Shown: positions 1 to 64,000 of the stretch, one piece after another
How positions within the stretch are numbered: the first letter of the stretch is position 1
Layout: the number at the start of each line of letters is the position of its first letter
Assembly (NCBI RefSeq): GCF_009905215.1
Contig: NZ_CP047593.1
Span: forward strand, 2,546,900 to 2,610,899
DNA: 64,000 nucleotides
DNA from: Tichowtungia aerotolerans
GTDB lineage: Bacteria > Verrucomicrobiota > Kiritimatiellia > Kiritimatiellales > Tichowtungiaceae
Direction: 5' to 3'
Program-made: the position numbers and the translations under genes
The notes under the pieces: generated by a model
What the model was told of the DNA's origin: nothing
The model's input: only the letters and a program-made list of their open reading frames with translations
Databases searched by the model: none

Positions 1-32
1 TTGACTTCAGGCAGGCAGTGCACTACCTTTTG

Positions 33-52
33 ATTTCTGTAATAACAGAAAT
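33..52 (+). promoter_or_regulatory. Perfect 8-bp inverted repeat upstream of the glycan operon
   Basis: ATTTCTGT and ACAGAAAT flank the four bases AATA, eight bases before the chosen ATG of the first gene. This could be an operator for the operon regulator or a short mRNA hairpin. No regulator gene is in the window, so the role is inference. Confidence 0.4.
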
Positions 53-59
53 AAATAAT

Positions 60-1691
60 ATGAGTGCTAGATTGATATTTGTTGTTGTCCTGCTGGCTGC
101 GGGGAATTTGATGGCCGGGGATAAACCGCCGTATAAGCTGCTGTTTGGAAACGACACCACGCATATCACCAGCTGTCCCAGCCCGTTTAATCCGCGCCCG
201 GGACCGTTTGTGGAGGAACACATTCGGGCCTGTGTGCAGGAATCGGCGGTCGAGGGGGTCGATGCGCATTTGCTGCAGCCCGGCATGGGCTGGGTGCCGT
301 GGTGGCAGAGCGAAGTCTATCCCATGGCCGACCATGTTCAGTGGCTGGCCGAGCACGGCATCAAACCGCACGCATACGAGCGCTATATCCTCAACGGCGG
401 CGACCTGGTCGCGGCCTATGTGGAAGAGTGCCGTAAACAGAATATTGCGCCGCTGATTTCCTTCCGCCTGAACGATTCCCATTTCCTGTCGCATGCGAAG
501 CAGGACTATCAGGACGAAGCCGCCGTACAGAATGCCCGCGAGGCCGTCTGCCGCTTTTACGGCGAAAACCCGCAGTTCATCATTGGCGACGAGACGCTAG
601 AAAAACATTACAAATATTTGCAGGACTGGGCACACCCCGAAGTGCGCGACTACCGCTTCCGGTTGATCAAAGAGTTATGCGAGAACTATGACATCGAAGG
701 AATCGAACTCGATTTTTTGCGTCACCCCTGCTTTTTTGACCGGCGGAAAACCACGGACGACGAGCGGTCGGATATGATGGCCGGATTTGTCAGACGCATT
801 CGCAACATGATGGATGCCCTCGAAAAGAACGACGGCAAAAAACGCTGGCTGGGCATTCGCGTGACGGCGTATCCGGATCGGTGGGGCGAGATCGGTGTGG
901 ATCTTCAGAAGTTAACTGACGCCGGACTCAACTGGGTCAACTGCTCGTCACACTACTTTACAGACCTTGGAATGGAGATTGCCCGCATCCGCGAAATGGC
1001 TCCCGGCCATGTTGCGCTCTACTCGGAATTGCATTACGTAACCGCGGTCGGACCCTACCGCGAAGCCGCAGCAACAACGGGAAGAAATTCTGCGGGGTCG
1101 GTACGGCGCATGACCGACCCGCTGCAGTTTTACACTGCCGCGAACCTCGCCTATGAGCAGGGGGCGGACGGCGTCAGCCTGTTCAATTTTCATTACTACC
1201 GCGGCAGCCGGGGCGTCTACACCCGCGACGGCGGCAAAGAACCTCCCTTCGACATCCTGAAGTATCTGACGAACCGCGACTGGCTTGAAAAACAACCGCA
1301 GTGGTACTTCATTGGGGCGACCTTCAATCCGCTGATGTCTAATGAGCCCTTCACAAAAACATACGCAATCGGTAAGCCGGAAACCTTCCGACTGCTGATG
1401 ACGCCCCCCCAAGGCGGATGGTCCGAAGACGGCCGGTTGCGACTCCTCGCCCGCGACCCGCTGGGAGACTCCTCGTGGTCTGTCGTTTTCAACGGCCACG
1501 AACTGAAGCGGACCGACGATGTATCTGAGCCGTATGATGTGCGCTATACGACCGGCATTCTGGAGCCTGAATATTACCGTGCCTTTACCGTGCCGCATAA
1601 GCTGCTGCGGGATGGCGAAAACGAAATCGAAGTCATGCTGCTTTCCGGCAAAAAGATGAAGCTTTTCTATTTAGATATTGCAGTTGAATAA
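60..1691 (+). CDS. Secreted glycoside-hydrolase-like TIM-barrel protein (paralogue A)
   Basis: A 543-residue exported protein. The start at 60 gives a good signal peptide (MSARLIFVVVLLAAGNLMAG); an earlier in-frame ATG at 18 adds a useless tail and runs through the inverted repeat. The fold looks like a (beta/alpha)8 barrel of the GH10-like/GHL type: strand-end motifs YDIEGIELDFLR near residue 215 and ADGVSLFNFHYYRG near residue 370, with a WWQSEVYP motif near 85. The last ~130 residues look like a beta-sandwich. It is a close paralogue of the next gene, 15 bases downstream. The family name and the substrate are inference. The glycan-operon context points to a polysaccharide-acting enzyme or a binding protein derived from one. 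The operon's true first gene could lie left of the window. Confidence 0.75.
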   Translation: MSARLIFVVVLLAAGNLMAGDKPPYKLLFGNDTTHITSCPSPFNPRPGPFVEEHIRACVQESAVEGVDAHLLQPGMGWVPWWQSEVYPMADHVQWLAEHGIKPHAYERYILNGGDLVAAYVEECRKQNIAPLISFRLNDSHFLSHAKQDYQDEAAVQNAREAVCRFYGENPQFIIGDETLEKHYKYLQDWAHPEVRDYRFRLIKELCENYDIEGIELDFLRHPCFFDRRKTTDDERSDMMAGFVRRIRNMMDALEKNDGKKRWLGIRVTAYPDRWGEIGVDLQKLTDAGLNWVNCSSHYFTDLGMEIARIREMAPGHVALYSELHYVTAVGPYREAAATTGRNSAGSVRRMTDPLQFYTAANLAYEQGADGVSLFNFHYYRGSRGVYTRDGGKEPPFDILKYLTNRDWLEKQPQWYFIGATFNPLMSNEPFTKTYAIGKPETFRLLMTPPQGGWSEDGRLRLLARDPLGDSSWSVVFNGHELKRTDDVSEPYDVRYTTGILEPEYYRAFTVPHKLLRDGENEIEVMLLSGKKMKLFYLDIAVE

Positions 1692-1706
1692 AACAGGAGA
1701 TTCCCC

Positions 1707-3338
1707 GTGAAAAAGAAAACCATTCTACTGATCCTGCTGGCCATAGGCTGTGTGTGGTTCGCCGCGGCCGAAAAGCGAACGGTTCCGTTCAAAATGCTGT
1801 TCAACCACGACGGAACCTATCTGCACACGTGTGTTCATGAGTGGACCGACCAAAAATTGAATGCGGGCGAACAGCTTAAGGCTTCTGTTCGTGAAATCGC
1901 AGCCACCGGTGTAGAAGCCGTGGCTCTGAGTGCCGGAAACGGTGAGATCCCATGGTGGCAGAGCAAATTCTATCCGGATCATTGGGAGTGGAACGCACAG
2001 TATACCGGACGCAAGCCCGATGCATACGGACGGTATGTCATGGACGGTGGCGATATGGTGCAGGATTTTGTCGATGTCTGCCGGGAGCAGGGCTTGACGG
2101 CAATCATGTCGCTGCGACTCAAGGACGAGCACGGCGTCGGAGAAAAGTCGGTTTGGGTCAGTAAATTTTTTATTGAAAATCAGCACCTGCGCATTGATGA
2201 CCGGCATGCGCCGATCTTTGGGTATCGCGGTCTCGACTGGATGTATCCGCGTGTGGTAGCCCAAAAGCTCAACTATGTGCGCGAGTGGTGCGAAAACTAT
2301 GATATCGACGGTATAGAGCTCGATTTCATGCGCTTTTTCCCCTTCTTTAATGAAGAGATGACCTCCGATGCCCAGCGCCGCCGGATACTGGATCAGTTTG
2401 TCGAAGATGTTCGTAAAATTCTCGATAAAACCGCCCGCGACGGCAAACGTCGCTATCTCGGTGTGCGGGTTCCCAACCGCCTGTCGATGTATAAACGGTT
2501 TGGCTTTGACCTTGGCTACTGGGATCAGCAGGGGTGGACCGATTACGCGGTGATTTCTCCGTCGTACTGCTCCCAGGTTGAAAATGAGCTGGCCAAGTTT
2601 CGCGCCTGGGCACCGGATACCAGCTTGATTTTTGAGATGACGCACTGCGTCACCCGCAGCACGTCGCTTTCCTGGGGGCGTCCGGGGCTGACCGGCGGCG
2701 ATGACTATCAGGTTCGCTTCATGACACCTGAACGATTGACGACTATGGCGAATGTTGCCTGGGAGCGCGGCTGTGACGGAGTTAGTTTGTTCAACATCAT
2801 GTATTGTCGTCCGGGGAAACGTAAATACGGCCAGGTTCACGGCGGCAACTATAATCCGGGCGATCCGGCGATGGATCTGTTCCCGAAGCTGACGGATAAA
2901 GAGTGGCTGGCTAAACAGCCGCAGCACTACTGGATTAACTGGTGGTGGAAGAGCGGCTATTTCGGCGACCAGTTTGTACTGCCCGTCACCTTTGTCAATT
3001 TGAGTGAGCACACCTTCGACCTCGATATGTCCCCGCCGTCTGTTCCGGTAAAACGCGCGGTGTTGCGAATGCAGATGGTGGAACGAACGCCGAAGCTCGG
3101 TTGGGAGGTGTTTGTGAATGACGTCAAGTTGACGCCGATCGATGAGCGCGATGAACTTTTCAGTGATCCGTACGGCGGGTTTACCGGGCACATCGATCAG
3201 TACTGCGCATTTGAACTCCCGCCTTCAGCTGTGATTGATGGACAGAATAAGATTCGGGTTCGTCTCGCAGACGGACCGCTCAATGACCAGTTTTCCGCCG
3301 ATTTAATGCACCTTGAAGTGGCGCTGTACACCGATTAA
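1707..3338 (+). CDS. Secreted glycoside-hydrolase-like TIM-barrel protein (paralogue B)
   Basis: A 543-residue protein with a signal peptide (MKKKTILLILLAIGCVWFAAA). A CAGGAG ribosome site lies eight bases before the start. It shares with its neighbour the WWQSKFYP motif, YDIDGIELDFMR and CDGVSLFNIMY in the same order, so the two arose by tandem duplication and then diverged. The conserved acidic residues at the ends of barrel strands (E and D of GIELDF) are the best catalytic candidates. The C-terminal ~120 residues are a probable beta-sandwich. Substrate unknown; I infer action on the same sulfated or sialylated glycan as the rest of the operon. Confidence 0.75.
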   Translation: MKKKTILLILLAIGCVWFAAAEKRTVPFKMLFNHDGTYLHTCVHEWTDQKLNAGEQLKASVREIAATGVEAVALSAGNGEIPWWQSKFYPDHWEWNAQYTGRKPDAYGRYVMDGGDMVQDFVDVCREQGLTAIMSLRLKDEHGVGEKSVWVSKFFIENQHLRIDDRHAPIFGYRGLDWMYPRVVAQKLNYVREWCENYDIDGIELDFMRFFPFFNEEMTSDAQRRRILDQFVEDVRKILDKTARDGKRRYLGVRVPNRLSMYKRFGFDLGYWDQQGWTDYAVISPSYCSQVENELAKFRAWAPDTSLIFEMTHCVTRSTSLSWGRPGLTGGDDYQVRFMTPERLTTMANVAWERGCDGVSLFNIMYCRPGKRKYGQVHGGNYNPGDPAMDLFPKLTDKEWLAKQPQHYWINWWWKSGYFGDQFVLPVTFVNLSEHTFDLDMSPPSVPVKRAVLRMQMVERTPKLGWEVFVNDVKLTPIDERDELFSDPYGGFTGHIDQYCAFELPPSAVIDGQNKIRVRLADGPLNDQFSADLMHLEVALYTD

Positions 3339-3357
3339 GCAGTTGAAAGGAATGACG

Positions 3358-4506
3358 ATGAAATGGACTGATGTAGTTTTGAGTGGAATTTTACTGGCTT
3401 TGGCAGCGGGATGTTCGACGCCGTCGTCGCCGCAATGGATGGTCTGCGCCAACGACCAGCGCCACACGCAGGTCGATGGCAACAACCGGGTCTATGAAGA
3501 TGCCAAACCCGGCTCGCTGACCCTCATGGATGTTTCCTCCGGTTTGCCGCGCACCGTTGAAACGCTTGAAAACGTGCCGTGCAGTCTGATCGGCCCGCCG
3601 ACCTGTGTTGCGGTTGCCCCCAGCCAGAAATTCGCGCTGGTGGCCGCCGCCCAAAAGGTCGATCCGGATAATCCGTCAGAACAGATTCCGGACAACAAGC
3701 TTTCGGTTGTCCGGCTCGAAAAAGGAGCGCATGAGGTTTTCCAAACATTGGAACTTGGCGTGCAGACCTCCGGCGTGGAAATCAGCCGCGACGGAACCCG
3801 TGCACTGATCACCAACCGTGGGGAGGGCACTATCACCCTGCTGGAACTCAATGATGAGGGCGTTGTGAAAGTGCTCGGCACTTTCAAGGTGTCTGACGAA
3901 AAAAGCAACGTGTCGCACGCCGCATTTTCGCCCGACGGTTCGCTGGCCATCGCCACACTGCAAAACCACGATGCCGTCGCGCTGCTCTCTCTCAAAGGCG
4001 ACCAGATTAACGTTGTCCAGCAGATCGAGGTCGGCGACGGACCGTATTGCGTTGAGTTCCTCGGCAGCGGCGACTTTGCCGTGGTTGCTAATGCGCTCGG
4101 TGGAAGTCTAATGCTCGTCGAAGTCAAACCGAAGGGCATCAAGGTAGTGGACACCATCCCGGTCGGGATTGTTCCCGAAGGAATTGATATCAGCCCGGAT
4201 GGAAAATGGATGGTGGCCAACTGCCTCGAAAACACCTCCCGTAAGCCGACCGTTCCCTCGCGCCGTCAGACCGGCATGCTGGTGCTGATGGAAAAACAGG
4301 GGCAGACCTTTGTTACGGTCGACGTTGCCCGGATCGGCCGGATTCCTCAGACTGCGGTCTTCACGCCGGATTCGCGTTTCGTTGCAGTCGGCAGCAATGA
4401 GAATCAGGACATCACTTTTTTCAAAATCAAAAACGGCGAACTGAAACCAACGGGGATTCAAGTTCCCTGTTCCGGTGGACCGGCGGCCATGCGAATCGCA
4501 AACTAA
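3358..4506 (+). CDS. Beta-propeller lipoprotein (YncE/lactonase-like)
   Basis: A 382-residue lipoprotein: the signal sequence ends in a lipobox (LALAAGC). The ATG at 3358 is preferred over the one at 3352 because the GAAAGG ribosome site is seven bases away. The body is a run of blades with motifs such as SPDGSLAIATL, SPDGKWMVAN and TPDSRFVAVGS, the pattern of the 7-bladed YncE / 6-phosphogluconolactonase propellers. It may be an extracytoplasmic lactonase or a binding propeller; no catalytic set can be assigned by eye. A copy of the TTTTCCAA-n3-TTGGAA palindrome lies inside the gene at 3736-3754 and codes for FQTLE. Confidence 0.75.
   Translation: MKWTDVVLSGILLALAAGCSTPSSPQWMVCANDQRHTQVDGNNRVYEDAKPGSLTLMDVSSGLPRTVETLENVPCSLIGPPTCVAVAPSQKFALVAAAQKVDPDNPSEQIPDNKLSVVRLEKGAHEVFQTLELGVQTSGVEISRDGTRALITNRGEGTITLLELNDEGVVKVLGTFKVSDEKSNVSHAAFSPDGSLAIATLQNHDAVALLSLKGDQINVVQQIEVGDGPYCVEFLGSGDFAVVANALGGSLMLVEVKPKGIKVVDTIPVGIVPEGIDISPDGKWMVANCLENTSRKPTVPSRRQTGMLVLMEKQGQTFVTVDVARIGRIPQTAVFTPDSRFVAVGSNENQDITFFKIKNGELKPTGIQVPCSGGPAAMRIAN
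3736..3754. repeat. Palindromic TTCCAA/TTGGAA element inside a coding gene
   Basis: GTTTTCCAA ACA TTGGAAC within the beta-propeller gene, read as F-Q-T-L-E. Member of the dispersed family described in the findings. Confidence 0.7.
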
Positions 4507-4521
4507 AGAGTTGGAGTGGAG

Positions 4522-7305
4522 ATGAGTAACGAGAAACAGATCGGCCACGTCGTGGCTCATGCCCATTGGGATCGCGAATGGCGCTATCCGGTGTGGCACC
4601 ACATCAACGCGCTGTGCGGCATGATGAAACAGCTGATGGATTTGCTGGAAAGTGATCCGCGCTATAAAAGTTTTATCATGGATGCGCAGAGTGTGCCGAT
4701 TACCGACTATCTGGATTTGTATCCGGAGGATGAATCCCGCCTACGCAAACTGATCGAAGAGGATCGTATTCAGGTCGGTCCGTGGTATACGCTGCCCGAC
4801 CAGTTCCCGGTCGATGCTGAGTGCCTCGTGCGTAACTTGATGAAAGGCCGCCGGATCTCTGATGAGCTCGGCAAAACCATGAAGATCGGCTACACCACCT
4901 TCGGATGGGGGCAGCCCGCTCAGATGCCGCAGATCTATGCCGATTTCGGAATTTCCGTGGTGCTTGGCGGAAAAAACGTCAGTCCGGAACGGACCGGTGC
5001 CAACGAATATCTGTGGGAAGGACCGGATGGGACGGTGGCATTGGCTTCCAAGCTCGGCGTGCAGGCCCGCGCCAACCTCTTCAAGTTCCTGACAATTCCG
5101 GCGATATTCAACAAAGAGAACATCGGTGCTGAATGGTGGTTCAACTGGGAGGGCCTTGGGGATATTTTCGGCTATGCCGACGCGGAAAACTACTGGCAGG
5201 ATTTCCACCGCTTTAACCGCGGAACGACCTTCTACCCTGAAAAAATTCCGGACTCGTTCAACCGCGCATGGGACACCACCGACGGCACGTTGATTCGCAA
5301 CCACCGCCTGCTGTTTGATGGCGGCGATTTTACCTTTCCGCAGCCGCTGCTTCCTAAGATTATCGAAAAGGTGAATGAACTGGATGATTCCCGCAAACTG
5401 GTTCACGGAACCCTCGATGATTATGTAGATATCCTTGAACAGATGGATCAATCTCAACTGCGCACGGTTCAAGGCGAGCTGCGCGACGGGCCTGAGCCGG
5501 CTTGCACGCCGAATGCGCTGGCTACCCGCAGCGATATTAAGCAAAAGAACCGGTCGGTACAAAACAAGCTGATCCGCTGTGCCGAGCCGATGGCCTGCCT
5601 CGCCGGACAGCACGGCCTTCCAGCGCAGGCACCGTTCCTCGACAAGGCGTGGGACTACCTGCTCAAATCGCAACCGCACGATTCGATCAATGGCGTGGTG
5701 CAGGACAAAACCTCGCGCGACACGATGAGTCGGCTCGACCAGGCTGATGAGCTCGCCACCGTTGTCACCGAAAACTCGGTGCGCCATCTGCTCACGCAGA
5801 TTCAGCGCCCGGTCGATGACAGCAAAGAAATTGCGCTGTGCATTTTCAATCCGCTGCCGTTCCCTCGCCGCGAAACGCTCAGCGCCGTGATCGCCACCCC
5901 GGTGGAATGGCATGCCGACACGCTGAACATTTGCGAACTCGACGGCACGGCGCTGGCGGTAGACCAGACTGGCCGCGAGCGTATCAGCATTCCGGTAAGC
6001 GAAACCGATTCGCGCCCGTGGCCGTTCGATGTCACCCGCCATTTTATTGACTTCGACACCGGCGAGATCCCGGCTCTCGGATACAAAGTGCTCAAGGTCT
6101 CCGGGCAGGGCAGCTACGACGTACAGCTTTTGTGGAATGACACTCGCCGCAGAAACGAGCCGCTTATCAAAGCGCCGAATGTGCTCGAAAACGAATTTTT
6201 GAAAGTGACGGTTCAGTTTGACGGAACCGTCGATCTGGACGACAAGCAAACCGGGCAGGTTTTTCGAGGACTGCACTATTTTGAAAGCTCGGGCGACAGC
6301 GGCGACGGATGGCTGCGGTATCTGCCGAACAAAAATCAAACTCATCTCTCTTTGGGACAGCCGGTTCGCATCTATGTTTCACACGACTCCGATCTGCGGG
6401 CCACAATTACCACGGAGATGACCTGGATGCTGCCTGCCAAGGTGGATCTGGCTGCGTCCAGCCGCGACGGCGAGCTGAAGCCGGTGACGATTCGTTCGGA
6501 AATCAGTCTGCGTTATGGAAGCCGCCGGGTTGAATTTAAAACGATGGTTGAAAATACTGTTTCCAACCACCGCCTGCGGGTGATGTTCCCGACAGATATC
6601 GCGGCGACGCACTCGGATGCCGAAGGGCATTTTTATGTCGACCACCGCCCGGTGGAGCCGGTGCGCGAGGCCGATGGAAAATATCGTCCCGGTATGTGTA
6701 CTCATCCGCAACAGTCATTTGTGGATGTGAGCGACGGAACAAACGGCCTCGCCGTACTCAACGGCGGACTGTGCGAGTATGAATTGCTTAACGAAGAGCG
6801 TCGTACGCTGGCACTGAGCCTTCTGCGATCATCGCACATGCGCATCTGTACCGAGCCGCGTGCCGGCGCTGTGTTCCCGACCCAGAACGGATGGGAAATG
6901 CTGGGAAGCTATGAGTTCAGCTATGCGATTTACCCGCATATGGGTGACTGGAACGCCGGAGACGTTTATTCAGAAACGCAGCGCATGATCGTGGCTCCAG
7001 TGGTTGTGCAGAGCAATAGCCGTCAGGAAGGTTCGCTACCTGCTGAATACAGCCTGTTATCTGTACAGGGCGCACAGGTCAGTTCGGTCAAGCCGCTCGA
7101 GAGTGGCGAGGGAATTCTGGTGCGTCTGTTTAATCCGTCGGAGGAGAAGATCGATGCCGTTCTGACTGCATCGGTGCAGCGTGCGGTTGTAATGAATATG
7201 AATGAAGAAGAGCAGGGCGAACTTCCGGTGGACGACGGCGTTGTGAGGGTTTCGCTGGCGGCCTGCAAAGTCGTGTCAATTGGACTGCTGAAAGGGGGAG
7301 AATAA
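4522..7305 (+). CDS. GH38 alpha-mannosidase family protein with altered nucleophile motif
   Basis: A 927-residue protein with no signal peptide, so probably cytoplasmic. Start at 4522 follows GGAG by five bases; a GTG at 4516 is an alternative. The GH38 zinc-site motif HAHWDREW is at residues ~12-19. The second family motif, usually PD-S/P-FG(H/Q) with the nucleophile Asp, reads GYTTFGWGQPAQMPQI (residues ~123-138), so the nucleophile position appears to be Phe127. Later family features are present: the helical-bundle motif SQPHDSINGVVQD near 390 and the long C-terminal beta domains. The usual reaction is retaining hydrolysis of alpha-mannosides. With the Asp replaced, this copy may use another residue or have a changed or lost activity. 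It overlaps the aldolase start by one base (TAATG). Confidence 0.85.
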   Translation: MSNEKQIGHVVAHAHWDREWRYPVWHHINALCGMMKQLMDLLESDPRYKSFIMDAQSVPITDYLDLYPEDESRLRKLIEEDRIQVGPWYTLPDQFPVDAECLVRNLMKGRRISDELGKTMKIGYTTFGWGQPAQMPQIYADFGISVVLGGKNVSPERTGANEYLWEGPDGTVALASKLGVQARANLFKFLTIPAIFNKENIGAEWWFNWEGLGDIFGYADAENYWQDFHRFNRGTTFYPEKIPDSFNRAWDTTDGTLIRNHRLLFDGGDFTFPQPLLPKIIEKVNELDDSRKLVHGTLDDYVDILEQMDQSQLRTVQGELRDGPEPACTPNALATRSDIKQKNRSVQNKLIRCAEPMACLAGQHGLPAQAPFLDKAWDYLLKSQPHDSINGVVQDKTSRDTMSRLDQADELATVVTENSVRHLLTQIQRPVDDSKEIALCIFNPLPFPRRETLSAVIATPVEWHADTLNICELDGTALAVDQTGRERISIPVSETDSRPWPFDVTRHFIDFDTGEIPALGYKVLKVSGQGSYDVQLLWNDTRRRNEPLIKAPNVLENEFLKVTVQFDGTVDLDDKQTGQVFRGLHYFESSGDSGDGWLRYLPNKNQTHLSLGQPVRIYVSHDSDLRATITTEMTWMLPAKVDLAASSRDGELKPVTIRSEISLRYGSRRVEFKTMVENTVSNHRLRVMFPTDIAATHSDAEGHFYVDHRPVEPVREADGKYRPGMCTHPQQSFVDVSDGTNGLAVLNGGLCEYELLNEERRTLALSLLRSSHMRICTEPRAGAVFPTQNGWEMLGSYEFSYAIYPHMGDWNAGDVYSETQRMIVAPVVVQSNSRQEGSLPAEYSLLSVQGAQVSSVKPLESGEGILVRLFNPSEEKIDAVLTASVQRAVVMNMNEEEQGELPVDDGVVRVSLAACKVVSIGLLKGGE

Positions 7306-8105
7306 TGAAAAACCATGTGCGAAAAGCGTTGTTGGATTGCAAACCCACACTGGGAACCTGGATGCAGATCGGGCATCCCGTGCCGGCCGAGATTCTGGCC
7401 AATGCAGGGTATGAGTGGGTTTGCGTGGATGCGGAACATACCGACATCTGCATTGACAGTATTATTGAGATCATGCGAGCCATGGCGCATACAACCACGG
7501 TGCCGGTCGTGCGGGTTTCTCAGAACAGTACCATTGAAATCCGCCAGATGCTGGATGCTGGTGCCAAGGGAATTATTGTGCCAATGGTCAACACGGCTGC
7601 GGATGCAAAAAAGGCGGTGGCCGCAGCGAAATATCCGCCGCAGGGGGTGCGAGGGTTCGGATACTGCCGCGCCAACAAGCATGGCGTGGAATTCGATCAG
7701 TATGTGAAAAACGCCAATGACGATATTTTTGTGGTTGCGCAGGTTGAGCATATTGACGGCGTGAACAACATTGATGAAATTCTGGCCGTGGAGGGGATCG
7801 ACGGCGTGTTTATCGGTCCATACGACTTGAGCGGGTCGCTCAATATTCCCGGTAAGCTAGATGATCCGCGCGTACAGGACGCACTGCAGAAGGTGCTGAA
7901 TGCTTGTCACTGTGCCGGGAAATCCGCCGGGCTGCATGTCGTGGCTCCGGAGCCGGATCAAATTACGGATGCGCTCAATAAAGGATTCACATTTCTGGCT
8001 TTGAGCGTGGACATGCTGTTTATGAATCGGCTGGCGAGGGAATGTTTGGCGCAGGCCCAGACCGTTGTCGGTGAAAACCTGATGTCGAAGGGTCCAATCT
8101 CATGA
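7305..8105 (+). CDS. HpcH/HpaI family class II aldolase (2-keto-3-deoxy sugar acid aldolase type)
   Basis: A 266-residue cytoplasmic enzyme. Family signatures: GTWMQIGHP near 15, VCVDAEHT near 40, QMLDAGAKGIIVPMV near 85 and a PPQGVRGFG loop near 112. Members use a divalent metal to cleave 2-keto-3-deoxy acids such as 2-keto-3-deoxy-L-rhamnonate to pyruvate and an aldehyde. The acid/metal residues lie in EHID (~149) and FIGPYDLSGS (~165). It overlaps both neighbours by 1-4 bases, so it is translated with the GH38 protein and the symporter. It suggests that the imported sugar is oxidised to a keto-deoxy acid, but no dehydrogenase or dehydratase is encoded in this window. Exact substrate unknown. 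Confidence 0.85.
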   Translation: MKNHVRKALLDCKPTLGTWMQIGHPVPAEILANAGYEWVCVDAEHTDICIDSIIEIMRAMAHTTTVPVVRVSQNSTIEIRQMLDAGAKGIIVPMVNTAADAKKAVAAAKYPPQGVRGFGYCRANKHGVEFDQYVKNANDDIFVVAQVEHIDGVNNIDEILAVEGIDGVFIGPYDLSGSLNIPGKLDDPRVQDALQKVLNACHCAGKSAGLHVVAPEPDQITDALNKGFTFLALSVDMLFMNRLARECLAQAQTVVGENLMSKGPIS

Positions 8106-9619
8106 CCGAGAGCATACATCTTTTAGACTACGGCATTATCGGACTCTATCTGCTTGCTATGTTGATCATCGGCTGGCTCTGTTCGCGGAAAAATAAAAGC
8201 TCAGATGAATATTTTATGGCCCGGTCATCGATGCCCGGCTGGGCAACCGGATTTTCGCTGATGGCCACGATGATCAGCTCGATGAGTTTTCTGGCGACAC
8301 CTGGTTTTGCCTTTAAAGAAAATTGGCGCTACATACCAACCAACTTCCTGTTCCTGATTGCCGCGTTTATGGGCATTTATATATTTATGCCGATTTTTCG
8401 CCGCTCCGGAATCGCTTCCGGATACGAATATCTGGAGCGCCGCTTCGGAAGCTGGGCCAGAATCTATACCGCTACAGGATATGTACTGATGCAGTCGGCA
8501 CGGCTCGGGCTGGTCACCTATACGGTCAGTCTGCCTCTGCAGATTCTAACCGGTCTGCCTCTGCCTCTGCTGATCGTCCTCGTCGGAGTCGTCGTTGCCG
8601 CCTACACCATCGCCGGCGGCCTTCGTGCCGTGATCTGGACCGACATGGTGCAGGGGATCGGCCTGATGATCGGGGCACTGATTTGTGTGCCGATTGTGCT
8701 TAAAGGGATCCCCGGAGGCGTAGGCGAGCTTTTTTCCATTGCGCACCAGGACGGCAAACTCTCGCTGGGCGACTTTGACTTTACTGTTGCGAAGATCACT
8801 TTCTGGGTGATGATTCTCCCGGCGATTTTCAACCAGCTCTGGTGCGTGGAGCAGGCGACCATTCAGCGTTATGTGGCACCGAAAACGGAGAAAGAAGCCA
8901 AAAAAGCGATCTGGCTCGGCGTGCTGATGGTGATTCCGATGTGGGTTTATTTCAGCGCACTCGGAACCGGCCTCTATGTGTTCTACAAACTGAATCCAGA
9001 GCCGTTGCTCGACGGCATGGTGGCGGAGCAGGTGTTGCCGTTCTTCATTTTAACGCAGGTTCCGGCCGGACTGGCGGGGGTGGTCATCATCGGACTGCTG
9101 GCTGCTGCGCAGTCGTCGCTCTCTTCGTCGATCAGCGCCTCGGCTTCCATTGTCACCACCGACTTCTATCGCCGCTTTTTCGTAAAAGAGCGCTCAGAGG
9201 AACACTACCTCACGGCCTCTCGCTGGATTTCTTGTGTCTTCGGGGTGGTGATGATCGGTCTGGCGCTGCTGATCTATTACATGCGCACCATGACCATCCA
9301 GGATCTCAACACCATGATTCAGTCGATCTTCAGTTGCGGAATTTTTGCTTTGTTCATGCTCGGCATCCTGACCAAAAGGGTGGAAAACCGTGCGGCATTG
9401 AGCTGCTCGCTGGTAACGCTTGCTCTGGTGGTGTCATGGCTTGTCATTGATGCTAAAATTCCTTCGTTGGCCGGATACCTTCCGCACAAGTTCTGGATGC
9501 CGATTCTGTCCAACTTGTTCCTGTTTGCCTCGGCTTTTGGTGCAAGTTATCTGGTGCGCGAACAACGCCGGCTGGATTTAAAAAACCTGACGTTGAGAAC
9601 CATGAAAAATGAACGCTGA
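8102..9619 (+). CDS. Sodium:solute symporter (SSS family)
   Basis: A 505-residue inner-membrane carrier with about 13 hydrophobic helices. Family marks include the N-terminal KNKSSDEYFMA-type loop after helix 1, a GWATGFSLMATMISSMSFLATPG stretch (split core helix region, residues ~48-68) and an LSSSISASASIVTTDFYRRF segment near 340. It overlaps the aldolase by ATGA. In glycan-use operons these symporters usually import the monosaccharide or acid released by the exported enzymes, driven by Na+. No outer-membrane SusCD pair is present in the operon. Confidence 0.9.
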   Translation: MTESIHLLDYGIIGLYLLAMLIIGWLCSRKNKSSDEYFMARSSMPGWATGFSLMATMISSMSFLATPGFAFKENWRYIPTNFLFLIAAFMGIYIFMPIFRRSGIASGYEYLERRFGSWARIYTATGYVLMQSARLGLVTYTVSLPLQILTGLPLPLLIVLVGVVVAAYTIAGGLRAVIWTDMVQGIGLMIGALICVPIVLKGIPGGVGELFSIAHQDGKLSLGDFDFTVAKITFWVMILPAIFNQLWCVEQATIQRYVAPKTEKEAKKAIWLGVLMVIPMWVYFSALGTGLYVFYKLNPEPLLDGMVAEQVLPFFILTQVPAGLAGVVIIGLLAAAQSSLSSSISASASIVTTDFYRRFFVKERSEEHYLTASRWISCVFGVVMIGLALLIYYMRTMTIQDLNTMIQSIFSCGIFALFMLGILTKRVENRAALSCSLVTLALVVSWLVIDAKIPSLAGYLPHKFWMPILSNLFLFASAFGASYLVREQRRLDLKNLTLRTMKNER

Positions 9620-9637
9620 TCATACATGGGAGTCCGT

Positions 9638-12600
9638 ATGAAAATGCTAAAATTAGCCATCTTGCTGGCTGTCGAAGCCTCACTTGGTCAGGCGGATACG
9701 ATTGACTTTACCGAAGGCGGCACGCAAACCAATGGGTTTTATTATTGGGGTGACACAAGCAACTGGGTGGGCGGCAGTCTGCCCGACGGAGGTGATCTTG
9801 CCCGGTATAATTCGCTCGATATGGGTGCATTTCTGGACAACGACCAGACCATCGCGTCCTTAAGCATTCAAAAAGCCGGCAGCGGGTTGACGGGCACCAA
9901 CACATTGACATTAGCCAGCTACCTGATTATGGGAGCCGATGACAGTCTGACGCTTTCCGGTTCGGTGCGTGTAGATGTGAATAACTACACCAAAATAACC
10001 GGCTCTTCGGCTGTCACGCTGAATGACAATTCGTTCATCGATTTGGATAATGTTTACAGCGATGATGCGGCCAATGTGTTTATGTTCACCCTGAACAGCA
10101 ATAGTACGGCGACCGTATTAAATGCGCATGGCAGTTCTTTGGGCTTTGCTTCTGGATCTTGTTTTGTACTCAACGGCAGCAGTGCTTTGGCCTCAACATC
10201 CCTGACTGTAGAGGAGTGGTATGCCGGCTACCTGACCAATGGAATTGTACTCAAACTCAACGACACGGCTTCGATTCAGTTTCAAACCAGCGGAAACAAT
10301 GCGAGTGACATCATTGCGCATAATGCGGGCGGTTATCTATTAATTAACGGCTCATCCAATGCGGTTGAAGGAGTTGATTACACCTATGATCCAGGAACCG
10401 GGGTTTTGCAGGCTATGCTCGAGCCTCCGGTTATTTCCGAGTCACAGGCCCCCTTGTTTTATCTGGATTCCCGTCGTCCGGGGCCGCGCCCGATCTATAA
10501 TACAGACACCAACAGCCCGCTGCCGACCTGGGAGGGACTGATGACCGGTGCCTATTTTCCGGTGCGCGGGGTGAACATTACAGATCCTGCAGACTATCCG
10601 CTGTGGGTTACTGCCGATGCATATGGCTCGATGGCGTATCACCAGTTTACATTCGAAAGCGACACACACGGCGGGCGAATCGCGATGCCTGATGTGAGTT
10701 ACGGGAACACCGGTTTCGACTACGACGACGATTTTTCGATCGAAGTCTGGGTCTGCCCTGAACGCAGCCCTGCGCTGGCTGACGGGCGGATGCACCTGTT
10801 CGGCAACCAGACCGTGGACGGGCAGGGCTACCGCTTGACGGCGAAAGAAGAAACGGGTGGCCTGTACAGCATTGAGTTTGAAATGCAGGATGTTTCCGGA
10901 GAAACCACCCGGTACGGCTGCTCAACTTCCGCCGATTTTCAAATGGGCGAGTGGATTCAGGTGGTTGGTGTGTATGACGGCAACTCCGGGGCTGTTCCCT
11001 CAATGAAAATTTATGTGAACGGGGTTGATCAGCAGGCCGAATGGGACGGCGATTTAACCGTTCCGGCGGATAGCAATTTTATACCGGATTTCCTGTTGAC
11101 GACGATGGGTGCCCGGGGCAAGAGCGATGCGCCGACGCTGGATTCTGACCGTCACTATTTCGAGGGCAAGTTGTCCGTTATGCGGCTCTACACCAATGTG
11201 CTTTCGGCGGCAGATGTGGAAAAAAACTATAACGGAGAACGCGCCCGTTTTAAGGGAGAGCTCTTTAACTGGCTTCCCAAACCCGATTTTCACACCAATG
11301 CGGTTCCGCATTATAAAACCTGGACCAACGGAACCCATCGTTCGCAAATGATGCGCCTTCCGTCCGACCGGCGTGTAACGATTGCGGCTGAGGATGGCCA
11401 CTATTTGTGCCGGGTGGATGTGGCGCAAACAAAGAGCGGACGACTCATCTGTGCTTTTCTGGATAATAGCGATCATACCGGACGGGGCGATCCCGGAGAC
11501 TTTTCGCATGTCGGCGTATCGGTCAGCGATGACAACGGTGCCACCTGGCACGATCCGAATGATCCGGCGGAGTCTTACGGTCTGGTGCGCAGCGGCTGGT
11601 GGGATACCGACGGCTACGGGCACAAGGTGGTCAACATCAGCTATCATCCGGAGCTGGGTTCCAACGGCGTGACGGTGATTAATACTGGAAGAGTGTATAA
11701 TGAAGCGATTCACCCGGATGCCGAGGCTCATCACATTCTGTTCTGGTCAATTGACGACGGGCTGACGTGGTCAACGCAGTCGCTCACCAACATTCCGACC
11801 AGCAATGTCTCTCCCGACCGCATTCGGGTGCTGGACAATGGAGACTGGGTCATTCTCGGCCACGCAACCCGCCGCCCAACGGTCTGGTATTCGCAACCAC
11901 GCGGCGAAGAAACGCTGATCCGCTCAAAAGACCAGGGGCAGACGTGGCTTCCGGTTTCCGAACTGGTACAGTCGCAGGATCACAAGTCGTGGCATGAGTC
12001 GTCGTTGCTGGATACAGGCGGGGGGAATCTCGTGGTGTACATGGATGATATGACCTGGCAGTCCTATCCGACCTTTCGTTGCTACAGCCGGGATTACGGT
12101 CACAACTTCAGTCCGCCAGTGATGGCCCCGTGGTTCGGGCAGAAGAACGAATCGGGGCTTCTCAACAGCGGCAAGGTGTTCACGCTGTTCCGCACGCACG
12201 GGACTGAGGAGGGATACACCGCCCATTTGGGCGATCCGTTTGAGACCAACAATATCATGCCGGTCACCTCCTTCTGCTATGATCAAAACCGCATTCGCCT
12301 TTATCCCGATCGTCTGACGCTCGATTCCGGTGAAGGCAATTTCCAAGCCACCATGTACACGCTTCCGCCAACCGTCGACCCGTCTGACCGGGTGACCTTT
12401 AAGGCGCGTTTGCGTTGCTTGTCCGGCGATGTCAATGCCTGCCACATTGATGTCGGGCTGCCGGTGATGATCCGCACGAACCGGGTGGAGCTGCTGGACG
12501 ATCCGGCTATCGGGTTTGATGTGGACGCAACCCAGTGGATTGATCTCGAAATTGACCGCGACGGCGGCAGTCTGCTGATCACCTGCGATGAAACCCTGAT

Positions 12601-14089
12601 GGTTGACACGAACGTTTCGGCATACATTCAGAACAGTGGACTTAACGGCGATTCCGCCGGGCGAACCATCAAGTTCGGCAACTATTGCGACAACTTTTCA
12701 CACGAAAACTTTTCCCGCAATAACGGTCTGTCTGAATGGCAGAGCGTGGAGGTGACGCTCGCGAGTGAATTTTTCCCGAGCTGGCACTGGACATGGGCTG
12801 TGGAGGACTGGGTTTATCCCGACCAGTATAAACGCGACCGGCTCATCATGCTTGAGCCTGAAGGTGCTGACTGGAGCACCGACTACGGATACGGAGGCTG
12901 GGTGCAGTTGCATGACGGCTCCATCTATGCGGTGGACTACACCCTCGGCGAAGAGGGGACAGTCGGGGATCGAGGTTCATTGGGGGCGGATCCGTTTATT
13001 CGCGGATACCGACTCTACGAGAGCGACTTCGACTTTGCCCCCGTTGTGGACGCAACGCTGGAACTCAATGCCGCATTTCCCGGCAACGATCCGGATAATG
13101 TCTGGGAACCGATTGTCGGCAGTGGCGGAACGCTGCTCACGGCCGGCGGTAGCGAATGGCTGCCGCAACCAGATCAGGACGGGAATATCCCCTGCTATCA
13201 GTTTGATTGCACCAACGGCCTCGGCGGACAGGCTGCGGCTTATTCCGCTTCCGGGCTTTCGTTTGATTATGACGACGATTTTTCAGTCGAGGTCTGGTTT
13301 AAGCCGGAGAAAAGCGTCGCCGCCTCCGGGCGAATGCACCTGATCGGCAACCAGCTTGCCGGGGAGGCCGGTTCGGCCTGCGGCTGGCGGCTGACCGCCC
13401 GGCAGATATCCGGGACAGATCGGTTTTTTATGGAGCTGACACTGCGCGATAATCTTGGCACCGACCGTGTCACCTATCAGGTCCGCACCTCGGAAACGTG
13501 GCCAATGGACCGGTGGACTCATGTCCTCGCTGTGTATGACGGTGTGCCCGGCGCGGTTCCTATGATGCAGATTTATGTGAATGGCGAGTATGCGCCGCTA
13601 GTGATGCAGAGCGGCACGCTTGTTCCGCCCGCCGAAGACCGGGATTTCGTGGTGCCGAATCAGGAACTGTCCGTCGGTGCACGCGGACGGTTGGCCGTCT
13701 CCGCCGATGACGACAACCGGCAATGGTTCGGCGGGTATATTTCCATGATCAGGGTTTATGCCGGGGCACTGAACAACACGCAGTCGAACCGTACGGTTAA
13801 CGAGGATGCCGATAACGACGGATATACGGTCTGGCAGGAGTATATGACCAACACCGATCCGTCCGACCCGCAAAGCCGGTTTACATTCGGGGTTTCCAGC
13901 GGAAATGCTGTGAGTTTCGATAGTTCGGCTCAGAGCCTGTACACATTGGAGTATGCCGACAGCCTCATTTCCAATGTTTGGAAAGCCGTTGGCCTTCCCG
14001 TCAGCGGAACCGGCGGTCAGTTATTCATCAACGTCACCAACAACACCCCGCAGCGTTTTTACCGGCTCAAGGCCGAGCCGCTGCCCTGA
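9638..14089 (+). CDS. Giant secreted LamG / sialidase-type (Asp-box) protein
   Basis: A 1483-residue exported protein. Start at 9638 because GGGAG lies five bases upstream and a signal peptide (MKMLKLAILLAVEASLGQA) follows. Order: an N-terminal beta-rich region with a YYWGDTSNWVGG motif (autotransporter/Pectate-lyase-like repeats, ~20-260); a LamG-type jelly roll (FDYDDDFSIEVWV, ~360-530); a sialidase/BNR propeller with three Asp boxes (SDDNGATW, SIDDGLTW, SKDQGQTW, ~590-890); a linker beta domain (~890-1000); a second LamG domain (FDYDDDFSVEVWF, ~1210-1375); a calcium-loop-like DADNDGYTVWQEYMTNTDPSD segment; and a terminal beta domain. The predicted job is binding and trimming sialylated or related glycans at the cell surface. 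Whether the propeller is catalytic cannot be told by eye. A palindromic element sits at 13968-13984 (SNVWK). Confidence 0.8.
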   Translation: MKMLKLAILLAVEASLGQADTIDFTEGGTQTNGFYYWGDTSNWVGGSLPDGGDLARYNSLDMGAFLDNDQTIASLSIQKAGSGLTGTNTLTLASYLIMGADDSLTLSGSVRVDVNNYTKITGSSAVTLNDNSFIDLDNVYSDDAANVFMFTLNSNSTATVLNAHGSSLGFASGSCFVLNGSSALASTSLTVEEWYAGYLTNGIVLKLNDTASIQFQTSGNNASDIIAHNAGGYLLINGSSNAVEGVDYTYDPGTGVLQAMLEPPVISESQAPLFYLDSRRPGPRPIYNTDTNSPLPTWEGLMTGAYFPVRGVNITDPADYPLWVTADAYGSMAYHQFTFESDTHGGRIAMPDVSYGNTGFDYDDDFSIEVWVCPERSPALADGRMHLFGNQTVDGQGYRLTAKEETGGLYSIEFEMQDVSGETTRYGCSTSADFQMGEWIQVVGVYDGNSGAVPSMKIYVNGVDQQAEWDGDLTVPADSNFIPDFLLTTMGARGKSDAPTLDSDRHYFEGKLSVMRLYTNVLSAADVEKNYNGERARFKGELFNWLPKPDFHTNAVPHYKTWTNGTHRSQMMRLPSDRRVTIAAEDGHYLCRVDVAQTKSGRLICAFLDNSDHTGRGDPGDFSHVGVSVSDDNGATWHDPNDPAESYGLVRSGWWDTDGYGHKVVNISYHPELGSNGVTVINTGRVYNEAIHPDAEAHHILFWSIDDGLTWSTQSLTNIPTSNVSPDRIRVLDNGDWVILGHATRRPTVWYSQPRGEETLIRSKDQGQTWLPVSELVQSQDHKSWHESSLLDTGGGNLVVYMDDMTWQSYPTFRCYSRDYGHNFSPPVMAPWFGQKNESGLLNSGKVFTLFRTHGTEEGYTAHLGDPFETNNIMPVTSFCYDQNRIRLYPDRLTLDSGEGNFQATMYTLPPTVDPSDRVTFKARLRCLSGDVNACHIDVGLPVMIRTNRVELLDDPAIGFDVDATQWIDLEIDRDGGSLLITCDETLMVDTNVSAYIQNSGLNGDSAGRTIKFGNYCDNFSHENFSRNNGLSEWQSVEVTLASEFFPSWHWTWAVEDWVYPDQYKRDRLIMLEPEGADWSTDYGYGGWVQLHDGSIYAVDYTLGEEGTVGDRGSLGADPFIRGYRLYESDFDFAPVVDATLELNAAFPGNDPDNVWEPIVGSGGTLLTAGGSEWLPQPDQDGNIPCYQFDCTNGLGGQAAAYSASGLSFDYDDDFSVEVWFKPEKSVAASGRMHLIGNQLAGEAGSACGWRLTARQISGTDRFFMELTLRDNLGTDRVTYQVRTSETWPMDRWTHVLAVYDGVPGAVPMMQIYVNGEYAPLVMQSGTLVPPAEDRDFVVPNQELSVGARGRLAVSADDDNRQWFGGYISMIRVYAGALNNTQSNRTVNEDADNDGYTVWQEYMTNTDPSDPQSRFTFGVSSGNAVSFDSSAQSLYTLEYADSLISNVWKAVGLPVSGTGGQLFINVTNNTPQRFYRLKAEPLP
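13968..13984. repeat. Palindromic element in the LamG/sialidase gene
   Basis: TTTCCAATGTTTGGAAA near the 3' end of the gene, read in a second frame as S-N-V-W-K. Confidence 0.7.
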
Positions 14090-14105
14090 AAAAGGAATGA
14101 AACAG

Positions 14106-15746
14106 ATGAAAAAACGAATGGGACTTCTTTGCCTGATAATTGGTTCGGCAACCTGCTTTGCCGAACTTAACATCGCTGATGTATTTAGCGATCACATGGT
14201 GTTGCAGCGCGAAAAACCGGTTCCGGTCTGGGGCCGGGCTGATGCAGGAACTCTCGTAACCGTCGAGTTTGCAGGGCAGAAAAAAACAGCGGTTACCGAT
14301 TCTTCCAACCATTGGAAAGTTCTGCTTGACCCAATGGCGGCATCTTCAGAGCCAAGGGTTCTTCAGGTTTCGGATTCCGAGTTTCAAGTTTCCCTTTCCG
14401 ACGTCCTCGTCGGAGAGGTTTGGCTCTGTTCCGGTCAGAGCAATATGGGCTTCCCGCTCTCCAAAGCGATGAACGCCGAAGCGGAAATCCGGGCGGCAGA
14501 CTATCCGGAAATCCGGCTGTTGAAGGTGGAGCAGCGACTCGACTGTGTTCCGCGGGATTATTGTGAAATATGGGGCGGCGGCTGGATGCACTGTTCTCCG
14601 GAGGTGGCAGAACGCTTTACCGCCGTGGGGTATTTTTTCGGTCGCGAGTTGCATAAACAGCTCGGCATTCCGATCGGACTGATTCAATCGGCGTGGGGTG
14701 GCTCCCGCATCGAAGCTTGGACAGACTGGAGCAGGATGAAAAATGATCCGGTGGCCGGTCACCTGCTTCCGCTCTGGGAGGATATGATTGCCGGCATTCC
14801 CGACTATCATCAAAACTTTGCGTCCTATGCAGAAGCATTCGATGCCCGTGCGCGTGAACTGGCAAAGCAGAAGAAAGATTGGGAGGCCGCCAAACGGGAG
14901 GCAATTAAAAACCGCAAGCGGTTCAAAGAGCCGATGCCGAAAGCCGATCCATTGCTGACTCCCGGTAACAAGCACACGCCAGCCTCGATTTATAACGCCA
15001 TGATTGTGCCGTTGGCTCCCTATGCACTGCGCGGAGCAATCTGGTATCAGGGGGAGTCGAACTCTTCGCGGCCGATTACCTACCGTGCCCAGCTTCCGCT
15101 CATGATTCAAAACTGGCGCGACCTGTGGGGCGATCAGAAGATGCCGTTTTATGTGGTTCAGCTGGCCAATCTCGGACCGCAGCAGCAGAATCCGGTCGAA
15201 TCCTCCGCCGGCTTTGCCGACTTGAGAGATGCTCAGCAATTTACAGTTCAGAACGATCCGCACATGGCACTTGCAACCGCTGTAGATATCGGCGAATCGG
15301 GAGACATTCACCCGAAAAACAAACAGGAGGTCGGCCGGCGCCTTGCTCTACCGGCACTGAACCGAATCTATGGGAAATCCTACGAAGACAGCGGCCCCGT
15401 ATTCGAGTCGTTGAAACAGGACGGAAATTCCTTGTGGCTGACATTTTCACACGCCGGTGGCATGCACGCCAAAGGCGGCGACGAACTTAAAGGATTTGCC
15501 ATCCGCTCCGAAAGCGGCCAATGGGTCTGGGCGAAGGCGCGGATTGAGGGAGACCGGATTGAGCTTTCCGCCGACGGCGTGGTCGCACCGGTGGCCGCCC
15601 GCTACAGCTGGGCCCGCAACCCGATTGGTAATTTAATGAACAGCGCAGGACTGCCCGCCATCCCGTTCAGAACCGATTCACAGCTCTCTGCGCAGGAATT
15701 GCAGGATCAGGATAGAATCAACGAATACAAAAGGAGTCAAAAATGA
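14106..15746 (+). CDS. Sialate O-acetylesterase (SGNH family), exported
   Basis: A 546-residue protein. The start at 14106 follows AAAGGA by nine bases and gives a signal peptide (MKKRMGLLCLIIGSATCFA). SGNH blocks: GEVWLCSGQSNM with the nucleophile Ser near residue 118, GAIWYQGESN near 310, and DIHPKNKQEVGRRLA (Asp/His pair) near 400. The family removes O-acetyl groups from sialic acids or other sugars, opening them to sialidase. This fits the neighbouring Asp-box protein. A palindrome lies at 14301-14319 (SSNHWK) and a TTTCGGATTCCGAG-type repeat stretch at 14366-14397 (reads VSDSEFQVSL), both in frame. It overlaps the sulfatase start by ATGA. Confidence 0.88.
   Translation: MKKRMGLLCLIIGSATCFAELNIADVFSDHMVLQREKPVPVWGRADAGTLVTVEFAGQKKTAVTDSSNHWKVLLDPMAASSEPRVLQVSDSEFQVSLSDVLVGEVWLCSGQSNMGFPLSKAMNAEAEIRAADYPEIRLLKVEQRLDCVPRDYCEIWGGGWMHCSPEVAERFTAVGYFFGRELHKQLGIPIGLIQSAWGGSRIEAWTDWSRMKNDPVAGHLLPLWEDMIAGIPDYHQNFASYAEAFDARARELAKQKKDWEAAKREAIKNRKRFKEPMPKADPLLTPGNKHTPASIYNAMIVPLAPYALRGAIWYQGESNSSRPITYRAQLPLMIQNWRDLWGDQKMPFYVVQLANLGPQQQNPVESSAGFADLRDAQQFTVQNDPHMALATAVDIGESGDIHPKNKQEVGRRLALPALNRIYGKSYEDSGPVFESLKQDGNSLWLTFSHAGGMHAKGGDELKGFAIRSESGQWVWAKARIEGDRIELSADGVVAPVAARYSWARNPIGNLMNSAGLPAIPFRTDSQLSAQELQDQDRINEYKRSQK
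14301..14319. repeat. Palindromic element in the acetylesterase gene
   Basis: TTCTTCCAACCATTGGAAAG, read as S-N-H-W-K. Member of the dispersed palindrome family. Confidence 0.7.
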
Positions 15747-17191
15747 ATCAGCTTAAAAAAATTGCCGCCAGCCTGATCGGAACAGTCGTTTCTTGTTCCG
15801 CATTCGCAGCAACCCGTCCGCCGGAACCGGAACAGCCGAATATCCTGTTTGTTCTGATTGACGATCTGGGCTGGACGGATGCCGGATGTCTCGGCAGCGA
15901 TTTTTATGAAACCCCGAATATGGACCGGCTGTTCAGTCAGGGCATGTCGTTTTCCAGCGCGTATATGGCGGCTCCGATCTGCTCGCCCTCGCGCGCCTGC
16001 ATCAACCTTGGCCGGTACCCCGCCCGCTACGACTACAATGCTGTTCGTGAAGCCGTCCTTAAGCGCGCCAAACGCAATACAAAACTGATCGGTCCGCTGC
16101 CCGACGACAGCGTTCCGTCCGACGGTCTTACGCTTCCTCGCCTCATGCAACAGGCCGGCTACGACACCGTCTCCGTCGGCAAATGGCACGTCGGCGGCCC
16201 TGAAAAAACCAAGCCGCTCGAATTCGGCTACCAGCAGCACCTCTGGCGACCGGTCGGCAAGGATCCCGACGACATGAAAAACATCGATTGGATCACCGAC
16301 GCCGCCATCGGCTGGCTCGAAAAGCGCACGGATGCCGACAAGCCGTTTTTTATGTATCTGGCGCACTACGCCATTCATCACGATTACTACGCCGAAGATT
16401 CCCTCGTTCAGAAATATGAAGAAATGCTGGCCCCCGGTATGAAACACAACTATCCGCTCTACGCCGCCAACCTGGAGCACCTCGATAATGGCATCGGTCG
16501 TCTCATGGACGCACTCGAACACATGGGGCTCGATGAAAATACCGTTGTGATTTTTGCCTCAGACAACGGCGGGCGAACCGCCAAAATCGATTATCAACAG
16601 GCCACCTCCAATGAGCCGCTCAAGCAGGGCAAGCATACGCTTTATGAAGGCGGTGTCCGCGTGCCGCTGCTGGTTCGCTGGCCCGGCGTCGTCGAAGCCG
16701 GCTCAACGTGCAGTCTGCCGATCCACGGTGTCGACTTTATGCCGACGCTGGGGCACATCGCCGGCCTGAATCCGGACGCCATCGAGGGCATGGACGGTGC
16801 CAGCTTCATGCCCGCGCTCTTCGGAAAGGAACCGGCCATGGATCGCGTGCATGACGGGCTCTACTGGTACTATCCCAACTACATCATTGAGCTTTCCCCC
16901 GGCCCCAAGACCTACACGATGATCATCCGTCCGTGGGGGGCTGTCCGCATCGGTGACTGGAAGCTCGTCTGGTTCTTTGAGGATGAAAACCTCGCCGAAC
17001 TTTACAACGTGGCTGAAGACCTCGGTGAGCACACTAACCTCGCCTTCAAGCATCCTGAAAAAGTCGCCGAACTCAAAGAGAAGCTCTTCGCATGGCTCGC
17101 CGACACCGGTGCTGCGCTCCCCATGCCCAACCCCGACTACGACCCAACGAGACCCGATGCCCTTCTACAGGTGTCACAAGACACTCGATAA
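15743..17191 (+). CDS. Exported sulfatase (type I, formylglycine)
   Basis: A 482-residue protein with a signal peptide ending near AFAA. N-terminal metal-site motif NILFVLIDDLGWTD and the sulfatase signature CSPSRA, with Cys80 the residue converted to formylglycine. Further family marks are GKWHVGG near 150, SDNGG near 273 and a short C-terminal beta domain. It removes sulfate esters from sugars. No anaerobic sulfatase-maturing radical SAM gene is in the window, so that must lie elsewhere. It is the last gene of the operon. The phage-like element begins within ~85 bases, so its last residues (from TRPD on) could have been altered by integration. Confidence 0.9.
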   Translation: MNQLKKIAASLIGTVVSCSAFAATRPPEPEQPNILFVLIDDLGWTDAGCLGSDFYETPNMDRLFSQGMSFSSAYMAAPICSPSRACINLGRYPARYDYNAVREAVLKRAKRNTKLIGPLPDDSVPSDGLTLPRLMQQAGYDTVSVGKWHVGGPEKTKPLEFGYQQHLWRPVGKDPDDMKNIDWITDAAIGWLEKRTDADKPFFMYLAHYAIHHDYYAEDSLVQKYEEMLAPGMKHNYPLYAANLEHLDNGIGRLMDALEHMGLDENTVVIFASDNGGRTAKIDYQQATSNEPLKQGKHTLYEGGVRVPLLVRWPGVVEAGSTCSLPIHGVDFMPTLGHIAGLNPDAIEGMDGASFMPALFGKEPAMDRVHDGLYWYYPNYIIELSPGPKTYTMIIRPWGAVRIGDWKLVWFFEDENLAELYNVAEDLGEHTNLAFKHPEKVAELKEKLFAWLADTGAALPMPNPDYDPTRPDALLQVSQDTR

Positions 17192-17276
17192 TGACCCAAA
17201 GTTCTACCTTTGCAGGATAGGGTAGTCGATAGTGCTTAAGGGCTTGGCTGGCAGGAATTAGTGAGGGGAGGCATGG

Positions 17277-18464
17277 ATGGCATTCAGGCTTTTGAATATT
17301 ACAAATGAGGTCGCGCTTGGTGACGGATCACAATCCGATTTGGAGGCACTGCTATCCAGCGATCAGAAATTTACAATCCCGCGCCTGAAAAACGGCGATA
17401 TTAATTGCCGAAAGCTTGTTGAACAGTTTCGTTTGCCCGAGGACTTGCCGCGCAAACTGGCCAATGCGCTCTATTACATCGACGCAATGGCAACCAATGA
17501 CGGTGCCGATCAGCTCCAGACCGAATTTGAAAAGGTACATCCGGATTTTACGCTGGAGGAAGCCCACGTCTGTCCAATCGGTTGCTCAATTAAAGCATGG
17601 CTGAAAGATTCCGCCTTGGTAAAACGGGTACTGGCTGAAACCAGCGTTGAAAATATTCAGGCAACCGATGTGTTTCGCGGGCCGTCCGGTAAAACCCGCA
17701 AAACGGTGACCAAAAACCATATCTCCAAACTCACAACCCTTATGAGACTCTGGTTTGACGCGAACCGCCGAGGAAAGAGGGCCGAAATCACCCATTTTAA
17801 GCGCAACGGCGCAATCTGGTTTGTTGTGCGGCGCGGTGATGCGTTTAAGCGCGAAGCCCAAATCAATCAGGATACCGGCGAAAGTGTTGCGTCGTTCGGC
17901 TATAAAGAGCTGCACGACATTGTCATCTACGATCCCGAAATGAATGACCTTCAGGTTCATGCGGACGGAACGAAAGTCAAACGCCAGTATGCGCTGGCAT
18001 TTGGCGAAGCGTTGTTCGGAGATATCGATTTCTTCCAGCCGGGCGATGTTTACACCCTTAAGCCGTTGCTCAAAAAGAAATCAGGGGCTTTAAACTGCGG
18101 CGGTATTCCCGGCCTTACCGGTGCCCGGTTGTTTCGCATTGAATATCCGGTCGGCAATAGCCAGAACGAAACGGTTGCCCATAAGTCGGATGACCTGTTG
18201 GTCTCGTTTGCTGAGCGGGAAAAGTCTCTGGCATCATCCGGGGTTCTGTGGAATTCCATCCAACAGCTCAGGCAGGCCACCATTAAACTGGAATTTACCG
18301 AAGTGGACGGCGTTCAGATTGGAGAGCGTTCTGTTCGCATCTGTCCGCCCGGACGCGTTCTTTTTAAACGCGATGGTGCCGCACCTCTGATCGAACGGTT
18401 TTTGAAACAGAACGGCTACGTGCTGGATAAGCCGGAGGCTGAGGATGCTGAAGATCCTGCTTGA
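17277..18464 (+). CDS. Unknown protein, first gene of a two-gene cassette
   Basis: A 395-residue protein that I do not recognise. The start follows a strong GAGGGGAGG site by five bases. It has no signal peptide or membrane helix. It appears to be alpha/beta with a central basic stretch (residues ~140-190, SGKTRKTVTKNH, ANRRGKRAE) and a WFVVRRGDAF motif near 182, then FGEALFGDIDFFQPGDVYTL near 245-265. Basic patches suggest nucleic-acid contact, which is inference only. Its 3' end overlaps the next gene by 20 bases. The pair is closed by a terminator at 19435, so it is a separate transcription unit at the element's left edge, the usual place for accessory or defence cargo. Confidence 0.7.
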   Translation: MAFRLLNITNEVALGDGSQSDLEALLSSDQKFTIPRLKNGDINCRKLVEQFRLPEDLPRKLANALYYIDAMATNDGADQLQTEFEKVHPDFTLEEAHVCPIGCSIKAWLKDSALVKRVLAETSVENIQATDVFRGPSGKTRKTVTKNHISKLTTLMRLWFDANRRGKRAEITHFKRNGAIWFVVRRGDAFKREAQINQDTGESVASFGYKELHDIVIYDPEMNDLQVHADGTKVKRQYALAFGEALFGDIDFFQPGDVYTLKPLLKKKSGALNCGGIPGLTGARLFRIEYPVGNSQNETVAHKSDDLLVSFAEREKSLASSGVLWNSIQQLRQATIKLEFTEVDGVQIGERSVRICPPGRVLFKRDGAAPLIERFLKQNGYVLDKPEAEDAEDPA

Positions 18465-19404
18465 AGCCTTCCCGTCCCTGTCTGCGCCTGCTTTCATCTT
18501 GCGCGATACGTTGGGCGCGGAGCAGTTTGACCGGCTTCGACAGCATTGGTTAACCCCGGTCGAGACACGCCCAAAATCACACCCATGTCAAAAATGCAAC
18601 GGGACTCACCGCATTCATTGGCATTCCGATCAGGACATCGTTTCCATTCCGCCGGCCGATTCCTACTGCGAAAAGCAGACACTTTCATTCGATGATGCCT
18701 GCCTCCTCCGGTTTGATGTATACAGATTTGCTGAACAGCTTTGTCAGCAGCTTGAAATCACTCCGGAGTCTCATCTGGATATTTCCCGGTTTCCATGCCG
18801 TGTCGGTTGGCTTGTCGGTACTTCCCGACAATATCCCGTGTATCTGCTTCTCGGCAGTTCTTTTGCCTGCGAACAGGCTGCAAAAAATCTGTTGATCGAA
18901 AAAGAATCCCCGTTTACATTGATCTCCAATGTTGATCTGCTGGAAATTTTTCCGCTGTTCAAAAAGAAGAAATGCTCAGCGTTTTCTCTATCTCACATTG
19001 CTGAAATCAACCCTGTTCACTTAAAGGTATCCGTACCCGGCACAGAGCTGCTTTCGGAATTTTTATATGAAGCTGAAGACTCTATTTACGTTCCCAATCC
19101 AAATGTCCAGATTACTCCGGATTTCAAACGAATCATTTTTGACGATGGGTACGAAATCAACTTGGCCAAGGCATATAAACGCCGGGCTGTAGTTCGTTTT
19201 ATCCGAGATCAGGTTTGCCGGTCTGGCAAGCTCCAGTTTGATGTCGAAGTGATGCGAGACGCATACAACCGACAGTACCCAAAAAAGCCATGGAACAGTG
19301 ACCGCTTTAAGGAAGACCTTTTTAGGGGAGCTCCGCCTGAAGATTTCGATCGGATATTTGAAACCATTGATGCTGCAATGGGAAAATATCGCTGGCTTTT
19401 ATAA
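18445..19404 (+). CDS. Unknown protein with possible zinc ribbon, second gene of the cassette
   Basis: A 319-residue protein with no recognised family. Residues ~50-75 hold CQKCNGTHRIHWH, a CxxC plus His cluster that could bind zinc, followed by further Cys (PADSYCEKQ, DDACLL). The last ~90 residues look helical and end in KYRWLL. The 20-base overlap with the gene before it implies co-translation and a joint function. No toxin, nuclease or protease motif is obvious. It could be a partner in a two-protein defence or regulatory system; this is a guess from position and arrangement only. Confidence 0.7.
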   Translation: MLKILLEAFPSLSAPAFILRDTLGAEQFDRLRQHWLTPVETRPKSHPCQKCNGTHRIHWHSDQDIVSIPPADSYCEKQTLSFDDACLLRFDVYRFAEQLCQQLEITPESHLDISRFPCRVGWLVGTSRQYPVYLLLGSSFACEQAAKNLLIEKESPFTLISNVDLLEIFPLFKKKKCSAFSLSHIAEINPVHLKVSVPGTELLSEFLYEAEDSIYVPNPNVQITPDFKRIIFDDGYEINLAKAYKRRAVVRFIRDQVCRSGKLQFDVEVMRDAYNRQYPKKPWNSDRFKEDLFRGAPPEDFDRIFETIDAAMGKYRWLL

Positions 19405-19434
19405 GTTTCCACCCATTTTCCATTTCCTTTCCAT

Positions 19435-19458
19435 AGCCCGCTTCCATGCGGGCTTTTT
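19435..19458 (+). terminator. Rho-independent terminator after the unknown cassette
   Basis: AGCCCGC, loop TTCCAT, GCGGGCT, then TTTT. It separates the cassette from the phage early genes. Confidence 0.85.
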
Positions 19459-19499
19459 CATTTGTTGTCACGATTTCCTCATCAACTGGAGGAAATATT

Positions 19500-19886
19500 A
19501 TGGCATCAAATTTAGACGACCGGTTCTGGCAATTACATGCCCTTGCAAAAGATGGTGATGAAAATGCTCTGGCCGATTTGTGGAGCGAATATCAATTTGC
19601 TTATGGGGCCGATGAAGCCCCTGTCACCGACGAACGCCTCATCCATGCCGTGCCCAAGGCCACGCAGGAGGCAAAGGAAAAGGCGCTCCCAATTCTTGAA
19701 GGCCGCCCCGAAGATCCGGCGTTACTTTTGATGGGCCAAGCTGCCGAGCTGCTCAATGTAAGTCGTCCGACACTTTGGAGAATGCTTAAAGCCGGTCGCC
19801 TTCCCAAAGTCGAGATCTATCCCGGGGCCTTCCGCATCCGCCGTTCCGACATCATGGCTCTTATCACCGGAGAGTCCCAATGTTAA
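19500..19886 (+). CDS. Phage DNA-binding protein with C-terminal helix-turn-helix
   Basis: A 128-residue protein. The start at 19500 follows a GGAGGA site; an upstream ATG at 19446 lies inside the terminator region. The last ~55 residues carry an excisionase/MerR-type HTH: LLMGQAAELLNVSRPTLWRMLKAGRLPKVE, then FRIRRSDIMAL. The N-terminal half is acidic. It is the first gene after the terminator, and likely controls the early operon or acts as excisionase. It overlaps the ERCC4 nuclease by seven bases. Confidence 0.75.
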   Translation: MASNLDDRFWQLHALAKDGDENALADLWSEYQFAYGADEAPVTDERLIHAVPKATQEAKEKALPILEGRPEDPALLLMGQAAELLNVSRPTLWRMLKAGRLPKVEIYPGAFRIRRSDIMALITGESQC

Positions 19887-20335
19887 TCCGGGTAGACACA
19901 AGAGAGCAGGCTCCGCTGGAGTTTGAACGGTGTGCGACCGTGCGCGGCACAATCGGCACGTTCGACTATTCGCTGGACGGCGATCAGGAGCATTTTGCCA
20001 TCGAACGCAAGTCGCTGCCCGATCTCATTCAATCACTCGCCATTCAGAAAAACTGGATTCGTGAGCTGAAGAAAATCCGCCGAGCCCGCGCCGCCGGGTT
20101 CCCGCGTCTATTCTATGTGGTCGAGGCCAACCGCGAAGACATCGAATATTTCGATTCCTCGATCTTCACCCGTGGACGCATTGGTCCGGCATTCATCTTT
20201 CACCAGCTCTCAATTCTAGAGTTTGAAAAAGACGTACACATCATTTTTTCCGGCGATTCCCTGGGCGCTGCCCGTGACATCTACCGCCTTCTCAAGCGCC
20301 GTTCTGAAGACCTCAAAGCGCAGGAGGGCGAATGA
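19880..20335 (+). CDS. ERCC4-family nuclease
   Basis: A 151-residue single-domain protein. The ERCC4/XPF active-site motifs are visible: an acidic start IRVDTREQAPL (residues 3-13) and ERKSLPDLIQS (~37-47) matching the ERKxxxD core. Such small phage proteins cut branched or single-strand-flap DNA and probably serve replication or recombination of the element. No helix-hairpin-helix domain is attached. Confidence 0.85.
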   Translation: MLIRVDTREQAPLEFERCATVRGTIGTFDYSLDGDQEHFAIERKSLPDLIQSLAIQKNWIRELKKIRRARAAGFPRLFYVVEANREDIEYFDSSIFTRGRIGPAFIFHQLSILEFEKDVHIIFSGDSLGAARDIYRLLKRRSEDLKAQEGE

Positions 20336-20418
20336 TGAAGCATGCCCATCCAGCCCGCGGCCCACCATGTCCGCCCGATTTTAACGATTTGAACCGCTTC
20401 AACGCTTTTAACGAATAA
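20332..20418 (+). CDS. Possible 28-residue peptide containing FND/FNE repeats
   Basis: An ATG overlapping the nuclease stop (ATGA) opens 28 codons rich in Pro, then DFNDLNRFNAFNE. The tail is simply the translation of the TTTAACGATTTGAACC-type leader repeat found before several phage genes. It may be translated or may be only leader DNA. Confidence 0.25.
   Translation: MMKHAHPARGPPCPPDFNDLNRFNAFNE
20384..20415. repeat. TTYAACG-type leader repeat (copy 1)
   Basis: Units of the form TTTAACGAT / TTGAACCGC / TTCAACGCT / TTTAACGAA, just upstream of the ribosome site of the membrane-protein gene at 20432. Other copies precede genes at 20763, 21932, 36396 and 38827. Confidence 0.7.
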
Positions 20419-20431
20419 CTGGAGAATAACT

Positions 20432-20695
20432 ATGGAAACTTACGAAAAAGACATTCTGAAAAGAGAAATCACCGCCGAGGTCCGCGAGGAACTCACCCGA
20501 TCATCCGGGAAACTGATCACCCGCCGTGTTTTGCTGGCTCTTTGCATTTTGGCTATGGAGACCCTGCTGTGGGTGTTCCTGATCACCTCTTCCGTGCAGT
20601 CCTCTACTGTTGCACAGGGAGTTTTGACCTGTCTTGTCGTGGTCTGCTTTCGGGTTACTCAGGCCGGAATGTTCGCATGGTTCAATGAAAAATAA
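20432..20695 (+). CDS. Small phage membrane protein
   Basis: An 87-residue protein with an N-terminal charged helix (~1-28, many Glu/Lys/Arg) and two hydrophobic segments (~32-52 and ~58-77). Ribosome site CTGGAG lies upstream. It has the size and layout of a holin- or exclusion-like protein, but its place in the early operon argues against a lysis role. Function unknown. Confidence 0.55.
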   Translation: METYEKDILKREITAEVREELTRSSGKLITRRVLLALCILAMETLLWVFLITSSVQSSTVAQGVLTCLVVVCFRVTQAGMFAWFNEK

Positions 20696-20696
20696 C

Positions 20697-20750
20697 GCCT
20701 TTAACGGCTTCAACGAGCCCCGCTCGCGGGGCAGTTCAACGACTTTAACA
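20697..20750. repeat. TTYAACG-type leader repeat with GC hairpin (copy 2)
   Basis: TTTAACGGC, TTCAACGAG, a GCCCCG-CTCG-CGGGGC hairpin (~20717-20732), then TTCAACGAC and TTTAACAAT. It leads directly to the ribosome site of the DUF2800-like gene. Confidence 0.65.
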
Positions 20751-20762
20751 ATGAGGAATATA

Positions 20763-21833
20763 ATGACGAATTCAATTCACGCCAAACACGGACCCTCATC
20801 CTTGAAGAACAAGGAAATCTGTCCGCACTGGCAGAACAGGCCCGGTTCATCCGAGGCGGCTGACGAAGGAACCAAAATGCACGAGGCGGCCGAAACCGGC
20901 CGTCTCGACAATCTCAACCCTGAGCAGATTGCCCAGGTGCGGGAATGTCTCGATGCAGTCGATGAGCTGCAATCGGAAATTCCCGGAGCAATCCGCTATT
21001 CCGAACTGCAGGTGGATGTGTGCGGCCTGACCTTCGGTACCGCCGACGTGGTGCTGATCGGCACCAACACCGCGACGGTGATCGACTACAAAATGGGACG
21101 TGTCCCGGTCGATGATGCAGAAACCAACCTACAGGGCTGGGCATACGCCCTTGGGGTGTTCGATCTGTTCGGTGTCGATTCGGTCAAGGTGGTCTTTCTG
21201 CAGCCGCGTTGCGATCTGCGGACGGAACACACCTTTACCCGATCCGCCGACTACGCCCGGATGCGCGACCGCGTCGCCGCCGTGATCGAAAAAGCAGAAG
21301 ACCCGCAAAGTCCGCACAACCCGCATCCCGACAACTGTCAGTATTGCGGGGGTAAAGCGCTTTGCCCGGCACTGACAGCCAAAGCCATGATGGTGGTCGA
21401 AAAGCTGCCGGAGCGGCTTGATCTCCCGGCGGTAATGGACCCTCAGGCGATTGCGGAACCCGACCAGATGGCACTGGCACTGCGTCTTGCTCCCGTTCTG
21501 ATCGAATGGGTCGAGGCAGTCAAAGCGCATGCGCTGGAGATGGTGCGCAACGGGCAGGAAATCCCCGGCTACCAGCTCAAACACCGCAGCGGACGGCGCG
21601 TAATCAAGCAGCTCGAATCGGTTTGGGACATTGTTCATGCGGAATTTGAGCTTCCGCTGGAGCAGTTCCTTCCCGCCTGTTCGATCTCGGTTACTTCACT
21701 CGAAAACGCGGTGAAATCGATTCAGCAGCGCGGGCAGAGAGCCAAGGCCGTTCGGAAGCTGAACCAGCTTTTAACAGCCGAAGGACTCTGCACCACCGAT
21801 CCCGACGTCACCTATCTCAGCAAGGAGAGGTAA
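20763..21833 (+). CDS. DUF2800-like PD-(D/E)XK nuclease of the phage replication module
   Basis: A 356-residue protein. The start at 20763 follows TGAGGA; earlier ATGs lie in the leader repeat. The nuclease core is visible as GTADVVLIG...TVIDYKMG (Asp, then D-x-K; residues ~92-112), then a QxxxYA-like NLQGWAYALG. A Cys cluster CQYCGGKALC near 195-205 resembles the Cas4/AddB-type Fe-S or zinc site. DUF2800 genes sit beside phage DNA polymerase genes in many phages, as here. It probably processes DNA ends during recombination or replication. Confidence 0.75.
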   Translation: MTNSIHAKHGPSSLKNKEICPHWQNRPGSSEAADEGTKMHEAAETGRLDNLNPEQIAQVRECLDAVDELQSEIPGAIRYSELQVDVCGLTFGTADVVLIGTNTATVIDYKMGRVPVDDAETNLQGWAYALGVFDLFGVDSVKVVFLQPRCDLRTEHTFTRSADYARMRDRVAAVIEKAEDPQSPHNPHPDNCQYCGGKALCPALTAKAMMVVEKLPERLDLPAVMDPQAIAEPDQMALALRLAPVLIEWVEAVKAHALEMVRNGQEIPGYQLKHRSGRRVIKQLESVWDIVHAEFELPLEQFLPACSISVTSLENAVKSIQQRGQRAKAVRKLNQLLTAEGLCTTDPDVTYLSKER

Positions 21834-21846
21834 TCAATCTTCCTTC

Positions 21847-21912
21847 GGGTTCAACGAGCGCAGCGTTTCAACGCTTTAACGAACGCAGTGTTTCAACGGC
21901 CCGAAGGGCATC
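21847..21912. repeat. TTYAACG-type leader repeat with hairpin (copy 3)
   Basis: Several TTCAACG and TTTAACG units with short inverted repeats (CCTTCGGG against CCCGAAGGG), ending next to AAAGGAG of the next gene. Confidence 0.6.
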
Positions 21913-21931
21913 AACAAAAGGAGAAAATACA

Positions 21932-22753
21932 ATGACCACTACATCGTTCAAAAAAGACAAAAACAGTGGCGCGGACACTCCTGTCTGCGCATCCCCTGAC
22001 CAAAGTGGAAGCGGCATCCCTGCCGCTGGCCCTTCGGCCGTACCCGCAACAGTTCCGTCATCTGACCTCTGTCCTCCGACCTCTGGAGACATCCCCGGAA
22101 TCGGTGGTATCGCCGGCGATTACGAGGAGTCGGACTTCCGGTTGCCGCGCATTAACATCGTACAGAGCGTCGGACCGCTGTCCGAGGATTTCGATCCCGG
22201 AGCCATCGTGCTGAACAAAGACATCATTGTTCTGCCTGCTTCGACTGACCCGAAGGTCTGGGGCGATGCGCTCAATGTGACAGTGCTGAACGCCAAGAAG
22301 CAGTTTTCGGAAAACCTTCCGTACGATTCGGACGAGACCCCGGAGACCGTTGACACGCTCGATGAAGTCCACGAGCGGGGAGGATGGATTGATTGGCGGA
22401 ATGACGAGAAGCCGCCGTGGCGCCCGATGCTCACTGCGCTGGTTCTCATCGAAGCACCGACCGAAGAACTATCCGAGGAATTCTCGATTCAGGGGCCGGA
22501 CGGAAAAGCCTACGAGCTGGCCCTTTGGACGATGAAAGGTTCGGCCTACAGCCGGGCAGGAAAAGCGATCAACACCGCCGCCCGGTTCGCCCTTCGCAAC
22601 AAAGATTCCGGACTGCCGGAGCTGCACAAAGGCAAATGGACACTTCAGGTCCGCCGGGAAAAACTCGGCACCAACCTGGTCTATGTTCCCCGCCTGCGTC
22701 AGCACGGCAAGCACGACGATGAGTTCATCGAATTCATCACGACCCTGCTGTGA
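21932..22753 (+). CDS. Phage early protein, possible ssDNA-binding role
   Basis: A 273-residue protein. The first ~55 residues are low-complexity and include an in-frame copy of the TCTGACCTCTG-type repeat (22057-22086). The conserved part starts at DFRLPRINIVQSVGPLSEDF and continues as a beta-rich domain (WKGSAYSRAGKAINTAARFAL-type region near 205). It sits between the DUF2800-like nuclease and the polymerase, where many phages carry a DUF2815-type single-strand-binding protein, so I infer that role. No catalytic motif is seen. Confidence 0.6.
   Translation: MTTTSFKKDKNSGADTPVCASPDQSGSGIPAAGPSAVPATVPSSDLCPPTSGDIPGIGGIAGDYEESDFRLPRINIVQSVGPLSEDFDPGAIVLNKDIIVLPASTDPKVWGDALNVTVLNAKKQFSENLPYDSDETPETVDTLDEVHERGGWIDWRNDEKPPWRPMLTALVLIEAPTEELSEEFSIQGPDGKAYELALWTMKGSAYSRAGKAINTAARFALRNKDSGLPELHKGKWTLQVRREKLGTNLVYVPRLRQHGKHDDEFIEFITTLL
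22057..22086. repeat. TCTGACCTCTG / TCCGACCTCTG repeat stretch inside a gene
   Basis: Similar stretches lie in the non-coding block at 28422-28457 and 29305-29345. Here it is in frame in the N-terminal low-complexity part of the protein. Confidence 0.6.
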
Positions 22754-22763
22754 TCGTGGACGA

Positions 22764-22794
22764 TGCTTCCAGCTTCGTCATGAGGCTGGGAGCA
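22764..22794 (+). terminator. Hairpin between early protein and polymerase genes
   Basis: TGCTTCCAGC pairs with GCTGGGAGCA (one G-T pair) over an 11-base loop, followed by a pyrimidine-rich run. Could terminate or slow transcription before the polymerase gene. Confidence 0.5.
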
Positions 22795-22837
22795 CTTCCT
22801 TTTCTTCGTTTCCTTCTGTGAAAACTTTGGAGTTCCC

Positions 22838-24823
22838 ATGCCGACATTCGCCATTGATTTTGAAACCTACTACGACCGCGCTTACTCCCTGAAAAAAATG
22901 GATGCGTGGAGCTATGTCCATCATCCCAAGTTCGACTGCTATTTAATGAGCGTGTACGGAACCGTACCGCAGGCTTCTAGCCTGCCTTGTCCCGATTTCC
23001 AATCATCCAACATCCAACAATCCACATCACACACTCTCTTCCGCTGGGTCGGCCATCCGAAAGATTTCCAATGCTGGGAAAAACTGGAAGGTGCATTGCT
23101 GCTGGCCCACAACGCAGCCTTTGACTCGCTGGTTTTCCGCCGCCTGCAAGAACTCGGCGTCATTCCCGATTGGGTAGGGCAAGCTGTCCCCAGCGAGCCG
23201 TCTCCCCACCAATCCACCAATCCCATATTCCACCAATCCTCTCGCGACCTGCGCTGGAGGTGCACTGCCAGTATGGCTGTGTATCTCCAAGCGCCGAGGT
23301 CGCTCAAAGGGGCCTGCAAGCAGCTTCTCGGAATCGAAGTGGACAAGACCCAGCGGTCTAAAGCGTGCGGACAAACCACCGGCGATCTGTTTGAAGCCGA
23401 TGCGATGACCGATTATGCGCTGGAAGATGCGCGACTCTGTTTTCTGCTTTGGGAAAAACACCATCACCTTTGGCCGGAGGATGAGCAGGAACTGGCAACT
23501 CTGACCTTTGAATGGGGGCAGACCGGTATCCATGTTGATTTCCAGACTCTGGAAAAATGTATCCAGACCTTGGAACAACAGCGCTTCGATGCGGTACAGC
23601 TTTTGCCGTGGGTTGATGATTTCACCGAGGACACTCCGTTATCACACCGCCAGCTTGCGCTCGAATGCCGAAAGGCGGGCATCCCGGCACCGGCATCTTT
23701 GGCTATGGATTCACCGCTTTGTGAAGCGTGGGAAAACAAATATGGCGAAGAATATCCCTGGGTGAATGCAATGCGGATTTTCCGCAGAACCAACATGCTG
23801 CTTTCCCGTTTTTACGCGATCCGCAACCGATTGGTTGTTTCAGGTGGGGCGACACCTCCGGGGGAGCCGTCTTCTGTAGCTGCGGGCGTTGACCGCGGAA
23901 TCTCTCCTAAAGCCCAAAGCCTAAAGCCTATGGTCTTCCCGTATTCCCTCAAATATTTCGGTGCGGTGCCGGGAAGATGGTCAGGTGATTCAGGGTTCAA
24001 TGTGCAGAATATGCCGAGGGGAGAACTGTTCGGTGCCAACCTTCGGAAATGTTTCCAACCTTCGGACGGCAACATTTTTATCATTGCGGATCTCTGCCAG
24101 ATCGAACCCCGAATTTTGGCATGGTTGATTGATGATGCAGCGTTTCTCGATCTGGTTCAGAGTGGCGTGGATATTTACGAAGCCCATGCGCGTTCAACGA
24201 TGGGATACACCGACCCGGAGCCCCTGAAAGAAAAAGACCCTGCTATGCGCTCACTGGCAAAGGCACGTGTGCTGGGGCTGGGATACGGATGCGGACCGAA
24301 AAAATTCATGACCGTGGCTAAGAATCTCGGCGGGATTGAACTTTCGTTTGCCGAAGCAAAACAAACCGTTGCCGACTTCCGATCCAAGAACACCAGAATT
24401 TCCAGACTCTGGAAATGGCTGGATCGGGATTTTAAGCACAGTGCCGGAGGGGACTATTCCATCGAACTGCCGTCCGGTCGGTGCCTCAATTATTTCGATG
24501 TTCAAAAAACATCACGCGGCTACTTCACGGCCAGAACCGTGCGCGGCGGACGGGAACGAAGCCTGTACGGCGGACTGCTCTGCGAAAATCTGGTTCAGGC
24601 CACCGCCCGGGATCTCTTCGCGCAACACCTTTTGGAAATACATCGTTCAGGCATTGGGAGAATCGTTTTCCATGTTCACGACGAAGTGATCGTGGAAGTG
24701 CCGAAAGAACGGGCAGGGGAAACAAAAGAGCAGATCCTCGAAATCATGCGCACCACGCCGGACTGGCTGTCCGGTTGTCCTGTCGATGCCGAAGCCGGAA
24801 TTTTTAACCACTACACCAAATAA
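22838..24823 (+). CDS. Family A DNA polymerase with 3'-5' exonuclease domain
   Basis: A 661-residue phage replicative polymerase. Exo motifs: FAIDFETYYD (residues 4-13), AHNAAFDSLVF (~89-99) and DYALEDARLC (~191-200). Polymerase motifs: A, FIIADLCQIEPRI (~412-424); B, KARVLGLGYGCGPKKFM (~475-491); C, FHVHDEVIVEV (~612-622). All catalytic acids are present, so it should be active. Three segments look like inserted repeat DNA read in frame: residues ~48-64 and ~120-137 (CCAATCCACCAATC-type) and ~335-365 (a 30-base repeat shared with position 28391, then an AAAGCC-type repeat). At least three TTCCA/TGGAA palindromes also lie in the gene. Confidence 0.95.
   Translation: MPTFAIDFETYYDRAYSLKKMDAWSYVHHPKFDCYLMSVYGTVPQASSLPCPDFQSSNIQQSTSHTLFRWVGHPKDFQCWEKLEGALLLAHNAAFDSLVFRRLQELGVIPDWVGQAVPSEPSPHQSTNPIFHQSSRDLRWRCTASMAVYLQAPRSLKGACKQLLGIEVDKTQRSKACGQTTGDLFEADAMTDYALEDARLCFLLWEKHHHLWPEDEQELATLTFEWGQTGIHVDFQTLEKCIQTLEQQRFDAVQLLPWVDDFTEDTPLSHRQLALECRKAGIPAPASLAMDSPLCEAWENKYGEEYPWVNAMRIFRRTNMLLSRFYAIRNRLVVSGGATPPGEPSSVAAGVDRGISPKAQSLKPMVFPYSLKYFGAVPGRWSGDSGFNVQNMPRGELFGANLRKCFQPSDGNIFIIADLCQIEPRILAWLIDDAAFLDLVQSGVDIYEAHARSTMGYTDPEPLKEKDPAMRSLAKARVLGLGYGCGPKKFMTVAKNLGGIELSFAEAKQTVADFRSKNTRISRLWKWLDRDFKHSAGGDYSIELPSGRCLNYFDVQKTSRGYFTARTVRGGRERSLYGGLLCENLVQATARDLFAQHLLEIHRSGIGRIVFHVHDEVIVEVPKERAGETKEQILEIMRTTPDWLSGCPVDAEAGIFNHYTK
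22997..23030. repeat. CCAATCATCCAAC-type low-complexity insertion in polymerase gene
   Basis: Reads as a Gln/Ser-rich loop (FQSSNIQQSTSH) between exonuclease motifs. A second such stretch is at 23208-23243. Confidence 0.6.
23843..23872. repeat. 30-base exact repeat, copy in polymerase gene
   Basis: Identical to 28391-28420 in the phage non-coding block. It contains GGTGGGGCG and CGGGGGAGCCG. In frame it codes for GGATPPGEPS in a loop before motif A. Confidence 0.85.
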
Positions 24824-24832
24824 GGAGGCCCC

Positions 24833-26938
24833 ATGCTTTTATCCATAAAAAATCTATCATCCTGTCATGCCACCGAGTGCGAGCCCTGGAATACAACGTC
24901 GCAGGCTTCGCAGAAAACCCAGTGGAACAAACCCGATGTGGAACACTGTTTTTATTCCGGTCTTGAAGGTCTGATTGCAGCATCACGGATTGACAGTAAA
25001 AATAATCCGGCGGTCTTCCTTCATTGGCTGGTTGCCGATTATGACGGACAGATCGATCAGCACATGCGCGATACGGTCTTGGAGCGTTGTGGTGATTTTA
25101 AACCCCAATACATCTGCCGCACCTTTTCAGGCGGAGCACGTCTTCTGTGGAAACTGGAACAGCCTTTCCCGCTGCACAAAAATGATCTGACGGCGAAGCT
25201 GTTGAAGCAGGTTCGAAAAAAACTGAAGCTCTCAAAACTACTGGTCGGTCTGGACACGGCGGCCTTTGAAGATCCGGCGAAATACTACGAGTTGGGTACT
25301 GATTGGGTTGAACTTTCGAGCGATGTAATCCCGGCTCCCTTCATGATGCAATGGGCGATTGAGTCCACCCATAACTACGCTTGGAAAAAACTCGGCCCTT
25401 CGATCCCGATGGACCTCATCGCGGCGGAGGTAGAAAAACAGTATCCGGGTCAGTGGCAGGGTGAATTTGAAGTCGGTGTGCGCGGTGTGCGGTTCTGGGA
25501 TTCGTCCGCCGATAATGAGACGGCGGCGGTGATTCGTGAGTCGGGAATGCAATGTTTTACAGGTGGTCAGGCGTTTGTGCCGTGGTCGGCGATTCTTGGT
25601 GGAAAATTTGTACGTCAGTTCCAGGCGGCTCAGATCGGCGGGTCTATTTCCGAAGTCTATTTTGATGGTCGCGACTACTGGGTGCAGCTTTCCAACGGTC
25701 AGTGGCAGGCGAAAAATAAATCAGACATGGCTCTTTACCTGAAGGTGAAGCGCGGACTCAGTACAACGGTTCCGCGTGGTTCATCGTTCAGTGAAGTCGA
25801 TCAGGCATTATCTCGGATTCAGGACGATCAGGCCATCGCCTGCGCGGCTCCTTTAATTCATCGGCCCAAGGGAATTGTCCATCTTGATGGGTTCCGGGTT
25901 TTGAATATTTCAACCATTTCTGTTTTCCAGCCTTCGGAAAAAACAGACATTGATCCCGACACTGATTTCCCTTGGTTGCATTCGTACTTCTGTTCTCTGT
26001 TTGATCCCGATGAGCAGCTTGATTATTTCTACGCATGGTTGCGGCGGTGGTACTCTTCTGCTCTTGCTGGAAAAATGCTTCCCGGTCAGGCGTCTTTCTT
26101 TGCCGGCGTTCCGAACACTGGAAAAACACTTCTCTCTACGCTGATTCTCTCCCGCACATTCGGCGGTCATATTGATGCTTCGTCGTTTCTGTCCGGTGAA
26201 GATGGTTTCAATTCCCACCTGTTTAACTCGGCAGTCTGGGCGGTCGATGATGTGGTGCCGTTGACCGATAACAAATCCCATCTCAAGTTTTCCGCCCTGA
26301 TTAAAAAGATGGCGGCCAATCGCACCTTTTCCGTCCGGGAAAAATACCGTGTGGACAAGTTGATTGAGTGGAATGGCAGGGTGGTGGTGACGTGTAACAC
26401 CGACCCGGAGTCGATTCGTATTTTGCCGGACGTCGATTTATCCACCCGCGATAAAATCAATCTGTTCCGTGTGGCGGAGCGCGATACCTTTACCTTTCCA
26501 AACGATGTGGCGGACATGATCCATGCGGAGCTGCCGTTTTTCCTGCGCTGGCTTCTCGACTGGTCGCCGCCGGATCACGTGCTGGGTGATTCGCGGTACG
26601 GCGTCCAAACGTATTGTGAAGCATCCCTTTTCGAAGCGGCGCGTCATTCGTCGAGTGCCTATTCGTTCCTTGAGGTGTTGCTGAAGTTTTTCGAGGGACA
26701 GGTTTCCGATGTCTGGACGGGTTCTGCGACCGAGCTGCTTTCCGCCATGTTGAACGATCAGGACGGTCTCGCCGGTATCGCGGCCAAGTACACCACCCGT
26801 CAGGTCGGGCGGGAATTATCCAAGCTGGCATCTCAAGGTTATCCGCTGGTTCTGGAACGGCAAAGAACCAGGCGGGTTTGGCAGATCAACATCAAACAAT
26901 TATCCGAAGGAGTTCCCGATGATCAGGTACCTTTTTGA
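24833..26938 (+). CDS. Phage primase-helicase (DUF5906 type)
   Basis: A 701-residue protein. It starts after AGGAGG, ten bases from the polymerase stop. The N-terminal half resembles an archaeo-eukaryotic-type primase: LVADYDGQ near 62 (acidic pair) and FSGGARLLWKL near 97. The C-terminal half is a superfamily 3-like ATPase with Walker A GVPNTGKT near 425, Walker B-like VWAVDDVV near 468 and a sensor segment RVVVTCNTDPES near 515. Primase plus helicase in one chain next to a polymerase implies autonomous replication of the element. The stop codon overlaps the candidate origin repeats. Confidence 0.82.
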   Translation: MLLSIKNLSSCHATECEPWNTTSQASQKTQWNKPDVEHCFYSGLEGLIAASRIDSKNNPAVFLHWLVADYDGQIDQHMRDTVLERCGDFKPQYICRTFSGGARLLWKLEQPFPLHKNDLTAKLLKQVRKKLKLSKLLVGLDTAAFEDPAKYYELGTDWVELSSDVIPAPFMMQWAIESTHNYAWKKLGPSIPMDLIAAEVEKQYPGQWQGEFEVGVRGVRFWDSSADNETAAVIRESGMQCFTGGQAFVPWSAILGGKFVRQFQAAQIGGSISEVYFDGRDYWVQLSNGQWQAKNKSDMALYLKVKRGLSTTVPRGSSFSEVDQALSRIQDDQAIACAAPLIHRPKGIVHLDGFRVLNISTISVFQPSEKTDIDPDTDFPWLHSYFCSLFDPDEQLDYFYAWLRRWYSSALAGKMLPGQASFFAGVPNTGKTLLSTLILSRTFGGHIDASSFLSGEDGFNSHLFNSAVWAVDDVVPLTDNKSHLKFSALIKKMAANRTFSVREKYRVDKLIEWNGRVVVTCNTDPESIRILPDVDLSTRDKINLFRVAERDTFTFPNDVADMIHAELPFFLRWLLDWSPPDHVLGDSRYGVQTYCEASLFEAARHSSSAYSFLEVLLKFFEGQVSDVWTGSATELLSAMLNDQDGLAGIAAKYTTRQVGRELSKLASQGYPLVLERQRTRRVWQINIKQLSEGVPDDQVPF

Positions 26939-27121
26939 TGACGTTTGTGACGTTGTGACGTGTGACATCATAGAAATAAAACTTTTTTCCTGTACGGTGT
27001 CACGGTGTTGTCGGCGCTCTTTCTCTCTTCTCTATATTATATTTATAAATAGTAGAAATAATGTCACAACGTCACTAGCCCCTGTTTGCAGGGGTTTCGT
27101 AGGTGACGTTATGGTGACGTT
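26937..27121. other. Candidate replication origin with GTGACGTT iterons
   Basis: Four GTGACRT units in tandem at 26937-26968. An inverted unit is at about 26998-27003. A TGTCACAACGTCAC inverted pair is at 27063-27076, and direct GTGACGTT units are at 27103-27110 and 27114-27121. Between them, 27031-27062 is very AT-rich (TATATTATATTTATAAAT). It also holds a CCCCTG-TTTG-CAGGGG hairpin at 27080-27095. The place, right after the primase-helicase gene, fits an origin. The function is inference. Confidence 0.55.
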
Positions 27122-27196
27122 TTCCTGTTTGGTGCCCGTTCTGTCCGTTTTTGTCGGTTTTGTACTTTTTCTCTCCCTCTGCGCCGGAGGTGTTTC

Positions 27197-27649
27197 ATGA
27201 CCTGTCACACCTGTCCCCATTATGAAGATGTCATGCGCGGTGTTTACAGTGCCAACCCTTGGCGTGAGTCTCCCTGTGCGAAGTGCAATTTGAATGAGAT
27301 CGCGCCACATGAAGTTCCCCTGGATGAAGAGCATCCCCCGGCGGAGGCGTTGTCTACTCCCGCTGATGGTACGGATGTGTCCACCTTGCTTCCGGCAGAT
27401 GTCCTGACGCAGTTTGTTACCGGTTTTCTTTCTCTTCCCCCCGAGCAGCGCGATGTGGTTTCGTTGCGGTATCAGGGTTTGCCGTACAAGGAGATTGCCG
27501 CACGTCAGGGTGTGACGACCCAGTGCGTGGAGAAGCGTCATCGCCTTGCTATGCGCGACTGGCCGGTTTTGGAGTCGTTGTTTCCGTTTAAAGTTGCCTG
27601 TCGTAACTATCGTCGTTCCCGTAAGCATGAGCAGAAATCCTGCCAGTGA
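27197..27649 (+). CDS. Sigma-70 region-4-like regulator with Cys-rich N-terminus
   Basis: A 150-residue protein with a GGAGG site before the start. The N-terminus has Cys pairs (CHTCPHY, SPCAKCN) that could form a zinc site. Residues ~78-118 match sigma region 4 (LPPEQRDVVSLRYQGLPYKEIAARQGVT...VEKRHRLAM). Its place between replication and head genes suggests a late-gene transcription activator, like small sigma-like phage regulators. The C-terminal ~20 residues are basic. Confidence 0.7.
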   Translation: MTCHTCPHYEDVMRGVYSANPWRESPCAKCNLNEIAPHEVPLDEEHPPAEALSTPADGTDVSTLLPADVLTQFVTGFLSLPPEQRDVVSLRYQGLPYKEIAARQGVTTQCVEKRHRLAMRDWPVLESLFPFKVACRNYRRSRKHEQKSCQ

Positions 27650-27911
27650 ATACACTGTCATGATTTACTGCTGCCAGAACCCGCCCAACCAGCCGTCTTT
27701 TGTCATGGCTTCATTCGTACCTCATTCAGCCCTGTCAAAACCCGGCTCGTTGGGCTTCCACGGCCCTGCGGGCGTTCGCGCCTTAGTCGGCTCAGAAATT
27801 GAGCCTTCATCCTCATTCATCCGGTCGTACAACCGACCTCCTTATCAGTCGTCCGGTTGTCCGACCTCCTTCATTCGGCTTTCAGTCTCAAATTCTTCGC
27901 CTTGGCGCTCA

Positions 27912-27934
27912 TCGGGTGGCGGAACAAGCGCCAC
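27912..27934. repeat. 23-base exact repeat with hairpin, copy 1
   Basis: TCGGGTGGCG-GAACAAG-CGCCAC: GTGGCG pairs with CGCCAC. Second copy at 28176-28198. Confidence 0.85.
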
Positions 27935-28074
27935 ACTACGGAGCCCAGCCAGCCGTCTTTTGTTTCCGGTCTGCCTGCTGCTTTCATTCGGAATACCTCA
28001 TTCCAGCATCCGGCTTACCGTCTCCAAAATCCGGCTCGCTGGTCTCCGCCTCAGTCGGGCTTTAGAACCGTCGG

Positions 28075-28133
28075 CAGACTGAACAAAGACCGGGTCCCGG
28101 TTCCTACGGAACCCCCGTTCTTTGTTCAGACTG
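28075..28133. ncRNA. Long hairpin, possible structured RNA
   Basis: CAGACTGAACAAAGA (28075-28089) pairs with TCTTTGTTCAGACTG (28119-28133) with one mismatch. Inside it GGTTCC and GGAACC pair over TACG. The near-perfect outer stem suggests a conserved RNA or DNA structure. No family recognised. Confidence 0.45.
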
Positions 28134-28175
28134 CTCTCCGGTTGGCCCTCCCTCGGTTCGCATCCGCTCAGATTG

Positions 28176-28198
28176 TCGGGTGGCGGAACAAGCGCCAC
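28176..28198. repeat. 23-base exact repeat with hairpin, copy 2
   Basis: Identical to 27912-27934. Confidence 0.85.
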
Positions 28199-28390
28199 CT
28201 TGTCGCCCGTCAAGCGTCCGGGACGGCGCACCGGATCAGCCTTGGCGGGGCAGTACTGTTGACTCGTGCCTCATCAACAGTCCTGCCTGATCCGCCAGCC
28301 TGACCGGCACACCGTCATACCGGCCGCTTCACGGGCTCCTACTTCGGAAGCCCGCTGATTCCCGGCACATCATGTGCTGGTCCAGTCCAA

Positions 28391-28420
28391 GGTGGGGCGA
28401 CACCTCCGGGGGAGCCGTCT
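28391..28420. repeat. 30-base exact repeat, non-coding copy
   Basis: Identical to 23843-23872 in the polymerase gene. It is followed directly by the TCTGATCTCCGACC-type repeat. Confidence 0.85.
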
Positions 28421-29527
28421 CCCTCTGATCTCCGACCTTTGATCTCTGATCTCTGGCCCATCACATCATGTCCCGGGGCGGACTTCCTCAGGCTCCCCGC
28501 CTGTTGGCGGGGCTCCCTCCGGGGGGCGGACTGGCCGCTTCAGTTCCAACGCCATGCTTACTGGAATTCAGCGGCCTTCACAGGCCACTCAATCGCGCTG
28601 GGCGCTCAATCGCGGCCGAGGCAGCTTGCAGCGGCGGGCACGTTCACCGGCCATCCAACCCCGGTTCGAATACTCACCGGGGATCGGCAACATCAGGCAT
28701 AATTGCCCAATTATGCGACGTGTCCTTTGGATTGGCCGGTTCACTCAACAGAACTCGTTCTGTCAGGCCCGCCTCGCGCTCACCGTTCGAGGCTCATCCC
28801 TTCGGTCTTCGGAGGTATTGTCTCGTAGCATAAAAGGGGGAGGGCCCCCAGCTCACGGAGGCGGGAAATTGGAGTCTCCAGGCTGAAAACCCAGCCTGAT
28901 GGTTTTGCAACACCCACCGACAGGCGGCAAACAGGCCATTGCAAAAACCGTCTCAAATTGCCCGCCACCGGCCCCGTGCCCGTCCCCCTCGGCCTACGGC
29001 CTCACCCCCTCCCACCCAAAGCTGTCATGCTTTGTGCTGGCTCGTGACCTCGCAGCACAAAACCTGCCAGCCCCTTGATTAGCACAAGTCCAGTGGGTGG
29101 GGCTCACTTCAGCGTCAGGCCCTGCGCAATGCGAACCCGGATTCCGGTTGTGCACCCCGCAAGGGGGAGCCAAACCGGCCGGCAGGGCGAACCGCATTCG
29201 CCCATCCGACCTCCGGCTAAGCATTGCTCCGAGCCCGCCGCTTCCGTTCACCCCATCAATACTCCGTCGGCGGACAACCACCCACCCGCGTCCGTGAATC
29301 GTTGATCATCCGTCATCCGACCTCTGACCTCCGCCTTCTGTCATCCCCTCCCTGGCCGCCGCCGCCGGAAACTCGCCGCAATAGCGGCGCGGCCTACGGC
29401 CTCCCCTGCCGGGGGCAAGGTATGTTCCATCAGCAGCCCCTGAACACCTCACGGCGAGATCCGCCGGGCAGAAGCCGCAGGCCCACACACGCGCAAGCCC
29501 CGGCGCAACCGCGCTTCGCACGGCTTT

Positions 29528-29579
29528 CCTCGGAAAATGTGGAAGCGGCTTCCAGCCGCTGGCCCTCTCTTTTTTCCAA
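29528..29579. repeat. Direct repeat of ~50 bases, copy 1
   Basis: Shared with 29706-29755 except for one extra T. It contains the hairpin AGCGGCT-TCC-AGCCGCT and ends in a TTCCAA palindrome half. Confidence 0.85.
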
Positions 29580-29901
29580 GCTCCGGAAATCGGCGGTCCG
29601 ATTTTTCCAATGCTCGGAAAAAGCAGCCCAAAAAATTCCAACGTCTGGAAAAAGTCCGCTGGATTTTTCCAACCCTCGGAAAAGCGAACCCCCATTTCTT
29701 CCAGACCTCGGAAAATGTGGAAGCGGCTTCCAGCCGCTGGCCCTCTCTTTTTCCAACCTCTGGAACGGCGAGCCCTCAAATTTTCCAGTGCCTGGAAATT
29801 CGCGTTCATTCGCGCAATTCGCGGTCAGAAATCTTCCAGAGTCCGGAAAGCGAAGCCGAAAATCTTCCAACCTTCGGATGAAATTTTTCCAGACCCCGGA
29901 A
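29571..29901. repeat. Dense array of ten TTCCA/TGGAA palindromes
   Basis: Imperfect palindromes of the form TTTTTCCA-n(4-6)-TGGAAAA begin near 29571, 29602, 29636, 29664, 29697, 29747, 29781, 29832, 29863 and 29884, so one every ~20-50 bases. Arms are conserved and the centres vary. Same family as the single copies in coding genes. Confidence 0.85.
29706..29755. repeat. Direct repeat of ~50 bases, copy 2
   Basis: Second copy of the repeat at 29528-29579. Confidence 0.85.
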
Positions 29902-30169
29902 CACCCGCGCCTGCGGGCCGCGGAGGGAGGGGGTGTCCGCAGGACGGGGGTGGGTGGACATCGAAGATGCATCGACTGACTGGAACGATGGAGTCAGCTC
30001 TGTTTCAGAATGTTTCACATTCTTGGTTTCCCCCCAGAGGGACCCCCCTTCCAGGCGCGTCGCGGGCGCGCCGCGCCCCCTGTTTCCTATTGATCTGATC
30101 AATGCGATGAAACGGTCTGAAACAATATGGCCGTCCGGTTGATTTGGGCTCTTTAGGTAAGGAGACATT

Positions 30170-30556
30170 ATGCCTTTTGAACCCGGACAATCAGGAAACA
30201 TCGAAGGCCGCCCTAAAGGAATCAAGAGCGGCCGCATGCTCGCGCTCGCTGAGCTCGACTCCATGCTCAAAGACGCGGGCGTCATGGAAACGCTTCGCGA
30301 CGGTCTCCAGAAGGCACTTGAAAAAGACCCTTCCTGGTTCTTCCGTCGCATCATCATGCCGCTGCTTCCGAGGGAAGCGACGCTCTCACTTGAAAACAAC
30401 GGAGAGTTCAAATGGAAACTCCTCAAAGATACACTCCCCATCGAGGACAGTCCCGAATACATCTCTCAAAGGCAAGATTCCGCGTTGTCTGCACCGGCAG
30501 GCGCTTCGGCAAAACCCTCTGTCTTGCCCGAGAAGTTGCCGAGAAGGGAGTCCTAG
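30170..30556 (+). CDS. DUF5681-type protein, likely small terminase subunit
   Basis: A 128-residue protein with an AAGGAG site upstream. It opens with the DUF5681 signature FEPGQSGNIEGRPKG, common in proteins directly upstream of phage large terminases. The middle is helical (MLKDAGVMETLRDGLQKAL). The last 48 codons overlap the large terminase gene in another frame. The likely role is DNA recognition for packaging. Confidence 0.75.
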   Translation: MPFEPGQSGNIEGRPKGIKSGRMLALAELDSMLKDAGVMETLRDGLQKALEKDPSWFFRRIIMPLLPREATLSLENNGEFKWKLLKDTLPIEDSPEYISQRQDSALSAPAGASAKPSVLPEKLPRRES

Positions 30557-31683
30557 ATCCCGGGGACTACGGATGGATCGCGCCGACCTACAACGTCGCC
30601 GACCGCGGACGCGAAGCATTTCAGCATGCGTTTGACCCCGCCTTCCTGCACTTCAGCGGACGCACCCCGTCGCGGCTTGAATTCACCAGTCCGAACGGCA
30701 CGAGCCGCGTCTGGTTTCTCTCGGCCGACAACCCCGAAAACATACGCGGCTACGGCTTCAAGGGCATTGTCGTTGATGAGGCGGCGGTGATCCCGCCGGA
30801 TGTGTGGAACTACATCTTGCGCCCGACCATCGCCCAGACACTGGGCTGGGCCGTGTTCATTTCGACCCCGAAGGGTCGCAACTGGTTCTACGATCTGTTC
30901 ACCCGCGGCGAAGATCTGCACGAGCCGGATTATGAATCCTTCCGGTTCCCTAGCATCGACAATCCGTTTTTTCCGCCTGAGGAATGGGAGGATGCCAAAC
31001 GGACGCTGCCGGCCGACGTGTTTCAGCAGGAGTACGAAGCGCAGTTCCTCGAAGACAGCGCCGGAGTCTTCCGCAATGTCTCGTCCTGTTTGTTTCCTCA
31101 GAGGGCTATTACCCGCGAAGACCGCGCGGGGGCGGTGGTCATTGGGTGCGATGTGGCCAAGCATACCGACTTTACGGTGCTCATTGCGATGAACCAGCGG
31201 ACGGGTCGCTGCTTTGAGATGGAGCGTTTCAATCAACTCGATTGGCCGGTTCAAAAAGACCGCATCCTTGAGTTCGCCCGCAAATGGCGCGGGCGGCTTT
31301 TGCTCGATGCCACCGGAGTCGGCGATCCGATCTATGATGACCTGGCACGTCGCTACTCCAATATCGAACCGTTCAAGTTTTCCGCTCAGTCCAAAGTGGA
31401 ACTGGTCCAGCGGCTGATCGTCGCTGTCGAACAGCAGCGGGTGAGCTGGCCCGAAGAATGGCAGGTGCTCACCAACGAAATGCAGCGCTACGAATACGAA
31501 ATCTCCGCCCGCGGTCGACTAAGCTATAACGCCCCGAGCGGATTCCACGACGACTGCGTGATGGCGCTCGCGCTCGCCAACCACCGTCGCTGGGAAACCC
31601 AGTCCGCCGGACCGATGATTCCGCTTGCACCCAAAGGCCGATTCTCGCCCTTCGCCAAACGCCCCCGATCCATGTTCGGCTGA
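30412..31683 (+). CDS. Large terminase subunit
   Basis: A 423-residue packaging ATPase-nuclease. Walker A CTGRRFGKT (residues ~27-35), Walker B GIVVDEA (~119-125), coupling motif FISTPKGRN (~145-153). The nuclease acids are in VIGCDVAKHTDF (~243-254), LLLDATGVGDP (~297-307) and HDDCVMALALA (~379-389). The start at 30412 follows GGAGAG. The frame overlaps the upstream gene by 145 bases, and since Walker A lies only ~27 codons in, the overlap is real and not a start error. Confidence 0.93.
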   Translation: METPQRYTPHRGQSRIHLSKARFRVVCTGRRFGKTLCLAREVAEKGVLDPGDYGWIAPTYNVADRGREAFQHAFDPAFLHFSGRTPSRLEFTSPNGTSRVWFLSADNPENIRGYGFKGIVVDEAAVIPPDVWNYILRPTIAQTLGWAVFISTPKGRNWFYDLFTRGEDLHEPDYESFRFPSIDNPFFPPEEWEDAKRTLPADVFQQEYEAQFLEDSAGVFRNVSSCLFPQRAITREDRAGAVVIGCDVAKHTDFTVLIAMNQRTGRCFEMERFNQLDWPVQKDRILEFARKWRGRLLLDATGVGDPIYDDLARRYSNIEPFKFSAQSKVELVQRLIVAVEQQRVSWPEEWQVLTNEMQRYEYEISARGRLSYNAPSGFHDDCVMALALANHRRWETQSAGPMIPLAPKGRFSPFAKRPRSMFG

Positions 31684-31771
31684 GCTTGTTGCCGCGCAAT
31701 ATGTCCGTTACGCTCGAGGTAGTTTTTCAGAAAAAAGAACTGACGCACAAAAACGTTAGAAAGGAAGAATA

Positions 31772-32104
31772 ATGAAGAAAGTCGCAATCATCCGGTGTCA
31801 GCAAACTGAAGACATGTGCCCCGGCAATACCGATTTCAAAGTTGCCAAAGAAGGCAAACTCGCCTTTGAGGAAACTGGCCCCGTCGAAGTCATAGGATTT
31901 ATGTCTTGTGGTGGTTGTCCAGGAAAACGAGCTATAGCCCGAGCAAAGCTCATGGTTGAACGTGGAGCAGAAGCAATCGTCTTCGCATCCTGCATTTCCA
32001 AGGGCAATCCGATAGGTTTCCCATGCCCGCATTATGCCAACATGAGAGATGCCATTATTAAGAAACTTGGCCCAGAAATCCAAATTATTGAATACACTCA
32101 TTGA
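31772..32104 (+). CDS. CGGC-domain protein (phage moron)
   Basis: A 110-residue protein with an AAAGGAAG site. It contains the motif MSCGGCPGKRAI (residues ~47-58) and other Cys (RCQQTEDMCPG, FASCISKG, FPCPHY), matching the CGGC domain, which probably binds metal. It is followed by a hairpin and a terminator, is lower in GC than its neighbours and interrupts the terminase-portal order. These are the marks of an independently acquired moron. Function unknown; metal or redox sensing is a guess. Confidence 0.8.
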   Translation: MKKVAIIRCQQTEDMCPGNTDFKVAKEGKLAFEETGPVEVIGFMSCGGCPGKRAIARAKLMVERGAEAIVFASCISKGNPIGFPCPHYANMRDAIIKKLGPEIQIIEYTH

Positions 32105-32131
32105 GAATTTTTAACAACAACCTGAACCGTA

Positions 32132-32194
32132 TTTCAAAACCGCCGCATCGCTATGGTTTTGAAAACTGGGGAGACCGTGTCGGTCTTATTATTA
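32132..32194 (+). terminator. Two hairpins after the CGGC gene
   Basis: TTTCAAAACC (32132-32141) pairs perfectly with GGTTTTGAAA (32155-32164). Then AGACCG-TGT-CGGTCT (32172-32186) is followed by TATTATTA, which resembles a rho-independent terminator. Confidence 0.6.
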
Positions 32195-32202
32195 AGTCAT
32201 TT

Positions 32203-32490
32203 TTATCTGCCCCTCAAAATCTGATCCACATCCGACTGCCGGATAAACACCCGCCCGCGCACCCGGCACGGAACCAGCTCCCCGTCCTGCAGCATCCGAT
32301 CCACCGTCGGCACGGACACATGTAACGCCGCCGCCGCTTCTTTGCGGCTCAGTAGCTTTTCCTGCTCCGGTTCAGGCAGGAACTCTTTTTCGACCAGCAT
32401 CTCTTCGATGTCCTGAACCGTCAGGTGATGTTCCGTGTACGGCTGAAGCAGAATCACAACCGCTTCCCCGATTTCTTTCGGCACTCTCAT
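32203..32490 (-). CDS. Helix-turn-helix (excisionase/MerR-like) protein
   Basis: A 95-residue protein on the minus strand with a GGGGGAAG site before the start at 32490. The C-terminal half is an HTH: LLSRKEAAAALHVSVPTVDRMLQDGELVPCRVRGRVFIRQSDVDQIL. The N-terminal half is helical. It is transcribed against the head operon from between the CGGC moron and the portal gene, so it probably regulates the divergent late genes or acts in excision. Confidence 0.75.
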   Translation of the reverse strand: MRVPKEIGEAVVILLQPYTEHHLTVQDIEEMLVEKEFLPEPEQEKLLSRKEAAAALHVSVPTVDRMLQDGELVPCRVRGRVFIRQSDVDQILRGR

Positions 32491-32565
32491 GACTTCCCCC
32501 TTTCGAAAAACGCTTCCGCTCCTGCCCCGTGCAATCCAGCGGCAGAGCCGCATATTTCACCGGGG

Positions 32566-32602
32566 CCGGTTGATTCCGCCTCTTTATATAGAGGCAATCA
32601 AC
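32566..32602 (+). promoter_or_regulatory. 25-base boundary repeat, copy 1 (before portal)
   Basis: CCGGTTGATTCCGCCTCT, then TTATATA. Here it forms a full inverted repeat: GTTGATT...GCCTCT-TTATAT-AGAGGC-AATCAAC, ending one base before the portal ATG. Copies 2 and 3 lie at 33745 and 34255. Confidence 0.75.
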
Positions 32603-32603
32603 T

Positions 32604-33752
32604 ATGCGCTACATCTGCTCAACCAAAGACCACGGCTACCGCGACTCCACCAACCCGCTGCGCGGACTCAACATGCAGCGGCTTGTCGCCCTGCAGGAAT
32701 CCGGCGAACGCGGCGAATACGCCGACTTGATGTGGTTTTACTACTACATGGAACGCTCCGACGCGATGATCCATTCGGTCATCCAGCGGCGCCGGGCCGC
32801 GTTGCTCTCTCTCGACTGGGATGTGCGCATCGTTTCGCAGGAAGATGACAACCCGCTTGCTCAGGAACAGGCCGATTTCCTGCGCATGGTCTACGATAAC
32901 ATCGACAACTTCCGCGAAGCCGTCTCATTTCTCTTCACCGGCTTTTTCCGTGGCTTCGCCCACCTCGAAAAGCATTGGAGCCCCGGCGGGCTGATCGAAC
33001 GGCTGGAGCCGGTTGAACAGTGGTTTTGGGTGCGTGATGGCCTGTTCGGCGATTGGGAATACAACGCCGGAGCCGTGTCCGGTCATCGGCGCGGCGAAAC
33101 GATCAAGCCGGAAAACTTCATCACCCTTGAAACCGCCGCGCTCGACCGCATCCTCAGCGTTTTGTATCTGCGCAAAAACCTTTCCCAGACCGATTGGGAT
33201 TCGTTCCTGTCGGTTTACGGCATCCCGTCGATTTTCTTGGTCGGACCGCCCAACGCCGACGACGCCAAACAAAAGGAATATCAGGCCGTCGCCGAGCAGA
33301 TTCTATCCAACGGGCGAGGATTCCTTCCGCACGAAAGCGATATCAAGTTTGTGACCGGGGGAGGGGAGAAGCCGCCGTTCCATGATCAGATCAAATATCT
33401 CGATGAGCAGATCACCATTGCCGCCACTGGCGGACTGCTCACTATGCTTGCCCAGCCCGGCAGCGGAACGCTCGCCGGCAGTGCTCATCAGGACAGCTTC
33501 TTGCAGATTGCCAAGTCGGACGCGGTCACCCTTGCGGGTGTTTTGCAGAACGCGATTGACGTTCCGCTGCTTGCCGAATACTTCCCCGGTCAGCCCCCGC
33601 TGGCGTACTTTGAATTCTCGCCCGGACTCAATCACGCCACCAGCCAGGTAGTGCAGGACGCCATCGACCTTAAAACCGCCGGTATGCAGATCGATCCCGC
33701 CGAACTTTCCGAAAAGACCGGCTACACCCTCACTGAAAAACAATCCGGTTGA
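32604..33752 (+). CDS. Portal protein (Mu gp29-like, DUF935)
   Basis: A 382-residue protein with the DUF935 pattern: NPLRGLNMQRLVALQESGERGEYADLMWFY-type N-terminus, SVIQRRRAALLSLDWDV near 58-74, a YGIPSIFLVGPP core near 206-217 and a SAHQDSFLQIAKSDA segment near 292. It forms the dodecameric DNA gate of the head. GAGG nine bases upstream, inside the boundary repeat, is the probable ribosome site. Its stop codon lies inside the second repeat copy. The family is shared with Mu-like phages, but no Mu transposase and no Mu gp30-type minor head protein follow. Confidence 0.9.
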   Translation: MRYICSTKDHGYRDSTNPLRGLNMQRLVALQESGERGEYADLMWFYYYMERSDAMIHSVIQRRRAALLSLDWDVRIVSQEDDNPLAQEQADFLRMVYDNIDNFREAVSFLFTGFFRGFAHLEKHWSPGGLIERLEPVEQWFWVRDGLFGDWEYNAGAVSGHRRGETIKPENFITLETAALDRILSVLYLRKNLSQTDWDSFLSVYGIPSIFLVGPPNADDAKQKEYQAVAEQILSNGRGFLPHESDIKFVTGGGEKPPFHDQIKYLDEQITIAATGGLLTMLAQPGSGTLAGSAHQDSFLQIAKSDAVTLAGVLQNAIDVPLLAEYFPGQPPLAYFEFSPGLNHATSQVVQDAIDLKTAGMQIDPAELSEKTGYTLTEKQSG

Positions 33753-33769
33753 TTCAGCCTCTTTATATA
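33745..33769 (+). promoter_or_regulatory. 25-base boundary repeat, copy 2 (portal stop / protease start)
   Basis: CCGGTTGATTCAGCCTCT then TTATATA. Its TGA ends the portal gene and its last A is the first base of the protease ATG. No separate ribosome site is visible. Confidence 0.8.
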
Positions 33770-34830
33770 TGAACCTTATTCTAAATCGGTTTTTTGAACT
33801 TCCCGAGGACGGCTGGTATCAGCTCGCCCCGCTTGGTGAGTTTCCCCATGCCGCCGCCGGAGTCACCCAGATCATTGACGAGGCCGCTTGCTCTCGGATG
33901 GTCGCAACGTTTGAGACAATCAAAAACGCTTCCGATAATTTCCCCGGCCTGCTGATCGACTTCGATCATTTCTCACTCGATGCAGCCAAGCATTCCGAAG
34001 CCGCAGGCTGGATCACCGATTTGAAATTGGTACCCAACGGCGGCGGGCTGTTCGCCCAGATCCGCTGGAGCGACATCGGTGAGGCCGCCGTGAAAGGCGG
34101 ACGCTACCGCTTCCTGTCCCCGGTCTGGGCGAAGTCGGACTGCGAAGACCTTGGAAACGACCGCCTTCGTCCGGTTCGTCTGTTGAATGCTGCCGTAACC
34201 AATGACCCCAATTTAAAGGGGATTTTGCCCCTTTCAAACCGCAATTCCGAGAGGCCGGTTGATTCAGCCTCTTTATATAGAGACCCGTTAACTCAAAAGG
34301 AGAAAACCATGCAACCTGTCATTGATGCTTTGCTCAATAAACTGAATCTGCCCGCCGATACCGCCGAGGCCGATCTGATCGCCGCCATCGAAAACATGGC
34401 CACGGCGGATGAAACTGCTGCGCTCACCAACCGGGCGGAAACCGCCGAAAGCTCGCTCGCCGACCTTCAGACCGCCCAGCTCGAAGCGGACGCCGATGCC
34501 TTCCTCGAAGACAACGCCGCCCTCATCGAAAACCGCGACGAAGTCCGCGCTCAGTTTATTGAAAACCGCACCACCACCGAGGCGGTATTCAAAAACCTCA
34601 AGGCTCCCAACCCCGATACTCCCACACCCACCGACCCCCATACTTCCCATGCCCGCCCGCAGCCTCTCCACAACCGTGCTTCAAAGGTTGCAGCGACCCG
34701 TAACCGTGACGCCGCCGCCTCTGAATCCAAGGCGGTCAAAATCCGCAATCGCACGTCCGAAATCATGAAAACGGAAAGCATCGGCTACCCCGCCGCCTTC
34801 CGCCGCGCCGAACAGGAATTCACTGACTAA
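33769..34830 (+). CDS. Mu-like head maturation protease (I protein) with C-terminal scaffold
   Basis: A 353-residue protein. The protease half (1-160) shows the Mu I-protein pattern: LLIDFDHFSLDAAKHSEAAGWI (~63-84), KGGRYRFLSPVW (~106-117) and NAAVTNDPNLKGILPL (~142-157). The C-terminal half is helical, Ala/Glu-rich and scaffold-like. Between the halves the third boundary repeat is read through in frame (PVDSASLYRD), followed by a good internal ribosome site and ATG at 34309. This repeats the Mu design of a protease with a nested scaffold made from an internal start. Confidence 0.87.
   Translation: MNLILNRFFELPEDGWYQLAPLGEFPHAAAGVTQIIDEAACSRMVATFETIKNASDNFPGLLIDFDHFSLDAAKHSEAAGWITDLKLVPNGGGLFAQIRWSDIGEAAVKGGRYRFLSPVWAKSDCEDLGNDRLRPVRLLNAAVTNDPNLKGILPLSNRNSERPVDSASLYRDPLTQKEKTMQPVIDALLNKLNLPADTAEADLIAAIENMATADETAALTNRAETAESSLADLQTAQLEADADAFLEDNAALIENRDEVRAQFIENRTTTEAVFKNLKAPNPDTPTPTDPHTSHARPQPLHNRASKVAATRNRDAAASESKAVKIRNRTSEIMKTESIGYPAAFRRAEQEFTD
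34255..34282 (+). promoter_or_regulatory. 25-base boundary repeat, copy 3 (before nested scaffold)
   Basis: Same sequence as copy 2 plus AGAG. It lies in frame in the protease gene, 27 bases before the internal scaffold start. Confidence 0.8.
34309..34830 (+). CDS. Nested scaffold protein (internal in-frame start)
   Basis: A 173-residue product from an internal ATG preceded by AAAAGGAGAAAACC, a stronger site than that of the full-length gene. Its first ~100 residues form an Ala/Glu-rich helix (NRAETAESSLADLQTAQLEA). Then comes a Pro/Thr linker (NPDTPTPTDPH) and a basic tail, the usual build of capsid scaffolds. In Mu the scaffold is likewise made from inside the protease gene, so the proposal follows known biology, but separate expression here is inferred. 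Confidence 0.7.
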   Translation: MQPVIDALLNKLNLPADTAEADLIAAIENMATADETAALTNRAETAESSLADLQTAQLEADADAFLEDNAALIENRDEVRAQFIENRTTTEAVFKNLKAPNPDTPTPTDPHTSHARPQPLHNRASKVAATRNRDAAASESKAVKIRNRTSEIMKTESIGYPAAFRRAEQEFTD

Positions 34831-34841
34831 CCGAACCGTAC

Positions 34842-34862
34842 GGGCAATCCTCGTGGCTGCCC
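34842..34862 (+). promoter_or_regulatory. Intergenic hairpin before the decoration gene
   Basis: GGGCA pairs with TGCCC around ATCCTCGTGGC. Similar in sequence to the hairpin at 35325. Confidence 0.5.
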
Positions 34863-34892
34863 ATAATTTAAACACCACCCAGGAGAAATAAA

Positions 34893-35318
34893 ATGAGTCA
34901 ATCAAATGTAAAATTCGGTCCCGTCCCGTTCAACTGCGGCGAAGATCTCACCGCGGCCAACGACCACCTTGTGGTCCTCGGCCATTCCACCGGAACCCCG
35001 CAGATGACTCTGCCGGCTACCGAAACCGACAACGCGTTTTACCTCGTGCTCGAAGGAGCCGCCGCCGGTGAAACCGGCTACTTCCTTCCGGTGACTGCCG
35101 CCGCCAATGTCCGGCTCCCGCTCATCGGAACCTGTAACCCGGGCGATACGCTCGTGCTGGCCGATCCGGCCGTCGAAGGACAGCCCGGCAAGGTGACCGT
35201 GCTTCCCGAGGCCGCCGGGACCTACCGCGCCGTTGCCATCGCGGAAGAGCAGGGCATCGACACCCAGCTCGTGCTCGCCCGTCCCGCCAACCTCGGAACC
35301 ATCACCGTAACCGAATAA
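34893..35318 (+). CDS. Head decoration-like protein (DUF2190 type)
   Basis: A 141-residue, Ala/Thr/Gly-rich, beta-predicted protein directly before the capsid gene, with a CAGGAG site. Residues ~60-135 (GETGYFLPVTAAANVRLPL, GDTLVLADPAVEGQPGKVTVLPE) resemble the DUF2190 / capsid-cement fold that stabilises heads. Hairpins flank it on both sides, which may set its mRNA level. Confidence 0.7.
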   Translation: MSQSNVKFGPVPFNCGEDLTAANDHLVVLGHSTGTPQMTLPATETDNAFYLVLEGAAAGETGYFLPVTAAANVRLPLIGTCNPGDTLVLADPAVEGQPGKVTVLPEAAGTYRAVAIAEEQGIDTQLVLARPANLGTITVTE

Positions 35319-35324
35319 ATGTAA

Positions 35325-35345
35325 GGGCATCCCTCGTGGGTGCCC
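35325..35345 (+). promoter_or_regulatory. Intergenic hairpin before the capsid gene
   Basis: GGGCATCC-CTCGT-GGGTGCCC, an eight-pair stem with one G-T, ending 11 bases before the TAGGAG site of the capsid gene. Confidence 0.55.
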
Positions 35346-35362
35346 AAAAATAGGAGAAAATC

Positions 35363-36304
35363 ATGTCTAGACTCACCACCATCAGTTCCAGCCCGATGCT
35401 CCGCCAGTTCGCGCAGGGTGCCGCACAAAGCGCCATCATGCCCGTGGCGGACTTCATCGCTCCGACCATCGAAGTCCCGACTTCGACCGGGCGGTTCAAG
35501 AAATACACCGAGAAGCACCGCTTCCACATTCCGAAGACGCTCCGTACGCTCGGAGGTCGCGCGTCCGAACTGCGCTTCGAAGTGACGGATAAAACCTTCA
35601 ACTGCGAACCGCACGCTCTCGATTATCCCGTGGATAATCTCGAGCAGCTCGAAGCCGAAGGCCTCGAAAACATGCTTCGTGAAGGTGCGGTTGCCGTGGC
35701 CGAAGTCGCCGCGCTCGCTCACGAAAAAACCGTGATCGATCTTGCGGTTGATGCGGTCGGCCCCGGCACCGATGCCACCTGGAACGATGCCGCCGATCCG
35801 GTTGCCGACATTGATGACTCGATCCTCGACGTCATCAAAGCCTGCAAATACGGCTCGCTCATGAACATCGGGGTGCTGTTCGGTGCATCCGCATGGAACG
35901 TGTTCAAGAATCAGGCCAAGGTTCGCGGACGCTTTGTCGTCGGCAGCGGTGCCCGCAGTGGGGTGGGGCTGGCCGTCCCGACGCAGGCCAACGTTGGCGA
36001 AATGTTCATCGGTTCGCCCGAAGTGCGCACCAGCTACATGGTCTTCGACGATGCGCCCGAGGGCATCGACGAGGAAGTCAAATTCCTGCTCGACAGCGCC
36101 GTGCTCGTCTTTGCCCGCAAAGCCCAGCCGACCCGCCGTGATCCGTCCTTCATGAAGACCTTCCGTCTCATGAACCAGTTCATGGTTCCCGGCTCCTACC
36201 AGCGCGACGACGGCCGCGTCGAAGTCGCCAAGTTCGACTGGTCCGAAGATGTCCAGGTCTCCAACGCCAACGCTGCCAAGCGCATCAACGTCTCCGCCAG
36301 CTAA
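35363..36304 (+). CDS. Major capsid protein (HK97 fold)
   Basis: A 313-residue protein in the usual place after protease/scaffold and decoration genes, with a TAGGAG site. The length and layout fit HK97-type capsids of the Mu-T/gpE kind: an N-terminal arm (SSPMLRQFAQGAAQSAIMPVADFIAP), an E-loop-like stretch rich in charged residues near 40-75, a spine helix region (~85-125), and a beta-rich domain with VGSGARSGVGLAVPTQ near 195. No internal frameshift. Confidence 0.87.
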   Translation: MSRLTTISSSPMLRQFAQGAAQSAIMPVADFIAPTIEVPTSTGRFKKYTEKHRFHIPKTLRTLGGRASELRFEVTDKTFNCEPHALDYPVDNLEQLEAEGLENMLREGAVAVAEVAALAHEKTVIDLAVDAVGPGTDATWNDAADPVADIDDSILDVIKACKYGSLMNIGVLFGASAWNVFKNQAKVRGRFVVGSGARSGVGLAVPTQANVGEMFIGSPEVRTSYMVFDDAPEGIDEEVKFLLDSAVLVFARKAQPTRRDPSFMKTFRLMNQFMVPGSYQRDDGRVEVAKFDWSEDVQVSNANAAKRINVSAS

Positions 36305-36319
36305 ACAGGGTGGGGCCTG

Positions 36320-36345
36320 CCCCGTGGAGTCTTACTCCACCGGGG
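36320..36345 (+). terminator. Strong hairpin after the capsid gene
   Basis: CCCCGTGGAGT-CTT-ACTCCACCGGGG with one bulged C. It has no T-run, so it may be an mRNA-stabilising or attenuating structure instead of a full terminator. Confidence 0.5.
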
Positions 36346-36352
36346 TGGGTCG

Positions 36353-36388
36353 CCTTTAACGATTTGAACCTGCAACGATTTCAACGGT
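36353..36388. repeat. TTYAACG-type leader repeat (copy 4)
   Basis: TTTAACGAT, TTGAACCTG, CAACGAT, TTCAACGG units between the capsid hairpin and the next gene. Confidence 0.65.
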
Positions 36389-36395
36389 AAAACCC

Positions 36396-36806
36396 ATGGA
36401 CGCCGAAGACTATTGGACGACGCTAACCAGCGAGTACACGCGCAACCGCATGAGTCCTCAGCTTGCGGCTGACTTCGCCGCATGGATCGCTGAAGACTGG
36501 ACCCGTGAAGGCCGCGTTGCGGATCACAACCAGATGGTCACCCATGAATTTCGGGGAGCGCTTCGGTCTAATAACTGGCTGGTCGATGAATCCTCCGAGC
36601 TGTCCATCCCGCGGTCCTGCGTGCGTCATGCGCTGTCCATTGTCTTCTTCGAGTTGCGCAAGGATATGGGCATTGCTCAGACCGAATCCGAAAATATCGC
36701 CGCTACCCGCGCCGACATCTTTTTGCGCAACATCTGGACCGGCAAAGTCAAGGCGTCGCTTGTCTATCACGAACAAACCCCCACATTCAAAGGAGCTGCC
36801 CAATGA
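36396..36806 (+). CDS. Possible head-completion / adaptor protein
   Basis: A 136-residue, mostly helical protein right after the capsid gene. The C-terminal pattern (PRSCVRHALSIVFFELRKDM..., then ATRADIFLRNIWTGKVK) resembles gp6/Mu gp36-type connectors, in which a helical bundle ends in a short FLxxIxxGK motif. If right, it would seal the portal for a tail. It is the only candidate connector in the element. Overlaps the next gene by ATGA. Confidence 0.45.
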   Translation: MDAEDYWTTLTSEYTRNRMSPQLAADFAAWIAEDWTREGRVADHNQMVTHEFRGALRSNNWLVDESSELSIPRSCVRHALSIVFFELRKDMGIAQTESENIAATRADIFLRNIWTGKVKASLVYHEQTPTFKGAAQ

Positions 36807-37102
36807 ACAGCCTTCACTCTCTGGAAAGCGGCACAGTCTCCGTCACCAACACGCAGAAACATGCGTCCTGGGTGCCGGTTGCCGTCCTGTTCCGCTTTGA
36901 TGCGCCGGTTACAGGAACCGTGACCATCACCCGTACCACCGGAGAAACCGTCTTTCAACTGGCAACGGTTGAGCTGGCTGATAATCAGTCCGCAGCCTGG
37001 ATTCCCGAAACGGATTATAGGTTTCACATAAACGACGTGTTCACCGTCACCTCGACGGCCACCAACGGCACCGTCGAAATCATCCGAAAGGCCGCCCAAT
37101 GA
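36803..37102 (+). CDS. Small beta-rich phage protein
   Basis: A 99-residue, Thr/Val-rich protein without a recognised family (VTGTVTITRTTGETVFQLATVEL). It looks like a single beta-sandwich, so it may be a virion surface protein. It is coupled by 4-base overlaps to both neighbours. Confidence 0.5.
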   Translation: MNSLHSLESGTVSVTNTQKHASWVPVAVLFRFDAPVTGTVTITRTTGETVFQLATVELADNQSAAWIPETDYRFHINDVFTVTSTATNGTVEIIRKAAQ

Positions 37103-37635
37103 CAACTTCATGGATACTCGACGGCCAGACGGCCGGTTCTGTTCCCGCCAGCGGCGGCGCCGAGCTGCTGGTCGATCTGAAACTTAACAGCAGCGGCGGC
37201 TCTCCGTTTCTTATGGGCCAGTCTACCTACGTCGGGTGCGGATTGTTTAAACCGGCCGTTGTTTCCGACCCTCAAAGCTGCTGGGCATCAGATGCGTTTA
37301 CAGCTCCGAGTGACGGCGTGTATGAGTTCGTTGTTGAGGGCGCTGATTTACAGCAAATCGTCACAACCTTGTTCGTTCCGACTGATCCGTTTGGCTGCGG
37401 TGTCATGATTAACGACACCTTCATCTATTACTCCTCAGCACCCGGCACCAGTGATGCCGGCGACCCGATCGCAACGCAGTTTTGCATTCAGCTTGAACTG
37501 TCTCAGGGCGATACCTGCAAGATCGTATCCCTTACCCGATGGATTCTCTTTCACAACCCGCATCCGGTATATACAGACGTTCACGCGGGGCCGGCAGACA
37601 GCAAAATCAGGATCTACAAATGCGCGATCTCGTAA
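37099..37635 (+). CDS. C1q/TNF-like jelly-roll protein, possible virion spike
   Basis: A 178-residue protein. The segment AFTAPSDGVYEFVVEGADLQQ (split across ~70-90) and the following strands ending CIQLELSQGDTCKIV match the C1q-like jelly-roll pattern, which occurs at the tips of phage fibres and in bacterial surface proteins as trimers. No fibre shaft is attached. It may be the receptor-binding knob or a head-surface spike. Assignment is by pattern only. Confidence 0.5.
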   Translation: MTTSWILDGQTAGSVPASGGAELLVDLKLNSSGGSPFLMGQSTYVGCGLFKPAVVSDPQSCWASDAFTAPSDGVYEFVVEGADLQQIVTTLFVPTDPFGCGVMINDTFIYYSSAPGTSDAGDPIATQFCIQLELSQGDTCKIVSLTRWILFHNPHPVYTDVHAGPADSKIRIYKCAIS

Positions 37636-38252
37636 ACCAGAGAGACAGGACTGCGGAAAAAGAGTTTCTTGCCCGCCTGTGCGTCATCGGTTCGTTCCCG
37701 CGCTCCGGCTCGCACTGGACGCGCCGGATGATTGCCGAAATCATTTCCCTGCGCACTGGAATTTCTGCTACGTTCGGACATTCCTTAAACAAGCTGGCCG
37801 GGTTTACCCAGGCAGTGAACGTGGGCAACTGGAAGGATCATAAAGATCCGATCCTCTGGGCGGCCCACGATTTACGGATTGCCCCTGATCATTGGAAAAT
37901 CTATCTGCGCCGCGACTTTGAAGAGGTGTTCCGCTCCACACAGAAAGCGGAAACAGAACTGCCGGATTGCTGGTGGGGCGGCAGCCGGGATGAGTGTTTC
38001 AGAAAATGGAAGCGCCACGTTGCGGTCGGATGCTCCCGCGCCAAATTGGTCGTTGATTACAACATGACCCGCGCCAACCCCGAAACGACCGTCCGCGCAA
38101 TCTGCGAGGTTCTGGAAATGAACCCGACCGATGAAGAGGTCGCCCGCGCCCTGTTCGCAGGTCGCCGCGAAAACATGCTCAAGGAGCAGGCCGATGCGGA
38201 ACATTTAACCTGGTCGATGGTGAACACGGAGGATGCATATGAAAATTGTTGA
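37620..38252 (+). CDS. Sulfotransferase-domain protein
   Basis: A 210-residue protein. The ATG at 37620 overlaps the end of the previous gene by 16 bases; an upstream in-frame ATG at 37539 would add 27 residues lying inside that gene. The PAPS 5'-phosphosulfate loop reads IGSFPRSGSHWTRRM (residues ~21-35), and the 3'-phosphate motif reads IYLRRDFEEVFRSTQK (~94-109). A typical closing segment is YNMTRANPETTVRAICEVLEM. The family moves sulfate from PAPS to a sugar, protein or small molecule. It may sulfate host surface glycans or a virion protein, a notable idea in a host with secreted sulfatases. Confidence 0.75.
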   Translation: MRDLVNQRDRTAEKEFLARLCVIGSFPRSGSHWTRRMIAEIISLRTGISATFGHSLNKLAGFTQAVNVGNWKDHKDPILWAAHDLRIAPDHWKIYLRRDFEEVFRSTQKAETELPDCWWGGSRDECFRKWKRHVAVGCSRAKLVVDYNMTRANPETTVRAICEVLEMNPTDEEVARALFAGRRENMLKEQADAEHLTWSMVNTEDAYENC

Positions 38253-38727
38253 AACAGGATTTGGTAAATGGAAGAAGGGCGGGCAGTTCTACAAAATCGC
38301 ACCGTCTGCCGGACAGACATTGGCGCAGATGCGGGCCGAAGCCGAGGCTGCCGGCTATTCGCTGGTTACGCCGTCTGCACTGGAAAAGGCGGCCATGCTC
38401 AAAAAGCGCGAGATTGCATCCGCCCGCTACGACGCCGAATTTGCGGGCTTCACCGACCCGGCCAGCGGCCTGTTCATTCGAACCGACGAGCGCACCCGCT
38501 CTCTGCTCACCGCCGCCAAGCTTCGCGCTCAGGCCAATGCTGCATACCTCGTCGAAAACTGGAAAACCGCAGACGGCTCATTCATTACGCTCGATGCGCC
38601 GACCATCATCGCGCTCGAAGCCGCCGTGCACGACTTCATCGAAGCCCAGTTCGCCAAAGAGGCGGCACTCGTCACCCAGATCGACTCCGCCACCACCACC
38701 CAAGAGGTCAACGCCATCACTTGGTAG
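38239..38727 (+). CDS. DUF4376-like phage protein
   Basis: A 162-residue protein; the ATG at 38239 is preferred since GGAGG lies six bases upstream (the ATG at 38233 touches it). Pattern: KREIASARYDAEFAGFTDP...GLFIRTDERTRSLLTAA, ...SFITLDAPTIIALEAAVHDF, ...LVTQIDSATTTQEVNAI, as in DUF4376 proteins that accompany phage tail fibres. It is the one hint of tail or fibre biology here. Exact role unknown. Confidence 0.65.
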   Translation: MKIVETGFGKWKKGGQFYKIAPSAGQTLAQMRAEAEAAGYSLVTPSALEKAAMLKKREIASARYDAEFAGFTDPASGLFIRTDERTRSLLTAAKLRAQANAAYLVENWKTADGSFITLDAPTIIALEAAVHDFIEAQFAKEAALVTQIDSATTTQEVNAITW

Positions 38728-38788
38728 GGCGTGCCCGCCGGGCGCGCCGCTTTTTCGCCAGGCTCCATGCCCCATGCGCTCTGCACCT

Positions 38789-38822
38789 TCAACCCTTCAA
38801 CCTTTAACGATTTTAACGGTAT
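38789..38822. repeat. TTYAACG-type leader repeat (copy 5)
   Basis: CAACCCTTCAACCTTTAACG plus TTTTAACGG immediately before the amidase gene start at 38827. No usual ribosome site is seen here. Confidence 0.6.
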
Positions 38823-38826
38823 CGCC

Positions 38827-39273
38827 ATGCGCTTACTACAGTATGAGGGAATCAGTAATTTGAGTCGCGCCACCCGGTTCTTCACATGGAGCCGCACCAC
38901 GCACACCGCCATCGAATTCGATGACGGGCGTGTCTGCGAAGCCTGGAAATGCCCGGAGCAGGACGGGGTACGCATCGTCTCATCGCTCCATGCGCAGCAC
39001 ACCCCCGGAACCATCGTAAAAGCCTATCACCTGCCGGAGCTGTCCGCCATGCAGGCCGAAGACTTCATCTCATGGCTGATCGGGCAGGAGGGCAAGCCGT
39101 ACGCCTTTTGGGGCGGCATCACCCGCTTTCTCACCCGCCGCGACCCGCAACCCTACAACCCGCAAACCTTCCGCATCGAAGACTACGACCCGAAAAACTG
39201 GTTCTGCAGCTGTTTGGCCTTTGCCGGCCTCATGCATGTTGACTTCAAACTCCTCGACCGCATCCCCCCGTGA
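38827..39273 (+). CDS. Papain-like amidase (NlpC/P60-YiiX type), interrupted by an in-frame TGA
   Basis: 148 codons to the TGA at 39271. The pattern of the permuted papain-like amidases is visible: RFFTWSRTTHTAIEFDDGRVCEAW (His near 26) and WFCSCLAFAGL (Cys near 130). After the TGA the same frame stays open for 47 codons (RVSPGHINLSPRLKLDEI...) with a strong C/G third-base bias, and ends at 39415-39417 where its TGA overlaps the next ATG as ATGA. The original or read-through product would be ~195 residues. The TGA may be a nonsense mutation or a read-through site. The likely role is cell-wall amide cleavage in lysis or entry. Confidence 0.7.
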   Translation: MRLLQYEGISNLSRATRFFTWSRTTHTAIEFDDGRVCEAWKCPEQDGVRIVSSLHAQHTPGTIVKAYHLPELSAMQAEDFISWLIGQEGKPYAFWGGITRFLTRRDPQPYNPQTFRIEDYDPKNWFCSCLAFAGLMHVDFKLLDRIPP

Positions 39274-39413
39274 CGCGTCTCCCCCGGCCACATCAACCTC
39301 TCCCCCCGCCTCAAACTCGATGAAATCATTCGCACAGGTGGAGCGGACTCTCCGAGGACGCTTTCTGTAGGCCGTGTGCCCTCACGCGGCGCTCTTAAAC
39401 CTGCGGTGACAAC

Positions 39414-39671
39414 ATGACCAAAACCCCCAACAACCACCAACCGGCAACAAACAACTGCGGCAGCAAGCTGCCGGACGGTTGCCAGCAGCGCTTCGACCGA
39501 ATCGATGAGAAATTGGAGTCTATCCACACTCAGGCCAGCAAAACCAATGGCCGCGTCACCAAACTGGAAAAGTGGAACCTAGTCTTTCTAACCAGCCTGA
39601 TCGTTCTGCTCTCCACCAATCCGACCGGCCTGATCACCGTGCTGAAAACCATCACGTCCTGGATTCGATAA
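39414..39671 (+). CDS. Holin/XhlA-like small membrane protein
   Basis: An 85-residue protein: a low-complexity Asn/Gln/Pro N-terminus (in-frame CAACAACCACC-type repeat), a coiled coil (QQRFDRIDEKLESIHTQASKTNGRVTKLEKW, split ~24-54) and one hydrophobic helix (~55-78, LVFLTSLIVLLS). This is the layout of haemolysin XhlA / holin-accessory proteins placed beside cell-wall hydrolases. Coupling to the amidase frame supports a lysis pair. Confidence 0.6.
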   Translation: MTKTPNNHQPATNNCGSKLPDGCQQRFDRIDEKLESIHTQASKTNGRVTKLEKWNLVFLTSLIVLLSTNPTGLITVLKTITSWIR

Positions 39672-39733
39672 AGATGTGTCGCCGGTATCACCACCGCTCT
39701 GCTGTGTAAAAAATGAATCTGCTGCGGTTCGCG

Positions 39734-39783
39734 ACTTCCAAGGGTTGGAAAAATACGGTAGATGTTTTCCGATGTTTGGAAAT
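39734..39783. repeat. Two palindromic elements at the AlbA_2 gene start
   Basis: ACTTCCAAGGGTTGGAAAAA at 39734-39753 and TTTTCCGATGTTTGGAAAT at 39765-39783. The second contains the likely start codon ATGTTTGG of the next gene. Confidence 0.75.
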
Positions 39784-41199
39784 TACGATACAGAACAGTT
39801 GCGGGAGCTGATTCGCGGGGGCGAAGGGCTGACACTGGAATTCAAGACCTGCCGCAGTGCGATCAACCGCGATGTGTACGATACCGTCTGTGCGTTTCTC
39901 AACCGTCATGGCGGTATCATTCTGCTTGGGGTGGAAGACGACGGCAACCCGGCGGGAGTTGACCCGACGGCCATTGATCAAATCCGAAAGGATTTTGTAA
40001 CGGCAATCAATAACCCGCAGAAAATCAGCCCGCCCACCTATCTTTCCATTGCTGAAACCGAGCTGGACGGAGCCAAACTGCTGCATGTCTATGTTCCGGA
40101 GAGCTCGCAGGTTCATCGCTGCAATGGCCGAATTTACGACCGCAACGAAGATGGCGATTTGGACATTACGAACCACACGGCGCAGGTTGCCCGGCTGTAT
40201 CAGCGCAAACAGGCAACCTACAGCGAAAATAAGGTCTATCCGCACATTCAGATTGAAGACCTCCGGGCCGACCTGATTGAGCGCTGCCGGAAACACGTCC
40301 GGATTAATCGTAAAAATCATCCGTGGGTGGAAATGGACGATGCGGAGCTGGTCAAAAGTGCTCAGCTCTACCAGACCGACCCAGAAAGCGGCAAGCAGGG
40401 CGTAACACTGGCCGGAGTTATGCTGCTTGGAACTGATTACCAGATATTGCAGGCATGTCCTGCACACCGTACCGACCTGATTCTGCGTAAAGTCAATGTG
40501 GATCGCTATGATGACCGCGACCTGGTTCGCACCAACCTGATCGACAGCTACGACCGGATTCTCGACTTCATCCGCAAGCACCTGCCCGACCCGTTCTATC
40601 TGGAAGGAACGGATCGAAAAAGCCTGCGCGAAGCCATCTTCCGCGAAGTGGCGTCTAATCTGCTGATTCACCGTGAATATGCCAGTGGCATTCCTGCTCG
40701 ACTCGTGATCGAATACGGCAAAGTCACCTCCTTTAACGCCAACCGCCCACATGGATTTGGCGCGCTCGACCCTGAAACCTTTGCGCCGTACCCGAAAAAC
40801 CCCGTCATCGGCGCATTCTTCCGGGAGATTGACCGGGCCGATGAACTCGGCTCCGGCATGCGCAACATGGTGCGTTATGGAAAAACCTATGGCGGAACCG
40901 ATCCGCAGCTCATCGAAGGCGATGAGTTTAAAATGATCATCAGTGTCCCGGAATTTGAGGAAAAAGGGGCAGGGCAGAGTTCACCCACAGTGTCGGGGAA
41001 AACGTCGGGGAAAACGTCGGGGAAAATTTTAAAATTTGTCGGGGAAAACGGACAAATAACGATTCCTGAATTGGCTGAAACGATTGGGGTTACAGAGCGT
41101 TCAGTAGAGCGGGCAATTCAAAAATTACAGATGCAAGGTTTATTAAAGCGTATCGGTCCCGCCAAAGGTGGCCGATGGGAAGTCGCGGGCAAAGAGTGA
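39772..41199 (+). CDS. AlbA_2 / ATP-binding winged-helix regulator
   Basis: A 475-residue protein; the ATG at 39772 matches the family start (NYDTEQLRELIRGGEGLTLEFKTC), while upstream ATGs run through repeats. N-terminal AlbA_2 (Schlafen-like) domain (~1-130, LEFKTC, GGIILLGVEDDG), a central HATPase_c_4-type domain (~270-390, REAIFREVASNLLIHREY), a slipped 12-base repeat giving SGKTSGKTSGK, and a C-terminal winged helix (ITIPELAETIGVTERSVERAI). Such proteins act as nucleic-acid-binding regulators and sometimes in defence. At the element's right end it may be cargo or a lysogeny regulator. Confidence 0.8.
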   Translation: MFGNYDTEQLRELIRGGEGLTLEFKTCRSAINRDVYDTVCAFLNRHGGIILLGVEDDGNPAGVDPTAIDQIRKDFVTAINNPQKISPPTYLSIAETELDGAKLLHVYVPESSQVHRCNGRIYDRNEDGDLDITNHTAQVARLYQRKQATYSENKVYPHIQIEDLRADLIERCRKHVRINRKNHPWVEMDDAELVKSAQLYQTDPESGKQGVTLAGVMLLGTDYQILQACPAHRTDLILRKVNVDRYDDRDLVRTNLIDSYDRILDFIRKHLPDPFYLEGTDRKSLREAIFREVASNLLIHREYASGIPARLVIEYGKVTSFNANRPHGFGALDPETFAPYPKNPVIGAFFREIDRADELGSGMRNMVRYGKTYGGTDPQLIEGDEFKMIISVPEFEEKGAGQSSPTVSGKTSGKTSGKILKFVGENGQITIPELAETIGVTERSVERAIQKLQMQGLLKRIGPAKGGRWEVAGKE

Positions 41200-41364
41200 T
41201 TGCCGGAAGTGCTTAAATTGTTGTTTGCAACACTGCGAAAACTCAGACCACAAGACTGTTATGGTGAGTGAAATATTCTGAAAACTTCGGGGGAGACTTC
41301 AGGTTTTAGTAAAAATCAAACGGGGCTCCTGCCCGGAACCCCGCTTGGAATATTTATCTTTGAA
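41200..41364. terminator. Intergenic region with integrase terminator (minus strand)
   Basis: On the minus strand, CGGGGTTCC-GGGCA-GGAGCCCCG (41321-41343) is followed by TTTGATTTTT (41320-41311), a good rho-independent terminator just after the integrase stop. Nothing else is recognised here. Confidence 0.8.
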
Positions 41365-42717
41365 TCATGCGGCTAATTGGGCTTCGATTTCGGCCAGCCG
41401 TCGAAGAATTGCAGCCTTCTCTAAATCCTCACCGTATTCGAGGAGCCCGCGTATTTTCTTGAGCAGCTCTTCTTCCTTGCCCGCCATTGCCTCCGGCGGC
41501 GGCTTGGTGACTGCGACCTCTGCCTCCTGTCCCCCGGTCAACATCTTGGGCATGGCGGTTTCGAGTGCCGTCTTGAACGCCTCCTTGCCGGGCCGGAAAT
41601 AGTGTTTCAGCACCACATCAACCGTGGAGTGACCCGTCACCCGCCGAACCAGCTCCATCGGCACACCGGCCGACAGCGCCATCGTAATCCATGTCGTACG
41701 CAGCGAGTGGAATCCTTTAATAGAAGCCTTCTGCATTCCGTCAGAGCGATCGACGAGTGTCTCAATATCTGCCGCTTTGAGAACCTGTTTGACCCGCCAC
41801 GACATACCGAAATTCTTTTTTTCATAAAGGGCTGCAACCTCCGGAAACACGTATTCACTTTTATGCGGCTGTTTGTCGATTTCCTCGCGCAGGATCGGGA
41901 ATAGGGGGATCTCGGCGGTTTCACCCGTCTTGGAGGTCGTCACCGTGATGAACCTCTCCTGTAGGTCAACATCCGTCCATTTCAGCCGGCAGCAGTCGCC
42001 CTGGCGCATGGCCGTGCACATCCCTACCAGAAAAACCGGTCGCATGATTTTATCGGCGTGTTTCAGGATTTCATTCAGTTCTTTTTGGGTGAACGGCTGA
42101 TGATGCACCGTCGTTTTGATCTTGGTCGGGCATCCCGCAAACGGATTGCTGATGATTCCGCCATGAATGCCGACCTTTTGAAACAGCCCTTTGAGCAGGT
42201 GCAGTTTGTCGTTGTAGGTGGCGGCGGCATAGCCGGACTCTTCCAAATGCCGGAGCCAGTGTTCAGCGATGCGCGGTGTTACCTGTCCCAGTGTGCGGAC
42301 TGCCGGGTATTCTTTTTCGATGAATTCCCGAAACTTGCGGAGCGTACCGCACTGATTCTTTTCCCACAGAGCCGACCGTTTGCGGCGCTGGGGTAGGTTT
42401 TTCCAAACCTGTTCGATGTCTTTGAGTTCGACCTGCCGGACATCTTCACCCGCTTTAATCTCATAGAGCTCCTGCAGGTGGTGTGAAGCCGACTTTGTGC
42501 TTCGGGCATCTGCTTTCAACTCATCCAGCTTGAGCTGTGCTTTCATCCGTGAGCGCTCGAAAGGCACATCACTGACTTCTTTCAGGGATGCGGGAATCGT
42601 TCCTTCGATTGCGACTCCCAAATTCGTGAAGTGCCGCTTGCCGTCGATAATGAAATCTCCGTACCACCATTTTGATCGGATTGAACCGTCTTTTCGCCGA
42701 GTAATTTGCAGTCCCAT
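41365..42717 (-). CDS. int: Tyrosine recombinase (integrase)
   Basis: A 450-residue phage integrase. The N-terminal arm-binding region and SAM-like core-binding domain cover ~120-215. The catalytic set is complete: Arg in GMCTAMRQGDCCRLKW (~249), Lys in TVTTSKTGETAEIP, H-x-x-R in KGFHSLRTTW (~341-350), His in VTGHSTVDVVLKHYF and Tyr in that same HYF. It is the rightmost element gene, transcribed leftward and ended by the terminator at 41321. The nearby tRNA-Pro is a usual integrase target, but its own terminator lies between the two, so the attachment site must be elsewhere, perhaps in 42718-42830. Confidence 0.93.
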   Translation of the reverse strand: MGLQITRRKDGSIRSKWWYGDFIIDGKRHFTNLGVAIEGTIPASLKEVSDVPFERSRMKAQLKLDELKADARSTKSASHHLQELYEIKAGEDVRQVELKDIEQVWKNLPQRRKRSALWEKNQCGTLRKFREFIEKEYPAVRTLGQVTPRIAEHWLRHLEESGYAAATYNDKLHLLKGLFQKVGIHGGIISNPFAGCPTKIKTTVHHQPFTQKELNEILKHADKIMRPVFLVGMCTAMRQGDCCRLKWTDVDLQERFITVTTSKTGETAEIPLFPILREEIDKQPHKSEYVFPEVAALYEKKNFGMSWRVKQVLKAADIETLVDRSDGMQKASIKGFHSLRTTWITMALSAGVPMELVRRVTGHSTVDVVLKHYFRPGKEAFKTALETAMPKMLTGGQEAEVAVTKPPPEAMAGKEEELLKKIRGLLEYGEDLEKAAILRRLAEIEAQLAA

Positions 42718-42831
42718 TTGTTGCCTCCTGATTCCGATTTAATTTGCAACCCCCTTAACCAAAGAGGGCGAATCAACCGGGCAAAACAGAAGTTTTCACA
42801 GAACACCGCCTTGCCCGGCGCAGAATCAGGA

Positions 42832-42862
42832 AACAAAAAACTCCTAACCGATTGATTAGGAG
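42832..42862 (-). terminator. Terminator of the tRNA-Pro transcript
   Basis: On the minus strand CTCCTAA-TCAATCGG-TTAGGAG is followed by a run of T (plus-strand AAAAAA at 42835-42840). Confidence 0.85.
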
Positions 42863-42871
42863 CTATTTAGG

Positions 42872-42948
42872 TGGTCGGGGTGACATGATTCGAACATGCG
42901 ACTTCTACGTCCCGAACGTAGCGCTCTACCAGGCTGAGCCACACCCCG
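42872..42948 (-). tRNA. tRNA-Pro (anticodon CGG), CCA encoded
   Basis: Minus-strand sequence starts CGGGGTGTGGCTCAG and ends CACCCCGACCA. Acceptor stem CGGGGTG/CACCCCG, anticodon arm CTACG-TTCGGGA-CGTAG (anticodon CGG), and T loop TTCGAAT. 77 bases with CCA. Confidence 0.97.
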
Positions 42949-43000
42949 CTTCTCAACGGAAAGCGCGACATTGTAAGCAGATCGTTTTAAATGGCAAGCG

Positions 43001-43735
43001 TTAGTTTTGCCAATAAGCAAGAAACTCGATATTTCCTTTGGGGCCCTTTATAGGAGAGGTGGCCAGTCCCAGCCATTCGAGACCCAGTTCTGCGGTTCCG
43101 AAGTTCCGAACCTTGGAGATAACCGCTTTGTGAATTGCGGGGTCGGTGATGACGCCGCGGCCTTTGTCGACTTCTTCCTTGCCGGCCTCAAACTGCGGCT
43201 TGATCAGAGATACGATTTGTCCCCCCGGTTTGAGCAGTTCTTTGACGGCAGGAAGGATTTTGGTCAAGGATATGAATGATGTGTCGATGGATGCAAAGTC
43301 GGCTGCCTCCGGAATATCCTGAGCAGTCAGATAACGGGCATTGACTCCTTCCATGACCACGACCCGGTCGTCTTCGCGCAGTTTCCAGTGCAGCTGTCCT
43401 TTGCCGACATCCACTGCATAGACTTTCACGGCTTCGTGCTGCAGCATGCAGTCGGTGAAGCCACCGGTGGAGGAGCCGATGTCGAGGCAAACTTTGCCGG
43501 TCAGGTCGAGGTCGAATGCCTGAACAGCTTCTTCGAGTTTTTCCCCGCCGCGGCTGACAAACCGTTCGCTTTGTTTGATTTCGATTTCGTGATCGGTTGT
43601 TACCGGGTGTCCGGGTTTCGGGGCAGGCTGTCCGTCGATGAGGACCTGTCCGGCGAGCACCAGCCGTTTTGCTTTTTCACGGCTTTCTGCTAGCCCTCTG
43701 TCTACGAGCAACTGGTCGAGTCTGATCTTTTTCAT
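43001..43735 (-). CDS. tlyA: TlyA-family rRNA methyltransferase
   Basis: A 244-residue protein. The start at 43735 (MKKIRLDQLLVDRGL) matches the family; an open frame runs further upstream but overlaps the Sel1 gene. An N-terminal S4 RNA-binding domain (~1-60, SREKAKRLVLAGQVLIDG) is followed by an FtsJ-like methyltransferase with the SAM site VCLDIGSSTGGFTDCML (~85-101) and the catalytic K-D-K-type residues including LIKPQFEAGKEEV. It 2'-O-methylates ribosomal RNA in studied members. Divergent from the Sel1 gene. Confidence 0.93.
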   Translation of the reverse strand: MKKIRLDQLLVDRGLAESREKAKRLVLAGQVLIDGQPAPKPGHPVTTDHEIEIKQSERFVSRGGEKLEEAVQAFDLDLTGKVCLDIGSSTGGFTDCMLQHEAVKVYAVDVGKGQLHWKLREDDRVVVMEGVNARYLTAQDIPEAADFASIDTSFISLTKILPAVKELLKPGGQIVSLIKPQFEAGKEEVDKGRGVITDPAIHKAVISKVRNFGTAELGLEWLGLATSPIKGPKGNIEFLAYWQN

Positions 43736-43846
43736 ATCTTTGAAGTCGGTCGGGCGAGAAATTTGATTTCGCTTGTTGTACTGGAGATATGTCTGAAGAT
43801 AGCATGAGCTCACTTTTTTGCACGCACTTATGAGGAGATCAAAGGC

Positions 43847-46024
43847 ATGAAGTTTGTCATATCCATTTCGCTGTTGTTTTTTGCGTTGACCGCATTTTGT
43901 GATCTGCCGATTTTGAATACTTCCTTTCATAAAGAACCGCTCGAGGCGGTTCAGTCTCATGCCCGTCAAAACCAGCCGGAGGCCCAGTTGGAGCTGGCGT
44001 TGCGGTATTATGCCGGGTATCAGGTAGAGAGAGATCCTCGGTTGGCTTTTGAATGGATGTCCAGAGCCGCAGGTCAGGAGAATGCCGATGCTCAGTTCTT
44101 GCTGAGTCGTATGTATGCCGAGGGAGTCGGTACGGAAGAGGATCGGGAACAATCCGAAGCGTGGTTCGCGAAAGCGATTGCTGCCGACCCGCAAAACAAA
44201 ATGCTGATTGAGCACTACGAAGTCATAATTGAGGGAAAAGAGGATGATTCGACCGCAAAAAATAAATTTTTGAAAGTTTGTTCGGATGCTGGTTATCTTC
44301 CGGCAGAGGCCGCGCTCCGTGAGCCGGAAGCTCTCGAGATGTGCGCTCGGGGGAATTACCGGGCAGCTGTTGGGGTTTTTCAGGAACTGGCGGATCAAAA
44401 CAGTCCGGCGGGAATGTGCCGGCTTGCTGATATGTATGCAAAAGGGTTGGGCGGATTGCCTGAAGATTTCGTGGAAGCATTTGATCTGTATTCCAAGTCA
44501 GCTGGGGCCGGATATGCAGAAGCTCAGTTTGCTCTGGCGTCGATGTATGAAGATGGAATCGGGGTCGATCGGGATTTGGTAATGGCTGCGAAGTGGTATG
44601 AAAAAGCTGCCCGGAATGGCGTTGCAGACGCTTTATGCAAGGTGGGTGATGCTGAGTTTGCTTCGGCTGTGCGCTGGTTCGGGAAAGCCTCTCTGACGCC
44701 GGACGATGAAATGGCTCAGTTCGATAGCATGAAGCATTACAAGCGGGATCTTTCTTCTGCAATCGCATCATACCGAAAAGCTGCAGCAGGCGGCAGTGCT
44801 GGGGCACAATATATGCTGGGGCGCTTACATGCTTCCGGGGAAGGGGTGGTAAAGGATTTTGATCAGGCTTTGGAATTTTATAAGCAGGCCGCTGGGCAGA
44901 ATCATGCAGACGCTCTTTTTTACATCGGCTTGATGTATCACGCGGGACTGGGAATTTCCCCCAATGCTGAAAAGGCAATATTCTTCTATCAGAAAGCGGC
45001 TGAACGGGGATCTCGAGCAGCAATGTTTTATCTTGGAAACTGCCATTTCTTCGGATATGGCGTCGAGCAGCATGCACGGAAAGGAACGGAGTTTTACCGG
45101 GATGCACTTCAGGATGTTTCTGTTGATTCGGAGGACTCAACTCTGCTGAATGATATCTGGGTTTTTCGGGCGGCCCGTGAGTATGCAGTCATTCTCTGGC
45201 GTAAAGCCGCTGTGGAGAACGATGCTGCATTGGCGGTAAAGTGGATGAGTCTGGCCGCGCGCAGTGGGGATTCTTTCGCGCGTGAGATGCTCGTGGAGAT
45301 GATGTCCGGCAACCGAAGCTTCTCCGGTGTCGGAGACGGGGTTGCTGATATCGCAGGGGCTGCTGTGGATCCTCGGAAAGATGCAGGCGCAAAGCGGCGG
45401 GACGTTCTCTTCCTGTTTCCTTACCTGCAACAGGATGTTCGGGAAATTTATCCCGGTTTTGACCCCCCGCATGTGATTACAACAGTGATGGCGCGCGGAG
45501 AAACCCGCAGTGTTACCGGCGGTTCTCTTTGGGAGCTGGCGGTTAAGTATCGCCGGCCGGACGCTCGCAGGACGGTTGGGCTTCGAGGGATACTGCTGGT
45601 AGGTGCAGAGTTTGAAGATACCGAAACCGGGGAAACATTCTGGGCCTATAATAAAATCGAAGACAACGGTCCTGTTTTCAGCGGCGAAACTTTCATTGAC
45701 GCATCCCTGTTTGTAGACATCGGTGGGCACTCGAATCTTCGTTTGGGAAACTGGACGGTGACTTATGGGCATTTGCCGGATCGAAACCGCAGACTGCTGG
45801 CCGTCATCGATGAGCAGAAAAAATCCAAATCGGCCGGAACGATTGAGGAAATGGCTTCCAGAAACCGTTTCACGGTCGAACTTGATTCGCGGATAATCAC
45901 TACAATTGATATTGATGCGAAATTTCCGGGCGGCATTGAAGATCCCAACGGCGGCGGTGATTCCGGCTCTGATGACGACAATGGCCTTTTGGATTCCATT
46001 CTTGGGACCGTTACCGGCGGTTGA
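43847..46024 (+). CDS. Exported Sel1-repeat protein
   Basis: A 725-residue protein with a signal peptide (MKFVISISLLFFALTAFC) and a GAGGAG site. At least eight Sel1-type TPR units run from ~35 to ~490, each with the AQxxLxxMYxxGxGVxxDxxxAxxWYxKAA pattern in variants such as AQFALASMYEDGIGVDRD and AQYMLGRLHASGEG. The last ~190 residues form a beta domain (RSVTGGSLWELAVKYRRPD...) ending in a Gly/Asp tail. Sel1 proteins are scaffolds for signalling or envelope processes. The specific partner is unknown. Confidence 0.85.
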   Translation: MKFVISISLLFFALTAFCDLPILNTSFHKEPLEAVQSHARQNQPEAQLELALRYYAGYQVERDPRLAFEWMSRAAGQENADAQFLLSRMYAEGVGTEEDREQSEAWFAKAIAADPQNKMLIEHYEVIIEGKEDDSTAKNKFLKVCSDAGYLPAEAALREPEALEMCARGNYRAAVGVFQELADQNSPAGMCRLADMYAKGLGGLPEDFVEAFDLYSKSAGAGYAEAQFALASMYEDGIGVDRDLVMAAKWYEKAARNGVADALCKVGDAEFASAVRWFGKASLTPDDEMAQFDSMKHYKRDLSSAIASYRKAAAGGSAGAQYMLGRLHASGEGVVKDFDQALEFYKQAAGQNHADALFYIGLMYHAGLGISPNAEKAIFFYQKAAERGSRAAMFYLGNCHFFGYGVEQHARKGTEFYRDALQDVSVDSEDSTLLNDIWVFRAAREYAVILWRKAAVENDAALAVKWMSLAARSGDSFAREMLVEMMSGNRSFSGVGDGVADIAGAAVDPRKDAGAKRRDVLFLFPYLQQDVREIYPGFDPPHVITTVMARGETRSVTGGSLWELAVKYRRPDARRTVGLRGILLVGAEFEDTETGETFWAYNKIEDNGPVFSGETFIDASLFVDIGGHSNLRLGNWTVTYGHLPDRNRRLLAVIDEQKKSKSAGTIEEMASRNRFTVELDSRIITTIDIDAKFPGGIEDPNGGGDSGSDDDNGLLDSILGTVTGG

Positions 46025-46039
46025 GGGGTGTGTAGCGCT

Positions 46040-47104
46040 ATGCCAGGGCTGTACGTCCATATTCCGTTTTGCATACGCAAGTGCGATTACTGCGCATTCT
46101 ATTCGGAAGTTTCCGCGGATAGGAATAGGCAGCAGCGGTTTTTCCAATCTTTGGAGAAAGAACTGGGCAGCCTTCCGGCGAACTTCGTTCCGGAAACTGT
46201 TTTTATCGGCGGCGGCACGCCGACCGCGCCGGATTTCCAAGCCTTGGAAAAATTCTTCCCGATGTTTGTGAAATTCTCTCCGCTGGAGTTTTCGGTGGAA
46301 GTTAATCCGGGCACGGTGGATGTTGCGAAACTTTCCTTATTAAAGAGAATCGGAGTCAACCGGCTTTCGATCGGTGTGCAGTCGTTCGAGTCCCGATGTC
46401 TGGAAACTCTTGGAAGGATTCATTCGGCGGAGCAGGCCGACGAGGCGTTCCGCCGTGCGCGTGCTGCTGGGTTTGACAATATCAGTATAGACCTGATGTT
46501 CGGCATTCCGGGCCAGACGATGCAGGCGCTCGACGCTGATCTAGACCGGGCGCTGGCGTTCGGGCCGGAGCATATTTCGATCTATAATCTGATGTACGAA
46601 GAGGGTACGCCGCTCCTTGAGCGCAATCCGGTCCGGCTTGATGAGGAGATGGAGCGCGAAATGTATGATCATATTCGTGAGCGCCTCAAAGAGGCCGGCT
46701 TCGAGCATTATGAGATTTCCAACTTCGCGAAGCCGGGATTTGAGTGTCGCCATAACCTGCTTTACTGGACAGGCGGTGAATACATCGGTTGCGGCCCGGC
46801 GGCTCATTCGCATTGGAACGGAACACGATGGGCGAATGCTGCAGACCTGGACGATTACTGCGTTTATGGTCCGCGACGCGAGTTCGAGGAAACCCTCGAT
46901 CCGGTCGCCAAGGAGCGTGAGACGCTGGTGATGGGGCTGCGTCTGATCAATGGTGTTGATGTCGATCCGACGCTCTTTAAAAAGCTGCAATGCACCTTCC
47001 AGTCATTGGAAAATGAGGGATTGCTGGAGATTGATGGGTGCCGGGTTCGCCTTTCGGAGGATGCGTTGTTTGTGAGCGATGCGGTGTTTGCTGAATTGAT
47101 CTGA
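46040..47104 (+). CDS. hemW: HemW-like radical SAM protein
   Basis: A 354-residue protein. The start at 46040 gives PGLYVHIPFCIRKCDYCAF; a GTG at 46028 adds four residues. The radical SAM cluster motif is CIRKCDYC. Further HemN/HemW marks: FIGGGTPT (~59), VEVNPGTV (~92), RLSIGVQSF (~109) and DLMFGIPGQTM (~152). HemW is a heme chaperone, whereas true HemN decarboxylates coproporphyrinogen; the single CxxxCxxC followed by YC and not YCxF-C fits HemW. Three palindromes are in frame (FFQSLEKEL, FQALEKFF, FQSLENEG). Confidence 0.9.
   Translation: MPGLYVHIPFCIRKCDYCAFYSEVSADRNRQQRFFQSLEKELGSLPANFVPETVFIGGGTPTAPDFQALEKFFPMFVKFSPLEFSVEVNPGTVDVAKLSLLKRIGVNRLSIGVQSFESRCLETLGRIHSAEQADEAFRRARAAGFDNISIDLMFGIPGQTMQALDADLDRALAFGPEHISIYNLMYEEGTPLLERNPVRLDEEMEREMYDHIRERLKEAGFEHYEISNFAKPGFECRHNLLYWTGGEYIGCGPAAHSHWNGTRWANAADLDDYCVYGPRREFEETLDPVAKERETLVMGLRLINGVDVDPTLFKKLQCTFQSLENEGLLEIDGCRVRLSEDALFVSDAVFAELI
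46139..46253. repeat. Two palindromic elements in hemW
   Basis: TTTTTCCAATCTTTGGAGAAAG at 46139-46160 and TTTCCAAGCCTTGGAAA at 46234-46250. A third, CTTCCAGTCATTGGAAA, is at 46996-47012. All read as FQxLE. Confidence 0.8.
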
Positions 47105-47178
47105 TATTCCGCTTGCCAAGAGAAGGTCCTGTGCGTAAATTACGCCCTCTTTTGAACTAATTTTGTGAGGTAAGAGTT

Positions 47179-47406
47179 ATGGCTAAATGTGCAGTAACAG
47201 GAAAAGGTACGACTTCGGGCCGCCGGATTGTTCGTAAAGGTCTGTCTAAAATGAAGGGCGGTATCGGTCTTCACGTAACCAGCGCAACAAAACGTAAATT
47301 TAAGCCCAACCTGCAGCGCATTCGCGTTCGCGATGAAAACGGCACGGTGAAACGTGTATGGGTTTCAGCTAAGGCGATTCGTTCCGGCGCGGTTAAAAAA
47401 GCCTAA
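47179..47406 (+). CDS. rpmB: Ribosomal protein bL28
   Basis: A 75-residue protein starting MAKCAVTGKGTTSGRRI. Family-typical segments KFKPNLQRIRV and VWVSAKAIRSG. A GAGG site lies upstream and a strong terminator follows. Large-subunit component. Confidence 0.97.
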   Translation: MAKCAVTGKGTTSGRRIVRKGLSKMKGGIGLHVTSATKRKFKPNLQRIRVRDENGTVKRVWVSAKAIRSGAVKKA

Positions 47407-47430
47407 GAAGAATTTCTTCTGTTTGTTTGA

Positions 47431-47458
47431 ACCGGTCCTTTTAAAGGGCCGGTTTTTT
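47431..47458 (+). terminator. Terminator after rpmB
   Basis: ACCGGTCC and GGGCCGGT arms (ACCGG core pairs with CCGGT) followed by seven T. Confidence 0.85.
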
Positions 47459-47459
47459 T

Positions 47460-47654
47460 GTGGAGAATGCTGGGTGTTGCCTGCCGGTCGCCGTCAATAC
47501 ACATATGCATCTACTAGAGCGGATAACGGTTGAGATACCGTATTGCGTTCTCAGGATTGGCTCATAGAGCCGGTGTTGCAATGTAGAGTCGGCTCTGTGG
47601 GCTGAAAAGAGAAACGGCATTAACTTCGTAAACTGCTGTAATCAAAAAAGGCAT
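47460..47654. other. Intergenic stretch with no recognised feature
   Basis: Between the convergent rpmB and rpsN terminators. No open frame, repeat or RNA family is recognised. Confidence 0.5.
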
Positions 47655-47685
47655 AAAAAAACGCTCTTCGTTTCCGAAGAGCGTT
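47655..47685 (-). terminator. Terminator after rpsN
   Basis: On the minus strand AACGCTCTTCG-GAAA-CGAAGAGCGTT followed by T-run. Confidence 0.92.
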
Positions 47686-47707
47686 TGGGTTGCCGGAAGC
47701 AGAGCTT

Positions 47708-48013
47708 TTACCAGCTGGCTTTGGTCATTCCGGGGATGAGCCCCTCGGATGCCATTTCACGCAGGGTGATGCGGGACAGCCCGAATTTGCGATAAACCGC
47801 ACGTGGACGTCCAGTGACGCGGCAACGGTTCATGATGCGGGTGGGGTTGGCATCGCGCGGAAGTTTACGCAGTTTGGCGTAAGCAGCCTGCATGTCTTCA
47901 TAGCTGGTTTCCGGATTGAGAATGATCGCTTTGAGCTCCATACGTTTAGCATAGTGCTTGTTTGCGAGCTTAATGCGCTTCTCATTTTTAGCAATTGCGC
48001 TCTTTTTAGCCAT
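47708..48013 (-). CDS. rpsN: Ribosomal protein uS14
   Basis: A 101-residue long-form S14 ([17 protein letters not shown]...). It has the [21 protein letters not shown] core. Only one Cys of the zinc-type quartet remains, so it is the zinc-independent form. It stands outside the ribosomal spc operon here, as a single gene with its own terminator. Confidence 0.96.
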
Positions 48014-48169
48014 AAATTGGTTCCTCGTTTGTTTTGCGAAATGGGGATAAAACAGGAAAAGCCCCCTGCGTGCAACTATTTTCTATAGATAAGTTGAGGT
48101 TGCGAAATGTTTGGCAGATAGGCAGAATACGCCTTCTTTTTAATCATTTTCATTGGAGTTTTTTTTCTT

Positions 48170-50008
48170 ATGTGCGGGGTTGTGGGATATGTCGGAGCAG
48201 GGCAGGCGGCGCCGGTTTTGATCGACGGGCTTCAACGACTGGAGTATCGCGGATATGATTCTGCCGGTATTGCGGTGGTTGATAACGGACGGATCTCTTC
48301 CAGCAAAGAGGTGGGGCGATTAGTGAATCTGGAGCAGGTGCTGGAAAGAAATCCAGTGCGCGGGTGCTGTGGAATCGGACATACCCGATGGGCCACCCAC
48401 GGAGCTCCGTCGCAGGCCAACTCTCATCCTCATTTCAGTTCGGACGGTGCAGTGTCGGTCGTGCATAACGGAATTATTGAAAATTACGCTGAGTTGCGCG
48501 ATGAACTGCTGGCCCAGGGGCATACGTTTCTGTCACAGACGGATACAGAGGTGATTCCTCATCTGATTGAGCAGTTCCTGAGGGACGGAGCGGAATCTCC
48601 GGAGGTGGCATTCCGTTGTGCATTGCAGAAATTGCGCGGAGCTTATGCGCTGGGCGTGCTTTTCCAGACAGAACCTGACACGGTGTATTGTGCGCGTTCC
48701 GGCAGCCCTCTGATTATCGGACTGGGCAAAGATGAAAATTTTATTGCCAGCGATGTGCCGGCGATTATCAATCGCATTTCGGAAGCGATCTATCTCAATG
48801 ATGGGGAGATGGCGGCCCTGCGTGCGGATCGCGTGGAGGTTTCTACGATTGATGGACAGCCGGTAAGCCCGGATATCAAGCCGATTACTTTCGAGGCCGA
48901 GGCCGCCGAGCATTCCGGGTTTGAAACGTTCATGCTGAAGGAGATTCATGAACAGCCGCGCATCCTGCGTGCATTGCTTGAAAAACATGTATCCTCAGAG
49001 GGGCAGGTTTTGCTTCCGGACGGACTGAGCAGCGATTATTTCCGCAAGCTGAATCGGATTATGATTGTTTCCTGCGGAACAGCCTATCATGCAGGGATGT
49101 ACGGCAAGCTGTTGATGGAGAACCTGACCGGTATTGCTGTTGAGACGGATTTGGCCAGTGAATTTCGGTATCGTGACCCGAAGATTGATCCCGGTACGCT
49201 GGTGATTGCTGTGTCGCAGTCCGGAGAGACTGCGGATACGCTGGCCTCGATTCGGATGGCCAAGGACTGGGGCTGCAGAATTTTTTCGATCTGTAATGTA
49301 GAGGGATCTTCGGTTGTGCGGGAGAGCGATGCGGTCTTTTTGACGGAATGCGGTCCTGAAATCGGTGTGGCTTCGACCAAGGCCTATACAGCACAGCAGA
49401 TGGCGTTTGCATTGCTTACATTAAGTATCGCGTCGGCACGTGGCAATCTGAGCCCGGCGGAACTCAAGGTTTATCTGGATGACTTAAGGGACGTTCCGGA
49501 CGCGGTTCATTATGTGATCCGGCAGAAAGAGCTGATCCAGAAGATCGGTGAAAAACATCATGATGGCCCCAGTTCACTGTATCTGGGACGGCGGTTTAAC
49601 TATCCCACGGCGTTGGAAGGCGCTTTGAAAAACAAAGAGATCTCCTATCAGCATGCCGAGGGGTATGCTGCCGGAGAAATGAAGCACGGGCCGATTGCCT
49701 TAATTAATGAGTCGCTTCCGGTTGTTTGCATCTGCACCCAAACCGCCGATGAGGTCTATGAAAAGATGCTTTCCAATATTAAAGAGGTGGAAGCGCGCAA
49801 TGGGCGTATTATCGCTGTGGCCTCAGAGGGGGACTCCGAGCTGGCTAAATTATCCGATGATGTAATTTATGTGCCCGCAGTGCGCGATGAGTTTTCTCCT
49901 ATGGTGAATGTGGCGGCATTGCAGCTGTTGGCCTACTATGCCGCCCGGGCTCGCGGGACGGATATTGACAAGCCGCGCAATCTTGCAAAAAGCGTGACGG
50001 TTGAATAA
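48170..50008 (+). CDS. glmS: Glutamine--fructose-6-phosphate aminotransferase
   Basis: A 612-residue enzyme that makes glucosamine-6-phosphate. The N-terminal Ntn glutaminase begins MCGVVGYVG with catalytic Cys2. Two SIS isomerase domains follow (CGTAYHAG near 303, AVSQSGETADT near 350, LGRRFNYPTALEGALKNKEISYQHAEGY near 465). The C-terminus ...NLAKSVTVE is canonical. The GGAG ribosome site is 11 bases upstream. No glmS ribozyme is recognisable in the 156-base leader. glmM lies 3 kb downstream. Confidence 0.97.
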   Translation: MCGVVGYVGAGQAAPVLIDGLQRLEYRGYDSAGIAVVDNGRISSSKEVGRLVNLEQVLERNPVRGCCGIGHTRWATHGAPSQANSHPHFSSDGAVSVVHNGIIENYAELRDELLAQGHTFLSQTDTEVIPHLIEQFLRDGAESPEVAFRCALQKLRGAYALGVLFQTEPDTVYCARSGSPLIIGLGKDENFIASDVPAIINRISEAIYLNDGEMAALRADRVEVSTIDGQPVSPDIKPITFEAEAAEHSGFETFMLKEIHEQPRILRALLEKHVSSEGQVLLPDGLSSDYFRKLNRIMIVSCGTAYHAGMYGKLLMENLTGIAVETDLASEFRYRDPKIDPGTLVIAVSQSGETADTLASIRMAKDWGCRIFSICNVEGSSVVRESDAVFLTECGPEIGVASTKAYTAQQMAFALLTLSIASARGNLSPAELKVYLDDLRDVPDAVHYVIRQKELIQKIGEKHHDGPSSLYLGRRFNYPTALEGALKNKEISYQHAEGYAAGEMKHGPIALINESLPVVCICTQTADEVYEKMLSNIKEVEARNGRIIAVASEGDSELAKLSDDVIYVPAVRDEFSPMVNVAALQLLAYYAARARGTDIDKPRNLAKSVTVE

Positions 50009-50056
50009 AACCGTCGATAGGCTGGAATCAGGGGGAGACCGGCTTTTTTCTTGAAC

Positions 50057-50097
50057 AGAGCCTTCTGGGATTCGTAGACTCCCCGGCTCTAATTTTT
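50057..50097 (+). terminator. Possible terminator after glmS
   Basis: AGAGCC (50057) pairs with GGCTCT (50085) around an inner GGGA/TCCC stem, then AATTTTT. Confidence 0.5.
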
Positions 50098-50112
50098 GAA
50101 GGGGGAATTTTT

Positions 50113-51411
50113 ATGTCGAAAATGGAAAAAATTGGTAAAGCGGATATCAAGCTTAATGACACCACTCTGACGTGTCCGGTTTACGAAGGGTCAGAAGGTG
50201 AGAGAGCCATTGATATCGGCAAGCTCCGTAAAGAAACCGGAATGATCACCTATGACCCCGGTTTTGTGAATACCGGCAGCTGTTCCAGCTCTGTTACATT
50301 TATTGATGGAGAAAAAGGAATTCTGCGCTACCGCGGATATGATGTGGATGATCTGGCCGAAAACTGCGAGTTCATCGAAGTGGCCTATTTGCTGATTAAC
50401 GGTTCGCTGCCTACTCGGGAAGAAAAAGCAAAATATACAAACCTGCTGAATCAGCATTCGCTGATTCACGAAGATATGATTGAGTTTTTCCGTCATTATC
50501 CGGAGCACTCTCATCCGATGGCGGTGCTGTCTGCCATGGCGGTTTCTCTTTCTTCATTTTATCCGGAGATGAGTGAAAATCATAAAGAAGAACTGAGCAT
50601 GACGGTCACGCGCCTGCTGTCGAAGCTTCGCACAATTGCTGCTTTTTCCTACAAAAAATCCATCGGAGAACCGATCGTTTATCCGCGTCACGACCTCAGA
50701 TACTGTGAAAACTTTTTGAACATGATGTTCAACTCTCCGGTTTGTGACATGCCATATAATGATACGATGACCGAGTCTTTGAACAAACTGCTTATTATTC
50801 ACGCGGACCATGAGCAGAACTGTTCTGCATCGGTTGTGCGCGGAGTCGGCAGCGCCGGCGCCAACCTGTATGCGGCGATTTCCGGCGGGATCTGTGCGCT
50901 GTGGGGGCCGCTGCACGGAGGTGCCAATCAGCACGTCATCGAAATGCTCGAAAATATCATGGAAGAGGGCGGCAATATCGACAAAGTGCTCGAACGCGCC
51001 AAAAGCAAACGCAGTCCGTTCCGCCTGATGGGCTTTGGCCACCGCGTCTACAAATCCTACGACCCGCGCGCCAAAATCGCCAAAGCGCTCTGTAAAGAGG
51101 TTATGGCATCGCTCAACAAGCATGATCCGCTGCTCGATCTCGCTATGGAGCTCGAAGAGAAAGCGCTGGCGGACCCATACTTCCAGGAGCGCGGTCTGTA
51201 TCCGAACGTCGATTTCTACACCGGACTGACCTATCGTGAGATGGGCATCCCGACCAATATGTTCACCGTAATGTTTGCCATCGGCCGCCTGCCGGGATGG
51301 ATCGCCCAGTTTATGGAAATGAGAAAAGATCCGCATGGACGCATTTCCCGCCCGCGTCAGATCTACACGGGCCCCAGCGTCCGCAAGGTCGTTCCGATTG
51401 ATCAACGATAA
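50113..51411 (+). CDS. gltA: Citrate synthase
   Basis: A 432-residue type II citrate synthase. The N-terminal small beta domain contains ITYDPGFVNTGSCSSSVTFIDG. Catalytic His residues lie in CALWGPLHGGANQ (~262-274) and LMGFGHRVYKSYDPRAK (~303-319), and Asp in GLYPNVDFYTG (~371). It condenses acetyl-CoA and oxaloacetate. In an anaerobe this probably feeds glutamate synthesis through a partial TCA route. Confidence 0.97.
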   Translation: MSKMEKIGKADIKLNDTTLTCPVYEGSEGERAIDIGKLRKETGMITYDPGFVNTGSCSSSVTFIDGEKGILRYRGYDVDDLAENCEFIEVAYLLINGSLPTREEKAKYTNLLNQHSLIHEDMIEFFRHYPEHSHPMAVLSAMAVSLSSFYPEMSENHKEELSMTVTRLLSKLRTIAAFSYKKSIGEPIVYPRHDLRYCENFLNMMFNSPVCDMPYNDTMTESLNKLLIIHADHEQNCSASVVRGVGSAGANLYAAISGGICALWGPLHGGANQHVIEMLENIMEEGGNIDKVLERAKSKRSPFRLMGFGHRVYKSYDPRAKIAKALCKEVMASLNKHDPLLDLAMELEEKALADPYFQERGLYPNVDFYTGLTYREMGIPTNMFTVMFAIGRLPGWIAQFMEMRKDPHGRISRPRQIYTGPSVRKVVPIDQR

Positions 51412-51427
51412 TTTTACAACCGTCCGT

Positions 51428-51835
51428 ATGAAAAACCAGAAGAGAGGCGGGGATCAGTCCCTCGCCGACACAAAGGAACTGGAGTTCCTGGAAAATATTG
51501 CCCGCCGGCTTCCGGAAGACGAAGGCGTCCTTCGTGCATTGGCTGACCTGTACACGAAAACCGGTGACTACGCGGAAGGGTTGCGAATCGACGAGCGGCT
51601 CAGCCATCTGTGTTCCGAAGATCCGCTGGTCTGGTATAATCTCGGGTGCAGTCTGGCGCTGGTGGAACGGAAAGAGGATGCCCTCGAAGCGCTGAGCCGT
51701 GCTTTGGAACTGGGCTATGACGACTATGAGTGGATGAAAAAGGACGGCGATCTGACTTCGCTGCATGGCGATGCCCGTTTCGAATCCATGCTGGAATGGA
51801 TTTATAACACGTTTGTGCAGATGCCCGAAAATTAG
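51428..51835 (+). CDS. TPR-containing protein
   Basis: A 135-residue protein 16 bases after gltA; the start at 51428 is chosen because upstream ATGs overlap gltA. It has about two TPR units (VLRALADLYTKTGDYAEGLRI, VWYNLGCSLALVERKEDALEALSRALEL) and a TPR end-of-group segment (DYEWMKKDGDLTSLHGDARF). No clear ribosome site, so it may be coupled to gltA. Protein-protein contact role. Confidence 0.75.
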   Translation: MKNQKRGGDQSLADTKELEFLENIARRLPEDEGVLRALADLYTKTGDYAEGLRIDERLSHLCSEDPLVWYNLGCSLALVERKEDALEALSRALELGYDDYEWMKKDGDLTSLHGDARFESMLEWIYNTFVQMPEN

Positions 51836-51905
51836 CCGGAAATAATTGCCCTGGTTTTTCAATCATCGTAAGCTCCAAAATCGTATTTATCGGAGGAAAC
51901 CGGCT

Positions 51906-52082
51906 ATGCGCAAATCGTTAATCTGGGCTTTGTCACTGATCGCACTCTGCGTGCTTTTCTTTATTTTTACCGACGGAAAAACCACCGTCGAATTTTTTTC
52001 CTATTCATGGAAGCTTGAAACATCCATTGCCCTGCTTGGCTTTACCGGGATTGGGATTGTCATAGGAGCGCTGCTTAAATGA
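51906..52082 (+). CDS. LapA-like small membrane protein
   Basis: A 58-residue protein with a GGAGG site; two hydrophobic helices (~4-22 and ~36-56) flank TDGKTTVEFFSYSWKLE, the pattern of the LapA (DUF1049) family of inner-membrane proteins linked to lipopolysaccharide assembly. Overlaps the next gene by ATGA. Confidence 0.65.
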   Translation: MRKSLIWALSLIALCVLFFIFTDGKTTVEFFSYSWKLETSIALLGFTGIGIVIGALLK

Positions 52083-53113
52083 GCGCTGAAAACAGGGTCG
52101 CCGTCGATGCAGTCATTCATCCCGGATGCCGGATCCTGAATTCATCAATCGGGCCGGGATGCGAGCTGGGTGCAGAAGCTCCGGTGACCCTCAAAAACTG
52201 TCGACTGGGCCGAAATGTAAAACTCAAAGGCGGATATTTTGAAGGCGCGGTATTTCTCGACGGCTCCAATATGGGCAGCGGAGCGCATGTGCGCGCCGGA
52301 ACCATCCTCGAAGAAAAAGCCAATGGCGCCCATACTGTCGGACTTAAACAGACGGTGCTTCTGCCGTTTGTCACTCTCGGAAGCCTCATCAACTTCTGTG
52401 ATGTGCTCATGGCCGGCGGCACCAGCCGTAAAGATCATTCCGAAGTCGGCTCGTCCTATGTCCACTTTAACTTTACACCCAACCAGGACAAAGCCACTGC
52501 CTCGCTTGTCGGCGATGTGCCGCGCGGCGTCCTTTTGAACCAAAAACCGGTTTTTCTCGGCGGACAGGGCGGACTGGTCGGCCCGAGCCGCATCGAATAC
52601 GGCAGCATCATCGCTGCCGGCGGCATCTGTCGCAAAGATATTCTTCAGGAAGGCCAGCTGTATGTGCCGCCAGCGCCGGTTGAAAAAATGAAACCTTTTG
52701 AGCCGGGCCGCTACGGAAACATCGACCGAATTGTTCAAAACAACCTTATCTACATCGGAAATATCAAAGCCCTTAAAGCCTGGTACGAAAATATTCGCGT
52801 TCTCTTCATTCGCGACGAATATGATCAGGTCTGTCTGGACGGCGCGATCGCTAATCTGGACCTGATTCTCAACGAGCGTTTCCAACGCTTGGAAAAACTG
52901 GGTGAAAAAGTTCCCGCGGTTGGAAGAAATCTTGCGGAAAATTCCAAGAATTGGAAAGCGCCGGTCGAGACTGTCGCCAGCGCCAGTCTGATGAGTGAAA
53001 TCGAAAAAGCGGAAAGAACCGATTATGTTAACGTGATCCAGAACCTGAGCCAAGGCGCACAGTTCGCCGCCACAGCCTGGTTGCAGGGCATTGTCAATGA
53101 GTCGATGATTTAG
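52079..53113 (+). CDS. Left-handed beta-helix sugar-nucleotide-type protein
   Basis: A 344-residue protein. Residues ~10-215 show hexapeptide-like turns (VIHPGCRILNSSIGPGCELG, VKLKGGYFEGAVFL, GSIIAAGGICRKD) as in GlmU-type acyltransferase and UDP-GlcNAc pyrophosphorylase-related proteins, with a conserved HTVGLKQTVLLPFVTLGSLINFCD core. The C-terminal ~120 residues are helical. It precedes glmM by 13 bases, so a role in UDP-GlcNAc or envelope sugar metabolism is likely. No nucleotidyltransferase signature is visible at the N-terminus. Two palindromes are in frame (FQRLEK at 52878, SKNWK at 52939). Confidence 0.7.
   Translation: MSAENRVAVDAVIHPGCRILNSSIGPGCELGAEAPVTLKNCRLGRNVKLKGGYFEGAVFLDGSNMGSGAHVRAGTILEEKANGAHTVGLKQTVLLPFVTLGSLINFCDVLMAGGTSRKDHSEVGSSYVHFNFTPNQDKATASLVGDVPRGVLLNQKPVFLGGQGGLVGPSRIEYGSIIAAGGICRKDILQEGQLYVPPAPVEKMKPFEPGRYGNIDRIVQNNLIYIGNIKALKAWYENIRVLFIRDEYDQVCLDGAIANLDLILNERFQRLEKLGEKVPAVGRNLAENSKNWKAPVETVASASLMSEIEKAERTDYVNVIQNLSQGAQFAATAWLQGIVNESMI
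52878..52957. repeat. Two palindromic elements in the beta-helix gene
   Basis: GTTTCCAACGCTTGGAAAAA at 52878-52897 and ATTCCAAGAATTGGAAAG at 52940-52957, in different reading frames of the same gene. Confidence 0.8.
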
Positions 53114-53126
53114 AGGAAAATCAGTT

Positions 53127-54491
53127 ATGGGAAAACTTTTTGGAACAGATGGTGTTCGCGATATGGCGAACATGGGCAACATGACTGCTGAGCAGGCATT
53201 GGAAATCGGTCGGGCTCTGGCGTATGTCTGTAAAGAGTACCACAAAGACAAAGGGACCCGGCCGCGGATTGTGATTGGGAAGGATACCCGCCTCAGTGGC
53301 TACATGCTTGAAACTGCACTGACTGCCGGAGTCACTTCCGTGGGGGTCGATGTGCTGCTGCTCGGACCGCTTCCGACGCCGGGGGTGGCATTTATCACAC
53401 AGGATATGCGCGCGGATGCCGGCATCGTCATTTCTGCTTCGCATAACCCCTATCATGATAACGGCATTAAGATTTTTTCTCGCACCGGCTACAAGCTGCC
53501 CGATGCTGAAGAAGAAAAGATGGAAGAGCTGATCAACAGCCATGAGTTGCGTGAGTTTCGTTCGACCGAGTCCGACATCGGTAAAGCCAAGCGTATCGAT
53601 GATGCCATTGGCCGCTATATTGTCTTCTGTAAAAACACCTTTCCGGATGGCATGACGCTCGATGGCATAAAGATCGTTCTCGACTGTGCTAACGGGGCCT
53701 CCTACAAGGTTGCACCGATCATCTTTTCTGAGCTCGGTGCCGATGTTTCTGCCATTCATGTGTCGCCGAACGGCATGAATATCAATGACAATTGCGGTTC
53801 GCAATACACCGATGATCTTAAAGCGAAAGTGCTGGAAACCGGGGCAGAAATCGGACTGGCTTTTGACGGCGATGCCGACCGGCTGATTGTTGTTGATGAA
53901 AAAGGAAATGAACTGTCCGGGGATCAGATTATCGCCATCTGTGCAAAACAGTACAAGGAGCGTGGACTGTTGTCGAAAAATGAAGTGGTTGCCACGGTTA
54001 TGAGCAACTTCGGCTTTTTCGAAGCCATGAAAAAGATGGATATTGATGCGGCGGTAACTCAGGTCGGCGATCGTTACGTGCTGGAAAGAATGCTTGAAGA
54101 TGATGCGGTGCTCGGAGGCGAGGCCTCCGGGCATATGATTTTCCACAATCATCACACGACAGGGGATGGCATTATTGCTGCGTTGCAGTTGCTCAGTATA
54201 CTGCGCGAAACCGGCAAGCCGCTTTCAGAGCTGGCTAAGATCATGGATATTTTCCCTCAGCGACTCATCAATATTGATGTGAAAGAGAAACCACCGGTTG
54301 AGGAAATTGCCGGCTTGCCGGAAGCCACCGAAAAAGCTGAAGCTGAACTGGGTGACAAGGGGCGCGTATTAATCCGCTATTCCGGCACGCAGCATATGTG
54401 CCGCGTGATGGTCGAAGGCCCCACCGAGGAAATGACCAACCGCATTGCTGAAGATCTTGCTGATGTTGTGCGCAAAAGTATCGGCTGCTAG
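53127..54491 (+). CDS. glmM: Phosphoglucosamine mutase
   Basis: A 454-residue enzyme converting glucosamine-6-phosphate to glucosamine-1-phosphate. Starts GKLFGTDGVRDMAN; active-site phosphoserine loop GIVISASHNPYHDNGIKIF (~97-115), metal loop GLAFDGDADRLIVVD (~248-262), substrate loop VLGGEASGHMIF (~330-341) and phosphate loop RYSGTQHMCRVMVEG (~415-429; the family usually has RxSGTE). Its TAG stop shares four bases with the stop of convergent hydE (CTAG), and no terminator separates them. Confidence 0.96.
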   Translation: MGKLFGTDGVRDMANMGNMTAEQALEIGRALAYVCKEYHKDKGTRPRIVIGKDTRLSGYMLETALTAGVTSVGVDVLLLGPLPTPGVAFITQDMRADAGIVISASHNPYHDNGIKIFSRTGYKLPDAEEEKMEELINSHELREFRSTESDIGKAKRIDDAIGRYIVFCKNTFPDGMTLDGIKIVLDCANGASYKVAPIIFSELGADVSAIHVSPNGMNINDNCGSQYTDDLKAKVLETGAEIGLAFDGDADRLIVVDEKGNELSGDQIIAICAKQYKERGLLSKNEVVATVMSNFGFFEAMKKMDIDAAVTQVGDRYVLERMLEDDAVLGGEASGHMIFHNHHTTGDGIIAALQLLSILRETGKPLSELAKIMDIFPQRLINIDVKEKPPVEEIAGLPEATEKAEAELGDKGRVLIRYSGTQHMCRVMVEGPTEEMTNRIAEDLADVVRKSIGC

Positions 54492-55588
54492 GCAGATCCC
54501 TCCGTTCGTTTAAAATAATGTCTTGAATCGCCCCATTCATTAAAGCCGATGGTTTCGCCAATGCCCGTGATGCGGGCGGTCAGGCAGCCGCGGCACATGG
54601 ATGAGTTCTCATCGGTGCAGGGCTTGTTGTCGTAGAGCGTGTAGTTCGGGCGGTATTCCGTTTCAGTGACGTTCGGCATAATCACATTGGCGCCGCATTG
54701 GAGTCCCATTTCGCGTCCGGTGTGTTCGAGTGCCTGAAGAGCGGTGGCGGCAGCAATATTGATGTCTTTCAGCACGATGCGGATCAGGGCAATCATCTTC
54801 AGCCCGAGCGTCAGTGCGGCCTGTTTTTGTGCGTCGGTGTAGGGCGGGATTTCCTGTCCCATCGGTGTATCGCGGTGCGGGATATAAGGACCCATCCCGA
54901 CCATGTCGATATCGATCTCTTTCATGAAGAGAATGTCGTCGGTCAGATCCTGCATGGTCTGTCCGGGCAGCCCCATCATGACGCCGGTTCCAACTTGCCA
55001 GCCGGTTTTTTTCAGCAGGGTGAGGCAGCGCTTGCGCTCTTCAAGTGAGTGATCCGCCGGGTGGAGTTTTTTGTACAGCTCCGGGTTGGTGGTTTCAATG
55101 CGCAGCAGATAACGGTGGGCTCCGGCTTCACGCCAGCGGCGGTAGGTTTCCTCGGTCTGCTCGCCCAGCGACAGCGTGATGCCCAGCTTGCCATCGGTTT
55201 TTTCTTTGATGGTTCGCACAACGCGTTCGATCATATCGATGTACGCAGCGTCCTTCCGCTCGCCGGACTGAATGACGGCCGAGCCGTATTCGTTTTCAAA
55301 CGCCCAGATCGCTTCGCGGATGATTTCATCTTCATCCATCTGAAAGCGTTCGACGTTGCGGTTGCTTTTCCGGATTCCGCAATAATAACAATCCTTTATG
55401 CAGATATTGCTGCATTCAATAATGCCGCGGAAATAGGCAACCTTGCCGACATGGCGTTCTTTGACCCGGTATGCGCAATCGTACAGTGCCTGTAGGTCAT
55501 CGGCATCACTGATTTCCAGCAGTGACTTGATTTCATCTGGAGCCAGCTCTTTGCCGCAATCCACTTTATTTAGAATTTTTCTAATCAT
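54488..55588 (-). CDS. hydE: [FeFe] hydrogenase maturase HydE
   Basis: A 366-residue radical SAM enzyme. Cluster motif CIKDCYYCGIRKSN (~62-75). SAM and substrate regions include VIQSGERKD, LGITLSLGEQTEE, RIETTNPELYKKLHP and VGTGVMMGLPGQT. The tail QCGANVIMPN and SMCRGC are family-typical. HydE acts on the HydG product (a Cys-bound Fe(CO)2CN synthon) on the way to the 2Fe subcluster. Last gene of the minus-strand maturation run, separated from hydG by a 78-base hairpin region. Confidence 0.95.
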   Translation of the reverse strand: MIRKILNKVDCGKELAPDEIKSLLEISDADDLQALYDCAYRVKERHVGKVAYFRGIIECSNICIKDCYYCGIRKSNRNVERFQMDEDEIIREAIWAFENEYGSAVIQSGERKDAAYIDMIERVVRTIKEKTDGKLGITLSLGEQTEETYRRWREAGAHRYLLRIETTNPELYKKLHPADHSLEERKRCLTLLKKTGWQVGTGVMMGLPGQTMQDLTDDILFMKEIDIDMVGMGPYIPHRDTPMGQEIPPYTDAQKQAALTLGLKMIALIRIVLKDINIAAATALQALEHTGREMGLQCGANVIMPNVTETEYRPNYTLYDNKPCTDENSSMCRGCLTARITGIGETIGFNEWGDSRHYFKRTEGSA

Positions 55589-55603
55589 GGTTACCTTGTT
55601 TTA

Positions 55604-55670
55604 TTAAACCGCCAAGGCGCCAGGGGGCTGGCGTGACGGGCTGTCTTTTCTGGGCGTCCTGGCGGTTTAA
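55604..55670 (-). repeat. Long inverted repeat between hydG and hydE
   Basis: TTAAACCGCCAAGGCGCC (55604-55621) pairs with GGGCGTCCTGGCGGTTTAA (55652-55670) with two mismatches. The right arm contains the hydG stop codon. It resembles the dispersed AACCGCCAAGGCGCC-type repeats of several bacterial genomes and may attenuate hydE expression. Confidence 0.75.
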
Positions 55671-57070
55671 AAATATAGATCCCGCTGCCCGTTCTTAACC
55701 TGTTCGATGCGTTCGATCAGCTGTTTTTTTTGATCGCCGTCAGGCATGCGTTCGAGCTCGCGTTCAACCTGCTTCATCCCGGCTTCTTTTGTTTCCTCCG
55801 AGGCGTAGTCCTCGATGTACTCAAGAAACGTGAGGACGGCGTTCGGCGTGCAGAAGCGTTTTACAAAGCCCGGCACTGCAAACTCCATGAAGTGTTCGCC
55901 GGTGCGGCCGAGGCGGTAGCAGCCGGTGCAGAAGCTCGGCAAAAAGCCCGCTTCGGAGAGCTCGCGCAGAACCAGATCGAGCGGTCGGCCGTCGTTGAGC
56001 ACAAACTGGCTCTTTTCGTAGGATTCGCTGCCCTGGGTTGAGTAGGCGCCGACGCCGATGTCAGAGCCCGCGTCGATCTGTGAGACGCCGAATTCGATGA
56101 CTTCATTGCGGATCTCGACCGATTCGCGGCAGGTGAGGATCAGGCCGGTGTACGGAACGGCGAGGCGAAGGATGGCCACCAGCTTCTTGAAGTCGGCATC
56201 GTTGACGCCCGGGAACTGCTGGGTATCCGTTCCGATGGCCGGCTCGATGCGCGGGAAGCTGAGCGTATGCGGGCCGACGTTGTATTTCTCTTCCAGATGG
56301 ATCGTGTGGTAAAGCAGGCCCATGGCTTCGAATTTCCAGTCGAACAGTCCCATCAGCGCGCCGAGGCCGACGTCGTCGATGCCGGCGTCCTGCGCGCGGT
56401 CGAGGCCGTAGAGACGCCACAGGTAATCGCTTTTCGGTCCCGACGGATGAACGCTTTTATAGGTTTCCTGATGGTAGGTTTCCTGGAAAATCTGGTAGGT
56501 GCCGATGCCGGCGGATTTGACCAGTTTGTAGCCCTCGACATCCAGCGGCGCGGCGTTGATGTTGACGCGGCGGATTTCGCCGTTTCCTTTTTTGATGCTG
56601 TAGGTTTCCACGACGGTGTCGTGGATAAACTGCGCGTCATATTTCGGATGTTCCCCGTAGACCAGAATCAGGCGTTTGTGACCGCGGTCGACCAGTGCTT
56701 CAATTTCCTGGTCGAGCTCCGGCATGGTCAGGGTTTTGCGGGACACCTCTTTGTTGGAGCAGCGGAAGCCGCAGTATTTGCAGTTGTTGATGCAGTTATT
56801 GCCGATGTAGAGCGGGGCGAACAGGACAATGCGGTTGCCGTAGATGCGACGTTTCAGCTCGCGTGCGCCTTCGAAAATTTCCTCGAGAAGTTCCGGATCC
56901 TCTGTGTTGAGCAGCACGGCCATCTCTTCCGGGGCGAGTCGGTTTTTGTCGAGTGATTTGGCGATGATTTCGCGTACCCGTTTCGTGGTCGGGTTTTTCG
57001 TATTCTCCAATGTTTGGAAAATTTCAGCCTCGGGAATGAAGCTGGTTAGTCCTGTTGTATCGATTTTCAT
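55667..57070 (-). CDS. hydG: [FeFe] hydrogenase maturase HydG (tyrosine lyase)
   Basis: A 467-residue radical SAM enzyme that splits tyrosine to CO, cyanide and p-cresol and builds the Fe(CO)2CN unit. SAM cluster motif CINNCKYCGF (~93-102); auxiliary-cluster motif FCTGCYRLGRTGEHFM (~380-395) with the third Cys in KRFCTPNA. A palindrome near the N-terminus (57003-57022) is read as FQTLEN in a segment before the conserved core. Overlaps hydF by ATGA. Confidence 0.96.
   Translation of the reverse strand: MKIDTTGLTSFIPEAEIFQTLENTKNPTTKRVREIIAKSLDKNRLAPEEMAVLLNTEDPELLEEIFEGARELKRRIYGNRIVLFAPLYIGNNCINNCKYCGFRCSNKEVSRKTLTMPELDQEIEALVDRGHKRLILVYGEHPKYDAQFIHDTVVETYSIKKGNGEIRRVNINAAPLDVEGYKLVKSAGIGTYQIFQETYHQETYKSVHPSGPKSDYLWRLYGLDRAQDAGIDDVGLGALMGLFDWKFEAMGLLYHTIHLEEKYNVGPHTLSFPRIEPAIGTDTQQFPGVNDADFKKLVAILRLAVPYTGLILTCRESVEIRNEVIEFGVSQIDAGSDIGVGAYSTQGSESYEKSQFVLNDGRPLDLVLRELSEAGFLPSFCTGCYRLGRTGEHFMEFAVPGFVKRFCTPNAVLTFLEYIEDYASEETKEAGMKQVERELERMPDGDQKKQLIERIEQVKNGQRDLYF
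57003..57022. repeat. Palindromic element in hydG
   Basis: TTCTCCAATGTTTGGAAAAT; on the coding strand it reads IFQTLENT near residue 20. Confidence 0.75.
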
Positions 57071-58275
57071 AGTGTCCTTTCAAAAGCATCTAACGCTGCC
57101 GGGAAGGGAGACAGCACCCGTTTGAGTACGCCCTGCGTCTGCGAGATGCAGAGCCCGTAGTTGGTAATCGGCACACCGGCCGCTTCGCATTTTTCAATGC
57201 GTGACAGGATTTCGCGCCGGTTGTGCATACAGCCGCCACACTGCACAACGAGGCTGTATTCGCTCAGATTATCCGGGAAATCGCGCCCGGCATACACATC
57301 GATCTCCAGGTTGCAGCCGGTATACTGCCGCAGCCATCGAGGAATTTTCACGCGCCCGATATCGTCTTCAGCTGCATGATGGCTGCACGACTCCGCGATC
57401 AGCACCTTGTCGCCATCCTTCAGCTGATCAATGGTCGCCGCACCTGCCGCCAGCCTTGGCAGATCGCCCTTGAGCCGTGCGAAGAGAATCGAAAACGTCG
57501 TGCAGGGGATCTCGTTCGGCGTGTCGCCGACCATTTTCAGGACGACCTGCGAGTCGCAGATGACGATGTCCGGCGGCGTCTTCAGCTGATCGAGCATCTG
57601 CGTGTATTCGCGTTCCTTAACAACCAGTGATGCCGCGTCGTTATCGAGCGCATCGCGGATGGTGGACACCTGCGGAAGAATCAGCCGGCCCTTTGGCGCC
57701 TGCAGGTCAATCGGCACAATCAGCATCGCCACTCCGCCCGGCCTCACCAGGTCGCCGACCAGCGGCGGCGGAGAGATGAACTCGTTGGGACAGACGTCCA
57801 GCAGGCGGGTTTTTAGAGCGGAGAGAACCCGTTCCCGGGAGGACGGGTCGGTCGAGTTGCAGGAAATCTCAGGCGAGTCGGATACGTCTGACAGGTCCGA
57901 TTTGTTCCGAACTCGAAGTACAGGAATCCTTTTTTCTTTGGCGAGTGCTGAGACTTTTTCTTCAAATTTACCAATCTGATCGCCGTCGCAGATCAGAAGG
58001 ATGACATCGGCGCGGTCGAACACCTTTTCGGTTTTCTCGACGCGCTTGCCGCCGAGAACGGTTTCGTCGTCGAGTCCGGCTGTGTCGATAAACACCACCG
58101 GGCCGATCGGCAGCAGTTCCATCGTTTTTTCGACCACGTCGGTCGTTGTTCCGGCCTCTTCAGAGACAATTGAAACATCCTGTCCGGTGATCAGGTTCAG
58201 GAAACTTGACTTGCCCACGTTCGTGCGGCCGAACAGCGCAATGTGCAGTCTCAGACTTTTCGGTGTCGTTTTCAT
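57067..58275 (-). CDS. hydF: [FeFe] hydrogenase maturation GTPase HydF
   Basis: A 402-residue scaffold GTPase that carries the 2Fe subcluster to HydA. G motifs: P-loop GRTNVGKSS (~16-24), DTAGLDD (~64-70), NKSD (~144). The [4Fe-4S] ligands of HydF are visible as ESCSHH (~299-304) and QCGGCMHNR (~349-357). Four-base overlaps with hydG and the lyase gene imply one operon. Confidence 0.95.
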   Translation of the reverse strand: MKTTPKSLRLHIALFGRTNVGKSSFLNLITGQDVSIVSEEAGTTTDVVEKTMELLPIGPVVFIDTAGLDDETVLGGKRVEKTEKVFDRADVILLICDGDQIGKFEEKVSALAKEKRIPVLRVRNKSDLSDVSDSPEISCNSTDPSSRERVLSALKTRLLDVCPNEFISPPPLVGDLVRPGGVAMLIVPIDLQAPKGRLILPQVSTIRDALDNDAASLVVKEREYTQMLDQLKTPPDIVICDSQVVLKMVGDTPNEIPCTTFSILFARLKGDLPRLAAGAATIDQLKDGDKVLIAESCSHHAAEDDIGRVKIPRWLRQYTGCNLEIDVYAGRDFPDNLSEYSLVVQCGGCMHNRREILSRIEKCEAAGVPITNYGLCISQTQGVLKRVLSPFPAALDAFERTL

Positions 58276-59600
58276 TTATGGCCCAGTGACATCAGGTTCT
58301 GCGGGGAAAGGACTTTCTCGACCGTTTGTTTCCCCAGTTCTTTTTCTAAAAATTCGCGGATGGTTCCGTTGCTCAGCTGTTCAAACTGTTTGAACAGTTC
58401 GGCGCAGCGGTCGTATCCAAGCATTGGAACAAATGCCGTGATGATTTCCGGAGAAGCATACAGCCGTTCCAGACATTTGCCTTGATCTGCATCAATTTCT
58501 TCGGCGTGTTTGGCCAGCATCCGCGATGCAGTAACCAGCAGGTCGATCGACTCAAGCAGGGCGTCGGCCAGCAGCGGCATAAATTCGCAGATCTGCAGAG
58601 ACCCGCGTGCGACACAATCACTGATGATCGTGTTGTTGGCTTTTACCTTGATTCCAATCTGAATGATGCTTTCGAGAATCACCGGATTGACCTTGCCGGG
58701 CATGATGGATGATCCGGCCTGCACGGCGGGCAGTCTGATTTCGCCGAGCATCGCGAGTCGGCGCAGGTCGTCGCCGACTTTAATGAAATTGACCGCGGCG
58801 GCATTCAGAATTCCGGAGACTTCGACGAAGCAGTCGGCGTTGGCGGTTGCTTCGATCATGTTTTCCGCGCGGCTCAATCCCAGTCCGGTCTCTTCGCGCA
58901 GTTTCTCGATGACGAGGAAAATATAGCTGCGCGGTGCGGTCAGACCGGTGCCGATGGCTGTTCCACCGAGGTTGACGGTGCGCAACCGCTCTTCGCATTT
59001 AAAGGTGCGCCAGCGGTCGTGGGCGAACGCTTCGGCAAAGGATGCAAACTGCGCGCCGAGGGGCAGCGGAACCGCGTCGACCAGTTCGGTTTTTCCAAGC
59101 ACTGGAAGAGTCGCCCACGTTTTTTCCAAGGTTTGGAAAACGCCCTGAAGTTTGGCCAGGTCTTCGCTCAGGTCCCGTACGCCGCGAATGGCTGCGACCT
59201 TGAGTGCGGTCGGATAAGTATCGTTGGTTGACTGGTGCAGGTTGACTTCTTCGATCGGATGGGCTCCGGCTGTGAGTCCGATCAGTTCATTCACCATCAT
59301 GTTTGTGGAGGTGCCGGCGCCTCCCTGAAGAGCAGAGAGGGGAAGCTTGAAACTCGAAACCTGAAACTCGTCAACTGCAGTAATGATGGAATCAGCTTTT
59401 TCTGGAGCCAGATAGCCAAGCTCTTTGTTGGCGAGGGCGCAGGCCTTTTTGACGGCGAAGTATGCAGTGATCAGGCGCGGACTGACAGTTTTTCCTGGGA
59501 TCGGGAAATTATCCAGTGCCCGCGCGGTATGGATTCCCCACGGGCAATCCGCCGGAAGCGCCTTTTCACCAAGCTGATCTGTTTCGATGCGAGGTTTCAT
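58272..59600 (-). CDS. aspA: Aspartase/fumarase-family lyase in the hydrogenase-maturation operon
   Basis: A 442-residue aspartate ammonia-lyase type protein. Marks: GGAGTSTNMMVNELI (~93-107), EVNLHQSTNDTYPTA (~117-131), and the signature loop AGSSIMPGKVNPV (~296-308) with the catalytic Ser. It is coupled by 4-base overlaps to hydF and the TM1266-like gene. Aspartases are found in hyd operons of other anaerobes and may supply ammonia for the bridging amine of the H-cluster; the supply role is inference. Three repeat insertions are in frame: a GAAACTCGAAACCTG-type stretch (59346-59374) and palindromes at 59090 and 59120 (LPVLGK and FQTLEK). Confidence 0.87.
   Translation of the reverse strand: MKPRIETDQLGEKALPADCPWGIHTARALDNFPIPGKTVSPRLITAYFAVKKACALANKELGYLAPEKADSIITAVDEFQVSSFKLPLSALQGGAGTSTNMMVNELIGLTAGAHPIEEVNLHQSTNDTYPTALKVAAIRGVRDLSEDLAKLQGVFQTLEKTWATLPVLGKTELVDAVPLPLGAQFASFAEAFAHDRWRTFKCEERLRTVNLGGTAIGTGLTAPRSYIFLVIEKLREETGLGLSRAENMIEATANADCFVEVSGILNAAAVNFIKVGDDLRRLAMLGEIRLPAVQAGSSIMPGKVNPVILESIIQIGIKVKANNTIISDCVARGSLQICEFMPLLADALLESIDLLVTASRMLAKHAEEIDADQGKCLERLYASPEIITAFVPMLGYDRCAELFKQFEQLSNGTIREFLEKELGKQTVEKVLSPQNLMSLGHK
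59090..59141. repeat. Two palindromic elements in the lyase gene
   Basis: TTTTTCCAAGCACTGGAAGA (59090) and TTTTTTCCAAGGTTTGGAAA (59120), read in two different frames (LPVLGK and VFQTLEK) within 50 bases. Confidence 0.8.
59346..59374. repeat. GAAACTCGAAACCTGAAACTCG-type repeat in the lyase gene
   Basis: Reverse-complement relative of the stretch at 14366-14397 in the acetylesterase gene. Read as EFQVSSFKLP here and EFQVSL there. Confidence 0.65.
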
Positions 59601-59848
59601 TTTGCTTTGCTCAGCATGGATTTAACAGAGACGCCTGGCAGGCAGCCGAGTTTGCCGGTGAGGACGCCGAGTTCGTCGGTCGTGGCGTCGACGATGAGGG
59701 TGATGGCGGAGCAGGAGCGTTTTTCGTAGGGCACACCCATACGGGCAACGACGATGCTGCCAAACCGTCCGAGCAGTTCGTTGACCGCCGCGGCGTTGGC
59801 CTCCCGTTCCTCAATAATGATTCCGACAAATCCAAGTCTCTTTTCCAT
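59597..59848 (-). CDS. TM1266-like iron-only hydrogenase system regulator
   Basis: An 83-residue ACT-like protein. The start at 59848 follows GGAG by eight bases; a longer frame upstream runs through a terminator. Pattern MEKRLGFVGIIIEERE...NELLGRFGSIVVARMGVPYEKRSCSAITLIVDATTDELGVLTGKLGCLPGVSV (in parts) fits the TM1266 family, always near [FeFe] hydrogenase genes. Probably senses a small ligand or regulates maturation. Overlaps the lyase gene by 4 bases. Confidence 0.85.
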   Translation of the reverse strand: MEKRLGFVGIIIEEREANAAAVNELLGRFGSIVVARMGVPYEKRSCSAITLIVDATTDELGVLTGKLGCLPGVSVKSMLSKAK

Positions 59849-59863
59849 CTGTATCGCTCCAGC

Positions 59864-59900
59864 AAAAACGCCCCGTCGCATTTCTGCGGCGGAGCGTTTT
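59864..59900 (-). terminator. Terminator between hydA and the maturation operon
   Basis: On the minus strand AAAACGCTCCGCCGCA-GAAA-TGCGACGGGGCGTTTT followed by further T. It lies between the hydA stop and the TM1266-like gene, so structural and maturation genes are at least partly separate units. Confidence 0.85.
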
Positions 59901-60004
59901 AAAGGCACTCATTCAAATGAGTAAGTGCGTCCTAAACTTTTCCGTTCGCCTTGGGTCAGGGATGGGCCCCTTGCCGCAGAAAACCTGTTTAGTGTATCTG
60001 TTTT

Positions 60005-61753
60005 TTATTTTTTGTAAACTGCGCGTTCCTGATAGCCGGTGTGAAGCAGCTCGTGAGCTTTGTGGCTCATCGGTTCTCCCAGGAATTCCTCGTAGATCTT
60101 GGTGATCATCGGGTTGTGGTGCGAGCAGCGCTGTACGGATTTTTCATCATCCGTATAGATTCCGGCGGTGCGTTTCAGGCGAACTTCGTCGGTCGCGCCG
60201 TGCGGCTGTCCACCACCACCGATGCATCCGCCGCGGCAGGCCATTACTTCAATGAAGTGCCACGGAAGTTCTTCGCCGTTTTCTTTGGCTTGACGCACTT
60301 TGTCGAGAACCGCTTCGACGTTACCCATCTGGTGGGCGATGGCGATGCGGATCTTGGTGCCTTTGATGTCGATCTCGGCTTCTTTCACACCTTCGAGACC
60401 GCGGCAGTCGATGAAGTTGACGTCTTCGAGATCCTCTTTGGTGATGAGGTAGTAAGCCGAGCGCAGGGCCGCTTCCATAACACCGCCGGTGACACCGAAG
60501 ATGGTTCCGGCTCCGGAGTATTCCCCGAGCAGGCTGTCGGCTTCTTCTTCCGGCAGTTCAGTGAATTCGATGCCGGCCTGCTTGATCATACGGGCAAGTT
60601 CGCGGGTGGTGAGGGCAACATCAACATCCTGGAATCCGGTGGAGCTCATGTTGTCGTCACGGGAGACCTCAAACTTCTTGGCGGTGCAGGGCATGATGGA
60701 AACAACGTACATGTCTTTGGCTGCAACGCCGGCTTTTTCAGCGTAGTAGCTTTTCGCCATGGCACCGAGCATCTGCTGCGGCGATTTTGCCGTAGAGAAG
60801 TTGTCGATGAAGTCATTGGCGTATTTTTCCATGTAGTCGGTCCAGGCCGGGCAGCAGGAGGTGATCTGCGGCAGGACGCCGCCTTCTGTGACGCGTTTGA
60901 CGAACTCGGAACCTTCCTCAAGGATGGTGAGGTCGGCGGTGAAGTTGGTGTCAAACACGGCGTTGAAGCCGAGACGGCGCAACGCCGAATAGAGCTTGCC
61001 GGTGGACAGGGTGCCGGGTTCCATACCGAATGCTTCGCCGATGGCGACGCGAACGGCCGGAGCAATCTGAACCACACAGTGTTTTTCACCTTCTTCAAGC
61101 GCGTTCCACACCGGCCGGGTCTGATCGTTTTCGTAGATGGCGCCGACCGGGCAGTGGGCAGAGCACTGTCCGCATTTGATGCAGGGGCTTTCGTTGAGCG
61201 TAACGTCCGCTGCCGGAGCAATGCGGGTGTCTTCTCCGCGCCCGATGAATTCGAGCGCCCAAACACCCTGCATGTCCTGGCAGACTTTTGCACAGCGTCC
61301 GCATTTTATGCATTTTTCCGGGTTGAGAACGATGGAACCGGTGCTGTTGTCGACCGGAATCTCAGCGATACGCTTTTCGTAAGGAACTTCGCGGATGCCG
61401 AACTCTTCGGCCAGCGTCTGCAGCTCGCAGTTTCCGTTGCGTCCGCACTGCAGGCAGTCATTCGGATGCGTGGAAAGTGTGAGTTCCAGTACGGTCCGGC
61501 GAACTTTAACGATTTCCGGGTCGTGGGTGATGATCTTCATGCCCGGCGCAACCGCAGTGGCGCAGGCACGCAGCATTTTCGGGGATCCTTCCGCTTTGAC
61601 GACGCAGATACCGCAGGCAGCCCACGGTTCCAGGTCGTGATGAAAACAGAGTTTCGGGATCTTAACGCCGACCTGTTCGGCCGCGTCGAGGATGGTGGTT
61701 CCGGCCTCTACGGAGACGGGAATGCCGTTGATTTCAAGTTCAATCATACTCAT
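60005..61753 (-). CDS. hydA: [FeFe] hydrogenase catalytic subunit HydA (bifurcating type)
   Basis: A 582-residue subunit; start after GGGAG by seven bases. Order: [2Fe-2S] domain (CFHHDLEPWAACGIC, ~36-50), His-Cys3 [4Fe-4S] site (HPNDCLQCGRNGNCEL, ~96-111), two [4Fe-4S] ferredoxin motifs (CIKCGRCAKVCQ ~148, CIKCGQCSAHCP ~191), then the H-cluster domain with L1 TSCCPAW (~298), L2 MPCTAKKFE (~353) and L3 ACRGGCIGGGGQP (~503), and the small-subunit-like tail (IYEEFLGEPMSHKAHELLHT). L1 with CC-PAW and the HydB partner fit the NAD/ferredoxin electron-bifurcating group A3. Confidence 0.96.
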   Translation of the reverse strand: MSMIELEINGIPVSVEAGTTILDAAEQVGVKIPKLCFHHDLEPWAACGICVVKAEGSPKMLRACATAVAPGMKIITHDPEIVKVRRTVLELTLSTHPNDCLQCGRNGNCELQTLAEEFGIREVPYEKRIAEIPVDNSTGSIVLNPEKCIKCGRCAKVCQDMQGVWALEFIGRGEDTRIAPAADVTLNESPCIKCGQCSAHCPVGAIYENDQTRPVWNALEEGEKHCVVQIAPAVRVAIGEAFGMEPGTLSTGKLYSALRRLGFNAVFDTNFTADLTILEEGSEFVKRVTEGGVLPQITSCCPAWTDYMEKYANDFIDNFSTAKSPQQMLGAMAKSYYAEKAGVAAKDMYVVSIMPCTAKKFEVSRDDNMSSTGFQDVDVALTTRELARMIKQAGIEFTELPEEEADSLLGEYSGAGTIFGVTGGVMEAALRSAYYLITKEDLEDVNFIDCRGLEGVKEAEIDIKGTKIRIAIAHQMGNVEAVLDKVRQAKENGEELPWHFIEVMACRGGCIGGGGQPHGATDEVRLKRTAGIYTDDEKSVQRCSHHNPMITKIYEEFLGEPMSHKAHELLHTGYQERAVYKK

Positions 61754-61772
61754 TGGTTTTCTCCCTCAAAGG

Positions 61773-63560
61773 TTAGGCGCGGTCGATGGCCTCAAATTTA
61801 CATTTCGTGAAGCACTGGCCACACTTGATACATTTGTCCTGATCGATGACGTGCTTCTGTTTGACTTCGCCGGAGATGCAGCTCACCGGGCAGACGCGTG
61901 CGCAGGCGGTACAGCCGACACAGTTGTCGTTGATGCTGAAGGACAGCATGTCTTTGCATTTTCCAGCCGGGCACTTGTTGTCTTCGATGTGGGCTTTGTA
62001 TTCATCCTCGAAGTACTTCATGGTGGACATCACCGGGTTCGGTGCCGTCTGGCCGAGGCCGCAAAGTGAGGCTTTGCGCATGGCGTGTCCAATGTCTTTC
62101 AGCTTCTGCAGGTCTTCGACTTCACCTTTGCCTTTGCTGATGCGGTCAAGGATGTTGTAGCAGGTGCGTCCGCCGATACGGCAGGGGGCGCATTTTCCGC
62201 AGGATTCATCCACGGTGAATTCGAGGTAGAACTTGGTGACGTCGATCATGCAGTCGTCTTCGTCCATCACGATCATTCCGCCGGAACCCATCATTGAGCC
62301 GATGGACATCAGGCTTTCGTAGTCGATTGGGGTGTCGAGGAACTGCGGGGTGATGCAGCCGCCGGAGGGACCGCCGGTCTGCGCCGCTTTGAACGGCTTG
62401 CCGCCGGCGATGCCGCCGCCGATATCAAAGATGATTTCACGCAGGGTGGTGCCCATCGGAACTTCGATCAGGCCGGAGTTGTTGATTTTGCCGGTCAGAG
62501 CGAACACTTTGGTTCCCTTGGAGGTTTCGGTTCCGATGCTGTTGAACCATTTGGCGCCTTTCAGAAGGATCACCGGAATGTTGGCCCAGGTTTCAACGTT
62601 GTTAATGACCGTCGGTTTGCCCCACAAACCTTTAACAGCCGGGAAGGGCGGACGGGGAATCGGCATTCCGCGTTTTCCTTCGATGGACGCGAGCAGCGCG
62701 GTTTCCTCTCCGCAGACGAACGCACCGGCGCCGAGACGAAGCTCGATATCGAAGCTGAAGTCTGTGCCGAGAATGTTGTCGCCGAGCAGGCCGTATTCCT
62801 TGGCCTGAGCGATCGCCAGGTTGAGGCGGTCAATGGCGAGCGGGTATTCCGCGCGAATGTAGATGAACCCTTTGGAAGCGCCGACGGTATAACCGGCGAT
62901 GGCCATGGCTTCGAGAACGGAGTGGGGGTCCCCTTCGAGAACGGAGCGGTCCATGTAGGCGCCCGGGTCCCCTTCGTCCGCGTTACAGACGATGTATTTC
63001 TGGTCGGCTTCAACCCCTTTGGTGAAGCCCCATTTGGTGCCGGTCGGGAAACCGGCTCCGCCGCGGCCGCGCAGGCCGGAATCTTTGATTTCCTGAAGAA
63101 CATCGTCCGGGCTCATTTCGAACAGTGCTTTTTCAAGAGCACCATACCCGTCGCGAGCGATGTATTCATCGATGATTTCCGGATTAATGACCGCACAGTT
63201 GCGCAGTACGATACGGAACTGTTTGCGATAGAAACCGATATTGTCGGTGTCGACCGGAGTTTTGTCGGAGGAGGGTTCTTTGTAAATCAGGCGGTCAACC
63301 GGACGTCCTTTAACGATGTGTTCGGCAACGATCTCTTTAGCATCCTCCGGCTTGACCTTTACGTAGAAGGTTTCGTCGGGGAGGATTTTTACAATCGGAC
63401 CCTGCTCGCAGAAACCGAAGCAGCCGGTTTTAACGAGCTGAGCTTCTTCCTCAACACCAGCGGCTTTGAGTTCAGCATTCAGGTTTTCGTAGAGTTGTCC
63501 GGCCTTACTGGATTCGCATCCGGTGCCGGTACAGACCATAATGTAGTTTTTGTATGCCAT
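61773..63560 (-). CDS. hydB: Hydrogenase flavoprotein subunit HydB (NuoF-like)
   Basis: A 595-residue subunit. An N-terminal thioredoxin-like [2Fe-2S] domain (VCTGTGCESS, TGCFGFCEQGP) precedes the NADH/FMN site (GLRGRGGAGFPTGTKW ~165-180, CNADEGDPGAYMDR ~197-210), the NuoF [4Fe-4S] motif ESCGKCAPCRIGGRTC (~453-468) and a C-terminal 2[4Fe-4S] ferredoxin (CVGCTACARVCP, CIKCGQCFTKCKF). It oxidises or reduces NAD(H) and passes electrons with ferredoxin to HydA. Confidence 0.96.
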   Translation of the reverse strand: MAYKNYIMVCTGTGCESSKAGQLYENLNAELKAAGVEEEAQLVKTGCFGFCEQGPIVKILPDETFYVKVKPEDAKEIVAEHIVKGRPVDRLIYKEPSSDKTPVDTDNIGFYRKQFRIVLRNCAVINPEIIDEYIARDGYGALEKALFEMSPDDVLQEIKDSGLRGRGGAGFPTGTKWGFTKGVEADQKYIVCNADEGDPGAYMDRSVLEGDPHSVLEAMAIAGYTVGASKGFIYIRAEYPLAIDRLNLAIAQAKEYGLLGDNILGTDFSFDIELRLGAGAFVCGEETALLASIEGKRGMPIPRPPFPAVKGLWGKPTVINNVETWANIPVILLKGAKWFNSIGTETSKGTKVFALTGKINNSGLIEVPMGTTLREIIFDIGGGIAGGKPFKAAQTGGPSGGCITPQFLDTPIDYESLMSIGSMMGSGGMIVMDEDDCMIDVTKFYLEFTVDESCGKCAPCRIGGRTCYNILDRISKGKGEVEDLQKLKDIGHAMRKASLCGLGQTAPNPVMSTMKYFEDEYKAHIEDNKCPAGKCKDMLSFSINDNCVGCTACARVCPVSCISGEVKQKHVIDQDKCIKCGQCFTKCKFEAIDRA

Positions 63561-63571
63561 ATCCAGTCCCC

Positions 63572-63964
63572 TTAGTCCTTGATGATGTCTGTTGAGGGTT
63601 TGTCAAAAATGTGATCGCTGACCAGTGTCTTGTTTTTCAGGTGGTCGCGAACAATGCGGCGGGCGGTGTCTTCGTCGACGTTTCCGTAAACCACATCGGG
63701 CATGCCTTCCATTTTGACTTCCACGGTCGGTTCGGAGAAGCACAGTCCCATACAGCCGGTTTGTTTGATGGTCGCATGGGTGACGCCCGTTTTATCCATT
63801 TCGTCGAGAAATGCGTCAAATGCAGCTTTTGCGCCGGCCGCAATGCCGCAGGTTCCCATTCCGATAATTACCTGCGCAGTTTTGCCTTCTGCATCGCGCT
63901 GGTTCATCGCCTGTTTCTTTTCATCGCGCAGTTTGCGCAAATCGTCCAGTGTCAGCTTAGCCAT
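63572..63964 (-). CDS. Small thioredoxin-like [2Fe-2S] ferredoxin of the hydrogenase operon
   Basis: A 130-residue protein. The thioredoxin-like ferredoxin pattern is IIGMGTCGIAAGAKAA (~34-49) and KQTGCMGLCFSEP (~67-79), giving Cys ligands for a [2Fe-2S] cluster. Such a gene often lies between hydC and hydB in bifurcating hydrogenase operons. It is 11 bases before hydB and likely an electron-transfer partner. Confidence 0.88.
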   Translation of the reverse strand: MAKLTLDDLRKLRDEKKQAMNQRDAEGKTAQVIIGMGTCGIAAGAKAAFDAFLDEMDKTGVTHATIKQTGCMGLCFSEPTVEVKMEGMPDVVYGNVDEDTARRIVRDHLKNKTLVSDHIFDKPSTDIIKD

Positions 63965-63967
63965 AAT

Positions 63968-64000
63968 TTATCCTGCCTTTCTTAAATCTTCTTCCTGTGA
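63968..64000 (-). CDS. 3' end of an upstream operon gene (partial)
   Basis: On the minus strand a frame of ten codons enters from the right edge and ends at TAA (63968-63970), four bases before the ferredoxin ATG. Spacing suggests the preceding hyd operon gene (hydC or an accessory gene), but too little is visible to identify it. Confidence 0.35.
   Translation of the reverse strand, partial: SQEEDLRKAG

Follow-up and report, generated by a model that had tools for sequence, protein, structure and literature searches.

What is a short palindrome doing ten times over in front of the terminase genes of a prophage, and why do single copies of the same palindrome lie in other phage genes and in conserved host genes around it? 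The question is raised by the 64-kb window (the whole stretch of DNA analysed here), in which the first-pass annotation had described a self-complementary element packed into an array and scattered singly through host and phage genes. That description proved correct, on a larger scale than first reported.

The array and its motif

The prophage in the window carries terminase, portal, polymerase and helicase genes. The palindromes in front of the terminase genes, earlier counted as "about ten", comprise nine clear copies and one degenerate one, with spacings of 31, 31, 31, 32, 52, 32, 51, 31 and 22 bp.

29572..29903, ten phased palindromes, preceded by upstream phage genes and followed by those for the terminase
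29572..29590, site 1, TTTTCCAAGCTCCGGAAAT
29603..29621, site 2, TTTTCCAATGCTCGGAAAA
29634..29652, site 3, AATTCCAACGTCTGGAAAA
29665..29683, site 4, TTTTCCAACCCTCGGAAAA
29697..29715, site 5, TCTTCCAGACCTCGGAAAA
29749..29767, site 6, TTTTCCAACCTCTGGAACG
29781..29799, site 7, TTTTCCAGTGCCTGGAAAT
29832..29850, site 8, TCTTCCAGAGTCCGGAAAG
29863..29881, site 9, degenerate, TCTTCCAACCTTCGGATGA
29885..29903, site 10, TTTTCCAGACCCCGGAACA
30170..30556, + strand, putative terminase small subunit of 128 aa (sub-threshold DUF5681 match; assigned by its position just downstream of the array)
30412..31683, + strand, terminase large subunit (phrog_2, E 1e-44)

Two other repeats lie nearby. An exact 47-bp duplication, CCTCGGAAAATGTGGAAGCGGCTTCCAGCCGCTGGCCCTCTCTTTTT, occupies 29528-29574 and 29706-29752, 178 bp apart, and includes a GC-rich palindrome, GGAAGCGGCTTCC. 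A second, different inverted repeat (30001-30017, TGTTTCAGAATGTTTCA, and 30108-30124, TGAAACGGTCTGAAACA) is located between the array and the terminase, and is found in similar form in sister prophages.

Elsewhere in the window the motif was present at all of the positions listed in the first-pass annotation, within 1-2 bases of the starts given there; the copy at 24052, GTTTCCAACCTTCGGACGG, is degenerate.

3737..3755, host site in gene 3313-4506
13967..14319, host sites at 13967 and 14301
23064..25941, phage sites occurring singly, at 23064, 23538, 24398 (DNA polymerase gene) and 25923 (primase-like gene)
39734..39783, pair of phage sites at a distance of 31 bp in the helicase gene 39676-41199
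46140..46158, site in the hemW-like gene, FQSLE frame, conserved in position across most of the genus
46233..46251, site in the hemW-like gene
46995..47013, site in the hemW-like gene
52878..52958, two sites 62 bp (6 turns) apart in gene 52079-53113
57003..57021, site in the HydG-like radical SAM gene 55667-57070 (- strand)
59091..59109, site in the aspartase/fumarase-type lyase gene 58272-59600 (- strand), 31 bp from the site at 59122
59122..59140, perfect site, TTTTCCAAGGTTTGGAAAA, 31 bp from the site at 59091

The motif is a 19-bp palindrome, TTTTCCA-N5-TGGAAAA. Alignment of the sites in this genome gave the consensus (T)TTTTCCA R N S N Y TGGAAAA(A) with a symmetric logo, conservation ending at about 21 bp and nothing conserved further out. 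The centre, previously put at 4-6 bases, is fixed at five: with TTTCC/GGAAA spacings of 0 to 20 tried, this one occurred 220 times and the others at most 13 times each. Its abundance is far above chance. The window contains 25 matches at ≤2 mismatches against 0.38 expected, and none of 100 shuffles reached 25. The comparison of genome-wide counts with random expectation, which the first-pass annotation had named as a check, gave 607 copies at ≤1 mismatch (the strict rule) in the whole 3.88-Mb genome, a single contig, and none for the reversed pattern. A looser site rule yielded about 470 copies (471) in an evenly spaced sample of 1.264 Mb, about one third of the genome, which is the basis of the density and phasing statistics below; extrapolation gives approximately 1,440 copies genome-wide. 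Twenty-five motifs with permuted arms had 1-34 matches each in the same sample, and showed neither the abundance nor the clustering. The sites occur across the whole chromosome and in phages, inside genes and between them.

Helical register and genomic placement

The helical spacing of the sites, absent from the first-pass annotation, is the most informative property of the motif. Distances of ≤200 bp between neighbours are mainly 20-22, 29-33, 40-43, 51-53, 62-64, 73-74, 82-86, 93-95 bp and so on, which are multiples of 10.5. For the 158 pairs within 210 bp the vector strength at 10.5 bp is R=0.82, with a best period of 10.46; the phasing decays to R=0.64 at 200-400 bp and 0.31 at 400-700 bp, and is absent beyond. 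Because pairs in one array are not independent, the statistic was also calculated with one pair per cluster and the phage left out, which gave R=0.84 (n=86, p~1e-26). Coding-coding pairs have R=0.89, and a null in which sites were shifted in multiples of three, so that the frame was kept, reached at most 0.31 in 2,000 trials. The same phasing is found in other families, there with a dominant 31-bp lattice. A 10.5-bp register is characteristic of proteins that occupy a single face of the DNA double helix, and is not expected to arise from RNA hairpins, peptides or mobile elements.

Three arrays in other genomes are nearly mirror-symmetric (L258, L259 from G120, and L249 from G126), with spacings of 22-30-31-31-31-22, 22-31-31-30-22 and 22-31-30-22. 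Outside the phage, the largest cluster of the sample has five sites (L089 11226-11392); it is flanked by a gene resembling a pilus/type II secretion ATPase and by a divergently oriented one.

Using gene calls made for this analysis, site density per kb is 1.19 in convergent intergenic regions, 0.97 in tandem and 0.72 in divergent ones, and 0.28 in coding sequence; about two thirds of the sites are coding, and these are distributed uniformly along genes. In families f4, f10 and f22 the sites form mostly intergenic arrays of two to seven, and in f10 the first and last steps of an array are often 22 bp. The genes with at least two sites upstream are unrelated housekeeping genes. The sites are not promoter-centred.

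These figures bear on two alternatives. It is distinctly unlikely that the sites are operators of a very large transcriptional regulon under a global repressor or activator: the palindrome is of operator size, phased pairs are typical of cooperative regulators and the phage array precedes a late operon, but the lowest intergenic density falls in divergent regions, most sites are spread evenly through coding sequence, and the genes behind paired sites have nothing in common beyond housekeeping. We hold it highly improbable that the element works in RNA, as transcript hairpins serving as terminators or stabilisers. The inverted repeats do fold, to between -4.5 and -7.7 kcal/mol, and are somewhat more frequent in convergent intergenic regions; however, such stems are weak, an A-run and not a U-run follows the hairpin, most copies are coding, and a periodicity of the DNA helix is not what RNA would impose.

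Origin of the sites and their distribution among genomes and phages

Comparison of 30 hemW orthologues shows the sites standing in place of ancestral residues, with an insertion in hardly any case. The sites occur in three reading frames (FQxLEK, FPxxGK and FSxxWK) at homologous positions, with distances of 22, 31, 93 and 134 bp. These alignments show that sites in genes arise mainly by substitution; the clean insertions which had been anticipated for hemW were not seen, in-place substitutions being found instead. Neither are FQxLE segments ancestral in every gene, since relatives have other residues there, and sites have also arisen in the two other frames, which encode quite different peptides. 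The coding frame giving FQxLEK is preferred (131 sites versus 83 and 78), which would follow if selection acts on the DNA and the peptide that does least harm is tolerated. Between orthologues, mostly of hemW, identity is 83% in the arms, 70% in the flanks and 51% in the centres, 15 of the 68 comparisons having been set aside for an alignment gap at the site.

The first-pass annotation had considered a small mobile or self-copying palindrome, of the REP, MITE or RPE kind. The copies are certainly dispersed and numerous, and two arrays in genome G102 (L257, 300-410 and 7890-7980) have the same spacers and an 18-bp upstream flank in common, i.e. are a dispersed duplicate; lineage-specific centres also look homogenised. 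Those of the L257 arrays follow a variant rule, TTTTCCAYRSYRTGGAAAA. In the present genome the proposal is not supported: there is no common unit beyond about 21 bp that might have been cleanly inserted, the centres vary, hemW acquired its sites by substitution in place, and the helical register is kept. With the G102 arrays as the nearest thing to an exception, we regard mobility as quite improbable.

The citrate-synthase relatives of this genome place it in the Kiritimatiellales. In a survey of 289 genomes from the phylum, the motif was practically restricted to its class, the Kiritimatiellae, whose members have from 0 to 718 exact copies, distributed patchily among families and even within a genus; in one genus G015 and G016 are nearly without sites and G014 and G018-G020 are site-rich. 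The cultured relative Pontiella sulfatireligans F21 (G024) has 258 copies at ≤1 mismatch. No replacement palindrome was over-represented at ≥5 copies in site-free relatives, and the remnant sites of site-poor genomes, examined as a pointer to an ancestral regulator, were mostly chance-like. Nothing relevant on palindromes or inverted repeats in Kiritimatiellota was found in the open-access literature.

Abundance and patchiness together would be explained by an uptake or transfer signal. If fragments bearing the motif were preferentially taken up and recombined, copies would pile up by molecular drive, as with the DUS of Neisseria and the USS of Haemophilus, and hundreds to thousands of copies, core coding genes included, are indeed present; they have spread through core genes by substitution and are gained and lost between close relatives. 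The competence channel gene comEC was found in 22 of the 23 site-rich genomes tested, but it is equally present in most site-free genomes and, being nearly universal in the class, does not discriminate between them. The register is left unexplained by uptake, which needs neither alignment on one face nor 31-bp arrays of up to ten, and DUS and USS are not palindromes. We consider this explanation rather unlikely.

Arrays immediately before the terminase genes are found in the window prophage, in three prophages or remnants of the same genome and in two environmental phage contigs. Besides the window prophage, the prophages or remnants with this terminase type in the genome (G000) are L216, L217 and L224, situated around 703 kb, 2.945 Mb and 3.392 Mb. 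In two sister phage arrays the arms are 91% identical, the centres 55% and the spacers 39% (ungapped hand alignment). In the environmental viral contig IMGVR_UViG_3300035698_006241 (L261, 3427-3507) three sites recur every 31 bp, apparently within a gene or next to one. The arrangement would suit a phage packaging signal that has spread to the host, since four prophages and both contigs have the array directly before terminase genes; against this, relatives of that terminase have no array in the flanks examined, in site-rich (G024, G090, G126, G190) as in site-free hosts (G131, G154, G167), and we find the idea barely credible. The first-pass annotation had also taken the phage copies to imply long residence in this host lineage. 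That view gains from the arrays that related phages of site-rich hosts carry at the corresponding position, and from their absence at all five related terminase loci of site-free hosts, and loses from the several phages of site-rich hosts which likewise have none.

A candidate DNA-organising protein and known systems

A genome-wide protein-binding site, which was among the earlier suggestions, is strongly supported by the 10.5-bp phasing, the fixed spacer, the conserved arms and the variable centres. On this evidence of sequence, we think it probable that the palindromes serve a putative genome-wide DNA-organising protein, which would bind them cooperatively, as a dimer, along a single face of the double-stranded DNA. 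Each 19-bp palindrome would be the double-stranded site of a dimer, both halves being read as TTTTCCA and the 5-bp centre (R-N-S-N-Y in this genome) being neutral. We infer that dimers bind cooperatively on the same helix face at any whole number of turns, most often three or four; with such binding, selection would keep a new site near an old one only if it were in register. That the sites do not favour promoters speaks for an architectural role: the protein would act genome-wide and probably coat, wrap or bridge DNA, and would not be a regulator of particular promoters. The array kept before the terminase operon by phages that live in such hosts may serve to recruit this protein. A precedent is the Lrp family, whose dimers wrap DNA by binding to sites at intervals of two or three turns along one face (PMC2995911).

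The first-pass annotation had proposed looking for a conserved DNA-binding protein in motif-carrying genomes, and the candidates examined did not fit. AbrB is absent, PF04014 not being found in five site-rich genomes (G000, G010, G020, G099 and G126). The only AsnC/Lrp homologue of this genome is as common in site-free genomes, and its recognition helix is acidic and variable among site-rich ones. Autoregulation offered no route to the protein, the genes behind site clusters being ordinary. The AsnC-family protein (L274-L313) is single-copy, with an acidic helix-turn-helix, and is conserved through most of the class; its gene in G000 adjoins an aminotransferase-like gene.

More broadly, there is a little less than an even chance that part of the Kiritimatiellae has an undescribed chromosome-organising system, in which one protein has about a thousand palindromic sites or more, their helical register is maintained across hundreds of bp, selection rewrites residues of conserved enzymes, the whole is switched on or off between close relatives, and resident phages make use of it. 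That some members of a site-rich genus have almost no sites sits oddly with an essential architectural system. Most nucleoid proteins known so far either lack specificity or recognise few specific sites. If the proposal is true, this genome records in its sequence, coding and non-coding alike, how a protein organises the chromosome; protein sequence would be shown to bend to DNA-level selection, the FQxLEK, FPxxGK and FSxxWK segments in proteins of the class being DNA-site artefacts and not peptide motifs, and the system could be tested in cultured relatives such as Pontiella.

The closest parallel in geometry is with the arrays of the Lrp/AsnC (FFRP) proteins, for example Ss-LrpB and FL11, which bind cooperatively and wrap DNA at palindromic dimer sites placed on one face, two or three turns from centre to centre (PMC2995911). 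Dimer-size sites at such distances on one helical face are found here too, but they are far more numerous, lie in coding sequence as well and use every whole-turn spacing, and the single AsnC homologue present here does not follow their distribution. AbrB and Abh show widespread, NAP-like binding. Their bipartite TGGNA motif in Bacillus subtilis (PMC11135676) is matched by TTCCA-N5-TGGAA, which contains two inverted copies of TGGNA (TNCCA-N5-TGGNA); in contrast, no PF04014 protein was found in this genome or in four other site-rich ones. The present sites resemble Neisseria DUS and Pasteurellaceae USS in having more than a thousand copies, tolerated in core genes and gained or lost between relatives, and differ in being palindromic, helically phased, arrayed and found in phages too. 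NrdR boxes form pairs of palindromes about 31-32 or 42 bp apart, but are few in number, located at nrd promoters and of different sequence. Lastly, the sites of MatP (matS), Noc, SlmA and other chromosome-organising proteins are dimer-bound palindromes, matS with a variable centre, and number tens in restricted regions, whereas here more than a thousand sites extend over the whole chromosome.

Follow-up and report, generated by a model that had tools for sequence, protein, structure and literature searches.

The window, the whole 64-kb stretch of DNA that was analysed, corresponds to positions 2546900-2610899 of a single-contig genome of 3.88 Mb, and the element of interest within it is a dormant bacterial virus (prophage), called A here. 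On its plus strand lie sig (27197..27649), which encodes a 150-residue protein with a CxxC..CxxC N-terminus and a sigma region-4 helix-turn-helix (Pfam Sigma70_r4_2, E 5e-9) and is the proposed reader of the boxes described below; a terS-like gene (30170..30556), named by its position and with a weak DUF5681 match below the cut-off; a portal gene of the Mu type (32604..33752, PF06074); and a protease gene (33769..34830, PF10123) with an internal in-frame scaffold start at 34309. A tyrosine integrase gene (41365..42717, PF00589) runs on the minus strand from an ATG at 42717. The gap between sig and terS, 27650-30134 in A and 1.7-2.5 kb long across elements, holds no consistent gene and shows piecewise DNA similarity among eight elements; it might contain a long non-coding RNA or regulatory DNA. 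Between terL and portal, an apparent insertion (31772-32553) carries a 110-residue reading frame and, on the opposite strand, an excisionase-like helix-turn-helix protein. Few tail genes can be found in 36396-39671: when nine late-region reading frames (34893 to 39668) were run against PHROGs, only 38233-38727 matched tail (fibre) families, and A may have no tail or a borrowed one. A Schlafen/AlbA-type protein with winged-helix matches is encoded at 39676-41199, adjoining integrase, and another short inverted repeat (GGGCAnnCCTCGTGGnTGCCC type) stands before the decoration and capsid genes (34840-34870 and 35290-35350) as well as in the scaffold leader of a sister prophage (B, L017 ~10030).

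Three more related prophages reside in the same genome, B (~0.69-0.71 Mb), C (~3.38-3.39 Mb) and D (~2.95 Mb), together with a partly similar region, E (~2.91 Mb). Aligned pieces of A and its sister elements share 66-89% identity. The tRNA genes beside the integrases differ, being Pro-CGG in A (42872-42948), Val-CAC in B, Val-GAC in C and Ala-GGC in E (loci L017, L018, L020). Searching with portal for relatives returned records named Kiritimatiellales and Pontiellaceae. Against 50,697 GenBank phage records, all matches to the portal of A fell below 60% identity, with the best among those listed at 23-27%, and the phage group of A appears to be without a close relative in that collection.

Five copies of a short, oriented box are found in the window. 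A preliminary description had noted three of them, and all three are present, at 32566, 33745 and 34255 on the plus strand, the copy at 32566 differing by one base; the total is five, as the terS copy (30135, plus strand) and the integrase copy (42780-42756, minus strand) had been overlooked. The terS box (30135..30159, TTGATT at 30139-30144) precedes the ATG at 30170 and has a predicted RNA 5' end at 30159. The portal box (32566..32590, TTGATT at 32570-32575, predicted 5' end 32590) lies just before the ATG at 32604, where, as had been suggested, a hairpin can form between its 5' half and the sequence on its 3' side, and it has stayed beside portal despite the apparent insertion upstream. Also as described, the protease box (33745..33769) supplies both the portal stop codon, TGA at 33750-33752, and the A of the protease ATG at 33769, which is the predicted 5' end of what would be a leaderless mRNA. 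The scaffold box (34255..34279, predicted 5' end 34279) indeed lies in the protease reading frame, and its 25-base form ends 29 nt before the internal ATG at 34309. On the minus strand, the integrase box (42756..42780, TTGATT at 42776-42771) has a predicted 5' end at 42756, upstream of the ATG at 42717. At up to 3 mismatches, an 18-base core of the box occurs 5 times in the window, where 0.04 occurrences are expected. A matrix built partly from these five sites themselves, when scanned across the whole window, picked out the five boxes at scores of 30.8-38.3; no other position reached the listing threshold of 9.

The preliminary description had asked for a genome-wide search for the repeat. 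At up to 2 mismatches the core occurs 8 times in the 3.88 Mb, four times in A and four times in the sister prophage at 692-702 kb, with 0 matches in the control; it is thus confined to prophages. Two box classes can be distinguished, with the rough consensus CCGGTTGATTnnnnCTCTTTannTA in A and B and CCGTTTGATTTTTnnnCTTAGGnCA in C and D. A looser pattern covering both classes gave 32 genome matches versus 3 in the control; 18 of the 32 fall in the five places A-E, and the remainder look like background. In each of A, B, C and D, a box precedes terS, portal, protease and scaffold. The integrase box is found in A, B, C and E; the D stretch yielded no matched integrase start.

Comparison of homologous head operons, also called for earlier, places boxes at the same gene starts in sister prophages, related prophages and virus contigs. 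Across 43 stretches (A-E and L051-L088), some of which overlap or share a genome so that the counts are not independent, TTGATT is found in the 100 nt preceding the start codon in 26/39 portal, 21/31 protease, 13/18 scaffold, 15/25 terS and 4/4 integrase genes. Over the same distance it was found before none of the terL (0/27), capsid (0/20), decoration (0/23), primase (0/6) or sig (0/10) genes, and shuffled upstream stretches predict fewer than one TTGATT per gene. Not all homologous genes were found to have a box, and a well-covered element has 4-5 of them. Three virus contigs (G195, G196 and G197) carry an extra box before a small unnamed gene downstream of the capsid genes. This gene and integrase leave the earlier proposal that the repeat balances head proteins unsupported.

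The geometry of the box is strict. Its core can be written (G/T)TTGATT-N6-CTT-N4-Y|R, that is, TTGATT with a phage-specific G or T in front, CTT after a six-base spacer and, after four more bases, a pyrimidine followed by a purine. A set of 81 sites was assembled, of which 4 were dropped before logos were drawn and 5 before column counts and matrices were made; the counts of G and T boxes given below use these matrices. When bases are numbered from the first T of TTGATT, all 77 of the 77 sites left for the logos have a purine at base 21, among them the 29 with an ATG at least 40 nt away. In the column counts, the conserved letters besides TTGATT are C13 (69/76), T14 (59/76), T15 (74/76), a pyrimidine at 20 (66/76) and the purine at 21 (76/76). 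Start codons, picked by nearness to homologous starts, lie at or beyond base 21 and pile up exactly at base 21 (9 sites); two apparent starts at 18 nt, in L086 and L064, are probably miscalled. The aligned columns (76 of the 81 sites) show no sigma-70-type -10 hexamer 16-18 bp after the -35-like box, and a canonical sigma-70 promoter was rejected on this ground. The boxes of C and D are GC-rich directly before base 21, so melting there is not favoured. The spacing typical of sigma-54 promoters does not fit either.

Ribosome sites follow the same ruler. For this count 7 of the 81 sites were dropped, namely the five above plus two portal starts 82 and 87 nt away. A Shine-Dalgarno sequence of at least 4 letters is present at 34 of the 35 sites whose start is 24-39 nt away, beginning at base 20-22 (at 25 in L059), and at 22 of the 26 sites whose start is at least 40 nt away, where it is positioned further downstream. 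Only 1 of the 13 sites with a start 18-23 nt away has one. Among control genes, such a sequence is found in 25/27 terL, 23/23 decoration and 20/20 capsid genes. Genes whose ATG sits at base 21 thus lack a Shine-Dalgarno sequence, and later-starting genes mostly have one, downstream of the box. The purine at base 21, the start positions and the Shine-Dalgarno pattern are what a transcript 5' end at base 21 predicts. Initiation and cleavage at base 21 would fit this leader pattern equally well, and the RNA-processing site offered in the preliminary description predicts the same 5' ends as a promoter, two readings that sequence alone does not separate.

A candidate reader of the boxes is sig, which in A sits between primase and terS and is similarly placed in other elements. 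Members of its family are 145-195 residues long (253 for the longest ORF call) and combine CxxC...CxxC with a sigma region-4 helix-turn-helix. Pfam matches are to sigma region 4 and ECF models only, the ECF match covering the C-terminal part alone; region 2 has no Pfam match in sig, and PHROGs gave no match. The predicted structure has high confidence over the region-4 part but is poor over the first third; among the structure matches listed, many are to sigma factors or sigma region 4, and no E-value falls below 0.008. No match to sig turned up by tblastn in the 50,697 GenBank phage records, and when viral contigs were searched with the sig alignment, the only four returned were ones already in the comparison. 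A region-4 protein is encoded in 10 of 11 genomes or contigs searched; the only one without it, G203, has no box either. Another, G202, carries one-base-longer TTGAATT boxes at both of its sites (L097 11366 and 13049) and also encodes a region-4 protein. Among 194 related genomes, the regulator was found in 17, portal in 39 and both in 12. PF00940, the T7-type polymerase, has no match in the host genome or in any control genome. Literature searches, with most subscription journals outside their scope, returned no report of this box or protein and no paper on Kiritimatiellota prophage promoters. We take sig to be the likely recogniser of the boxes.

The base before TTGATT can be used to link the two. 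It is G in 18 of 19 boxes from four elements (A 5/5, B 5/5, G196 5/5, G003 3/4) and T in all 34 boxes of eight others (C, D, G194, G195, G197, G008, L054/G019 and G025). G003 was scored as G despite the T in one of its four boxes, and in G003, as in G025, sig and the boxes lie on two contigs of one genome. In an alignment of sig from these 12 elements, five columns separate the G and T groups, four of them as fixed alternatives (Cys/Leu, Val/Ala, Lys/Met and Arg/Lys), all within 11 columns of the recognition helix. The lysine-type helix goes with G and the methionine-type with T, a natural pair that occurs among the four prophages of one chromosome. The lysine/methionine position presumably meets the upstream edge of the -35 box, where the changing base lies, as judged from sigma-DNA structures. 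No labeling other than the observed one, out of 495, gives more than 2 fixed sig columns; by the looser count, 7 of the 495 (the observed included) reach 5 separating columns, the highest being 9. Separating columns number 0 each in portal, protease, terS, terL, capsid and decoration, 1 each in scaffold, primase, the exonuclease-like protein and the 21932 protein, 2 in the 19880 protein and 7 in DNA polymerase, the last from only 7 elements; a thirteenth protein query, present in two elements of one group only, is uninformative for this split. Head genes ignore the division: the portal of B is 97% identical to that of C, a T element, and 85% to that of G196, a G element. Within sig of B, the N-terminal part is nearest G194, a T element, and the C-terminal half nearest A, G196 and G003. 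In the G group the C-terminal halves of sig share 80-93% identity, so that one event may account for the G/T switch. The odd box of G003, a T, C/D-like box lying 108 bp upstream of a G, A-like box before portal (L140 2698 and 2806, minus strand), can be read as a relic of an earlier specificity.

Because the base before TTGATT varies in step with the DNA-reading helix of sig, the box is probably an 'on' switch for late genes. Our favoured reading, which we hold to be somewhat better than an even bet, is that the boxes are late promoters read by sig, or equivalent boxes that set 5' ends, often with an overlaid hairpin that would mask the Shine-Dalgarno sequence. The shared late promoter proposed earlier is the best supported of the options then offered, on gene placement, base-21 geometry, leader pattern and the matched variation of sig and box. 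The same comparisons give good support to a regulator-box pair for late genes, and from it we infer that sig binds and activates, that RNA is initiated rather than cleaved at base 21, and that host RNA polymerase is used. Under this mechanism the boxes would switch on the late phage genes plus integrase and set their mRNA 5' ends, with the purine at base 21 as the likely transcription start. Encoded just before the late genes, sig would read the boxes by gripping the TTGATT end with its recognition helix, as a sigma factor does on a -35 box. At many leadered sites the 5' half of the box could pair with the ribosome site just downstream, so that read-through RNA would have this site masked and RNA begun at base 21 would have it unmasked.

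The same pairing can be taken as the mark of an element that works purely as RNA, in which either a transcribed hairpin, controlled by an RNA-binding protein, would conceal the ribosome site or cleavage would create the 5' ends at base 21; we judge this unlikely. A hairpin test used 77 of the 81 sites plus six added ones, 81 after removal of duplicates. Pairing of the 5' half with the downstream region is better in 67 leadered elements than in all 5000 permutations, a figure that is inflated because permutation ignores kinship. Of the 60 pair cells in six distant protease sites, 58 are maintained, ten of these by G-U, and cleavage, as noted, predicts the observed leaders. Against a purely RNA-level element, the protease copies of A and B keep the 25-base sequence without a 3' arm, the C/D-like elements have no excess of pairing over permutation (p 0.88), and the stem register shifts between classes while the spacing from TTGATT to base 21 is constant; the changing base, moreover, tracks a DNA-binding helix. 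Pairing shows a weak excess in A/B-like leadered elements (p 0.018) and is not clear in 14 short-leader elements (p 0.07). Rfam 15 at gathering score matched only tRNAs in the window and six loci, and a known RNA family was rejected on that basis. We take the hairpin to be a layer added over the box and not universal, which retains the suggested translational control hairpin as an overlay at leadered sites and not as the shared feature of all copies.

Alternatively, the boxes could be roadblocks or operators, where sig or some other DNA-binding protein would halt elongation while the phage is dormant. Asymmetric sites that are oriented with transcription, lie at gene borders and differ by class in step with a DNA-binding protein are features of stoperators (PMC6550527). 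We nonetheless give this alternative only a small chance, as there are only 4-5 boxes per element, they are tied to the downstream start even where other sequence is inserted upstream, and sig is placed after the early genes like a late activator; blocking elongation would also leave the missing ribosome site at base-21 starts unexplained. Near-identical copies inside one prophage could be expected of a spreading or duplicated sequence, or of chance, that happened to generate gene borders, as the preliminary description had allowed. Recurrence at the same homologous gene starts in many elements of diverged sequence, with the core confined to prophages, contradicts this idea and makes it extremely improbable. 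Termination-reinitiation was rejected too, since only certain protease sites use the TGA of the box as the stop of the gene upstream, the scaffold boxes are read through in frame, and the terS boxes of C and D follow a stretch without a conserved gene. The A/B repeat also has an apparent likeness to the 3' end of 16S rRNA and to the transposon target TTGAT, but this was dropped, as it fades in the other classes.

What tells against a sigma-like promoter is that a region-4 domain 20 bp from the start is a non-standard sigma geometry, and a region-4 protein would have to act at that distance. A bolder version of our reading can be offered tentatively, at well under even odds: a CxxC-CxxC (zinc-ribbon-like) head joined to a region-4 helix, with no region 2, might position polymerase so that RNA starts 20 bp from a -35-like box with no -10, giving mRNAs that are leaderless or begin with the ribosome site, and with read-through RNA masked by a hairpin of the same box. 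This would be an undescribed mode of late initiation. Whichever form holds, an unexplained repeat becomes a testable regulator-box pair with a natural one-base difference and a predicted promoter geometry unlike any used by ordinary sigma factors. If true, it would be a new kind of late switch and an explanation for leaderless structural genes.

Parts of this arrangement have counterparts in known systems. In phage T4 late genes, the promoter lies inside a hairpin over the ribosome site, such that read-through RNA is masked and RNA begun within the hairpin is not; here the promoter sequence and factor are different and not all sites have the hairpin. Stoperators of cluster A mycobacteriophages, up to ~30 elongation-blocking sites bound by the immunity repressor, are likewise short, asymmetric, oriented with transcription and varying in step with a DNA-binding protein between phages (PMC6550527), whereas here 4-5 sites lie just upstream of gene starts and the many sites of a stoperator system were not found. 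The gene transfer agent (GTA) activators GafA and GafYZ regulate phage-like structural gene clusters, and GafA is tentatively similar to sigma DNA-binding domains; unlike sig, they act at a cluster promoter with -10 and -35, and the available portions of these papers describe no box repeated for each head gene (PMC9638019, PMC11150451). Repeated sites are also a feature of RinA and Ltr, late transcriptional regulators of Firmicutes phages, where a single late promoter, which has a TATA box, is preceded by the repeats (PMC13123087). In A and its relatives several gene starts each have a box of their own, no such -10 is present, and sig, with no PHROGs match and only sigma region 4 and ECF models in Pfam, was not placed in the RinA or Ltr sequence families. 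Those regulators have no known sequence relation to bacterial factors (PMC13123087), whereas sig has sigma region 4. The phage sigma factors of phiEco32 and 7-11 bind core polymerase and use the promoters GTAAtg-(16)-aCTA in 7-11 and a single element 6-8 bp from the start in phiEco32 (PMC8948821). In contrast, sig shows only region 4 and no recognisable region 2, the part responsible for melting and reading the -10, and its box runs right up to the proposed start. The likeness lies in phage-specific late promoters placed at several late genes and matched to a phage sigma-like protein, with a specificity that differs between relatives (PMC8948821).
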